64,000 nt of DNA from Micromonospora echinofusca (GTDB taxonomy: Bacteria; Actinomycetota; Actinomycetes; Mycobacteriales; Micromonosporaceae). Where the stretch lies: positions 4,987,001 to 5,051,000 of the forward strand of contig NZ_LT607733.1 of assembly GCF_900091445.1 (NCBI RefSeq). The letters are read 5' to 3'. The notes under the pieces were generated by a model. It was not told the DNA's origin. It made no database searches and saw only the letters and a list, made by a program, of their open reading frames with translations. The first letter of the stretch is position 1. Each line of letters opens with the position of its first letter. Shown piece by piece: positions 1-64,000 of the stretch. The translations under genes were made by a program, and so were the position numbers.

Positions 1-851
1 TCGTCCGGGTAGCCGTGGGCGCGGGCCAGCTCGCGGACCGCGTCCCCGCCGATCAGCTGCTGGAACGCCGGCTTCGCCCGGCGGGAGACGTCACGCGGGA
101 TGGGCGCGCCGGGCACCGGCAGGTAGCCGATCTCGCCGGCCGCGCCGCTGCTGCCGTGGTGCAGCCGGTTGCCCAACACGATCGCCAGGCCGACACCGGC
201 ACCGACCCAGACCAGGACGAAGTCCGTCAGCCCCTGGGCCGCGCCCGACTGCGCCTCGGCGACGGCGGCCAGGTTCACGTCGTTCTCGAAGACCACCGGG
301 GTGTGCAGGTCGTCCCGGAGCGCCGCGAGCAGACCGGTGTGCCAGCGGGGCAGGTTGAAGGCGAACGTGATGTCCCCGGTGCCGGGGTCGACGAGGCCCG
401 GGGTGCCCAGCACGATCCGCCGTACGCTCGACAGCTTCGCCCCGGCGCTGCTCGCGGCCTGGACCACCGCGTTGTGCACGACCCCCACGGGGTCGTCGGT
501 GTCCTGGGTCGACTGCTCGACGCGGCCGATCACGGCCCCGGTGATGTCCGCGCAGGCCGCGACCACCCGGTCGGCGCCCACGTCCACCCCGACCACGTGC
601 GCGCTGCCCGGCCGCACGGCGTAGAGCTGGGCGTTCGGCCCCCGCCCGCCGGCCTGCTCGCCGACGCGGGTGACCAGCCCCCGCTCCTCCAGCCGCTCGA
701 CGAGCTGCGAGGCGGTGACCTTGGACAACCCGGTCAGCTCGCCCAGGCGGGCCCGGGTCAGCGGCCCCCGCTCCAGCAGCAGCTCCAACGCCGCGCGGTC
801 GTTGAGCGCCCGCAACAGGCGGGGGGTGCCGGGCAGCCGGGTCGCACTCAT
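1..851 (-). CDS. ROK-family transcriptional regulator, C-terminus cut by window edge
   Basis: The frame opens with ATG at 851 and is still open at base 1, so about 283 codons are visible. Residues 1-65 form a winged helix-turn-helix of the NagC/Mlc/XylR type (LTRARLGELTGLSKVTASQL). A ROK sugar-kinase-like core follows, starting near VVGVDVGADR and containing GEIGYLPV. In classical ROK regulators this last motif has His (GEIGH), a zinc ligand; here it is Tyr, so metal binding may be altered. The Cys-rich zinc motif is not identifiable in the visible part. An AGAGGA ribosome site precedes the start. It is divergent from a NagZ-type hexosaminidase, so an amino sugar or muropeptide is a plausible ligand, but that is inference. 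The family call is firm; the ligand is unknown. Confidence 0.88.
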   Translation of the reverse strand, partial: MSATRLPGTPRLLRALNDRAALELLLERGPLTRARLGELTGLSKVTASQLVERLEERGLVTRVGEQAGGRGPNAQLYAVRPGSAHVVGVDVGADRVVAACADITGAVIGRVEQSTQDTDDPVGVVHNAVVQAASSAGAKLSSVRRIVLGTPGLVDPGTGDITFAFNLPRWHTGLLAALRDDLHTPVVFENDVNLAAVAEAQSGAAQGLTDFVLVWVGAGVGLAIVLGNRLHHGSSGAAGEIGYLPVPGAPIPRDVSRRAKPAFQQLIGGDAVRELARAHGYPD

Positions 852-862
852 GCCACGTCCTC

Positions 863-893
863 TAGTTTTGATAAACCTTGCTAACTGTAAACC
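863..893. promoter_or_regulatory. AT-rich promoter/operator segment upstream of the ROK gene
   Basis: A short AT-rich island in very GC-rich DNA, containing the inverted repeat GTTT-TGAT-AAAC (865-876) and a repeated TAAACC (872-877 and 887-892). It sits just upstream of the ROK regulator start and probably contains its promoter and an autoregulatory site. No sigma-70 hexamer pair with good spacing stands out. Confidence 0.35.
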
Positions 894-909
894 GACCTGC
901 GAGCGGGTA

Positions 910-926
910 GCCGATAGCGTATCGGC
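910..926. promoter_or_regulatory. Perfect 17-bp palindrome between divergent ROK and nagZ genes
   Basis: GCCGATA-gcg-TATCGGC is a perfect 7-bp inverted repeat with a 3-bp centre, in the 167-bp divergent intergenic region. Size and symmetry suit a dimeric regulator; the ROK protein encoded next to it is the obvious candidate. This is inference from position only. Confidence 0.45.
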
Positions 927-1018
927 CGCCCGGGAGCGGGGCGCTCGGCCGACCCGGTACGTCACCGACCCCCGCCGGTACGGACCTTCGTACCGCGGGG
1001 ACGAAAGGGGAAGATCAC

Positions 1019-2470
1019 GTGGGGCTGGATCCAGGACTGCGCCGGCTCGCGCTCGGCACGCTGCTCGCCGCGTACCCGGGGCCGGTTCCCCCGGGCTGGG
1101 CGGTCGACCTGGTCGCCGAGGGGCTCGCGGGGCACACCCTGTTCGGCACCAACGTCCACGACCCGGCGCAGGTGGCGGCGAGCACCGCCGCCCTGCGGGC
1201 CGGCCGCCCGGACGTGCTGATCGCGATCGACGAGGAGGGCGGTGACGTCACCCGGCTGGCGCACGCCACCGGCAGCCCGTACCCGGGCAACGCGGCGCTC
1301 GGCGCGATCGACGAGGTGGCGCTGACCCGACGGGTCTACGAGGCCATCGGCGCGGAGCTGGCCGCCCTGGGCGTCACCGTCAACCTCGCGCCCACCGTGG
1401 ACGTGAACACCGCCGACGAGAACCCGGTCATCGGCACCCGCTCGTTCGGCGCCGACCCGGCCCGGGTCGCCGCGCACTCCGCCGCCGCCGTGACCGGGCT
1501 CCAGGCCGCCGGGGTCGCCGCCTGCGCCAAGCACTTCCCGGGGCACGGCGCGACGGTCGCCGACTCCCACCACGAGCTGCCCACCGTGGACGTGCCGCTC
1601 GACGTGCTGCGCTGGCGCGACCTGCCGCCGTTCGCCGCGGTCGTCGAGGCCGGCGCGCGGGCCGTGATGACCGCGCACATCCGGGTGCCGGCGCTGACCG
1701 GCGACGGCCCCGCCACGTTCAGCCGGGCGGTCCTGGTGGACCTGCTGCGCGGCGAGTACGGCTTCACCGGCACGGTCATCACCGACGCGCTGGAGATGAA
1801 GGGCGCCGCGGTGGCGGCCGGCGGGGTCGGCCCGGCCGCCGTCCGGGCCCTCGCCGCCGGCGCCGACCTGCTGTGCATCGGCGCCCAGGTCGACGCCGAG
1901 CTGGTCGAACGGGTGGTCGCGGAGATCGTCGGCGCGCTCGGCGACGGCCGCCTGGACCGGGCGCGGGTGGAGGAGGCGGCCGGCCGCGCCGCCGCGCTCG
2001 CCGCCTGGACCCGGGCCGCCGGCGCGACGTCGACCGCCCCCGACGGACTCGGGTACGCGGCGGCGCGCCGCGCCGTCCGCGTGGAGGGCGAGCTGACCGG
2101 CCTGGACCGCCCGCTGGTCGTCCAGCTGCACGCCACGTCGACCATCGCCGAGGGACGGGTGCCGTGGGGCCTCGGGCCGCACCTGGACGGCGCGGAGGAG
2201 CTGCGGGTGGTCGCCACCGAGACCGGGCCGGCCGCCCTGCGCCAGCTCGCCGGGGACCGGCCGATCGTGCTGGTCGGCCGCCACCTCCACCGGTTGCCGG
2301 GCGGCGCGGACCTGGTGACCGCGCTGGCCGCCGAGCACCCGGTGACCGTGGTCGAGATGGGCTGGCCCTCCCGGTGGCGCCCGGCCGGCGTGCGGGCGTT
2401 CGTCACCACGTACGGCGCGAGCCACGCCTGCGGCCGCGCGGCCGCCGAGGTGCTCGGCCTGGCCGGCTGA
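1019..2470 (+). CDS. nagZ: Glycoside hydrolase family 3 beta-N-acetylhexosaminidase (NagZ type)
   Basis: A 483-residue protein with GTG start and a purine-rich stretch (GAAAGGGGAAG) upstream. NagZ enzymes remove terminal beta-N-acetylglucosamine from muropeptides during cell-wall recycling. Family marks visible are DEEGGDV near residue 67, KHFPGHG near 171 followed by the DSHHELP loop that supplies the acid/base His in NagZ enzymes, and VITDALEMKG near 254 with the Asp nucleophile. There is no signal peptide, which fits a cytosolic enzyme. The C-terminal third (about 340-483) is an extra domain beyond the minimal NagZ barrel. It lies divergent from the ROK regulator and upstream of a long inverted repeat. 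A related GH3 beta-glucosidase is less likely given the DSHHELP loop. Confidence 0.88.
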   Translation: MGLDPGLRRLALGTLLAAYPGPVPPGWAVDLVAEGLAGHTLFGTNVHDPAQVAASTAALRAGRPDVLIAIDEEGGDVTRLAHATGSPYPGNAALGAIDEVALTRRVYEAIGAELAALGVTVNLAPTVDVNTADENPVIGTRSFGADPARVAAHSAAAVTGLQAAGVAACAKHFPGHGATVADSHHELPTVDVPLDVLRWRDLPPFAAVVEAGARAVMTAHIRVPALTGDGPATFSRAVLVDLLRGEYGFTGTVITDALEMKGAAVAAGGVGPAAVRALAAGADLLCIGAQVDAELVERVVAEIVGALGDGRLDRARVEEAAGRAAALAAWTRAAGATSTAPDGLGYAAARRAVRVEGELTGLDRPLVVQLHATSTIAEGRVPWGLGPHLDGAEELRVVATETGPAALRQLAGDRPIVLVGRHLHRLPGGADLVTALAAEHPVTVVEMGWPSRWRPAGVRAFVTTYGASHACGRAAAEVLGLAG

Positions 2471-2481
2471 CGCCGGCGCCC

Positions 2482-2545
2482 GCCGTCGCATACCCCGAGC
2501 TGGCCCGATCGGCTTCGACCGGGCCCGGTCGGGGTATGCGACGGC
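2482..2545 (+). promoter_or_regulatory. Long perfect hairpin ending exactly at the next start codon
   Basis: Two perfect 17-bp arms (2482-2498, GCCGTCGCATACCCCGA, and 2529-2545) flank a 30-base GC-rich loop that can pair further (GGCCCG with CGGGCC). The left arm begins 11 bases after the nagZ stop and the right arm ends on the base before the ATG of the phosphatase. It can act as a terminator for nagZ or as an mRNA structure that hides the translation start of the next gene. No U-tract follows. Confidence 0.7.
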
Positions 2546-3748
2546 ATGACCGCCACCGATCCCTGGCACCGGGCCCTGGCCGACCTCGTGTCCCGGTCCC
2601 ACCGGTTGCCGCCGGACGAACTCGCGGCCACGGTCGACGCCGCGCTCCGGCCGCTGGGCGCGGCGGCGACCGTCTACCTGGTCGACGCCGAGCAGCGCGA
2701 CCTGCGCCCACTGCCCGATTCGCAGCGGCCGGCGCCGGCGGTGCTGCCGATCGACACGAGCCTCGCCGGCCGCGCCTTCACGCAGGTCGAGGTGCACGCG
2801 AGCCCCGGGCCGCCGCCCCGGCTGTGGGTGCCGATCGTCAACGGCACCGACCGGCTGGGGCTGATGGAGGTGTTCCCGCCGCCCGACGCCGACCTCGCCG
2901 ACGAGGCGCTGCGCGACGGCTGCCGGCTCGTCTCCGGACTGGTCGGTCACCTGGTCACCAGCAAGCGGGACTACGGCGACGTCCTGCACCGGGCGCGGCG
3001 CAGCCGGCCGATGGCGGTCTCCGCCGAGCTGCTGTGGCACCTGCTCCCGCCGCTGACCTTCGCCACCGGGGAGGCGGTCGTCAGCGCCCTGCTGGAACCC
3101 TGCTACGAGGTCGGCGGGGACGCCTTCGACTACGCGGTGCACGGCGGGGTCCTGACCCTGGCGATCCTCGACGGCGTCGGGCACGGCCTGCCGGCGGTGC
3201 TGACCACCTCGGTGGCGCTGGCGGCGCTGCGAGCCGCCCGGCGTGCCGGCGCGGGCCTGCCGGCTCTGGCGCGTGCGGTGGACGCCGCGATCCTCGCCGA
3301 GTGGCAGGACGCGCGGTTCGTCACCGCGGTGCTCGCCGAGTTCGACACCGGCAGCGGGCTGCTGCGCTACGTCAACGCGGGGCACCCGCCGCCGGTCCTG
3401 CTGCGCCGGGGCCGGGCCGTGCGGGAACTGGCCGGGGGCCGTCGGCTGCCGCTGGGCCTGCCGGGCGGCGACGTCGAGGTGGCCCGTGCCCGGTTGGAGC
3501 CCGGTGACCGGCTGCTGCTGCACACCGACGGGGTGACCGAGGCGCGCGACCCGGCGGGCGAGATGTTCGGGCTGCCCCGCCTGGCCGACCTCGCCGAACG
3601 GCACATCGGCTCCGGGCTGCCGGCTGCGGAGACGCTGCGCCGGCTCAGCCACGCGGTGACGGAGCACCAGGGCGGTACGCACCAGGACGACGCGACGCTG
3701 ATGCTCGTCGAGTGGTCCGCAGCGGCGTCGGCGAACGCGGAGCCCTGA
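2546..3748 (+). CDS. PP2C-type (SpoIIE/RsbU-like) serine phosphatase with N-terminal sensor region
   Basis: A 400-residue soluble protein. Residues about 20-155 look like a GAF-type sensory region. Residues about 185-390 are a PP2C/SpoIIE phosphatase core with the metal-binding segments EVGGDAFDYAV and LAILDGVGHG, then YVNAGHPPPVLL, LLLHTDGVTEARDP and the final DDATLMLVEW. In this family the phosphatase reactivates anti-anti-sigma (STAS) proteins by removing a phosphate from Ser, steering sigma-factor partner switching. A STAS gene lies convergent 6 bp away, a natural substrate candidate. The ATG directly follows a 17-bp hairpin arm and has no clear Shine-Dalgarno outside that arm, so translation may be structure-controlled. 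A start further downstream cannot be excluded. Confidence 0.88.
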   Translation: MTATDPWHRALADLVSRSHRLPPDELAATVDAALRPLGAAATVYLVDAEQRDLRPLPDSQRPAPAVLPIDTSLAGRAFTQVEVHASPGPPPRLWVPIVNGTDRLGLMEVFPPPDADLADEALRDGCRLVSGLVGHLVTSKRDYGDVLHRARRSRPMAVSAELLWHLLPPLTFATGEAVVSALLEPCYEVGGDAFDYAVHGGVLTLAILDGVGHGLPAVLTTSVALAALRAARRAGAGLPALARAVDAAILAEWQDARFVTAVLAEFDTGSGLLRYVNAGHPPPVLLRRGRAVRELAGGRRLPLGLPGGDVEVARARLEPGDRLLLHTDGVTEARDPAGEMFGLPRLADLAERHIGSGLPAAETLRRLSHAVTEHQGGTHQDDATLMLVEWSAAASANAEP

Positions 3749-3754
3749 GCCCGG

Positions 3755-4111
3755 TCAGTCCAGCCCGCGCCACCCGCGCGCGACGGGCCGGCCCGTCTCC
3801 GCGTCGGCGAACCCGAGCAGGGCGCCGACCCCGGTGATCCGCAGGACCCGCGCCACCCCCGGCTGCGGGGCGGTCACCCGCAGCGGCACGTCGCGCTCGC
3901 GGCCCACGGCGGCGCCGTGCACCAGGACGCGTACGCCGCTGGAGTCCATGAAACGCACGTCGGCGAGGTCGACGACGACCTCCCGGACGCTGGGCCGGCG
4001 CAGCGCCTCGGTGAGCGTCGCCTCCAACTCGGGGGCGTTGGCCATGTCGATCTCACCGGCCGGGCGCAGGACGACCCGCCCCGGCTCGGTGTCCCGCGTA
4101 TCCGGGTCCAT
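3755..4111 (-). CDS. STAS-domain anti-anti-sigma factor antagonist
   Basis: 118 residues from ATG 4111, which has GAGG six bases upstream; an in-frame GTG at 4123 would add four residues. Nearly the whole protein is one STAS domain: RVVLRPAGEIDMANAPELEA at the start and the signature DLADVRFMDSSGVRVLV, whose Ser pair holds the phosphorylation site. Proteins of this family bind anti-sigma kinases when unphosphorylated and so free a sigma factor. The convergent PP2C phosphatase is the likely reactivating enzyme. No anti-sigma kinase or sigma factor gene is next to it, so the partner is encoded elsewhere. Confidence 0.88.
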   Translation of the reverse strand: MDPDTRDTEPGRVVLRPAGEIDMANAPELEATLTEALRRPSVREVVVDLADVRFMDSSGVRVLVHGAAVGRERDVPLRVTAPQPGVARVLRITGVGALLGFADAETGRPVARGWRGLD

Positions 4112-4207
4112 GGCCCGCCTCACCGTCGAAGGGACGCGCCGGCACCGGCGCGCCTCGACGATACCGGCCCCCGCCCGGCCGGGGCGCTTCGAGGGCCCGG
4201 GGAGCTA

Positions 4208-4264
4208 CTTGAACACGTTCAAGAAGTCGCCTACGCTCAGGCGGCAAGAGTTGAACACGTTCAA
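4208..4264 (+). promoter_or_regulatory. Promoter with two TTGAAC-AC-GTTCAA operators for the TetR operon
   Basis: The same palindrome occurs twice: 4208-4223 (CTTGAACACGTTCAAG) and 4251-4264 (TTGAACACGTTCAA), starts 42 bp apart, about four helical turns. TTGAAC at 4209-4214 also serves as a -35 box, with TACGCT at 4232-4237 as -10 after a 17-bp spacer, so transcription would start near 4244. One operator covers the -35 and the other lies just downstream of the start, a classic repression layout. The third gene of the operon encodes a TetR protein, the likely ligand-sensing repressor. Confidence 0.7.
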
Positions 4265-4278
4265 GAAGGGCGTCCGCG

Positions 4279-4809
4279 ATGGACACGAAGGTCTGGATGT
4301 ACCTGGTCTACCTGGCGATCAGCATCGGGTTGATCGTGTGGGTGGCCCGGGCGCTGTCGCGCAACGGGTTGGTCTTCCTCGAGGAGGTGTTCGCCGACGA
4401 GCGGCTGGCCAAGGCCGTGAACAGCCTGCTCGTCGTCGGCTTCTACCTGCTCAATCTCGGCTACGTCACGGTGGCCATGAAGCACCCCGACCCGGTCGGC
4501 TCGACCGCCCAGGCGATGGAGGAGCTCTCCCTCAAGATCGGTCTCGTGCTGCTGGTGCTCGGGGCGCTGCACTTCTTCAACGTCTTCGCGCTCGGCCGGT
4601 ACCGCCGCGGTCGGCTCCGCCAGTACGCCACCCACCCGCCCGTCGCCCCGGTCGGCCGGCTGCCGATGCCACCCGCGCCGCGCGACGCCCAGCCCGCCGG
4701 GGCCCGGCCCGTGGGGCCGTACCCCACGGGGGCGCAGCCCACCGCCGGGCCGCACCCCGCCGGGCCGGGGGCGGGGACCGGGCCGGCCGGCGGACCGCCG
4801 GCCCGATGA
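4279..4809 (+). CDS. Small membrane protein with Pro/Gly-rich tail, function unknown
   Basis: 176 residues, ATG with AAGAAGG nine bases upstream. Three hydrophobic segments are visible: about 7-25 (VWMYLVYLAISIGLIVWVA), about 49-66 (LLVVGFYLLNLGYVTVAM) and about 85-104 (IGLVLLVLGALHFFNVFALG). After a basic stretch (RYRRGRLR) comes a cytoplasmic-looking tail of about 60 residues rich in Pro, Gly and Ala with repeated GxxPxGAxP units. I do not recognise a named family. It is the first gene of a three-gene operon (membrane protein, DCC thiol protein, TetR) under a two-operator promoter, and its stop overlaps the next start (ATGA). A membrane-stress or redox role is a guess from neighbours only. 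Confidence 0.75.
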   Translation: MDTKVWMYLVYLAISIGLIVWVARALSRNGLVFLEEVFADERLAKAVNSLLVVGFYLLNLGYVTVAMKHPDPVGSTAQAMEELSLKIGLVLLVLGALHFFNVFALGRYRRGRLRQYATHPPVAPVGRLPMPPAPRDAQPAGARPVGPYPTGAQPTAGPHPAGPGAGTGPAGGPPAR

Positions 4810-5300
4810 GCGCCCGCCCCACGGGCGGGTCGGGCGGAGTCCCGGACGCCACCGCGCACGGGGGCGGTGGCGTCCGGGGGTTCACCGTCCTCTACGACGC
4901 GCACTGCCCGCTCTGCCGCTCCGCGCGGCGCTGGCTGGCGTCCCGCGCCCAGCTCGTACCCCTGGAGTTCGTGCCGGCCGGCTCGGCCGAGGCCCGGCGG
5001 CGCTTCCCCGGCCTGGACCACGACGCCACGCTGCGGGATCTCACCGTGGTCGCGGACACCGGCGAGGTGTACGCGGGCGACGGCGCCTGGTTCGCCTGCC
5101 TCTGGTCGCTCGCCGACCACCGGGCGACGGCGGAGCGGCTGGCCCGCCCGCACCTGCTCCCGCTGGCCCGGCGGGTGGTCGCCGCCGCCTCCTCGGTCCG
5201 CCAACGGGTGCGCGAGCCGTGGGCGGAGCCGGCCGACGACCCGGCGGGATACGGTGGCCCCGATGACCGAGCAGACTGCGCCGACGACCGCTGCGGGTGA
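4806..5300 (+). CDS. DCC-family (DUF393) thiol-disulfide oxidoreductase-like protein
   Basis: 164 residues. The ATG overlaps the stop of the preceding gene (ATGA), implying translational coupling. After a Gly-rich lead of about 20 residues, the DUF393 motif appears: VLYDAHCPLCRSARRWL, with the CPLC pair placed as in thioredoxin-like DCC proteins. This is followed by conserved LEFVPAGS and LRDLTVVADTGEVYAGDGAWFACLW. Members of this family are small predicted thiol-disulfide oxidoreductases of uncertain substrate. The last 38 bp overlap the start of the TetR gene in another frame, typical of a compact operon. Confidence 0.8.
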   Translation: MSARPTGGSGGVPDATAHGGGGVRGFTVLYDAHCPLCRSARRWLASRAQLVPLEFVPAGSAEARRRFPGLDHDATLRDLTVVADTGEVYAGDGAWFACLWSLADHRATAERLARPHLLPLARRVVAAASSVRQRVREPWAEPADDPAGYGGPDDRADCADDRCG

Positions 5301-5961
5301 GCCGGCGACCGCGCGCGGCGAGCAGACCCGGCAACTCATCCTGGACACCGCCATGCGGCTGTTCCGCGAACGCGGTTACGCCCGGACCACCATGCGCGCC
5401 ATCGCCCAGGAGGCCGGGGTGGCGGTGGGCAACGCCTACTACTACTTCGGCTCCAAGGAACACCTGATCCAGGAGTTCTACGCCCGCGCGCAGACGGAGC
5501 ACCGGGCGGCGGCCGGGCCGGTGCTCGCCCGCGAGAGCGACCTCGCCGCCCGGCTGGCCGGGGTGATGCACGCCGGGATCGACGTGCTCACCCCGTCGCA
5601 CTCCTTCGCCGCCAGCTTCTTCAAGACGGCGGCGGAGCCGACCTCACCGCTGAGCCCCTTCTCGGCCGAGTCCTCCGGGCCGCGCGAGGCGGCGATCGGG
5701 CTCTTCGCCGAGGCGCTGGACGGCTCCACCGCCCGGGTCGACCCGGAGTTGCGCCCGCACCTGCCGGAGCTGCTCTGGCTGGCGTACATGGGGGTGGTGC
5801 TCTACTGGGTCTACGACCACTCGCCCGGCCAGGCCCGCACCCGGCAGCTCATCGACGGCGCGGTGCCGCTGGTCGACCGACTGGTGGGGCTGTCGCGGTT
5901 GCGCGTACTGCGCCCGGTGACCCGGCAGGTGCTCGACCTCATTCGTACGCTGCGTCACTGA
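5263..5961 (+). CDS. TetR-family transcriptional repressor
   Basis: 232 residues from ATG 5263, overlapping the DCC gene by 38 bp. The N-terminal DNA-binding domain spans about residues 20-75: TRQLILDTAMRLFRERGYAR, then TMRAIAQEAGVAVGNAYYYF and GSKEHLIQEFY, the canonical TetR helix-turn-helix. The remaining 150 residues form the helical ligand and dimer domain, with no recognisable ligand signature. As the last gene of an operon preceded by two copies of a perfect palindrome, it very likely represses its own operon by binding TTGAAC-AC-GTTCAA. The inducer is unknown. Confidence 0.92.
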   Translation: MTEQTAPTTAAGEPATARGEQTRQLILDTAMRLFRERGYARTTMRAIAQEAGVAVGNAYYYFGSKEHLIQEFYARAQTEHRAAAGPVLARESDLAARLAGVMHAGIDVLTPSHSFAASFFKTAAEPTSPLSPFSAESSGPREAAIGLFAEALDGSTARVDPELRPHLPELLWLAYMGVVLYWVYDHSPGQARTRQLIDGAVPLVDRLVGLSRLRVLRPVTRQVLDLIRTLRH

Positions 5962-6038
5962 CCGCCGGACGCGGCCATCCCCCGAGTAGTCGCAGGTCAG
6001 AGTCCGTTAGTCGACACCCGGATCGCAACAGTGGCACC

Positions 6039-6067
6039 TTGCCGACGCCCCCACCGATACGTAGCGT
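6039..6067 (+). promoter_or_regulatory. Candidate sigma-70 promoter with no obvious downstream gene
   Basis: TTGCCG (6039-6044), a 17-bp spacer, and TAGCGT (6062-6067) point rightward in the gap between the TetR gene and the acetyltransferase. The next rightward gene is about 1 kb away, while a strong hairpin lies only 40 bases downstream, so any transcript would be short. Weak evidence on its own. Confidence 0.3.
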
Positions 6068-6106
6068 GATGGGTGCGCACACCACCTGCGGGCCCTGGGG
6101 GAGACT

Positions 6107-6142
6107 GCGGACCGTGGATCCGGCCCGGGAACCACGGTCCGC
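6107..6142. terminator. Strong GC hairpin between convergent TetR and GNAT genes
   Basis: Perfect 11-bp arms GCGGACCGTGG (6107-6117) and CCACGGTCCGC (6132-6142) around a 14-base loop, placed after both convergent genes. It has no U-tract, as is common in actinomycetes, and most likely works in both directions. Confidence 0.65.
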
Positions 6143-6161
6143 GCCCCGCCCTCGGGCACGC

Positions 6162-6824
6162 TCAGGGCGGATAGACGCCGAACGACCGCCAGCCCCGGTC
6201 GGCGAAGCCGGCAGCGGTCGCCACCCGGGCGGAGGCGGTGTTGGCGGGGTCGTGCAGGTACGTCGGGACGGCTCCCTCGTCGAGCACCCGGCGCGCCGCC
6301 TGGGCGACCAGCCGCCGGGCCAGTCCCCGCCCCCGGGCCGCCGGCACGGTGCCGACCGCCAGCTCGTGGCCGTACGCGTCGTGCCGCTTGATCCCGACCC
6401 CGGACAGGTAGCGGCCCTGGGCGTCGCGTGCCACCAGGACCGGACGGTCGAACAGGCGCAGCCAGGACGGCAGCCCGGCGGCGGTCGGGGCCGTCCACTC
6501 CCCCGCGTCCGGCAGCGGGGTCGGCGCCACGCTCCACCGGAACACGTCGTCGTGCACCGCCCAGCCGGGTCGGCCGACCGCGGCGGGCAACGCCGCGAGC
6601 GGCGGGCCGCCCGGCCGCCGGGCCAGCTCGCGGACCGCCGCGACCCGGTCGGGGGCGACGGAGAGCACGGTGCTGGCGCCGGCGGCCACCGCGACGGCCG
6701 GCCGGAGCCGGCCGTCCCAGGCCGGTCGGGCCCGCCGGTGCGAGCCGACCACGTGCAGCCCGGGCCCGGCCGGCCACTGGCCGAGCCAGCTCGCCAGGTG
6801 CAGGTGCAGCCGCCGGTCGAGCAT
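6162..6824 (-). CDS. GNAT-family N-acetyltransferase
   Basis: 220 residues. The C-terminal half carries the GNAT fold: YGHELAVGTVPAARGRGLAR contains the R-G-R-G-L-A acetyl-CoA pyrophosphate loop (motif A), followed by LVAQAARRVLDEGAVPTYLH and NTASARVATAAGFADRGWRS (motif B, substrate side). The N-terminal 100 residues are Ala/Arg-rich and vary in such proteins. GNAT enzymes of this layout acetylate small amines or protein N-termini; the substrate cannot be read from sequence. It is a lone gene with a terminator hairpin 20 bp beyond its stop. Confidence 0.85.
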   Translation of the reverse strand: MLDRRLHLHLASWLGQWPAGPGLHVVGSHRRARPAWDGRLRPAVAVAAGASTVLSVAPDRVAAVRELARRPGGPPLAALPAAVGRPGWAVHDDVFRWSVAPTPLPDAGEWTAPTAAGLPSWLRLFDRPVLVARDAQGRYLSGVGIKRHDAYGHELAVGTVPAARGRGLARRLVAQAARRVLDEGAVPTYLHDPANTASARVATAAGFADRGWRSFGVYPP

Positions 6825-7156
6825 CGCCGGTCACCTCCCACGGCCGTCGGTCGTCACCCGGAGGTCGGGCCGCCGACGCCGCCCGCCTCGCCGACGATCA
6901 CCGTACGCGGGCGCGGGGCGGCGCGCGCGCGAACCCGTCGGGGGTGGACCGGCGCGGAGCCCCGTGAACCGACGGAACCCGCCCCGCGCAGCGGGGACGC
7001 GCGCGATGATTGGACGGCGTGCCGGGCGGGTAGACGTATCGACACACCGATGACCGCCGATTCATGGGACGAGGGTCGATCACGGGAACCAGACGCATCG
7101 ATCGGCCGTCATATTCATTTTCATACATGGACAACTTTGTTTGGGACGGTATGGTC
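6825..7156. other. Gene-poor stretch before the small hypothetical gene
   Basis: No supported gene. It contains a short hairpin, CCCCGC-gca-GCGGGG (6982-6996), and from about 7105 an unusually AT-rich run (CATATTCATTTTCATAC) that likely provides the promoter of the small gene at 7157. In-frame ATG codons at 7064, 7127 and 7151 could extend that gene upstream but lack ribosome sites. Confidence 0.5.
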
Positions 7157-7348
7157 ATGCCGAATCAGCCGAACGACCGGTACCACCAGGACCCGGAGCG
7201 ACTCTGGCGATGCACCGAGGCCACCGGATGGTTCCCGGCCCAGTCGGCGTACCGGGGCCACCGCGCCGGGCCCGAGGCGCTCCCGTGGAGCGAGGTCGAC
7301 AAGCAGCCCGCCGGCGCCGCGTCGCGCGGCGGCCGGAACTTCCGCTGA
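7157..7348 (+). CDS. Small conserved-looking protein of unknown function (63 aa)
   Basis: Start chosen at ATG 7157 because GGGACGG lies seven bases upstream; ATG 7151 and 7127 are in frame. The product (MPNQPNDRYHQDPERLWRCT and so on) is hydrophilic, rich in Trp, Arg and Pro, with a single Cys, no membrane segment and no recognised domain. Codon third positions are GC-rich as in real genes here. It stands alone between a GNAT gene on the other strand and the next rightward gene. No function can be assigned. Confidence 0.5.
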   Translation: MPNQPNDRYHQDPERLWRCTEATGWFPAQSAYRGHRAGPEALPWSEVDKQPAGAASRGGRNFR

Positions 7349-7472
7349 CCACCCCGCGCGCGGCCCGGTCGTCCCGCGACACACCCGGACGGTCCACCGG
7401 CGGCTTTCGCACACCTGTCGGGTAATTTCTTCTGGTCCGGCATCCCGGCCTACGACAGGAGAAGCTCCGCGC

Positions 7473-7991
7473 ATGGGCAAGAAGACGATCCACGTCTCCG
7501 ACTTCAGCGGCACGGTCATCCAGCCCGACGACGAGGTGGTCCGCGTCGTCGTCCTGGAGCACCCGGACCTGGTCGCGGGGCCCGTGCGGCTGGACGCCAC
7601 CCCGGTCGAGGTGGAGAGCATCGACGACGCCGCGCTGGACGTCGCGGTGGTCGAGATCCACGACCGGCACGGCGACGGCGAGCCGCGCCGGGTGGTGCTC
7701 ACCGCGAGCGAGTTCGACGCGATGGCGACCGACGTGCCGATGGCGCAGCTGCTGAAGACCGCCGAGCGGGTCCGCCCGCCGAAGGCCCGCAAGGGCGCGG
7801 AGCGGGTCGACTACGGCACGATCGAGCACGCCGGCCGGCCGCACCGGGGCCGGGTCACCGAGGAGGAGGCCCGGCTGGTGCGCGAGCGGCTCGACGAGGT
7901 CAACAAGCGGCTCGCCGACGCCGGGATCCGCCAGGTGGACCCGACGGACCCCGAACACGCCGCCCGCTACGGCTTCCCCGCCGCGCCCTGA
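7473..7991 (+). CDS. Conserved-looking basic/acidic protein of unknown function (172 aa)
   Basis: ATG with a strong ACAGGAGAAG ribosome site ten bases upstream. The protein opens MGKKTIHVSDFSGTVIQPDD, then has a beta-rich acidic half (VVRVVVLEHPDLVAG; LDVAVVEIHD), a basic linker (RPPKARKGAER) and a helical C-terminus (VTEEEARLVRERLDEVNKRL) ending near DPEHAARYGF. It has no membrane segment or signal. The alternation of acidic core and basic linker recalls small nucleoid or chaperone-like proteins, but I do not recognise a named family and assign no function. It is convergent with the Clp-N gene, 6 bp apart. Confidence 0.75.
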   Translation: MGKKTIHVSDFSGTVIQPDDEVVRVVVLEHPDLVAGPVRLDATPVEVESIDDAALDVAVVEIHDRHGDGEPRRVVLTASEFDAMATDVPMAQLLKTAERVRPPKARKGAERVDYGTIEHAGRPHRGRVTEEEARLVRERLDEVNKRLADAGIRQVDPTDPEHAARYGFPAAP

Positions 7992-7997
7992 GGCGGG

Positions 7998-8723
7998 TCA
8001 TTCCCGCATCTGGACGGCCCGCAGGGCCGCCGCCACCCACTCCTCGGTCGCGGCCTTGCTGACGCCGAGCCCGCTGAGGACCCCGGCGCCGTTCTCGTGC
8101 TCCAGCAGCGCGAGCAGGATGTGCTCGGTGCCGATGTAGTTGTGCCCGAGGCGCAGGGCCTCCCGGAAGGTCAGCTCCAGCGCCTTCTTGCCCTGGGCGT
8201 CGTACGGGATCAGGTCGGGCACCTCGGCGGACGAGGGCGGCAGCGCCGCCGTCGCGGCCTCGCGTACGCGCTCCAGCGGCATCCCCTGGGCGACGATCGC
8301 CTTCGCGGCCAGGGCCTCCGGCTCGCTGAGCAGCCCCAGCACCAGGTGTTCGGGGCGGATCTCGGCGTGCCCGGTGGCCCTGGCCTCGTTCTGCGAGGCC
8401 ATCACCACGTTGCGCGCGCGGGGGGTGAACCGGGAGAAGCCCTGCTGCGGGTCGAGCGGCGTCTCGTCGGCCTTCGGGACGAAGCGCTTCTGCGCCGCCT
8501 GCTTGCTGACGCCCATGCTGCGGCCGATCTCGGTCCAGGACGCGCCGGAGCGGCGTGCCTGGTCGACGAAGTGGCCGATCAGGTGGTCGGCGATCTCCCC
8601 GAGGTGGTCGGCCGCGATGACTGCGTCGGTGAGCTGGTCGAGCGCGTCGGTGTGCGCCTTCTTGATCGCCCGGATCAGGTCGTCCAGGCGTACGGGGTTG
8701 GTCATCTGCACTGGATCCGTCAT
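7998..8723 (-). CDS. Clp N-domain (ClpC-like repeat) protein with N-terminal helix-turn-helix
   Basis: 241 residues. Residues about 60-80 (SWTEIGRSMGVSKQAAQKRF) look like a helix-turn-helix. Residues about 92-235 carry two Clp repeat motifs as in the ClpA/ClpC N-domain (FTPRARNVVMASQNEARATG with HLVLGLL, and GKKALELTFREALRLGHNYI with HILLALL). No AAA+ ATPase follows, so this is not a Clp ATPase. Such stand-alone proteins may act as regulators or adaptors for Clp proteases. The ATG at 8723 lies seven bases after a -10 box, so the mRNA seems leaderless. Two inverted repeats cover the promoter, and the HTH makes autoregulation likely. Confidence 0.82.
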   Translation of the reverse strand: MTDPVQMTNPVRLDDLIRAIKKAHTDALDQLTDAVIAADHLGEIADHLIGHFVDQARRSGASWTEIGRSMGVSKQAAQKRFVPKADETPLDPQQGFSRFTPRARNVVMASQNEARATGHAEIRPEHLVLGLLSEPEALAAKAIVAQGMPLERVREAATAALPPSSAEVPDLIPYDAQGKKALELTFREALRLGHNYIGTEHILLALLEHENGAGVLSGLGVSKAATEEWVAAALRAVQMRE

Positions 8724-8724
8724 G

Positions 8725-8771
8725 CGTCAACCATAGGTTGACGGGTGAGCATCGTCAACCAAAAGTTGACG
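8725..8771 (-). promoter_or_regulatory. Leaderless promoter overlapped by two GTCAAC operators
   Basis: On the minus strand TTGACG (8758-8753), a 17-bp spacer and TATGGT (8735-8730) form a good sigma-70 promoter. The expected start point is the A of the ATG at 8723. Two 19-bp inverted repeats sit on it: CGTCAACC-ata-GGTTGACG (8725-8743, perfect 8-bp arms, over the -10) and CGTCAAC/GTTGACG (8753-8771, 7-bp arms, over the -35), centres 28 bp apart. Binding there would block RNA polymerase. Confidence 0.75.
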
Positions 8772-8830
8772 GTCAGGGTCGGCGAGCCTCGTCCACCTCG
8801 ACGGATGACGGCCGGTGACCACGCGTAGGA

Positions 8831-8872
8831 AAGTTTCACCATTGCCTCGCTCGATATAGAAGTTTTACGATT
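8831..8872 (+). repeat. 13-bp direct repeat upstream of the M23 peptidase gene
   Basis: AAGTTTCACCATT (8831-8843) and AAGTTTTACGATT (8860-8872) differ at two positions and start 29 bp apart. TATAGA (8855-8860) lies between them and could be a -10 box. Tandem sites like these usually bind a regulator; which one is unknown. Confidence 0.4.
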
Positions 8873-8921
8873 CGGCCCTCATCGTCCGCCCTCCCGCACG
8901 GTACGAACATCGGAGGCAACA

Positions 8922-9890
8922 ATGTGTGACACACCGGAGCCAGGCAAGCTGCTCCACGTACCGGCCCGGCGCCGCGCCCTGTTCACGGCGCTGGGCGTCG
9001 GCGCCGGCATCGGGGTGCTCGGTCTGCCCAGCCCCGCGCTGGCCGCCGTCGCCGGCTGGAGCAACCCGACCCGCGGCACACTCACCTCCGGCTACAAGAG
9101 CCCCAGCCGGCCCGGTCACCTGGGCTGGGACGTGGCCAACAGCCAGGGCACCCCGATCTACGCCACCGCCGACGGAACCGTCCGGGACGTCAAGACCAAC
9201 TCGTACCCGGGCGACACGACGAGCGGCCCGCTGGCCGGCCGCACCGGCAACAGCGTCCACATCAACCACGCCGACAGCTACTTCTCCTACTACGGCCACC
9301 TGCACCGGGTGCTGGTCAGCGCCGGCCAGCGGATCAGCTGCGGGCAGCTGATCGGCCTCATGGGCAACACCGGCAACTCGACCGGCCCGCACCTGCACTT
9401 CGAGATCCACCGGCCCCGGCTGACCTCGCTGGACCCCCGGGTCTTCCTGGCCAACCGGGGCATCACCCTCGGCTCGACGGCCCCGGTGGGCAGCACCGGC
9501 TACCCGAGCGTCAGCCAGGGCGCCTCGGGCTGGGTGCCCCGGGTGATCCAGTACCTGGTGCGGGCCCGCGGCATCTCCGTCGTCGTGGACGGCATCTACG
9601 GACCAGGCTGCACCGCCTCGGTCAGGTCGTTCCAGAGCAGCCGGGGCCTCTACGCCGACGGCATGGTCGGCCCGATCACCTGGACCGCGCTCGTCCTGCC
9701 CCTGCGCGAGGGCAACTCCGGCGACCTGGTGCGCGGCCTACAGACCGCCCTCAACGCCCGGGGTGCCAGCCTCCTCGTCGACGGCGGCTTCGGCTCGGTC
9801 ACCGCCAGCGCGGTGCGCGCCTTCCAGAGCCGCAACGGCCTCGTCGCCGACGGCCTCGTCGGGCCGGTGACGTGGAGCGTGCTCATCTGA
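8922..9890 (+). CDS. Secreted M23 metallopeptidase with two peptidoglycan-binding domains
   Basis: 322 residues, GGAGG site before the ATG. The N-terminus has a basic patch (RRR) and a hydrophobic stretch (ALFTALGVGAGIGVLGL) ending in SPALAA, a signal peptide that may use the Tat or Sec route. The LytM/M23 domain (about 45-175) has the zinc ligands in HLGWD (H66, D70) and HLHFE (H157, H159). Two PG_binding_1 repeats follow (about 200-255 and 262-322), each with YGP or FGS and the D-G-x-V-G-P-x-T-W ending. The enzyme should cut cell-wall cross-bridges outside the membrane. It stands alone and is convergent with the response regulator gene 9 bp away. Confidence 0.92.
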   Translation: MCDTPEPGKLLHVPARRRALFTALGVGAGIGVLGLPSPALAAVAGWSNPTRGTLTSGYKSPSRPGHLGWDVANSQGTPIYATADGTVRDVKTNSYPGDTTSGPLAGRTGNSVHINHADSYFSYYGHLHRVLVSAGQRISCGQLIGLMGNTGNSTGPHLHFEIHRPRLTSLDPRVFLANRGITLGSTAPVGSTGYPSVSQGASGWVPRVIQYLVRARGISVVVDGIYGPGCTASVRSFQSSRGLYADGMVGPITWTALVLPLREGNSGDLVRGLQTALNARGASLLVDGGFGSVTASAVRAFQSRNGLVADGLVGPVTWSVLI

Positions 9891-9899
9891 GCGGCACCG

Positions 9900-10505
9900 T
9901 CAGAGCCAGCCGTTGTCCCGGGCGGTGCGGAACGCCTCCGCGCGGTTGGCCACGCGGAGCTTGCTGACCGCGGCGGAGAGGTGGTTGCGGACGGTGCCCG
10001 CCGACAGGTGGGTACGCCGCGCCACCTCCGCCACCGGCGTGTCGTACTCGGCCAGCCGCAGCACGTCCAGCTCGCGGGGCGTGAGCGGGCACTCCGGCGC
10101 GGTGAGGGCGTCCGCGGCCAGCGCCGGGTCGACGTACCGGCCGCCGGCGTGCACCCGGCGGATGACGTCGGCCAGCGTCCCGCCGGGCGCGCCCTTGGGC
10201 AGGAACCCCTTGGCCCCGGCGGCCAGCGCGCGTTGCAGGTGGGGCGGCCGGCCGTGCCCGGTCAGGATCACCACCTTGCAGGCGGGCAGGACGCGCGCCA
10301 GCTCCGCGGTCACCTCCAGCCCGTCCAGGGCCGGCATCTGGAGGTCCACCACGGCCACGTCCGGCCGGTGGGCGAGCGCGGCGGTCACCGCGGTCCGCCC
10401 GTCCGACGCCTCGGTCACGACCTCCAGGTCGGACTCCAGACCGAGCAGGGCGGCCAGCGCCGCCCGGATCAGGTCCTCGTCGTCGGCGAGCAGCACCCTG
10501 ATCAC
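9900..10505 (-). CDS. NarL/LuxR-family response regulator
   Basis: 201 residues. The receiver domain (1-120) has the acidic pocket DDE (8-10), phospho-acceptor Asp54 in VVDLQMP, T81-region VVILTGHG and Lys in FLPKG. The C-terminal LuxR helix-turn-helix (about 138-195) reads LTPRELDVLRLAEYDTPVAE and ARRTHLSAGTVRNHLS. Its start overlaps the stop of the histidine kinase gene (ATGA-type), so the two are translated together. It probably controls the ABC exporter encoded upstream in the same operon, as is usual for such four-gene units. Confidence 0.93.
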   Translation of the reverse strand: MIRVLLADDEDLIRAALAALLGLESDLEVVTEASDGRTAVTAALAHRPDVAVVDLQMPALDGLEVTAELARVLPACKVVILTGHGRPPHLQRALAAGAKGFLPKGAPGGTLADVIRRVHAGGRYVDPALAADALTAPECPLTPRELDVLRLAEYDTPVAEVARRTHLSAGTVRNHLSAAVSKLRVANRAEAFRTARDNGWL

Positions 10506-11650
10506 GGGCGGGTCCGTACCGTCACGTCGAGGCGGAACACCCCGTCGTCTGTCCGGTGCCGCAGCGAGCCCCGCGCCTCGGCCATCCGCTCGGCCAGCCC
10601 GCGCAACCCGAAGCTGTGCCGGTCAGGCGACGCACCCTCGGCGCCGTCGTTCGTCATGGTCATCCGTACCTCGTCCTCGTCCTGGCTGATCTCGATGGTG
10701 CACCAGGTGGCCCGGCTGTGCCGCAGCACGTTGGTGCTGGCCTCCCGCAGCACCGCGACGAACTGCCGGGCGATCTCCGACGGTACGTCGTCCGGCGGCA
10801 ACGCGACCGCGCAGCGGATGCCGGAGGAACGCAGCACCTGCTCCACCGCGGCGATCTGGTCCCCGAGGTCCACCGCACGGTACCCGTGTACCACCTCGCG
10901 CAGCTCGACCAGCGCCGACGCGGCCAGTCGCTGCACCTCGGCCGCCTCCGAGCTGGCCCGCCCGGCGTCCGTCGCCGCCAGCCGGGACGCCAGCTCCGCC
11001 TTGAGCGCGATGACCGAGAGGCTGTGCCCGAGCAGGTCGTGCACGTCGCGCGCGAAGCGCAGCCGCTCCTCGGTCGCGGCGAGCCGCCCCTGGGCGGCCC
11101 GCCCCCGCTGCGCCTCGACGAGCAGCCCCCACAGCCAGAGCTGGAGGGCGTTCCACGCGGCCATGGAGACGCCGGCGACCAGCACGATGGTGACCTGGCT
11201 GCGGACGGGAGCCCCATTCCAGGCCGCCACCCCGGCGGCCACCGCCACGGTCAGCAGCGCCGCCGGGCCGGCGGCCCACCAGCGCGACAGCATCGGTACC
11301 GAGCCGATCACCGACGCGCCGAGGAAACCCCAGGTCGCCCACTCCGGCGCCCCCACCGGCCCCACCAGGGGTACGGAGACCACGGCCGCCACGACGAACA
11401 CGACGAGCAGGCGGCGCCGCACGGCCCCCGCCAGCCACGGGGTGATCGCACCGTAGAGCGCGCCGGCCTGCGCGACGACGAACAGGACGATGCCCACCGC
11501 CCCGGCTGCCGTCCACCCCGGATCGTCCTCCCGCGACAGCCCGGCGGCGGCCAGCAGCAGCGTCCCCAGGACCCCGCTGCCGACGGTGGTGAGGGTGACG
11601 ACGCGGGCGCGGCGCAGGCCGAGATCCCGCTCGACCTGCGCCCGGTCCAT
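10502..11650 (-). CDS. Sensor histidine kinase (HisKA_3 / NarL-partner type)
   Basis: 382 residues from ATG 11650, which has GGGGACG upstream; an ATG at 11695 that overlaps the permease stop (ATGA) would add 15 residues and is a real alternative. Five or so hydrophobic segments occupy residues about 20-170 with short loops, so the signal is likely sensed in or at the membrane. The phospho-acceptor His lies in RFARDVHDLLGHSLSV, the HisKA_3 motif. The ATP-binding domain has VLREASTNVLRHS (N box), MTNDG and FGLRGLAERM. It pairs with the response regulator encoded next. The ABC exporter upstream may be both its target and its signal source. Confidence 0.9.
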   Translation of the reverse strand: MDRAQVERDLGLRRARVVTLTTVGSGVLGTLLLAAAGLSREDDPGWTAAGAVGIVLFVVAQAGALYGAITPWLAGAVRRRLLVVFVVAAVVSVPLVGPVGAPEWATWGFLGASVIGSVPMLSRWWAAGPAALLTVAVAAGVAAWNGAPVRSQVTIVLVAGVSMAAWNALQLWLWGLLVEAQRGRAAQGRLAATEERLRFARDVHDLLGHSLSVIALKAELASRLAATDAGRASSEAAEVQRLAASALVELREVVHGYRAVDLGDQIAAVEQVLRSSGIRCAVALPPDDVPSEIARQFVAVLREASTNVLRHSRATWCTIEISQDEDEVRMTMTNDGAEGASPDRHSFGLRGLAERMAEARGSLRHRTDDGVFRLDVTVRTRP

Positions 11651-11691
11651 GTTCACGTCCCCGTGGCCGGGTGACGCGATCGCTGCCCCGA

Positions 11692-12534
11692 TCATCCGTG
11701 CCGGGGCTCCCACCGGAAGTACCGGCCCGCCAGGAACACCGACACCACCAGCCAAACCAGCAGCACCCCGAACGAGGGCAGCGTCTCGACGATGGTGCCG
11801 GCGAAACCCAGGGTCTGGCCCTCGTCGGTGCGGCCGAGCCAGCCGACGCGCATGACCTCGGTGAACGGACCGTTGGGCAGGAACCAGAGCGCCCGCTCCA
11901 ACGACTCCGGCAACACGTCGAGCGGCAGCAGCGCACCCGGCGTGGCGAGGAAGATCACCACAGTCGGCATGGTGGTCAGCATGGCCGCCTCGGAGGTGCG
12001 GGTGATCGCGGAGAGCGCGGCCGAGAACGCCGCCATGATCGCGGACCCGAACAGCAGGGCCAACGCCATGACCAACGGGTTCCTGGGCAGCGGCAGGTCG
12101 AGCACCAGCAGGGCGTAGAGGGCCAGCAGGACGAACTGGACCAGGAAGATCACGACGGTGCTGGTAGCCGTGCCGATCAGGATCGTGCGGTCCGAGGGGA
12201 GCCCGGCACGCAGCCGCTTGAGCACCAACTCCTGGCGGCGCGCCGCGTACACGGTGGTCAGGTGGTGGTGCACCAGGAAGACCATGATCAGCGTGGTGAC
12301 GCTAGCGACCCGGCGGACGCCGGGCACCGTCTGGCCGGCGTGCTCGCTGACCAGCAGCAGGGCGATCAGCAGCGGCGTCACGACGGACATCACGGTCGAC
12401 GTCCAGTTGCGGCGCAACGCCAGCGACTCCATCTTCAGCATCGCGACCACCTGCCAGAACGGCTTCCGGCCACGGTCCCCGCGTGCGGCAGGGGCGGTGG
12501 TGGTGGGGTCCTGCGTCGTCATCGTCCCGCTCAT
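11692..12534 (-). CDS. ABC-2 type transporter permease
   Basis: 280 residues with six hydrophobic segments: about 45-65, 80-98 and four more between 120 and 275 (for example TVVIFLVQFVLLALYALLVL and FGVLLVWLVVSVFLAGRYF). The N-terminal 25 residues are polar and cytoplasmic. This is the layout of DrrB/ABC-2 permeases that export drugs, lipids or peptides with a separate ATPase. Its start overlaps the ATPase stop, and its stop lies 41 bp before (or, with the alternative start, overlaps) the kinase gene. Confidence 0.88.
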   Translation of the reverse strand: MSGTMTTQDPTTTAPAARGDRGRKPFWQVVAMLKMESLALRRNWTSTVMSVVTPLLIALLLVSEHAGQTVPGVRRVASVTTLIMVFLVHHHLTTVYAARRQELVLKRLRAGLPSDRTILIGTATSTVVIFLVQFVLLALYALLVLDLPLPRNPLVMALALLFGSAIMAAFSAALSAITRTSEAAMLTTMPTVVIFLATPGALLPLDVLPESLERALWFLPNGPFTEVMRVGWLGRTDEGQTLGFAGTIVETLPSFGVLLVWLVVSVFLAGRYFRWEPRHG

Positions 12535-13514
12535 CGGACGGCCTCCGGTTCCGCAAGCTGATCGGTCAGGTCATGGTCAGCGGCGATGTCCAGGAAGACA
12601 TCCTCCAGGGTCGCGGGTCGGGCCGACAGAGCTGCCAGCCGGATGTCACCCGCGTTGGCCCACTCGAGCAGCCGGGTGAGATCGGCTTGGAGCTGGCGGG
12701 ACTCGTAGACCACCCGGTCGCCGTCGACCAGGCGGGTGGCGTGCGGCAGGTCGGGCAGCACGTCCGTCCCGAGCAGCCGGAAGCTGATCCGGGCGGGCAG
12801 GGTGCGGACGACGTCCTCCGGAGCGCCGGTGGCGACGATGTTTCCGCCCCGCATGATCGCCACCCGGTCGGCGAGTACCTCGGCCTCCTCCAGGTAGTGC
12901 GTGGTGAGCAGGACCGTGGTCCCACCCTTCTGGAGCTCACGGACGACGTCCCAGGTGCGGCGCCGCGAGGCCGGATCCATCCCGGTGGTCGGCTCGTCGA
13001 GGAAGAGCACCTCAGGCCGGCCGAGCACGGCCAGCGCCAGCTCCAGCCGCCGGCCCTCGCCGCCGGAGAGCTGCTCGACGGCCACGTTCATCCGGTCGCC
13101 GAGGTCGACCAGGTCCAGCACCTCGGCGGTGCTCTGCGGCCGGACGGTGAGCGACCGCCAGATCTCCACCGTCTCGCGGACGGTGAGCGAACCCGTGAAC
13201 CCGCCGTGCTGGAGCATCACCCCCGTGCGGGGGCGCACCGAGTTGCGGTCCCGGACCGGGTCCAGCCCGAGCACCCGGACCCGGCCGGAGGTGGCCGGTT
13301 GCAGCCCCTCCAGCACTTCGATGGTGGTGGTCTTGCCGGCACCGTTGGTGCCCAGCAGGGCGAACAGCTCGCCCCGGCGGATCCGCAGCGAGATGCCGCG
13401 CACCGCCTCGAACTCCCCGTAGCTGCGGCGCAGCCCGTCCACTTCGATCACGACGTCATCCATGCTCATCAGGCTGCCGTCGGTGGGCGACAGTTCCAAC
13501 CCCCGTCGCGTCAT
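12531..13514 (-). CDS. ABC transporter ATP-binding protein (DrrA-like)
   Basis: 327 residues from ATG 13514, preceded by GGTGGGA; internal ATGs at 13469 and 13463 are possible. The ATPase domain has Walker A GTNGAGKTT, signature LSGGEGRRLELAL, Walker B VLFLDEPTTGMD and the H-loop LLTTHYLEEAE. The last 80 residues (after ATGAPEDVVRTLP) match the C-terminal extension of DrrA-type exporters. With the permease it makes a two-subunit exporter, and kinase plus regulator complete the operon. The cargo is unknown; a link to the adjacent biosynthetic cluster is possible but not shown. Confidence 0.92.
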   Translation of the reverse strand: MTRRGLELSPTDGSLMSMDDVVIEVDGLRRSYGEFEAVRGISLRIRRGELFALLGTNGAGKTTTIEVLEGLQPATSGRVRVLGLDPVRDRNSVRPRTGVMLQHGGFTGSLTVRETVEIWRSLTVRPQSTAEVLDLVDLGDRMNVAVEQLSGGEGRRLELALAVLGRPEVLFLDEPTTGMDPASRRRTWDVVRELQKGGTTVLLTTHYLEEAEVLADRVAIMRGGNIVATGAPEDVVRTLPARISFRLLGTDVLPDLPHATRLVDGDRVVYESRQLQADLTRLLEWANAGDIRLAALSARPATLEDVFLDIAADHDLTDQLAEPEAVR

Positions 13515-13618
13515 GTTCCCACCGTGTCGTACGCATGCCCGACCCGTGTGTCCCCCACGTCCGGAGCAGGCGGGCCGCCCGGTAGCAGCGGACGCGCGAA
13601 CGCGGACACGACGCCGAG

Positions 13619-13658
13619 CGGCCGGTGGCCCGGTGCTCCCCGGGGGCTCAACCGGCCG
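13619..13658. terminator. Weak hairpin at the end of the amidase gene
   Basis: CGGCCGGT (13619-13626) pairs with ACCGGCCG (13651-13658) around a 24-base GC-rich loop. It overlaps the last codons of the amidase gene. The 133-bp gap 13515-13647 otherwise should hold the promoter of the leftward ABC/two-component operon, though I see no convincing hexamers. Confidence 0.35.
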
Positions 13659-15123
13659 GGTGGGCGGCGAACGGCGGCACGTCCACCGGAAGTTCCGGCA
13701 GCACCCCGGCGAGCGCCTCGACCTTCGTCCACGTCATGGTCACCTGGTCGAGGTCCCCGTCCCCCAGCGGGACGCCCAGCTCGCCGAACGCCCGCGCCAG
13801 CCGCTCCCGCCGTACGGGGTCGACGCCGTCGGCCGGTGCCTCGGGCACGCAGACGGACGCGAGGTCCGTCACGACCTCCAGCTTCGGCTCCCGCTCGTGC
13901 CAGCCCGTACGCCGCTGGTAGACGTCGGCGACGGCGGCCAGCTCGAAGTCGCGGCCGGGCGCGGCGGCGAGTTGCAGCGACAGCGGCATCCCGTCGCCGT
14001 CGACGCCCATCGGCAGCGCCAGCGCGGGGAAGCCGACCGCGCTCCAGGCGCTGGGCAGGAAGGAGATCATCTGGAGGCTGGCCTGGTCGTCGTAGCGGGG
14101 GGCGCCGGACGGCCAGGCGGGCGTGGCGACGACGTCGACGTCGCGCAACCGCGCCCGCAGGGCGTCGGCGCCCCAGCCGCGCACCCGCTGGGCCCGCAGG
14201 TACGTCTCCGCCGGGAGCACGCCGCCGAGCGCGACGTTCCACCGGAAGGGTCGCCCGTAGTCGCTCCAGCGCGCCCGCAGCTGCGCCCCGTGCACCTCGA
14301 AAGCCTCCACCAGCATCGTCACGAGCTGCGCGGCGAAGAGCGGGAACGCCTCGTCGAACGGCACGTCGACGACCTGCGCCCCGGCGGCCCGCAGCTCGTC
14401 GAGCGCGGCGTCGAAGGCGGCGGCGGTGTCCTCGGTCAGCGCGGCGGCGTAGCGCACCAGGTCGCCCGGGACGCCGACGCGTACGCCCGCGAGGTCGGCC
14501 AGCGGCGGCCGGGACAGCTCCGCGGGCCGGTCCGCCATCACGGCGAGCAGCCGCGCGCACTCCCGGGCCGTACGCGCCAGCGGGCCCGTGGTCTCGACCG
14601 AGCGCGCCAGCGGGCGGACGCCCGTCGCCGGCAGGAGGCCCTGCGTCGGCTTCAGCCCGGTGACGCCGCACAGCGCGGCCGGGATCCGGATGCTGCCGTT
14701 GCTGTCGGTGCCGATGCCCGCGTCGAAGAACCCGGCGGGGATGCCGTTGGCGCTGCCGCAGCTCGACCCGCCGGTGAACCGGTGGGGGTCCCACGGGTTG
14801 CGGGGCACCGGGAAGGGCGCCTCCGGGTCCGGCCGGGACAGCGCGTGCTCGCCCATCGTGGTCTTGCCGACGATCAGCGCGCCCGCGGCGCGCAGCCGTG
14901 CCACCACGGTCGCGTCGCGGTCGGCCCACCAGTCCGCGTCGTGCACGACGCTCTGGCAGGTGCTCGGCGCGCCGGCCACGGCGACGACGTCCTTGACGCC
15001 GATCAGCGTGCCGCGCAGCGGCCCGTCCGCGCCTGCGTCGACGGTCGGGAATCGGTGCAGGAAGGTGCCGAGCATCGGCCCGAGCCGGTCGGCCCGCTCG
15101 GCTGCGGCGGCGACGTGGTCCAT
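13648..15123 (-). CDS. Amidase-signature family hydrolase
   Basis: 491 residues. The amidase-signature Ser-cisSer-Lys triad is visible: Lys in LIGVKDVVAV (near residue 44), the cis-Ser in the Gly/Ser-rich FTGGSSCGSA (near 120), and the nucleophile in GTDSNGSIRIPAALCG (near 143). The remaining 300 residues fit this family (indole-acetamide hydrolase, GatA-like and biosynthetic amidases). The start codon lies one base after the stop of a 72-residue ORF, and the ribosome site GGTGAG is inside that ORF. In polyketide pathways such enzymes remove amino-acyl protecting groups or hydrolyse amides; here a role on an asparagine-derived group, or resistance, is conceivable but unproven. Confidence 0.88.
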   Translation of the reverse strand: MDHVAAAAERADRLGPMLGTFLHRFPTVDAGADGPLRGTLIGVKDVVAVAGAPSTCQSVVHDADWWADRDATVVARLRAAGALIVGKTTMGEHALSRPDPEAPFPVPRNPWDPHRFTGGSSCGSANGIPAGFFDAGIGTDSNGSIRIPAALCGVTGLKPTQGLLPATGVRPLARSVETTGPLARTARECARLLAVMADRPAELSRPPLADLAGVRVGVPGDLVRYAAALTEDTAAAFDAALDELRAAGAQVVDVPFDEAFPLFAAQLVTMLVEAFEVHGAQLRARWSDYGRPFRWNVALGGVLPAETYLRAQRVRGWGADALRARLRDVDVVATPAWPSGAPRYDDQASLQMISFLPSAWSAVGFPALALPMGVDGDGMPLSLQLAAAPGRDFELAAVADVYQRRTGWHEREPKLEVVTDLASVCVPEAPADGVDPVRRERLARAFGELGVPLGDGDLDQVTMTWTKVEALAGVLPELPVDVPPFAAHPAG

Positions 15124-15124
15124 G

Positions 15125-15343
15125 TCAGCTCACCGCCGCGTGGCCCGGCCGGCCGGTCGCGACGACCCGCGGCGAGGGCCGGTCGCCGGCCAATTCCGAT
15201 TCCGTGCCCATTCTTGTGTGCCGGAAGAAGTCGCTGTACGGAAAAACAAACGGCTCGGCCGTGACATCGTCACGGACCATGACGTCCGTCTTCGCGTCAC
15301 CGTTCGACGAATGACGGCCACTGTTCCGCTTCTGGCGTGCCAC
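15125..15343 (-). CDS. Miniature FG-GAP-like ORF (72 aa), internally deleted relative of the 38.9-kb gene
   Basis: GTG start at 15343 with GGAGG five bases upstream. Residues 1-46 align with the start of the 294-residue FG-GAP protein: both begin MAR, share NGD-x3-D-x-M-x-RDD and VFP, then FR. The last 17 residues (RVVATG to AAVS) align with that protein's end (EVIATG to SVVS). About 225 central residues, including the repeat blades, are missing. DNA at both ends is also similar, including GGTGAGCTGAC just before the next start codon. The product cannot fold as a propeller. It may be a decayed duplicate kept as a translational leader for the amidase. Confidence 0.7.
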   Translation of the reverse strand: MARQKRNSGRHSSNGDAKTDVMVRDDVTAEPFVFPYSDFFRHTRMGTESELAGDRPSPRVVATGRPGHAAVS

Positions 15344-15430
15344 GAACACCTCCCCGCACCGGCCACAAAAAAATGCGCGGCCCAGGACCACGACAACTCC
15401 GACGATGGCGGCGCGGCCGTCGCGGGGTAA

Positions 15431-15452
15431 CCCCTACGGTCACCCCTCACCA
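15431..15452 (-). promoter_or_regulatory. Shared cluster motif, copy 1
   Basis: CCCCTAC, three variable bases, then CACCCCTCACCA; on the minus strand this is a direct repeat of AGGGGT with 12-bp period. The same 22-bp block occurs at 39889-39910, identical apart from the three central bases and placed similarly upstream of the related FG-GAP gene. This copy lies between the leftward miniature ORF/amidase and the rightward exporter gene, so it could serve both. The 12-bp direct repeat geometry suits a SARP- or LuxR-type activator, but no such regulator gene is in the window. Confidence 0.6.
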
Positions 15453-15575
15453 CCCCGGAATGAGGCGCCTCGGACGCCGATCCTCGCGGCGACGGCCCCG
15501 GAGTTCCTGGCTCCCCGCTCCGCGGCGCTGATAAATACTATTCGCATACCCGCACCGATCTAAATGGGGAAATCA

Positions 15576-16520
15576 ATGAGCAACGCAATCGCGAACCTCG
15601 TGGCGACACCCACGGCCGGTGCGGTGGAACCACAGGCGATCGACGTTTCGGCCGTGCACAAGAGATACGGCGACGTGCGGGCCGTCAACGGCATCGACCT
15701 GCGGATCGCGCCCGGCGAGGTGGTGGCGCTGCTCGGGCCCAACGGCGCGGGCAAGTCCACGCTCGTCGACATGATCCTGGGGCTCACCCGCCCCGACCGC
15801 GGCGAGATCCGCGTCTTCGGGCACACCCCCCGGGAGGCCATCGCCCGGGGCGTCATCGGGGCGACGCTCCAGGACGGCGCGCTGCTCGACGACGTGTCGA
15901 TCCGCGAGCTGCTCACGATGGTGGCATCGCTGCACGCCGCCCCGCTGCCGATCGCCGAGGTGCTGCGCCGCACCGACCTGACCGACATCGCCGACCGCCG
16001 CAGCCGGCTCTCCGGCGGTCAGCGCCAGCGGCTGCGGCTGGCGATGACTCTCGTGTCCGACCCGAAGCTGCTGGTCCTGGACGAGCCGACGGTGGCGATG
16101 GACGTCGAGTCGCGCCACGTGTTCTGGGCCGCCATGCGGGAGTTCACCGACTCCGGGCGCACCGTGGTGTTCGCCTCCCACTACCTGGAGGAGGCCGAGG
16201 AGTTCGCCGACCGGGTGGTGCTCGTACAGGCCGGGACGGTCATTGCCGACGGCACGGTCGCGGAGATCCGTTCCGTGGTGGCGGGCCGCTCGCTGGCGGC
16301 CACCGTCCCGGACGCGACGGTGGAGCAGCTGCGCCTGCTGCCCGGCGTGCTGAGCGCCGAGTCCCGCGGCCAGCGCTTCGAACTCGTCTGCTCCGACTCC
16401 GACGCCGCCGCCCGGGAGCTGTTCGCACGCCATCCCCGGGCGTACGACGTCGAGATCGGCGCCCTCGGCCTGGAACAGGCGTTCCTGGCCCTCACCTCCA
16501 CGAAGGGCGGGGCCGCCTGA
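15576..16520 (+). CDS. ABC exporter ATPase of the cluster (DrrA-like)
   Basis: 314 residues from ATG 15576, chosen because TGGGGA lies seven bases upstream; ATG 15564 would add four residues. Walker A is GPNGAGKST, the Q-loop follows at ATLQDGALLDD, the signature is LSGGQRQRLRLAM, Walker B LLVLDEPTVAMD and the H-loop VVFASHYLEEAEE. The C-terminal 75 residues form the DrrA-type regulatory tail. An AT-rich promoter-like region (TGATAAATACTATTCGC, 15528-15544) precedes it. It opens the rightward biosynthetic operon and overlaps the permease start by one base. It probably exports the cluster product, giving self-protection. Confidence 0.92.
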   Translation: MSNAIANLVATPTAGAVEPQAIDVSAVHKRYGDVRAVNGIDLRIAPGEVVALLGPNGAGKSTLVDMILGLTRPDRGEIRVFGHTPREAIARGVIGATLQDGALLDDVSIRELLTMVASLHAAPLPIAEVLRRTDLTDIADRRSRLSGGQRQRLRLAMTLVSDPKLLVLDEPTVAMDVESRHVFWAAMREFTDSGRTVVFASHYLEEAEEFADRVVLVQAGTVIADGTVAEIRSVVAGRSLAATVPDATVEQLRLLPGVLSAESRGQRFELVCSDSDAAARELFARHPRAYDVEIGALGLEQAFLALTSTKGGAA

Positions 16521-17257
16521 TGAGCACGGGCTTCCTCAAGCTCGAAGTGAAGCGGGTGATCCGTGCCCGCAAGTTCTGGATCGTCGCGTTCCTGTTCCCG
16601 ACGCTGCTCTACCTGATGCAGGCCAACCTGTTCCGCGGCGAGGTCGTCGAACGCACCGGCATCAACTTCAGCGAGCACCTGCTGGGCGGGCTCGCCGCCT
16701 TCGGCGCGCTCTTCGTGGCGTTGAACGTCGGCACCCGGGTGGCGATCGAGCGGTCGACGGGGTGGCAGCGCCAGTTGCGCATCACCCCGCTGTCGCCTAC
16801 GTCGTACCTGACCGCGAAGCTGGCCGCCGCGATGGTGGTGGCGCTGCCGGCGATCACGGCGGTGGCGCTCACCGGCGCGCTGTTGCAGGGCGTCCGGCTG
16901 CCGCTGGGCGGCTGGCTCCAGCTGGTGCTCGGGGTCTGGGTCGGCACGCTGCCGTTCGCGCTGCTGGGCGTCTTCATCGGCCAGGTCGCCACGGCCGAGA
17001 GCGTGCAGGTCCTCACCTCCGTCTCGCACATGCTGCTCGGGGTGCTCGGCGGCGCGCTGTTCCCGTCGGTCGCGTTCCCCGAGTGGCTCCAGGCGGTGTC
17101 CGCCGTCATGCCGAGCCACTGGCTGGCCGTGGTCGGCCACAGCCCGTTCGAGGCCGACTCCCGCCTCGGGCTCGCGGCCCTGGTGCTCGCGGGCTGGACC
17201 GTCGTGCTCGGCGCCGCCGTGACCCTGCGGTACGTGCGCGACAGCGCCCGCGTCTGA
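16520..17257 (+). CDS. ABC-2 permease partner of the cluster exporter
   Basis: 245 residues, ATG overlapping the ATPase stop (TGATG). Six hydrophobic segments are visible, among them FWIVAFLFPTLLYLM (about 16-30), LAAFGALFVALNVG, MVVALPAITAVALTGALL, LVLGVWVGTLPFALLGVFIG, VLTSVSHMLLGVLGGALF and LGLAALVLAGWTVVLGAAV. This is the ABC-2 exporter fold. Overlapping reading frames and shared operon position pair it with the preceding ATPase. The cargo is inferred to be the polyketide made here. Confidence 0.9.
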   Translation: MSTGFLKLEVKRVIRARKFWIVAFLFPTLLYLMQANLFRGEVVERTGINFSEHLLGGLAAFGALFVALNVGTRVAIERSTGWQRQLRITPLSPTSYLTAKLAAAMVVALPAITAVALTGALLQGVRLPLGGWLQLVLGVWVGTLPFALLGVFIGQVATAESVQVLTSVSHMLLGVLGGALFPSVAFPEWLQAVSAVMPSHWLAVVGHSPFEADSRLGLAALVLAGWTVVLGAAVTLRYVRDSARV

Positions 17258-17328
17258 GCCGGGAGCCGACGGACCTCCCACACCCCCACACGACGAACGT
17301 ACGCACCGCTACGACGAGGGATTGCATC

Positions 17329-18150
17329 GTGAAGAAGAACTCCTGGCAGATACTGCGCAAGGGCGGACCGGGCGGCCTCACGCTCACCGTCGACTTCACC
17401 AGCACCGGCCGCACCCAGGCGTGTTTCCGCGACCTGGTCCCCCTGTTGAGCGCACCCGGCGAGATCTGGGAGACCGTGGCACCCGCCTCCGGCGCCGAGG
17501 ACACCATGTCCGGCGCCGACTACGTCGAGCGGTGGGCGAAGGGCGTCCGCCGGCGTGAGCGCACCGTCGACACCGTGATCGGCTACTGCGTGGGCGCGGT
17601 CTTCGCCGCCGGCCTCGCGTCCCGGCTGGCCGAGAGCCAGGACGAGGCCCCCAGGCTGGTCCTGCTCGACCCGGAGCTGCCGAACATCGTCGGGCTCTAC
17701 CGGGACTTCCACGCCGCCGCGGACGCGCTGCGCACCATCCTCTCCCCGGAGGAGATCGCCGCGTTCCACGCCGACGGCCAGGCGGTGCAGGAGAAGTACG
17801 GGCTGGACGACCTGACCCTCATCGGTCCCGCGCTCGCCGGGATCTTCCGCGACGCGATCGACGTGGCGGGCCGCAGGCTCGGGCTGGACGACGACGTCCG
17901 GGGCGAACTGGGCGGCAGCTTCGCCTCGTTCGTCGGGTACCTGCGGGCGGCGACGGAGATCGACCCTCTCCCGGTGTGGCAGACGGCGACGGCGATCACC
18001 TCCGCGCACTCCACCCAGCGGGGACAGGTCTTCGGGCGCACCATCGCGCTCGACGTCGACCACGACCAGATGCTGCGCCACCCCGACGTCGCCGCGGCGG
18101 TCTCCGGCCTGATGACCGGCGCGGACGCCGGCCTGCGGATCGCGGGGTAG
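17329..18150 (+). CDS. Alpha/beta-hydrolase with Cys-Asp-His triad, candidate Dieckmann (tetramate) cyclase
   Basis: 273 residues from GTG 17329 with GAGGGA upstream. The nucleophile elbow reads GYCVGA, with Cys87 where type II thioesterases have Ser. Asp114 lies in LVLLDPE and His245 in LDVDHDQML, completing a Cys-Asp-His triad in thioesterase-like order. Known members with Cys at this place are the Dieckmann cyclases of tetramate pathways (TrdC, SlgL, NcmC), which release PCP-bound beta-ketoacyl-aminoacyl chains as 3-acyl tetramic acids. The gene sits directly before an A-PCP and a C-A-PCP protein, just the substrates such a cyclase needs. Alternatively it is a proofreading thioesterase; no other thioesterase is visible in the cluster. 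Confidence 0.75.
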   Translation: MKKNSWQILRKGGPGGLTLTVDFTSTGRTQACFRDLVPLLSAPGEIWETVAPASGAEDTMSGADYVERWAKGVRRRERTVDTVIGYCVGAVFAAGLASRLAESQDEAPRLVLLDPELPNIVGLYRDFHAAADALRTILSPEEIAAFHADGQAVQEKYGLDDLTLIGPALAGIFRDAIDVAGRRLGLDDDVRGELGGSFASFVGYLRAATEIDPLPVWQTATAITSAHSTQRGQVFGRTIALDVDHDQMLRHPDVAAAVSGLMTGADAGLRIAG

Positions 18151-18154
18151 CGCG

Positions 18155-19945
18155 GTGGCACCGGGCCCGGCGGGCGGCGAGCCCGCGCTCTTCACCGACC
18201 TGTTCGCGCAGCAGGTGCGGCGCACCCCGCACGCGACCGCCGTCGTGTGGGGCGAGCACCGCAGGACGTACGCCGAACTGGACGCCGAGGCGAACCGGCT
18301 CGCGCACCGGCTGGTGTCGCTCGGCGCGGGCCCGGACCGGCTCGTCGCGATCGGCATCCGCTCCGCGCATCTGGTGGTGGCCGCGCTGGCCACCCTCAAG
18401 GCCGGGGCGGCCTACCTGCCGCTGGACCTGAGCTACCCGCCGCAGCGACTGGAGCACATGCTCAGCGACGCGCGGCCCATGCTCCTGCTGACCACCGGCG
18501 ACGACCAGCACGCGCTGCCGGCGTCCGACACGCCACGGGTCCTCCTCGACGATCCGGACGCGTACGCCGGCCAGCCGGACACCGACGTCACCGACACCGA
18601 CCGGCTCACCCCGCTGCGGCCCGCCAACACCGCGTACGTCATCTACACCTCCGGCTCCACCGGCAGCCCCAAGGGCGTGGTGATCGAGCACCGCCAGCTC
18701 GGCACGTACCTGCGTCACGTGGTGGCGGCCTACCCGGGCGTACGCGGGCGGGCGCTGCTGCACTCCTCGTTCGCGTTCGACCTGACGGTCACCGCGTTCT
18801 ACGCGCCGCTCATGACGGGCGGCTGCGTGCACGTCGGCGCCCTGGAGGAGATGGGCACGCCCGCCGCCGGACCCTCCGGGCAGGAGCGGCCCACGTTCGT
18901 CAAGGTGACGCCCTCGCACATCCCGCTGCTCACCGCGCTGCCCGCCGAGGCGTCCCCGAGCGGGGAACTGATGGCCGGCGGCGAGCTGCTGCTCGGCGAG
19001 ACCGTCGACGCCTGGCGCCGCCGGCACCCCCGCGCACGGGTCGTCAACGAGTACGGTCCGACGGAGACGACCGTCGGGTGCAGCACCGTGGTCATCGAGC
19101 CCGACCAGCCGGTGCCGCCCGGACCGCTGCCCATCGGCCAGCCCATGCCCGACGTGCGCTTCCACGTGCTGGACGAGGAACTGCGCCCGGTCGCGCCCGG
19201 CGAGATCGGCGAGCTGCACATCGCGGGGACCCAGTTGGCCCGGGGCTACCTGGGCAGGCCGGCGCTGACCGCCGAGCGTTTCCTGCCGGACCCGTTCGGC
19301 CCGCCCGGCTCGCGCATGTACCGCTCCGGCGACCGGATCCGGCCCACCGAGGACGGCGAGTACGAGTTCTGCGGGCGGGTCGACAACCAGGCGAAGATCC
19401 GCGGCTACCGCATCGAGCTCGGGGAGATCGAGGCGGCGCTGCTGCGCCGTCCGGAGGTGCGGCACGCGGCGGCGGTGATCCGCACGGACGCCCCGGAGGT
19501 CAAGCAGCTCGTCGCGTACGTCGTGCCCGGGGAAGGCGCGAGGATCGACGCGCAGCAGCTGCGCAAGGACCTCGCCGAGACCCTGCCGGAGTACATGGTG
19601 CCGAGCGCCGTGGTGAGCCTCCCGGCGCTGCCGCTGACCGTGAACCGCAAGCTCGACACGGCGGCCCTGCCGGCGCCGGAGGTCTCGGCGACGCCGGGCG
19701 GGCGGGCGCCGGCCGACGAGTTGCAGGCGCTGCTGTGCGAGCTCTTCGCCACCTACACGGCCGTCTCCTCGATCGGCGTCGACGACGACTTCTTCGTCCG
19801 GGGCGGCACCAGCCTCGGCGCCGCCCAGCTGGTCAACGAGGCACGCCGGCGCGGGCTCACCCTGTCGCTGCGTGACGTGCTGGAAAACCGGACCGTGGCG
19901 CGTCTCGCCGAGGTCTGCGCCGACACCGACCGAGGGGACGAGTGA
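18155..19945 (+). CDS. Stand-alone NRPS A-PCP protein, predicted L-asparagine activating
   Basis: 596 residues, GTG start four bases after the preceding stop. The A domain (about 20-505) has intact core motifs: YTSGSTGSPKG, NEYGPTE, YRSGDRIR, GRVDNQAKIRGYRIELGEIE and the A10 Lys in NRKLD. Reading the ten specificity positions by hand gives D-L-T-K-M-G-E-V-G-K, one residue from the code I recall for Asn (DLTKLGEVGK). The PCP (about 520-590) has FFVRGGTSLGAAQ with Ser553 as phosphopantetheine site. It should activate Asn, or 3-hydroxy-Asn made by the neighbouring oxygenase, and either hydroxylation or transfer to the second PCP may follow. No MbtH-like gene is seen. Confidence 0.88.
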   Translation: MAPGPAGGEPALFTDLFAQQVRRTPHATAVVWGEHRRTYAELDAEANRLAHRLVSLGAGPDRLVAIGIRSAHLVVAALATLKAGAAYLPLDLSYPPQRLEHMLSDARPMLLLTTGDDQHALPASDTPRVLLDDPDAYAGQPDTDVTDTDRLTPLRPANTAYVIYTSGSTGSPKGVVIEHRQLGTYLRHVVAAYPGVRGRALLHSSFAFDLTVTAFYAPLMTGGCVHVGALEEMGTPAAGPSGQERPTFVKVTPSHIPLLTALPAEASPSGELMAGGELLLGETVDAWRRRHPRARVVNEYGPTETTVGCSTVVIEPDQPVPPGPLPIGQPMPDVRFHVLDEELRPVAPGEIGELHIAGTQLARGYLGRPALTAERFLPDPFGPPGSRMYRSGDRIRPTEDGEYEFCGRVDNQAKIRGYRIELGEIEAALLRRPEVRHAAAVIRTDAPEVKQLVAYVVPGEGARIDAQQLRKDLAETLPEYMVPSAVVSLPALPLTVNRKLDTAALPAPEVSATPGGRAPADELQALLCELFATYTAVSSIGVDDDFFVRGGTSLGAAQLVNEARRRGLTLSLRDVLENRTVARLAEVCADTDRGDE

Positions 19946-22900
19946 GCATGAGCATCGCGGCCAGCAGGAAGGAAGCAGCCATGTGGCTGCTCGAGCGGCT
20001 GGTGCCGGACACCGGGGTCAACAACGTGGCGGTCGCCTTCGAGGTGGCCGGCCGGATCGACCGCGAGCTGTTCACCGCGGCGCTGCGGGCGGTCCTGGCC
20101 CGCCACGAGGTGCTGCGCACCGTGTTCCGCACCGACGACGCGACGCTGACCAGGGAGGTGCTCGCCGCCGACCGGCTCGACGTGCCGGTGGTGGACGTCC
20201 CGGCCGGCGACGACGGGATGGACGCCGACCTGACCGCGTTCGCCGCCGAGCCCTTCGCGATCGACGGCCGCCCGCTGGTGCGGGCGGGCATCCGCGCGGG
20301 AGCCGACGGCGACGTGTGCTGCGTCGTCGTGCACCACCTGAACTTCGACGCCATGTCGACCACGATCCTGCTCCGCGAGCTGCTCGTCGCCTACGAGACC
20401 CTCGCGGCGGGACGCCGGCCGGACGACGCCCCGGTGGCGGCGCTCGCGGAACGCCCGCCGAACGAGCGCAGCGTCGCGTACTGGCGGAAGAACCTCGACG
20501 GGCTGCGGCCCGCCGAGGCGGGTCTGTGGTGCGCCCGCCCGCCCGTCGGGGCCCCGTCCCTGCGCGCGCGGACCGTCCACCACGAACTCTCCGGGCCGGC
20601 CCGCGCCGTGGTACGCCGCTTCCAGCGCGAACTGCGCGCCTCGGAGGCGGTGGTGCTGCTCGCGGCGTACTCGGTGCTGCTCGCCCAGCACGGCGCGGGT
20701 GCGGACGTGGTCATCGGCACCCCGGTGAACGTCCGGGACCAGCGCAGCATGAACGCCATCGGCTACCACGCGAACCTGGTGCCGCTGCGGGTCCGGCTCG
20801 ACGCCGACGCCGACTTCCGCGCCGTCGTGAAGCAGACGCGCAGCACCTTCCTGGAGGCGATCAGCCACGCCGACGTACCGCTGGAGCACGTGTCCCCCGC
20901 CGTGCTCGGCGACGCGCCGTCGTCGTGGCGCAGCTCGTTCTTCCGGCACCTGTTCAACTACGTGCCCGGCACCGTCGACACCTCCGCCGCGCTGACCGGG
21001 ATGCCGGTGCGCCACGTCATGGTGGAGAACGGGTACAGCCGCTTCGACCTGGAATTCTTCATCATGCCGGGCGAGGACTCGACCACCATTCGCGCGGCGT
21101 TCTGCGTCGACGCCTTCGACGCGGCCGACGTCGTGCTGCTGCTGCAACGCTACGACGCGCTGCTCGTGCAGCTGGGCGAGGAGGTGGACCGGCCGGTGGC
21201 CCAGCTGTCCCGCAGGGGCGCGAGCGACCTCGCCCTGCCGGCGTCGCCGTCGGCGACGGCCGCCACGGCGTCCGTGCTCGACGCGGTGCACGCGACGGTG
21301 GCGGCGAGCCCGGACCTCGTCGCCGTGCAGGACGGCGCGCACGCCGTGTCGTACGGCCGGCTGTGGTCGGCGGCGCTCGCCACCCGGGACCTGGTCGCGG
21401 CCTCGGGCGGCGGCACGGTCGCCGTCCTGGCGCCGCGCGGCGCGCAGCTGGCCGCCGCCTGGCTCGGCGTGTGGCTGGCGGGCGCGCGCTGCGTCCTGCT
21501 CGACCCGACCCAGCCGATCCCCGACCTCGCCGCCCGGCTGGCCGACTCGGGTGCCGCCCCGGTGCTGGCGGGCGACGGCCTCCCCGTGCCCGGCGCGGTG
21601 CCCATCCCCGCCGTCGCGGACACCACCGACGCGATCCGCACCGACGCGCCCGCTGGCGGTGACCTCGACGCGGTGGCCTACCTGGAGTACCACCGCGACA
21701 CGCCCGCGCCACTCGCGGTGACGGTCACCCACCGGGCCCTGGCCGGCGCGGTCGCGCGACTCGTCGACCAGCTCGCCGCCTCGCCGGCCGTCACCCTGTG
21801 GCTGAGCAGCGCCGCCACGGACGCGGCGCTGACGGAGCTGCTGGTCGCGCTGACCACCGGCGGCCGGGTCGTCGTCGCGCCCGACGGGGCCCGGACCGAC
21901 GGCCACGCGCTCGGCGAGCTGGTGCAGCGGCACGCCGTGGACGCGGTGCAGGCGCCGCCGACGGTGTGGCGCCAGGTGGTCGAGCACGCGGGCGACCGGC
22001 TCGCGGGCCGCGCCCTCCTGGTGGCGCACGAACCGCTCCCCCGCCCGCTGGCCGCGCAGCTGCGCGCCACCGGCGGCACGCCGAACCACGGCTACACCAC
22101 GCCCGGCGTCGCCGGCTACGCCGCGCTCGACGGCGGCCGGGACGAGCCCGGCGTCCGCCCGGCGACCGGAGTGTTCGTCACCGAGCCCGGCACCGGGCAC
22201 GAGCTGGGCATCGGCGTACGCGGTGAGCTGTGCGTCGCGGGCGACACCCTGGCCTCCGGCTACCACGGCCGGCCGGAGCTGACCGCCGCGCGCTTCGGCG
22301 AGCACCCGACGTACGGGCGGTTCCACCGCACCGGAGACCTCGCGCGTCTGCTGCCCGACGGCCGGATCGACGTGGTCGGCCCGCTGTCGGCCCAGGTACG
22401 GGTCGGCGGCCAGCTGATCCACCTCGCCGACATCGAGTCCGTCCTCGCCGCCCACCCGGACGTGGAGGCGGTCGCCGCCGTCGGCTCCGCCAGCGACGCC
22501 CAGGACGTCACGGTCGTCGCGTTCGTCGAGTCCCGCAAGCCCGACATCGCGGAGCGGCTGCGCGAGCACGCCCGCGCCGCCCTGCCGCTCACGCCCGAAC
22601 TGGTCGTGCTGAACCAGCTTCCGGTCACCGTGGCCGGCACCGTGGACCGCGTGGCCCTCGTGGCGCTCGCCGCCGCGAGGGCGTCGGCCGACGCCGACCC
22701 GCCGGACGAGACGACCGTCGCCCTCGTCGGGATCTGGACCGAGATGCTCGACCGGCCGGGCCTGCACGCGGACTCGAACTTCTTCGCCAGCGGTGGCCAC
22801 TCGCTGCTGGGCGCCCAGCTCGTGCAGCGGGTGCGGACCGACCTGTCGATGCCGGTCCAGCTCGCCGACCTGTTCTCCAACCCGACGCCCCGGCAGCTCG

Positions 22901-22947
22901 CGGAGCACCTGCAGAACGCGTTCTGGGACGACGAGGACGACGACTGA
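19942..22947 (+). CDS. NRPS C-A(inactive)-PCP protein
   Basis: 1001 residues; the GTG at 19942 overlaps the previous stop, with ATG 19948 as alternative. The condensation domain (about 1-435) has HHLNFDA (His131, His132, Asp136), the active His-His-x3-Asp with the usual Gly replaced by Ala. The A domain (about 445-895) is degenerate: the phosphate loop (YTSGSTGxPKG) is lost, NxYGPTE has become NHGYTTPG, the RIELGEIE region is altered and the catalytic Lys is absent, though RTGDLARL remains. The PCP (about 905-985) has NFFASGGHSLLGAQ, Ser954. It must be charged in trans, most simply by the A-PCP protein, and its C domain would join the polyketide to the amino acid. Confidence 0.88.
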   Translation: MSMSIAASRKEAAMWLLERLVPDTGVNNVAVAFEVAGRIDRELFTAALRAVLARHEVLRTVFRTDDATLTREVLAADRLDVPVVDVPAGDDGMDADLTAFAAEPFAIDGRPLVRAGIRAGADGDVCCVVVHHLNFDAMSTTILLRELLVAYETLAAGRRPDDAPVAALAERPPNERSVAYWRKNLDGLRPAEAGLWCARPPVGAPSLRARTVHHELSGPARAVVRRFQRELRASEAVVLLAAYSVLLAQHGAGADVVIGTPVNVRDQRSMNAIGYHANLVPLRVRLDADADFRAVVKQTRSTFLEAISHADVPLEHVSPAVLGDAPSSWRSSFFRHLFNYVPGTVDTSAALTGMPVRHVMVENGYSRFDLEFFIMPGEDSTTIRAAFCVDAFDAADVVLLLQRYDALLVQLGEEVDRPVAQLSRRGASDLALPASPSATAATASVLDAVHATVAASPDLVAVQDGAHAVSYGRLWSAALATRDLVAASGGGTVAVLAPRGAQLAAAWLGVWLAGARCVLLDPTQPIPDLAARLADSGAAPVLAGDGLPVPGAVPIPAVADTTDAIRTDAPAGGDLDAVAYLEYHRDTPAPLAVTVTHRALAGAVARLVDQLAASPAVTLWLSSAATDAALTELLVALTTGGRVVVAPDGARTDGHALGELVQRHAVDAVQAPPTVWRQVVEHAGDRLAGRALLVAHEPLPRPLAAQLRATGGTPNHGYTTPGVAGYAALDGGRDEPGVRPATGVFVTEPGTGHELGIGVRGELCVAGDTLASGYHGRPELTAARFGEHPTYGRFHRTGDLARLLPDGRIDVVGPLSAQVRVGGQLIHLADIESVLAAHPDVEAVAAVGSASDAQDVTVVAFVESRKPDIAERLREHARAALPLTPELVVLNQLPVTVAGTVDRVALVALAAARASADADPPDETTVALVGIWTEMLDRPGLHADSNFFASGGHSLLGAQLVQRVRTDLSMPVQLADLFSNPTPRQLAEHLQNAFWDDEDDD

Positions 22948-22997
22948 CCGATCACTCAACCCCACACCGTCTCGAACCTCAGCAGAGGAGGCTCGGC

Positions 22998-23993
22998 GTG
23001 ACCGTCGACGTCCAGCCCACCCGCGGCACCGACCGCATGATCACACTGACCAGAGAGGAGAACATCGAGGTCGACACGATCGCCCGCTACCTGGCGGGCC
23101 GGCCGCCGCGCCTGGTCGATGCGACCGCCTGGCTCGCATCGGCCCGCGAACTGTCCAGCAACCTGCCCGTACGACTGCGCCAGATGGTGCGGCACTTCGC
23201 GTGGGATCCCGGGCTCGACGCCGTGCTGCTCGTGCGGAACCTGCCCGTCGACATCGACGAGTTGCCCGCCACGCCCACCGTGCCCGGCTCGGTGCAGCGG
23301 GAGTCCACGGTGCCCGCCGCCGCCCAGGTGCTGCTCGGGCTGCAACTCGGCGAACTCATCGCCTTCAAGGAGGAGAAGAGCGGCGCGCTCGTACAGGACG
23401 TCGTGCCGGTGCCGGGCATGGAGAAGTTCCAGGGCAACGCGGGCTCGGTGGCGCTGTCCATGCACGTGGAGAACGCCTTCCACCTGCACCGCCCGGACTA
23501 CGTCGGCCTGCACTGCCTGCGCAACGACCACGACAACGTCGCCGGGTTGCGGGTGACGTCCGTCCGCAACGCGCTGCCCCTGCTCTCCGAGCAGGTCCGG
23601 CGGGTGCTGCACGAGCCGCGGTTCGTCACCGAGCCGCCGGCGTCGTTCGGCGAACTGCGCAGCGCGCCGGAGCCGCACGGCATCCTCGTCGGCAGCTTCG
23701 AGGACCCGGACGTGCGGGTCGACTTCGAGAGCTCCTTCCCGCTCGACCCCGAGGCCACGCAGGCGCTGTCGATGCTCGGCGACGCGCTGCGCACCGTCCG
23801 CCGCACCTTCATCCTGGAGCCCGGCGACCTGGCGTTCGTCGACAACCGCCTGGCCCTGCACGGCCGCACCGAGTTCACCCCCCGCTACGACGGCCGCGAC
23901 CGCTGGCTCCAGCGGATCTTCGTGCACCGCGACTTCCGGCGCTCCCGCGCCATGCGGCCGGCCGACGGCCACGTGCTCAGCAGCGCGAACTGA
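22998..23993 (+). CDS. Non-heme iron/2-oxoglutarate asparagine beta-hydroxylase (AsnO-like, TauD/clavaminate synthase family)
   Basis: 331 residues from GTG 22998 with a strong AGAGGAGG site. The facial triad is His156-x-Glu158 (SMHVENAF) and His288 (NRLALHGRTEF), and a following Arg (YDGRDRW region) should bind 2-oxoglutarate. The HxE variant and the blocks NAFHLHRPDYVGL and HGRTEFTPRY are characteristic of the AsnO/VioC branch, which hydroxylates the beta carbon of Asn or Arg. With an Asn-type A domain next to it, L-Asn to 3-hydroxy-Asn is the natural reaction, on free or PCP-bound substrate. AsnO itself acts on the free amino acid. Arg as substrate is the main alternative. Confidence 0.87.
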   Translation: MTVDVQPTRGTDRMITLTREENIEVDTIARYLAGRPPRLVDATAWLASARELSSNLPVRLRQMVRHFAWDPGLDAVLLVRNLPVDIDELPATPTVPGSVQRESTVPAAAQVLLGLQLGELIAFKEEKSGALVQDVVPVPGMEKFQGNAGSVALSMHVENAFHLHRPDYVGLHCLRNDHDNVAGLRVTSVRNALPLLSEQVRRVLHEPRFVTEPPASFGELRSAPEPHGILVGSFEDPDVRVDFESSFPLDPEATQALSMLGDALRTVRRTFILEPGDLAFVDNRLALHGRTEFTPRYDGRDRWLQRIFVHRDFRRSRAMRPADGHVLSSAN

Positions 23994-24094
23994 TCACCCA
24001 ACCCCGGGGCGAGGAGCGAATCGTCTTCGGGGCGCGGACCAGTTGAAACCAGATTCCGACAGCTGTTCCTTCCACCGATCACAGCGAGGACGAC

Positions 24095-25306
24095 ATGGCG
24101 AGCAAGTGCCCGGTACACGGATTAGAGAAGCTGATGGACGCGGACTACTTCGCGACCCCGTACGCGCCGTCCGAGCGCTTCGTGGCGCTACACGAGCGGG
24201 GCGCGGTCCACCAGACCTGCCTCGACGACCACGGCCGGGTATGGCTGGTCACCGGGCACGCCGAGGTCTTCGCCGCGCTGCGCGACAAGCGCCTCGCGCG
24301 CCCCCGCGAATACTCCAACGGGGACTTCGCCAGCCACCGGTTCCCGGAGGGCACGCCGACCGGCACGATCATCACCCTCGACCCGCCGGAACACACGCCG
24401 CTCAAGAAGATGGTCAACTTCACCTTCCTGCCCCGCCACCTGGAGACCTTCCGGCCCCGGATTCACGCCGTGGTCGCCATGCTGCTGGACAAGTTCGAGG
24501 CGAATGGCGGCGGCGACCTGGTAGAGGACTACGCGGCCATCGTGCCGATCACGATCGTCTGCGACGTACTCGGCCTTCCCGAGAGGTTCCGCAAGAACCT
24601 CAAGCAGTGGGCGGACCTCGGCTTCGGTAGTGACGACGAGACCAACGTCAAGATCCGGGAGAGCATGTTGGGGATGCTCGAGGAGGTCCGACAGCAGAAG
24701 ACGGCGGAGCCCAGCGAAGACCTCTTCTCGTACTGGATCCACTACCGGGACGCCGACGGCAAACCGGTGCTGAACCCCCAGCAGTTGTTGATCATGGCCG
24801 CGCTGACGATCCTGGGTGGCTACGACACCACCGCAGGCATGATCAGCCGAGGCGCCCTGGCCCTGCTGGACTCCCCGGAGACGCTGGAGCGACTCCAGCG
24901 GGATCCCGATCTGTTCCCCGAGGCCATCGAGGAGCTGTTGCGCCGCAACGGCTCGGTGCACCACGGCTTCCGCCGCTTCGCCACCGAGGACATGGAGATC
25001 GACGGCAGGAAGATCAACAAGGGCGACACGGTGCTGTTGCACCTGACTGCCGCGGGCAACGACCCGAAGCGGTTCCCCGATCCGCAGGTGCTCGACATCG
25101 ACCGCGCCGACAAGGGGCACGTGGCGTTCGGCGGCGGCCCGCACTTCTGCGCGGGAGCGGAACTGGCCCGGATGGAGATCAACATCGCCCTCCGGGAACT
25201 GTTCACCCGCTTCCCCGACATCAAGCTGGCCGTGCCCCAAGAGTCGCTGAAGTTGCGTGCCTACCCGTTCATTCCCGGGATCGTCTCGCTACCGGTCACG
25301 GTCTGA
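24095..25306 (+). CDS. Cytochrome P450
   Basis: 403 residues, GAGGAC before the ATG. Heme loop FGGGPHFCAGAELAR with Cys352 as thiolate ligand; I-helix oxygen-activation motif GGYDTTAG; the E-x-x-R pair in IEELLRRNG; the C-helix region PPEHTPLKKMVNFTF. It is a soluble bacterial class I P450 and needs a ferredoxin; a 3Fe-4S ferredoxin is encoded at the end of the other arm. Codon use is visibly less GC-biased (more TTG, GTA and AAG) than in the flanking NRPS and PKS genes, suggesting separate acquisition. It likely oxidises the polyketide or the tetramate after assembly; the site cannot be predicted. Confidence 0.93.
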   Translation: MASKCPVHGLEKLMDADYFATPYAPSERFVALHERGAVHQTCLDDHGRVWLVTGHAEVFAALRDKRLARPREYSNGDFASHRFPEGTPTGTIITLDPPEHTPLKKMVNFTFLPRHLETFRPRIHAVVAMLLDKFEANGGGDLVEDYAAIVPITIVCDVLGLPERFRKNLKQWADLGFGSDDETNVKIRESMLGMLEEVRQQKTAEPSEDLFSYWIHYRDADGKPVLNPQQLLIMAALTILGGYDTTAGMISRGALALLDSPETLERLQRDPDLFPEAIEELLRRNGSVHHGFRRFATEDMEIDGRKINKGDTVLLHLTAAGNDPKRFPDPQVLDIDRADKGHVAFGGGPHFCAGAELARMEINIALRELFTRFPDIKLAVPQESLKLRAYPFIPGIVSLPVTV

Positions 25307-25360
25307 CGCGTTCCGCCCCGGCCCGCAGCACAACTCCTGTCCGACAAGAGGTTGTTCAAC

Positions 25361-38314
<12,954 letters not shown>

Positions 38315-38395
38315 CCCGAAGCAAAAAGAAGATCATTCGATGCCTGGAGCGCCACGTGGTCCGTGAACGCTTAGGAGCACCCGGCGATCTGCGGA

Positions 38396-38436
38396 CCGGC
38401 CTCCCACCTCTGGGCACGACCTGGGTGGGAGGCCGG
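38396..38436. terminator. Terminator hairpin 1 between the two cluster arms
   Basis: Perfect 13-bp arms CCGGCCTCCCACC (38396-38408) and GGTGGGAGGCCGG (38424-38436) around a 15-base loop, about 80 bases after the PKS stop. It should stop transcripts of the rightward arm. Confidence 0.75.
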
Positions 38437-38476
38437 CGACCGCGAGCGGCCTGCCCGCGTCCACCTGCCCGACGAG

Positions 38477-38524
38477 GAACGGCCCACCGGCTCCAGGACT
38501 GCGCCTGGTGCCGGTGGGCCGTTC
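38477..38524. terminator. Terminator hairpin 2, two-tier stem
   Basis: Perfect 15-bp arms GAACGGCCCACCGGC (38477-38491) and GCCGGTGGGCCGTTC (38510-38524); the 18-base loop forms a second stem, CCAGG (38493-38497) with CCTGG (38504-38508). It lies about 90 bp beyond the stop of the leftward ferredoxin gene and likely ends both operons. Confidence 0.8.
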
Positions 38525-38615
38525 GAACGTCTCCTGCGGTCACCGGTGGTTCGACCGGGCGTCCGACTCCTCCAGCCCTCCGCTGGGCCCTCCTCGGGCC
38601 GGACGGGTCGGGTGG

Positions 38616-38936
38616 CTACGCGGTTGGGGGCGGCACCAGCTTCGGGGCGATCTGCGTTCCGGTTCGCGCGTCGAGCACCAAGATGGCCTCCACCGGACAG
38701 CACTCGGCGGCCTCGACCACCGCGTCATCCGGCGCCACCACGTCGGCCGACGGCCGGGAGACCTGCTCCATCGTGAAGTGGTCCGGCGCGCTGCCGACGC
38801 AGAAGCCCGAGGTGACGCATCGGGCCGAGTCCACCGACAGCCGCCACCGGGTCTGGCTCTCCGCGTCCGCGCTCGTCGCTGCCTCGTCCCGTCGCACGTC
38901 CGCGGTGCTGGGCCCGTTGGTCACGAGTGGGTCCAC
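38616..38936 (-). CDS. 3Fe-4S/4Fe-4S ferredoxin for cytochrome P450
   Basis: 106 residues from GTG 38936. The core (about 30-95) reads LSVDSARCVTSGFCVGSAPD and later AAECCPVEAI: Cys-x5-Cys and a distal CP, the single-cluster ferredoxins that serve actinomycete P450s, with Ser-Gly where the second Cys of a 4Fe-4S set would be, so a 3Fe-4S cluster is likely. The first 28 residues are a polar lead without a targeting signal. Its GTG lies one base after the stop of the FG-GAP gene, and its ribosome site GGTGAG lies inside that gene, so translation is coupled. The P450 at 24.1 kb is the likely partner. Confidence 0.87.
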   Translation of the reverse strand: MDPLVTNGPSTADVRRDEAATSADAESQTRWRLSVDSARCVTSGFCVGSAPDHFTMEQVSRPSADVVAPDDAVVEAAECCPVEAILVLDARTGTQIAPKLVPPPTA

Positions 38937-38937
38937 G

Positions 38938-39822
38938 TCAGCTCACCACCGAGTACTTCTGCCAACCGGTCGCGATGACCTCCGGTGCGGACATCGTCGC
39001 GTCCGGCCGGTCCGGGGCGAACTTGCCGTTGTGCAGGTGGACCACGAGCGTGCCGTCGGCGCGTACGGCCAGCAGGTCCGGCCGGCCGTCGAGGTCGATG
39101 TCGGTCACCGAGATGTGCGCGAACTCCTGCCAGCCCCGGCCGAGCGTGTACCAACGGCCCTCGCCCTGCCACCATTGGCCCTCGCCGGAGGTGTTGTGCG
39201 CGAACTCGTACAGGTCGAGGTCGCCGTTGGCACGGCGGACCAGCAGATCGGGGCGGCCGGTGCCGGTGATGTCGGCCATTGCGAGCGGGAAGTCGTTGAC
39301 GTCGACGGTCACCAGTCGGTGCGCGGTGCGGTCGTACGTCTCGTTCTGCTTGACCTCCCGCTGGTTGAAGAACGCGTCGACGTTGCCCGCGTTCTGTTCC
39401 CGGCCGAACATGTCGTCGCAGCCGTCCATGTCGACGTCCGCGATGCCCAGGGTCTCCCACTTCTTGTCGTCGCGTGCGCCGGAGATGCGGATCGGCTCGC
39501 CGAGGGTGTCGAGGCCGTTCAGCCCGCCCTTGTTCGGGTAGAGAAAAATGCCGTGGGTCGCGTTCGCATAGGTCATGCTGACGCCGATGACGTCGGCATA
39601 ACCGTTACCGGTGACGTCGATGGGACGGACCACCACGTGGTTCCGCTGCGGATGGAAGCTGGTGCTGATCAACTCCGGCTTGTCGAAGGTCTCGCTGCCA
39701 CGGAAGCTGCCGGTGTGCGGAAAGACCAGCAGATGGCCCGTGGCGTCGTCGCGGGCCATGATGTCCATCCTCCCGTCCCCGTTGAATGAACGGCAGTGGC
39801 CATTCCCGCTCATGCGTGCCAC
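38938..39822 (-). CDS. Cytosolic FG-GAP/VCBS repeat (beta-propeller-like) protein
   Basis: 294 residues from GTG 39822, which has GGAGGT five bases upstream; an upstream in-frame ATG at 39864 lacks such a site. At least five repeats carry the calcium-loop pattern of FG-GAP/VCBS blades: FNGDGRMDIMARD, IDVTGNGYADVIG, ADVDMDGCDDMFG, ADITGTGRPDLLVR and TDIDLDGRPDLLAVR. Such proteins are usually exported or surface-bound; this one has no signal peptide or membrane segment. Its role in a polyketide pathway is unknown; scaffold, lectin-like or substrate-binding functions are possible. It is coupled to the ferredoxin gene, has its own upstream motif, and has a deleted relative next to the amidase gene. 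Confidence 0.82.
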   Translation of the reverse strand: MARMSGNGHCRSFNGDGRMDIMARDDATGHLLVFPHTGSFRGSETFDKPELISTSFHPQRNHVVVRPIDVTGNGYADVIGVSMTYANATHGIFLYPNKGGLNGLDTLGEPIRISGARDDKKWETLGIADVDMDGCDDMFGREQNAGNVDAFFNQREVKQNETYDRTAHRLVTVDVNDFPLAMADITGTGRPDLLVRRANGDLDLYEFAHNTSGEGQWWQGEGRWYTLGRGWQEFAHISVTDIDLDGRPDLLAVRADGTLVVHLHNGKFAPDRPDATMSAPEVIATGWQKYSVVS

Positions 39823-39888
39823 AAATACCTCCAGGTATGCTCCGAAATACGACAGTCCGATCATTACGAACGGGAGATGGGGCAGGTA

Positions 39889-39910
39889 CCCCTACCCGCA
39901 CCCCTCACCA
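39889..39910 (-). promoter_or_regulatory. Shared cluster motif, copy 2
   Basis: CCCCTAC, ccg, CACCCCTCACCA, 67 bp upstream of the FG-GAP start. Apart from the three central bases it is identical to 15431-15452. In gene direction it is two AGGGGT units 12 bp apart. It sits in the 125-bp gap after the oxidase stop, so the FG-GAP-ferredoxin pair probably has its own activated promoter inside the leftward arm. Confidence 0.6.
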
Positions 39911-39947
39911 CCCGGGAAGGCGGCGTCCCGACCGCAGAGTCGCGAAA

Positions 39948-41144
39948 TCAGCGGAACTTGATGTGGGAACGGTTCAACTCGTCCATTGAACCGACCCCGA
40001 GCAGCTTCATGGTGATTTCGATCTCCCGGCTGAGAATCTCCATCGCGCGTACGACGCCGCGCCGGCCGCCGGCCATCAAGCCGTACTGGTAGGCCCGACC
40101 GACCACCGCGGCGCTGGCGCCCAGCGCGATCGCGGCCACGATGTCCGCGCCCGAGGTGATGCCGGTGTCGACGAGCACCTCGACCCGGTCACCGACCTCG
40201 TCGACCACGTGCGGCAGCAGCTCGACGGGCACCGGTGCCCGGTCGAGCTTGCGCCCGCCGTGCGTGGACAGCCACACCCCGTCGACCCCGACGGCCGCGA
40301 CCCGCTTGGCGTCCGCGACGCTCTGCACGCCCTTGGCGACGAGCTTTCCCGACCAGGCGCCGCGCAGCCACTCGACGTCCTCGATGGACAACCGCGGGTT
40401 GAACACCCGTTTGATCATGTCCGACGCGGACCCGCCGGTCGCCTTCAGCACCTGCGGCGACGGGGCGCCCGCCCGGAACTGCCGCACCCACCAACCCGGG
40501 TGCAGGCACGCCTCGGCGAAGGTGGCGACGCTCATCGACGGCGGGATGGTGAGCCCGTTGCGGATGTCGCGGCGGCGCGGGACGGAGATCGGCGTGTCCA
40601 GCGTCAGCAGGATCGTGTCGAACCTGGCCTCCTCCGCGAGCGCGAGCAGCTCCTTGACCATCGCCCGGTCCTCGGCGAAGTACAGCTGGAACCAGTGCCG
40701 GCCCTCCGGCGCGGCGGCGGCGACGTCCGCCAGCGACGTGGTGGCGAGGGTGGAGACCGAGTACGGCACACCGAACTGCTGCGCGACCGAGGCGACCGCC
40801 GGCTCGCCCTCGGCGTGCATCACCCGGTTGAACCCGACGGGCGCCAGGGCGAACGGCAGCTTCTGCCGCTTTCCCAGCACCGTACGGCTGGTGTCCAGTT
40901 TGGACACGTCGCGCAGAACCGACGGCTGGAACTCGATGTTCGCGAAGGTCTCCCGCGCGCGGCTGAGGCTGCGCTCGCTGTCCGCCGCCCCGTCGCAGTA
41001 GTCGAACACCATCCGCGGCACGGCCCGGCGGGCGACGGCGCGCAGGTCGGCGATGCCCGCCGCGCGCAGCAGCCGGCGATCCGTCGGGTTCCACGCCACC
41101 TTGGGCGGCTTGATCAGGGTGCTCATCCGAGCGGACTTGCTCAT
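39948..41144 (-). CDS. FMN-dependent alpha-hydroxy-acid oxidase/dehydrogenase (LldD/Hmo family)
   Basis: 398 residues from ATG 41144 with AAGGAAG upstream; longer and shorter in-frame ATGs exist. The TIM-barrel FMN family is clear: MVFDYCDGAADSERS near the start, FALAPVGFNRVMHAEGE, ILLTLDTPISVPRRRDIRNG, the catalytic His295 and Arg in LSTHGGRKLD, and the phosphate site DTGITSGADIVAAIALGASA with VVGRAYQYG. These enzymes oxidise 2-hydroxy acids such as lactate, glycolate or 4-hydroxymandelate to 2-oxo acids. In this cluster it might prepare the unusual starter acid or oxidise a hydroxy acid branch; I cannot tell. It follows the last PKS gene by 63 bp in the same operon. Confidence 0.9.
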   Translation of the reverse strand: MSKSARMSTLIKPPKVAWNPTDRRLLRAAGIADLRAVARRAVPRMVFDYCDGAADSERSLSRARETFANIEFQPSVLRDVSKLDTSRTVLGKRQKLPFALAPVGFNRVMHAEGEPAVASVAQQFGVPYSVSTLATTSLADVAAAAPEGRHWFQLYFAEDRAMVKELLALAEEARFDTILLTLDTPISVPRRRDIRNGLTIPPSMSVATFAEACLHPGWWVRQFRAGAPSPQVLKATGGSASDMIKRVFNPRLSIEDVEWLRGAWSGKLVAKGVQSVADAKRVAAVGVDGVWLSTHGGRKLDRAPVPVELLPHVVDEVGDRVEVLVDTGITSGADIVAAIALGASAAVVGRAYQYGLMAGGRRGVVRAMEILSREIEITMKLLGVGSMDELNRSHIKFR

Positions 41145-41207
41145 GTGGGCTTCCTTATGTGAGGGGGGTGAGGAAGGGGGCCGCTCCACGTCGTGGGGGG
41201 GGGTCGG

Positions 41208-50459
<9,252 letters not shown>

Positions 50460-50485
50460 CAGTAGCCCTCCTCAGCGCCTCCGGC

Positions 50486-53400
50486 TCAACCGGTGCCGAG
50501 TTCGTCGTCGATGAACCGCAACAGGTCGTCGGCCGATGCGGTCTTCAGCGCCAGGCCGACGTCCAGTCCGTCGGGTTCGGTGTCCACGTCGGACCTGCCA
50601 CGCCAATTCGACATCACCGCGTGCAACCGATCGGTAATCCGTGCCTTGACCGCGTCCGCCAGGCCCGCCGCTCCGGCCTGGGCGAACGACCGCTCCAGCC
50701 GGTCCAGCTCGGCCAGCAGCCCCGCCGCCGGGTCCGCCTCGGCCGGGGCCAGCCCGGCCAGCAGGTGGTCGGTGAGCGCCCCGGCGGTCGGGTGGTCGAA
50801 GACCATCGTGGCGGAGAGCTTCAGGCCGGTGGCCGCCTTCAGCCGGTTGCGGAACTCGACCGCCGTCAGGGAGTCGAAGCCCAGCTCGGTGAAGGGCCGG
50901 TCGGGGTCGACGGCGCTCGCGCTGGCGTGCCCGAGCACGGCGGCGGCCTGCGCCTTGACGAATTCCAGCGCGGTGTGCCGCCGCTGCGGGCCGCTCTGGC
51001 TCGCGAGGTGGTCCCGCAGGGCGCCGGGCGACTGCGCCGCCTGCTCCACCGCCCGCCGGGACGTGCCCCGGACCAGGCCGCGCAGCAGCGGGGGCAGCAT
51101 GCCGACCCGGCCCAGCTCGCGCAGGGCCGCCGGGTCCACCGGCATCGGCACCAGCAGCGCCTCGTCGATCAGCTCCGCCGCGTCGTAGAGCGCCATGCCC
51201 TGCGCCACGGACAGTTCCAGCAGCCCGACGCGGGCCATCCGGGCCCGGTCGGTGGCGTCCAGGTGCGCGGTCATCCCGCTCGCCTCGCCCCACAGTCCCC
51301 AGGCGAGCGAGCGGGCGGGCAGCCCGGCCGCGCGCCGGTGGGCCACGAGCGCGTCGAGGAAGGTGTTCGCCGCCGCGTAGTTGCCCTGCCCGGGGCCGCC
51401 CATCGTGCCGGCCGCCGCGGAGAACACCACGAACTCGGCCAGCTCGGCGTCGAGCGTCAGCTCGTGCAGGTTGACCGCCGCGTCGACCTTCGGCCGCAGC
51501 ACCGCGTCGACCTGCTCCGGGGTGAGCGCGGTGACCAGGCCGTCGTCGAGGACGCCCGCCGTGTGCACCACGGCGGTCAGCGGGTGCGCGGCGGGGACGC
51601 GGGCCAGGGTCTCGGCCAGCGCGTCGCGGTCCGCCGCGTCGCAGGCGGCGACCGTGACCTGCGCCCCGTACCCGGTCAGCTCGGCCACCAGGTCGGCGGC
51701 GCCGGCGGCGTCCGGGCCCCGGCGGCTGGTGAGCAGGAGGTGCCGCACCCCGCGCCGGGTCACCAGGTGCCGCGCCAGCAGCCCGCCGAGGGTGCCGGTG
51801 CCGCCCGTGACGAGCACCGTGCCGTCGGGGTCGCGCCGGGGCGGCGTGGTGAGCACGAGCTTGCCGACGTGCCGGGCCTTGGACATGGTCCGGAACGCCT
51901 CCGGGGCGCGGCGCACGTCGTACGTGCGCACCGGCAGCGGGGTGAGGCGGTCCTCCACGAAGAGCGCGAGCACGTCCCGCAGGATCGCGCCGACCCGCTC
52001 CGGGTCGATGGCGAGCAGGTCGAACGCCTGGTACTCGACCCCCGGGTGGTCCTCGGCGACCCGCCCCGGGTCGCGTACGTCGGTCTTGCCCATCTCGATG
52101 AACCGGCCGCCGCGGCCCAGCAGCCGCAGCGAGGCGTCGACGAACTCCTTGGCCAGCGAGTCGATCACCACGTCGATGCCGGCCCCGCCGAACCGCTGCT
52201 CGAACTCCAGGGTGCGGGAGTTGCCGATGTGCGAGTCCGGCAGCCCCATCGCGCGCAGCGCGTCCCACTTGCCGGTGCTCGCCGTGCCGTACACCTCGGC
52301 GCCGAGGTGCCGGGCGAGCCGGACCGCGGCCATGCCGACGCCGCCGGACGCGGCGTGCACCAGGACCCGCTCCCCCGGCTTCACCTGGGCCAGGTCGACC
52401 AGCGCGTAGTAGGCGGTGCAGAAGGCGATCGGGGTCGACGCCGCCTGGGCGAACGACCACCCCGCCGGTACCGGCACGACCATCCGCGCGTCGGTGACGA
52501 CGTCGGTGCCGAAGGCGCCGTAGAACAGGCCCATGACGCGGTCGCCGACCGCGACGCCGCTCACGTCGGGTGCGGCCTCGACGACCACGCCCGCGCCCTC
52601 GCCACCCATCACCCCGCCGCCGGGGTACATGTCGAGGGCGATCAGCACGTCGCGGAAGTTCAGGCCGGCGGCGCGCATCGCGATGCGCACCTGCCCCGGC
52701 GCCAGGGCGGGGGCCTGTTCCGCCTCGGGCAGCAGGGCGAGGTTGTCCAGCGTGCCCCGCTCGGTGACGTCCAGCCGCCAGCGATCGGCCGTGGGCGCCG
52801 TCAGCGCGGGGCTGCTGGCCGCCCGGGCGAGCCGGGGCGCCAGGGCGACGCCGTCGCGGATCGCGAGCTGCGGCTCGTCGGCCGCGAGCACCGCCGCGAG
52901 CGCCCGGTGCGGTTCGCGGTCGTCGACGTCGAGCAGGACGAAGCGGTCCGGGTTCTCGCTCTGCGCCGAGCGGAGCAGACCCCACACCGGCGAGCCGGCC
53001 AGGTCCGCCGCCGCCTCGTGCACGCTCACCGCGTCCCGGGTGACGACGACCAGCCGGGCGTCGGCGAACCGCTCCTCCGCCAGCCACTCCCGCAGCACCG
53101 CGAGGGTGTCGTGCACGGCCCGGTGCGCCGCCCCGGCGAGGTCGCCGGCGGCGTCGGCCGCGCAGGCCAGCACGACCAGGGCGGGCATCGGCGCGCCGTC
53201 GGCCACGCCGGCCCGCAGCGTCGCCAGATCCGGGTACGCGTCGGCGACGAGGCCGGCGTCCTGGGGCAGGGTGCAGCCGCCGAGAGCCGCCCAGCGGGCG
53301 TCCGGCGGGGTCGCCGGGGTGGCGGCCGGGGTCCACTCCAGGCGGAACAGGGCGTCGTGGTGCGTACTCGGCTGCGCGGGGGCGGCGGCCTCCCGCAGCA

Positions 53401-56400
53401 CCAGCGACTCCACCTCGGCGACCACGGTGTTGGTCTGGTCGGCGACGGTCACCTCGACCGTGTTCCGGCCGCGCGGACGCAACCGGACGCGCAGCTCCGT
53501 CGCCCCGACGGCGTGTACGGACACACCGCTCCACTCGAACGGCAGCAACGCCTCGGTGCTCGAGGTGGCGAGCGCGATCGGGTGCAGCGCGGCGTCGAGC
53601 AGCGCCGGGTGCAGGCCGTAGCCGGCCGCCGCGCGGGCGGCCTCCGCCGGCAGGGCGACCTCGGCGAGGATCTCCTCGCCCCGGCGCCACACCCGGCGCA
53701 CCCCCTGGAACGTCGGGCCGTACGCGAGACCGGCCGAGGCCAGGGTGGCGTACAGCTCGTCGGCCTCGACGGGCTCGGCCTCCGGGGGTGGCCACGTGGC
53801 GTCGAAGTCGCCCGCCGGCCCGCCGGGGGCGAGGAGGCCGACGCCGTGGCGCACCCACGGCGTCGCGTCGGTGGCGACCCCGTCCGGACGGGAGTGGATG
53901 GTGACCTGCCGCTGCCCGTTGTCGTCGGGCGCGTCGACGCGCATCTGCACCTGGACGCCGCCCCTGTCGGGCAGCACCAGGGGCGCGGTCAGCGTCAGCT
54001 CCTCGACGCGGCCGCAGTCCACCTCGTCGCCGGCCCGGACGGCGAGGTCGACGAACGCGGTCCCGGGGACGATCACCTGACCGCCCACCCGGTGGTCGGC
54101 CAGCCACGGGTGCGCGGCCACCGACAGCCGGCCGGTGAACAGCAGGCCGTCGGTGTCGGCCAGGGCCACCGCCGCGCCGAGCAGCGGGTGCTCGGTGGCG
54201 CCGAGTCCCAGCCCGGCCGCGTCGGCGGCGACCGTCGCGGCTGCCGGCCAGAAGCGCTCGTGCTGGAACGGGTAGCCGGGCAGCCGGACCCGACGCGCCC
54301 CATCGTCGTCCCAGCGGACGCGTACGCCGTGCGCGTGCGCCTCGCCCAGGGAGAGCAGGAAGCGCGCCATGCCCCCCTCGTCGCGGCGCAGCGAGCCGAC
54401 CACCGTGGCGGGGGCCTCCGCGTCGTCGACGACGTCCTGCACGCCGATGGTCAGCACCGGGTGCGGGCTGACCTCCACGACCGTGGTGACGCCCGCGTCG
54501 AGCAGGGCGCGGATGGCCGGCTCGAACCAGACCGTCTGGCGCAGGTTGCGGTACCAGTACTCGGCGTCCATCGGCTCGTCGTCGAGCCAGCGGTCGTCCA
54601 CCGTCGAGTAGAGCGGCACCTCGGGCCGGCGGGGCTCCAGCCCGGCCAGCACGTCGAGCAGCTCGTCGCGGATCTCCGCCACGTACGCCGAGTGCGACGC
54701 GTAGTCGACGTGGATGCGCTTGGCGCGCACGCCGTCGCGCTCGCACTCGGCCAGCAGTTCGTCGAGGCCGTCCAGCTCGCCGGCCACGACCGTCGTCCGG
54801 GGCCCGTTGACGGTCGCCACGGTCACCCGGCCGGCGAAGCGCTCCAGCCGGTCGCGCACCTCGGCCGCCGGCAGCGGCACGGACACCATGCCGCCCTTGC
54901 CGGACAGGCGCAGCAGGGCCCGGCTGCGCAGGGCCACGACCCTGGCCGCGTCCGAGACGGAGAGGGCGCCCGCCACGCAGGCCGCGGCGATCTCCCCCTG
55001 CGAGTGCCCCGCCACGGCGGCGGGCTCGACGCCGTGGTGGCGCCACAGCTCGGCCAGCGACACCATCACGGCGAACAGGACGGGCTGCACGACGTCCACC
55101 CGGTCCAGGTCCCTGCCCTCGCGCAGGACGGCCTCCAGGGACCAGTCCACGTGCGGCGCCAGGGCGTCGGCGCACTCGGCCATCCGCGCGGCGAACACCG
55201 GCGAGGCGTCGAGCAGTTCCACGGCCATGCCGATCCACTGCGAGCCCTGCCCCGGGAAGGAGAAGGCCACCTTGCCCGGCGTGCCGGCGGCCCCGGTGAC
55301 GAGGTTGGGCGCGGGCTCCCCCGCCGCGAGCGCGGCGAGGCCGGCGCGCAGCTCGTCGGCCCCGCCGACCACCACCGCGCGACGCGGGTGCGCGCTGCGC
55401 CGGGCCAGCGAGTACGCCAGGTCGCGCGGCGGCACGTCGGCCAGCAGCGGCGCGATCCCGGCGGCCTGCTCGCGCAGCGCGCCGTCCGAGCGGGCGGAGA
55501 GCACCAGCGCGACGGGCCCGTCGTCGGGCGTCCGTTCGGTCTCGGGCGCCTCCGGGGCCTCCTCCACGAGGACGTGGGCGTTGGTGCCGCTGAACCCGAA
55601 GGACGAGACGCCGGCGCGGCGCGGGTGCCCGTTGCGTCCCCACGGCTGTGCCTCGGCCAGCAGCCGGACGCCGCCCGCCCAGTCGACGTGGGCCGTCGGC
55701 TCGGCCACGTGCAGGGTGCGGGGCAGTTCGCCGTGCCGCAGCGCGAGCACCATCTTGATCACTCCGGCGACGCCGGCGGCGGCCTGGGTGTGCCCGATGT
55801 TCGACTTCACCGAGCCGAGCCAGAGCGGCCGGTCGCCGGCACGGTCCCGGCCGTAGGTGGCGAACAGCGCGTCGACCTCGATCGGGTCGCCCAGCGTCGT
55901 GCCGGTGCCGTGCGCCTCGACCACGTCCACGTCGGCCGTGGAGAGCCCGGCGTCGGCCAGCGCCTGCCGGATGACCCGCTGCTGCGACGGCCCGTTGGGG
56001 GCGGTCAACCCGTTGGACGCGCCGTCCTGGTTGACCGCGCTCCCGCGCACCACGGCCAGCACCTCGTGGCCGGCGGCGAGCGCGTCGGAGAGCCGTTCGA
56101 GCACGAGCACGCCGATGCCCTCGCCCCAGTTGGTGCCGTCCGCGCCGGCCGCGAACGCCTTGCAGCGCCCGTCCGGGGCGAGCCCGCGCATGCGGCTGAA
56201 CTCCAGGAACGCGCCCGGCGTCGCCATGGCGGTCACGCCGCCCGCCACCGCCATCGCGCACTCGCCCGAGCGCAGCGCCTGCACCGCCAGGTGCATGGCG
56301 ACCAGCGACGAGGAGCAGGCGGTGTCCACCGTCACCGCCGGGCCCTCCAGCCCCAGCACGTAGGAGAGCCGGCCGGAGAGGATGCTCGCGGCGTTGCCGG

Positions 56401-59400
56401 TGGCCATGAAGCCCTCGGCGCTCGTCCCCGCGCCGCCGGTGATCCGGGCGTAGTCGACGTTGTTGGCGCCGACGTACACCCCGGTGGCGCTGCCCCGCAG
56501 CGCGGTGGGGTCGATGCCGGCGTCCTCGAAGGCCGCCCAGGACGCCTCCAGCACCAGCCGCTGCTGCGGGTCCATGGCCTCCGCCTCGCGAGGGCTGATG
56601 CCGAAGAACGCCGCGTCGAAGCCCGGCAGGTCGGCGAGGAAGCCGCCCTCGCGGACGTAGCTGGTCCCGGAGTGCTCCGGGTCGGGGTGGAACAGGCTGT
56701 CGAGGTCCCAGCCGCGGTCGGTGGGGAACGGGCCGATGCCGTCGCGGCCCTCGCGCAGCATCGCCCACAGCTCCTCGGGGGAGCCGACGCCGCCGGGGAA
56801 CCGGCAGCTCATGCCGACGATGGCGATCGGCTCGTCGGCGGCGACGGCGCCGACGAGCACCTCGGTGCGGCCGGTCTCCAGCAGGTGCTCGGCCAGCGCG
56901 ACCGGGGTCGGGTAGTCGAACGCGACGGCCGCGGAGAGCCGTACGCCGGTGGCCTCCACCATCCGGTTGCGGAACTCGACGGCGGTGACCGAGTCGAAGC
57001 CCAGCTCCTTGAACGCCGACGTCGGCTCGACCGCCTCCGGGCCCGCGTAGCCGAGCGTGAGCGCCACCTGCGTACGCACCAGCCCGACGGCGTGCTCCAG
57101 GCGATCCGCCTCCGGCAGGGCGGCGAGCCGGCGGGCGAAGTCCGAGGAGGTGGACGTCGCGGTCGGCTCCGCGTCGGCGACCGCCTCACCGATGGCGTCG
57201 AACAGCCGGCTCGGCCGCAGCGCGGTGAACGACGGCGCGAAGGCCGACCAGTCCACGTCGGCGAGCACGACGTTCGTGTCCCCGGTCCCCAGGGCGGTAC
57301 GCATGGCCGCGACGGCGCGCTGCGGCGCCATCGGCGCCAGGCCCCGCTTGCGCAGCGAGGCCGAGATCTCGTCGTCCACCAGGGTGCTCCCGGCCCACGG
57401 GCCCCAGGCGAGGGCGGTGGCCGGCTGTCCCCGGCCGCGCCGCGCCTCGGCGAGGGCGCACAGGTGCGCGTTGCCGGCGGCGTAGGCGGCCTGGCCGCCG
57501 CTGCCCCAGACGCCGGCCACGGAGGAGAAGAGCACGAACTCGTCGAGGTCGCGATCCGCGAAGATCGCGTCGAGGTTGGTGGCGCCGGCGACCTTGGCGG
57601 AGACGACGTCGGTGTACTCGGCGTGGTCCATGTCCGTGATGGCGGTCAGCTGCGCCAGCCCCGCCACGTGCACCACGGCGCGTACGTCGGGGTAGCCGTC
57701 GACGACCGCCGCCAGGGCGGCCCGGTCGGCCACGTCGCAGGCGACGACGTCGACCTGTGCGCCCAGTTCGCGCAGCTCGTCGAGGGCCTCGGCGGGGGCG
57801 GTGCCGCGCCGGCTCAGCAGCACGACCCGCTCGGCGCCGTGGCGCGCGTACAGCCGGGCGGCCTCGATGCCGAGGGTGCCGGTGCCGCCGGTGACCAGCA
57901 CGGTGCCGGACGCGCCGCGCCAGCGCGGGGTGCCGGTCACCGGCGCGCGGTGCAGCCGGCGGACGAACACCCCGTCCGGGCGCACCGCGACCTGGTCCTC
58001 CCCGCTGCCGGCGAGGACGCCGGCCAGCGCGGCGGCGGTGCGCCCGTCCAGCTCGGCGGGCAGGTCGACCAGGCCGCCCCAGGTGTCGGGCAGCTCCAGC
58101 GCGGCGACCCGGCCGAGGCCCCACACCTGCGACTGCGCCACCCCGGTCACCGGGTCGGCCGGCGAGGTGGCGACGGCGCCACGGGTGACGCACCACAGCC
58201 GGACGCCCCGCCCGGCGAGGACGCGGATCAGGTCGAGGGTGGCGGCCGCGCCCGCCGGGACGCCGGGGCGGCCGGGCAGGAACGTCTCGTCGAGCGCGAG
58301 CAGGGAGACCACGCCGGCCGGCTCGCCGTCGAGGTGGCCCGGCAGGCCGTCGGGGTCGGTGGTGACGACGGTCGCGCCGTGCGCGGCGAGCGCGTCGGCG
58401 ACGGCGGCGCCCGCGTCCCCGGTCGCCGCCGGGTCGCCGGCCACCAGCAGCCAGGTCCCGCTCAGCGCCGCCGGGGTGCCGCCGGGGAGGCGCTCCCAGC
58501 GCGCCTGGTAGCGCCAGCCGTCCAGCGCGGAGCGCTCCTGCCGCCCCCGGCGCCACGCCGACAGCGCGGGCAGCACCGACGCCAGGGGCGCCTGCGGGTC
58601 CACGTCGAGCGTGGTGACCACCGTGTCGAGGTCGCCGCTGTCCACGGCCGCCCACAGGCCGTCGTCGTCGCCGGAACCACCGGCGGCGGCCGGCTCGACG
58701 CTGTCCTGCCAGAACCGCTCGTGCTGGAAGGGGTACGTCGGCAGGTCGACCAGGGACGGTCCGGACCGGTGGTAGAACGCCTCCGGGTCCACGGTGACGC
58801 CCCGGGTCTCCAGCCGGGCCAGCGCCTCGATCAGGGCCCGCGGCTCGTCGCGGTCGCGGCGCAGCACCGGCGTGGCCAGCACGTCGCCATCGAGGCAGTC
58901 CGCCGCCATGGTGGCGAGCACCGAGTCCGGGCCCAGCTCCAGGAACGTGGTGGTGCCGGTCGCGGCGACGGCGCGTACCGCGTCGGCGAAGCGTACGGTC
59001 GCGCGGACCTGCCCGACCCAGTACTCCGGCGTCGCCAGCTCGTCGCCCACGGGCGCGCCAGTGACCGTCGAGACCAGCGGGATGGTCGGCGGCGCGTACG
59101 ACACCGTCTCGGCCACCGCCCGCAACTGCGCGAGCATCGGGTCCATCAGCGGCGAGTGGAAGGCGTGCGACACGGTCAACCGTCGGGTCCGGCGGTCGGT
59201 GAACCGGGCGGCCACCGCCGCCACGGCCTCCTCGGTGCCGGAGACGACCACCGAGTCCGGGCCGTTGACGGCGGCGAGGTCGACGTCGGAGCCGAGCAGC
59301 GGCGCGACCTCGGCCTCCGTGGCCTGGACGGCGAGCATCGCGCCGCCGGTCGGCAGCGCCTGCATCAGCCGGCCCCGGGCCGCGACCAGGCGGGCCGCGT

Positions 59401-61333
59401 CGGCGAGCGGGAACACGCCCGCGACGTACGCGGCGGCCAGCTCGCCGATCGAGTGCCCGGCCAGGACCGACGGGGTGACGCCCCAGGACCGGACGAGCCG
59501 GTACAGGGCCACCTCGACGGCGAACAGGGCGGGCTGCGTCCAGCCGGTCTCGTGCAGTTCCTCGGTGTCCAGGACCTCGCGCAGCGGTCGGTCCAGGTGC
59601 GGGTCCAGCGCCGCGCACACCCCGTCGAACGCCACCGCGAACTCCGGGTACGTCGCGTACAGCCCACGGCCCATGCCGAGGCGCTGCGCGCCCTGCCCGG
59701 AGAAGAGCATCGCGACCCGGCCGTCCGCCGCCCGGCCGCGTACCAGGTTGGCGGCCTGCTCGTCGCGGCCCAGCGCGGCCAGGCCGGCGGCCAGTTCCTC
59801 GTTGGAGGTGCCGAACACGGCGGCCCGGTGCGGGAAGCGGGACCGGGTGGTGGCCAGGGCGTAGCCCAGCTCGGCGGGCTCGACCCGCGACACCACGGCG
59901 GACAGTCGTCGCGCCTGGTCGCGCAGCCCGTCGGCGTCGCGGGCGGTGACCAGCAACGAGGTCACCGGCGCGGAGGCCGGTGCGGGCGCCTCGGCGTGCG
60001 GCGCCTGCTCCACGATCACGTGGGCGTTCGTGCCGCTGAACCCGAACGAGGAGACCGCCGCGCGGCGCGGCTGCCCCGTCTCGGGCCACGCGACGGCCGT
60101 GGTCAGCAGCCGCACGTTGCCGGCCGTCCAGTCCACCTGGTCCGACGGCTGGTCGGCGTGCAGCGTCGCGGGCAGGACGCCGCGCCGCATCGCCTCCACC
60201 ATCTTGATGACCCCGGCCACCCCGGCGGCGGCCTGGGTGTGCCCGATGTTCGACTTCACCGAGCCGAGCCACAGCGGGTCCGCACGGTCCTGGCCGTACG
60301 TGGCCAGCAGCGCCTGCGCCTCGATCGGGTCGCCCAGGGTCGTGCCGGTGCCGTGGCCCTCGACCACGTCGACCTGGCGCGTCGACAGGCCCGCGTCGAC
60401 CAGCGCCGCCTCGATGACGCGCTGCTGCGACGGCCCGTTGGGCGCGGTGAGCCCGTTCGACGCGCCGTCCTGGTTGACCGCGGAGCCCCGGACGACCGCC
60501 AGGACGCGGTGGCCGCGCTCGATCGCGTCCGACAGCCGCTCCACCAGCAGCACGCCGGCGCCCTCGGCGAAGCCGGTGCCGTCGGCGTCCGCCGAGTACG
60601 ACCGGCACCGCCCGTCCGGCGACAGGCCGCGCTGGCGGGAGAACTCGACGAACGTCAGCGGCGTCGCCATCACCGAGACGCCGCCGACGAGCGCGAGCGT
60701 GCAGTCGCCCCGGCGCAGGGCCTGGATCGCCAGGTGCAGCGCCACCAGCGACGACGAACAGGCGGTGTCGACGGTGACCGCCGGTCCCTCCAACCCCAGC
60801 GTGTAGGCGACCCGACCGGAGACCACGCTGCCCGAGCTGTTGCTGCCCGCGTAGTCGTGGTACATCAGGCCGGTGAAGACGCCGGTGGGGCTGCCGGCGA
60901 GCGAGCCGGGTTCGATGCCGGCGCGCTCCAGCGTCTCCCACGCGACCTCCAGCAGCAGCCGCTGCTGCGGGTCCAGCCCGACCGCCTCGCGGGGGCTGAT
61001 GCCGAAGAACGTCGGGTCGAAGTCCGCAGCGTCGTACAGGAAACCACCGCGCGAGGTGTAGGAGGTGCCCTCCCGGCGGGACTCCGGGTCGTACAGGGAC
61101 TCCAGGTCCCAGCCGCGGTCGGTCGGGAACGCGCCGGTGGCGTCGGTGCCCGACTCCACCAGCCGCCACAGGTCCTCGGGGCTGGTCACGCCGCCCGGGT
61201 AGCGGCAGGCCATGCCGACGATCGCGACCGGCTCGTGCGCGGACGCCTCCACCTCGTGCAGGCGCTGCCGGGTCTTCTGCAGGTCGACCGTTACCCGCTT
61301 GAGGTAGTCCCGGAGCTTGTCCTCGTTGGCCAC
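50486..61333 (-). CDS. Type I PKS: KS-AT-KR-ACP and KS-AT-DH-ER-KR-ACP
   Basis: 3615 residues from GTG 61333 (GGAGGG upstream). N-terminal docking helix 1-33. First module: KS Cys192, AT Ser628 (GHSIGE and HAFH, malonyl), no DH, KR with TGGTGTLG, Tyr1284 and Trp1276 eight residues before it and no LDD, an A-type (L-hydroxy) ketoreductase; ACP Ser1448. Second module: KS Cys1673, AT Ser2111 (GHSQGE and YASH, methylmalonyl), DH His2414 ([10 protein letters not shown]), ER about 2830-3130 with [14 protein letters not shown] with LDD, ACP Ser3488. It adds a secondary alcohol and then a fully reduced methyl-branched unit. A C-terminal docking region (3520-3615) fits hand-over to the next protein, encoded 26 bp downstream. 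Confidence 0.93.
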
Positions 61334-61355
61334 TACAGTCGCCCTCCTCGCACTG

Positions 61356-64000
61356 TCATGAGATGCCGAGTTCGCTGTCGATGAGAGCGAAGACCTCGTC
61401 GTCGGTCGCGGAATCGATGTCGTTGCCGGTGGGGGCGGGCTCGCCGCCCAGCTTCGAGAGCACGTCGCGCAGCCGCAGCGACAGCCGCGTACGGGACTGC
61501 TCGTCGACGTCCGACAGGACCGCCTCGAGGCGGTCGAGTTCGGCGAACGCGGCCAGCACCGCGTTGGTGTCGGCCGCCTCGCCGGCGAGTTCGGCGCGCA
61601 GGTGCGCGGCGAGCGCGTTCGACGTCGGGTGGTCGAACACCAGCGTCGCGGACAGCCGCAGCCCGGTGGCGGCGTTGACCCGGTTGCGCAGCTCGACCGC
61701 GGTCAGCGAGTCGAAGCCGAGCTCGTTGAACGGCCGGTCGGCCGCGACGGCGCCCGGGTCGGGGTACGCCAGCACGCCCGCCACGTGGGTACGCACCAGG
61801 TCGAGCAGGATGGCCTCGGCCTCCTCGACGTCCCGGCCCGCCAGCCGCTGCCGCAGCGCGTCGACCGCACCCGCGTCGGCGTCGGCCGCCCGCCTGGCGG
61901 GCACCCGGACCAGGCCGCGCAGCAGCGGCGGCACCATGCCCGCGACCGCGCGCTCGCGCAGGGCCCGGTGGTCGAGCCGGATGGGCGCCACCATGCCCCG
62001 GTGCGACAGCGCCGCGTCGAACAGGGCCAGCGCCTCCTCGGCGGAGAGCGCGCCGATGCCCGAGCGCGACATGCGCCGCAGGTCGGCCTCGGTGAGCTGC
62101 TCCGCCATGCCCGCCTGCTCCCAGCGGCCCCAGGCCAGCGACACGGCCGGCTGGCCGTTCGCCCGCCGGTGCTGGGCAAGCGCGTCCAGGTAGGCGTTGC
62201 CGGCCGCGTAGTTGCCCTGGCCGGGCCCGCCGAGCACCCCGGAGGCCGAGGAGAACAGGACGAACGCGGTCAGGTCCCCGGTCAGCTCGTGCAGGTTCGT
62301 GGCGGCGTCGACCTTGGGTCGCAGCACCCGGTCGACACGCTCCGGGGTGAGCGAGGAGATGACGCCGTCGTCCACCACACCCGCCGTGTGCACCACCGCG
62401 CGTACCGGGTGTGCGGCGAGCAGCGCGGCGAGCGCTTCGGAGTCGGCGACGTCGCACGCCGCGACGGTGACCTCCGCCCCGAGGGCGAGAAGTTCGTCGC
62501 GCAGCTCGCCCGCGCCCTCGGCGGCGGGGCCGCTGCGGCTGACCAGCACCAGCTCGCGTACCCCGTGGCGGTCGACCAGGTGCCGGGCGACGAGCCGGCC
62601 GAGCACGCCGGTGGCGCCCGTGACCAGGACGGGCCCCGCCAGCCCGGCGGCGGGGGCGGGCGTGACGGCCGTCCGCGCGAGGCGGGGCACGAGGACGTCG
62701 GCGCCCCGGACGGCCAGTTGCGGCTCGTCGCAGCCGAGCGCTGCCGGCAGCCCCGGGCAGTCCTCGGCGTCGACGTCGACCAGCACGAACCGGTCGCCGT
62801 GTTCGGACTGGGCGGAGCGGATCAGGCCCCAGGCCGCGGCCCCCGCGAGATCGGTGACGTCGGCGTCGGGGCGGGTGGCCACCGCGCCGCTGGTCAGGAC
62901 GGCGAGGCGGGAGGTGGCGAAGCGCTCGTCGGCGAGCCACCGCTGCGCGAGGGCGAGGATCTGGTGGGTTGCCGTGTGCGCGCGTACGTCCTGCGCCACG
63001 CCCCGGTCGGGGGCGCATCGCGCCACCACCACCTCGGGCACCGCGGCGCCGGCGTCGACGGCCCCGGCGAGGGCCGCCAGGTCCGGGTACGCGGTGGCGT
63101 CGACGCCGCCGATGCCGTCTCCGAGCACCGCGACGGTGAGCGGTCGGGGCGCGGCGGTCAGCGGCGTCCACTCCAGGTGCAGCAGCGACTCGTGGCGGTC
63201 GCGGCGCAGGGCGGAGAGCTGTTCCGGCGACACCGGGCGCACCGCCAGCGCCTCGACGGAGGCGACCGGGGCGCCGGCCGCGTCGGCCAGGGTGACCGTC
63301 GCCGTGCCGTCGCCCGACACGATCCGGGCCCGCAGGCGGGTGGCGCCCGTGGCGTGCAGGGTGACGCCGCGCCACGAGAACGGCAGCACGGGTTCGCCGT
63401 CGCCGGTCGACGCCGCCGCGTGCAGGGCGGCGTCCAGCAGCGCCGGGTGCAGGCCGAAGCGGGCGGCGTCGTCGTGCGCCTGCTCGGGCAGGGCGATCTC
63501 GGCGAACACCTCGTCCCCGCGCCGCCACGCCGCGGTCAGGCCCTGGAAGACCGGGCCGTAGCGCAGGCCGCGCGCGAACAGGTCGTCGTAGGTCGTGGAG
63601 ACGTCGACCGGGTCGGCGTCCGGCGGCCAGGCCCGCAGGTCGGCGCCGAGGGTTTCCGCCGGGGTCAGCCGGCCCGCCGCGTGGGTCGTCCAGCCGTCCT
63701 CGTCCTCGACCCGCGAGTGGACGCCCACGTCCCGGCCACCGTCTGGCGCCGCCTCGCCCACCGACACGCGCACCTGCACGCCGCCGGCGTCCGGCAGCAC
63801 CAGCGGCGCCTCCAGCGTCAGGTCCTCGACGCGCGGGCAGCCGAGCTCGCGGCCGGTGTGCGCCGCCAGCTCGACCAGCGCCGTGCCGGGCAGCAGCACC
63901 AGGTCCGCGACCGCGTGGTCGGCCAGCCACGGGTGGGTGGCCAGCGCGAGCCGGCCGGTGAACACGGCGCCGCCGTCCGGCAGCTCGACCGCCGCGCCCA
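61356..64000 (-). CDS. Type I PKS, 3' end only: DH-KR-ACP of the last module
   Basis: The frame is open at the right edge; about 881 residues of the C-terminus are visible. A DH domain comes first, with [10 protein letters not shown] (Asp in place of the motif Gly, as in the PKS at 25.4-38.3 kb) and a normal LLDAALH. Then comes a KR with [11 protein letters not shown] instead of LDD and the Tyr in GNYAAGNAY, then an ACP with [10 protein letters not shown] and a C-terminal docking region ending [10 protein letters not shown] and AT lie outside the window, so extender choice is unknown. It adds an enoyl unit if DH works. The next PKS starts 22 bp downstream, continuing the leftward operon. Confidence 0.9.

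Follow-up and report, generated by a model that had tools for sequence, protein, structure and literature searches.

Four clustered genes in Micromonospora echinofusca probably install a tetramate headgroup from hydroxylated asparagine on a long polyketide

A four-gene set for a probable tetramate headgroup

Four genes lying close together on the forward strand of the Micromonospora echinofusca window, the whole stretch of 64,000 nucleotides analysed here, probably (with a likelihood of about three in four) make a tetramate headgroup from hydroxylated asparagine and install it on a long polyketide. They encode a Cys hydrolase, a stand-alone A-PCP protein, a C-A-PCP protein with an apparently dead A domain, and an AsnO-type hydroxylase, and in the positions and identities of all four our analysis agrees with the original prediction for this DNA. 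The hydroxylase is the new part; the other three parts are known together from another bacterium. The set recurs in all seven related clusters, of which five come from close relatives and which therefore amount to fewer than seven independent observations, and it is conserved together with an ABC transporter ATPase (15564..16520, + strand) and an ABC permease (16520..17257, +).

The direct basis for these assignments is gene content, family membership, motifs, conservation, and module order. From these we infer a product that would have a 3-acyl tetramate headgroup, whose final C-5 side chain may be that of intact 3-hydroxy-Asn. The earlier interpretation of the product as a polyketide tetramate derived from hydroxyasparagine is thus supported. 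We found no known tetramate-free product in the literature on the named related strains that carry the set: the excerpts at hand name no tetramate for M. reichwaldensis DSM 115977, and mention WMMD1082 only in an accession table.

The Cys hydrolase resembles a Dieckmann cyclase

The hydrolase (17329..18150, +) is, as judged from sequence and modelled structure, a Dieckmann cyclase of the NcmC/TrdC type, and is predicted to cyclise an N-β-ketoacyl aminoacyl thioester. Neither Pfam nor NCBIfam has a family that it matches at E ≤ 0.001; its sequence match in the PDB is NcmC (E = 4e-44, residues 5-262 of 273). The AF2 model (pLDDT 88.6) is an α/β-hydrolase with a four-helix subdomain, formed by four long helices in succession at residues 120-208, and has the NcmC fold. 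NcmC is also the best fold match (TM 0.86, E 7e-27, against 3e-10 for the best match other than NcmC) and fits the model over its full length, whereas thioesterases match far less. The Cys-Asp-His triad and the Tyr proton shuttle (Cys87, Asp114, Tyr204, His245) are kept in 7/7 homologues; within the wider Cys family, as aligned for the phylogeny described below, Arg replaces the His in 4 of 26 members.

A split NRPS module with a predicted asparagine hydroxylase

The A-PCP protein (18155..19945, +; AMP-binding, AMP-binding_C, and PP-binding) carries the Asn-type code DLTKMGEVGK, which is found in all seven homologues and which, as a text string, gave no literature match. It is 49% identical to P0087, which from its organism and length we take to be BpdD, and the two codes are the same at 8 of 10 positions, the P0087 code (DMTKVGEVGK) having Met in place of Leu at 236 and Val in place of Met at 299, two differences that weigh against the preferred reading. 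The product of BpdD contains an Asn unit. The original assignment of this A domain to Asn is supported, and we predict from the sequence that the protein activates Asn or 3-hydroxy-Asn.

The C-A-PCP protein (19942..22947, +) comprises a Condensation domain (E = 4e-49), an AMP-binding domain matched in two pieces, and a PP-binding domain. The motifs of its C domain (HHLNFD) and PCP (GGHSL) are intact. Its A domain lacks the A3 and A5 patterns and has another residue in place of the A10 lysine in every one of the seven homologues; an A7-like motif is kept in six. Judged by these motifs, a split module of the bpd type, namely a C-A-T protein with an inactive A domain and a separate A-T protein, with both T-domain serines, is found in 7/7 clusters. 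The retention of a PCP on the A-PCP protein is an observation that counts against our preferred explanation, which leaves the transfer step without an account.

The last gene of the set encodes an AsnO-type Fe(II)/2-oxoglutarate asparagine hydroxylase (22998..23993, +), whose start we place at a GTG after AGGAGG, with an in-frame ATG downstream at 23037. Among PDB entries, AsnO (2og5) scores 290 bits and the next, clavaminate synthase, 161 bits. The HxE...H iron ligands, the 2-oxoglutarate Arg, and Glu125, Asn146, and Asp241, which we take to be the Asn-contact positions of AsnO, are kept in all seven hydroxylases. From these features the enzyme is predicted to hydroxylate Asn. An AsnO gene occurs in none of 22 stretches (9-25 kb each) around other NcmC-like hydrolases.

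Polyketide synthases and accompanying genes

Downstream of the set lie a putative tailoring cytochrome P450 (24095..25306, +) and PKS1 (25352..38314, +), which consists of an AMP-ligase, an unassigned region of 370 aa, an ACP, and two KS-AT(mal)-DH-KR-ACP modules. On the opposite strand are PKS3 (61356..64000, continuing to 71741 beyond the window; KS-AT(methylmalonyl)-DH-KR-ACP and KS-AT(mal)-DH-KR-ACP), PKS4 (50486..61333; KS-AT(mal)-KR-ACP and KS-AT(methylmalonyl)-DH-ER-KR-ACP), and PKS5 (41208..50459; KS-AT(methylmalonyl)-DH-KR-ACP and a terminal KS-AT(mal)-ACP). The final module, the second half of PKS5 (41.2-45.2 kb), contains a KS, a malonyl-type AT, and an ACP, with no DH or KR hit, no C-terminal docking tail, and no TE, in keeping with its earlier description as non-reducing and lacking a thioesterase; from this domain content it should yield a β-ketoacyl chain. 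The last six modules have the same order in the four clusters that were mapped, and these four lend no support to the idea of the set as a portable unit placed on different PKSs.

Also on the minus strand are a ferredoxin gene (38616..38936) and a gene for an FG-GAP repeat protein (38938..39864), which gave one weak match in the PDB, to a secreted esterase (E 0.0016). We rejected this protein as an AvmM-like macrocyclase: AvmM has 197 aa and is described, in the excerpt of its paper at hand, as lacking sequence relatives.

Every genome with the set (7/7) also carries the isonitrile genes ScoE and FcoT. Among 160 Micromonospora genomes, each of these two genes occurs in seven, including all six that have the set. 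The ScoE isonitrile synthase scores 458 bits against the NCBIfam NF049937 cut-off of 400 and exceeds it in 7/7 genomes, while the FcoT gene matches its own family (PF10862) and, at 206.6 bits, falls below the cut-off of 250 for the ScoD glycyltransferase (NF049938). The cluster of G277 is compact: ScoE adjoins AsnO there, and FadD2 and FcoT lie at the loading-PKS end. We tentatively suggest, as an idea that is on balance doubtful, that the product of the cluster is a polyene tetramate bearing an isonitrile. FadD2, FcoT, and ScoE would build a β-isocyano acid, loaded as starter by the AMP-ligase, and at the opposite end the four-gene set would form a tetramate out of Asn that has been hydroxylated and may have been oxidised further. 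Next to ScoE, however, lies an NRPS in both the genome of the window and a Saccharothrix MAG, together with a discrete carrier protein in the former, and the isonitrile may therefore belong to a second, peptide product. In favour of the idea, nothing in the G277 cluster matched the NRPS adjoining ScoE in the genome of the window at more than 45%; against it, in the Saccharothrix MAG the four-gene set and ScoE/FcoT are on different contigs.

Alternative explanations

In an IQ-TREE phylogeny of 33 chosen sequences, 26 Cys-family proteins, including the hydrolase and NcmC, are split from seven thioesterase-family proteins, taken from the 21 PF00975 hits of the same genome, with support of 99.5/100 and a branch of 1.57; SyrC, CmaE, WS5/WS20, LgnA, and named TrdC and SlgL are not among the sequences of this tree, and a separate FastTree phylogeny of the hydrolase family has weak inner support. 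The separation from type II thioesterases that the original prediction proposed to check is thus borne out, and on the strength of the split we reject an ordinary type II (editing) thioesterase, an extremely improbable identity also in that PF00975 does not match the hydrolase. What speaks for it is the α/β-hydrolase superfamily common to both, a Cys at the aligned place in two of the seven thioesterase-family proteins, and a precomputed PF00975 thioesterase label on P0013, at 60% the closest relative of the hydrolase outside the Micromonospora/Saccharothrix group. An aminoacyl shuttle like SyrC or CmaE, taking hydroxy-Asn off the A-PCP and handing it to the C-A(dead)-PCP protein while something else releases the chain, would supply the transfer step that the split layout requires; all 21 PF00975 hits fall outside the region from 15.5 to 81.7 kb, which equally fits release by the cyclase, and SyrC and CmaE are on record for split layouts of this kind in the available part of the bripiodionen report (PMC10956176). 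We nevertheless regard this role as unlikely, as NcmC, a Dieckmann cyclase, is the nearest relative of solved structure, and in 11 of the 22 stretches around other family members the hydrolase adjoins a C-A protein that has an A3 motif, where a shuttle should be unnecessary. Moreover, according to the same part of that report, mutants of the bpd homologue at its Cys, Asp, His, and Tyr failed to bring back tetramate production (PMC10956176). Besides acting as a cyclase, the hydrolase may also do the job of a shuttle.

The amino acid may also be questioned, in that the A-PCP could load Asp or another residue and the hydroxylase act on some other substrate. Near-identical codes with H at 322 (DITKMGHVGK, DLTKMGHVGK) occur among relatives, and this His presumably marks Asp; yet Glu is found at 322 in 7/7 homologues as well as in P0087/BpdD, and an AsnO-type hydroxylase adjoins, so we consider such loading improbable. 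A refinement of the tetramate reading, not exclusive of it, is that an FMN-dependent α-hydroxyacid dehydrogenase (39948..41189, -) turns the CH(OH)-CONH2 of hydroxy-Asn into an α-keto amide. Its gene is present in 7/7 clusters with the set and in 0/22 of the comparison stretches, in which, at 9-25 kb, it could be missed; in G277 it lies directly upstream of the cyclase gene on the same strand, and solved relatives oxidise α-hydroxy acids, 3-hydroxy-Asn being an α-hydroxy amide. Set against this, the substrates of the enzyme family are carboxylates, and the enzyme could instead modify another part of the polyketide or its starter. This oxidation is possible, though short of probable.

Proposed route and significance

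On the preferred reading, a tetramate from hydroxylated Asn, the AsnO-type enzyme would hydroxylate Asn at C-β, either free or PCP-bound; the hydroxylase of the calcium-dependent antibiotic acts on free Asn. The A-PCP protein would activate Asn or 3-hydroxy-Asn and keep it on its own PCP, from which the aminoacyl group would move, by a presumed route, onto the PCP that belongs to the C-A(dead)-PCP protein. There the C domain could couple it with the β-ketoacyl chain that the final PKS module delivers; the Cys hydrolase would then take the chain off this PCP by Dieckmann condensation, releasing a 3-acyl tetramate. For the homologous bpd trio, the available sections of the report describe the catalytic residues of the cyclase as needed, the A domain as naturally silent, and both T domains as needed (PMC10956176).

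A predicted asparagine hydroxylase is now placed in a split tetramate module of the bripiodionen type. This makes testable both how an aminoacyl group gets from one carrier protein to another when no shuttle is evident and whether a separate A-PCP serves as a platform for amino acid modification. Should the isonitrile genes serve the same product, it would represent a compound class combining isonitrile and tetramate of which we know no example.

Comparison with known systems

The closest likeness is to bripiodionen, an Asn-derived tetramate of Streptomyces reniochalinae LHW50302 made with BpdE, BpdC, and BpdD. As far as the available sections of its report go, the two systems have in common an NcmC-type Cys cyclase, a C-A(dead)-T protein, a separate A-T protein with an Asn code, trans-acting release, a terminal PKS without TE, and the presence of both T domains (PMC10956176). 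The bpd cluster differs in that Table 1 of the report has no hydroxylase, in its short PKS (loading and three extension modules), and in encoding a type II TE as well as an MbtH protein (PMC10956176). The earlier claim of novelty is narrowed accordingly, because the trio without the hydroxylase has already been described for bripiodionen; the present cluster differs in its AsnO-type hydroxylase, its long PKS, and its accompanying genes.

AsnO of the calcium-dependent antibiotic (PDB 2og5-2og7) belongs to the same hydroxylase family over its full length. It feeds a lipopeptide route, whereas the enzyme described here stands in a tetramate cluster. Aurantosides, from sponges, are described in the excerpts at hand as tetramates with an amide side chain on a polyene, as proposed here, but they are glycosylated; the comparison is one of structures. 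Their amide side chain is of Asn origin. Streptolydigin (SlgL, SlgN1) likewise joins the cyclase family to a β-substituted amino acid of the aspartate family and a separate A protein, but the substrate of SlgN1 is 3-methyl-Asp, and the protein includes an MbtH-like domain. For nocamycin and tirandamycin (NcmC-NcmB, TrdC-TrdD), we know of no amino acid hydroxylase. In the part of the literature at hand, both share the cyclase family and the polyketide-to-tetramate logic with the present cluster, but use one C-A-PCP protein, with glycine predicted for nocamycin (PMC5466765).

A probable Dieckmann-type cyclase in a conserved four-gene set

A Cys hydrolase (17329-18150), an A-PCP (18155-19945), a C-A-PCP with a degenerate A domain (19942-22947) and an AsnO-type hydroxylase (22998-23993) lie tightly spaced on the + strand within 17329-23993, in agreement with the neighbourhood described in the original prediction. 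The full set was found in seven clusters, in the M. echinofusca genome, in the compared genomes G219, G226, G246, G263 and G277, and in a Saccharothrix MAG. The hydrolase had no match in Pfam or NCBIfam at E<=0.001; in the PDB, a sequence search matched it to the nocamycin Dieckmann cyclase NcmC (residues 5-262 of 273 covered, E 4e-44), and a structure search with its predicted model (pLDDT 88.6) also recovered NcmC (TM 0.86, E 7e-27), the best other solved fold being a fatty acid synthase thioesterase (3e-10). Cys87, Asp114, Tyr204 and His245 of the hydrolase correspond in position to the active-site residues Cys89, Asp116, Tyr204 and His245 reported for BpdE of the bripiodionen cluster (PMC10956176).

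As the hydrolase might instead have grouped with ordinary thioesterases, its placement was evaluated in a phylogeny built from 33 selected sequences, comprising 26 members of the Cys family, NcmC included, and seven thioesterase-family proteins from among the 21 PF00975 matches of the same genome. The Cys family separated from the seven with support of 99.5/100, which upholds the predicted distinction. Cys also occupies the nucleophile place in two of these seven proteins, and within the Cys family His245 is replaced by Arg in four members, Tyr204 by Trp in two and Asp114 by Glu in one. One 60% homologue of the hydrolase, P0013, bears a precomputed PF00975 label.

Amino acid loading and tailoring

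The A-PCP retains the A3, A5, A7 and A10 motifs and has the code DLTKMGEVGK in all seven clusters, using anchors between motifs and code positions that we assume to be correct. Among the 120 relatives listed, this code occurs 8 times, DLTKVGEVGK 45 times and DMTKVGEVGK 35 times. A database search recovered P0087 from Streptomyces reniochalinae, an A-T protein 587 aa long that is 49% identical to the A-PCP and whose code, DMTKVGEVGK, has 8 of 10 positions in common with it; we take P0087 to be BpdD, because organism and protein length agree with the table of the bripiodionen paper (PMC10956176).

In the C-A-PCP the C motif HHLNFD and the PCP motif GGHSL are present, and a motif search of all seven homologues found neither the A3 nor the A5 pattern nor the A10 lysine in the A domain, where an A7-like motif is retained in six. 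The Saccharothrix homologue (stretch L003, contig G354:C17) lacks 86 consecutive residues of this A domain, measuring 873 aa vs 1001, with C and PCP motifs intact, a gap that fits a disused domain. In two other hydrolase clusters, a protein of 578-598 aa contains C and gave no match to an A domain (L052:8827-10623 and L055:9431-11167), perhaps representing separate losses of A in tetramate modules.

The hydroxylase scores 290 bits to AsnO vs 161 to the next family, and its iron ligands, together with positions that we presume to contact Asn, are kept in all seven clusters. These clusters also share an FMN-dependent dehydrogenase (39948-41189), which in G277 immediately precedes the cyclase in the same orientation. 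Solved relatives of this enzyme oxidise alpha-hydroxy acids. As an alpha-hydroxy amide, 3-hydroxy-Asn may possibly be its substrate, the side chain being oxidised to an alpha-keto amide. An FG-GAP repeat protein (38938-39864) is likewise present in all seven clusters, and a homologue (40% identity), encoded on a Streptomyces plasmid (L058), has a tetramate-type NRPS as its neighbour.

The polyketide assembly line

With AT specificity called from the HAFH/YASH motif, whose assignment to AT type we take as given, the modules run from AMP-ligase loading through three malonyl-DH-KR, one methylmalonyl-DH-KR and one malonyl-DH-KR module, followed by malonyl-KR, methylmalonyl-DH-ER-KR, methylmalonyl-DH-KR and a final malonyl module that is non-reducing and lacks both a docking tail and a TE. 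The 21 PF00975 matches of the genome all fall outside the interval from 15.5 to 81.7 kb. Colinearity would predict a chain with a pentaene, a hydroxyl and an alpha-methyl enone adjoining the tetramate.

The last six modules are identical in order across the four mapped clusters (own genome, G226, G277 and the Saccharothrix MAG), and the early modules vary. The loading protein PKS1 (25352-38314, +) was not found in the G219 or G226 clusters; a 57-residue match to its AMP-ligase remains in G219 (L038:17286-17456), and in G226 the carboxyltransferase gene is matched over 86 residues. In PKS1 itself, approximately 370 residues between AMP-ligase and ACP (26792-27901) have no Pfam match and weakly resemble the KR regions of other modules.

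Distribution of the set

In the family survey of 354 genomes, NcmC-like hydrolases were detected at E<=1e-10 in 29 (33 matches); surroundings were examined for 20 of the 32 matches outside the own genome and for three of seven plasmid records with a match. A class-wide survey of 394 genomes gave matches at 1e-20 in five, own genome included, and no AsnO occurred within the examined stretches of the other four. Across the 22 comparison stretches round other hydrolases (9-25 kb each; 15 from family genomes, three from plasmids, four class-wide), AsnO and the FMN dehydrogenase were each found in none, and in 11 the hydrolase adjoins a C-A protein that carries an A3 motif. Because the last six PKS modules agree in order in the four mapped clusters, the set appears to be tied to one compound family rather than to be a freely moving kit. 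Two NcmC-like hydrolases (L104, 44%; L105, 40%) have a two-module NRPS and a P450 nearby, the sole KS-like neighbour being weak, and are maybe peptide cyclases.

Isonitrile genes beside the cluster

Beyond the window lie genes for an acyl ligase (78366-79934), an FcoT protein (79971-80564; L005:15971-16564) and a ScoE isonitrile synthase (97477-98358; L006:13477-14358); ScoE scores above its own NCBIfam cut-off and the FcoT protein below that of ScoD. Both have one match in each of the seven set genomes. Among 160 Micromonospora genomes, taken by handle numbers as part of the 354-genome survey, each occurs in seven: the six set genomes, which are not six independent events because five are close relatives, and G299, which is absent from the hydrolase matches and has adjoining FcoT and ScoE among other neighbours, with the set absent.

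These proteins may possibly supply an isonitrile starter or belong to a second product. Two set carriers are distant: G277, whose cyclase is 60% identical, and the Saccharothrix MAG. In G277, ScoE adjoins AsnO, and the loading PKS has FcoT and FadD2 in its vicinity. The MAG has ScoE and FcoT on contig C91, placed between its AMP-ligase PKS and the PKS that follows, and the four-gene set on contig C17. A separate peptide product is favoured by the genes adjoining ScoE in the own genome, a C-A-PCP-TE NRPS (L006:9320-13153), shared with the MAG, and a discrete small carrier protein (97146-97382; L006:13146-13382). The best G277 match to this NRPS (45%) is the A-PCP of the G277 set. By eye, genes near the NRPS resemble an iron-type ABC transporter and a copper P-type ATPase, and the locus of NRPS, carrier and ScoE looks like one for an isonitrile metallophore. 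Two genes at 81893-85735, also beyond the window, resemble by eye a YcaO protein and a nitroreductase-like partner (RiPP-type), with synteny kept in the MAG.

Comparison with bripiodionen

The matches listed in open-licence literature on hydroxyasparagine, asparagine or Micromonospora tetramates/tetramic acids include no compound with a hydroxyasparagine tetramate headgroup. According to the bripiodionen report, BpdE is the cyclase, BpdC a C-A-T protein with a naturally inactive A domain and BpdD an A-T protein for Asn; mutation of either T-domain serine abolished output, mutation of the dead A domain left it unaffected, and deletion of a type II TE in the cluster had no effect (PMC10956176). 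As described there, that cluster has counterparts of three of the set's proteins and lacks the hydroxylase (PMC10956176). By analogy, the Micromonospora cluster would follow the same scheme of cyclase, C-A-T with inactive A and Asn-loading A-T, to which hydroxylation of Asn would be the added step.
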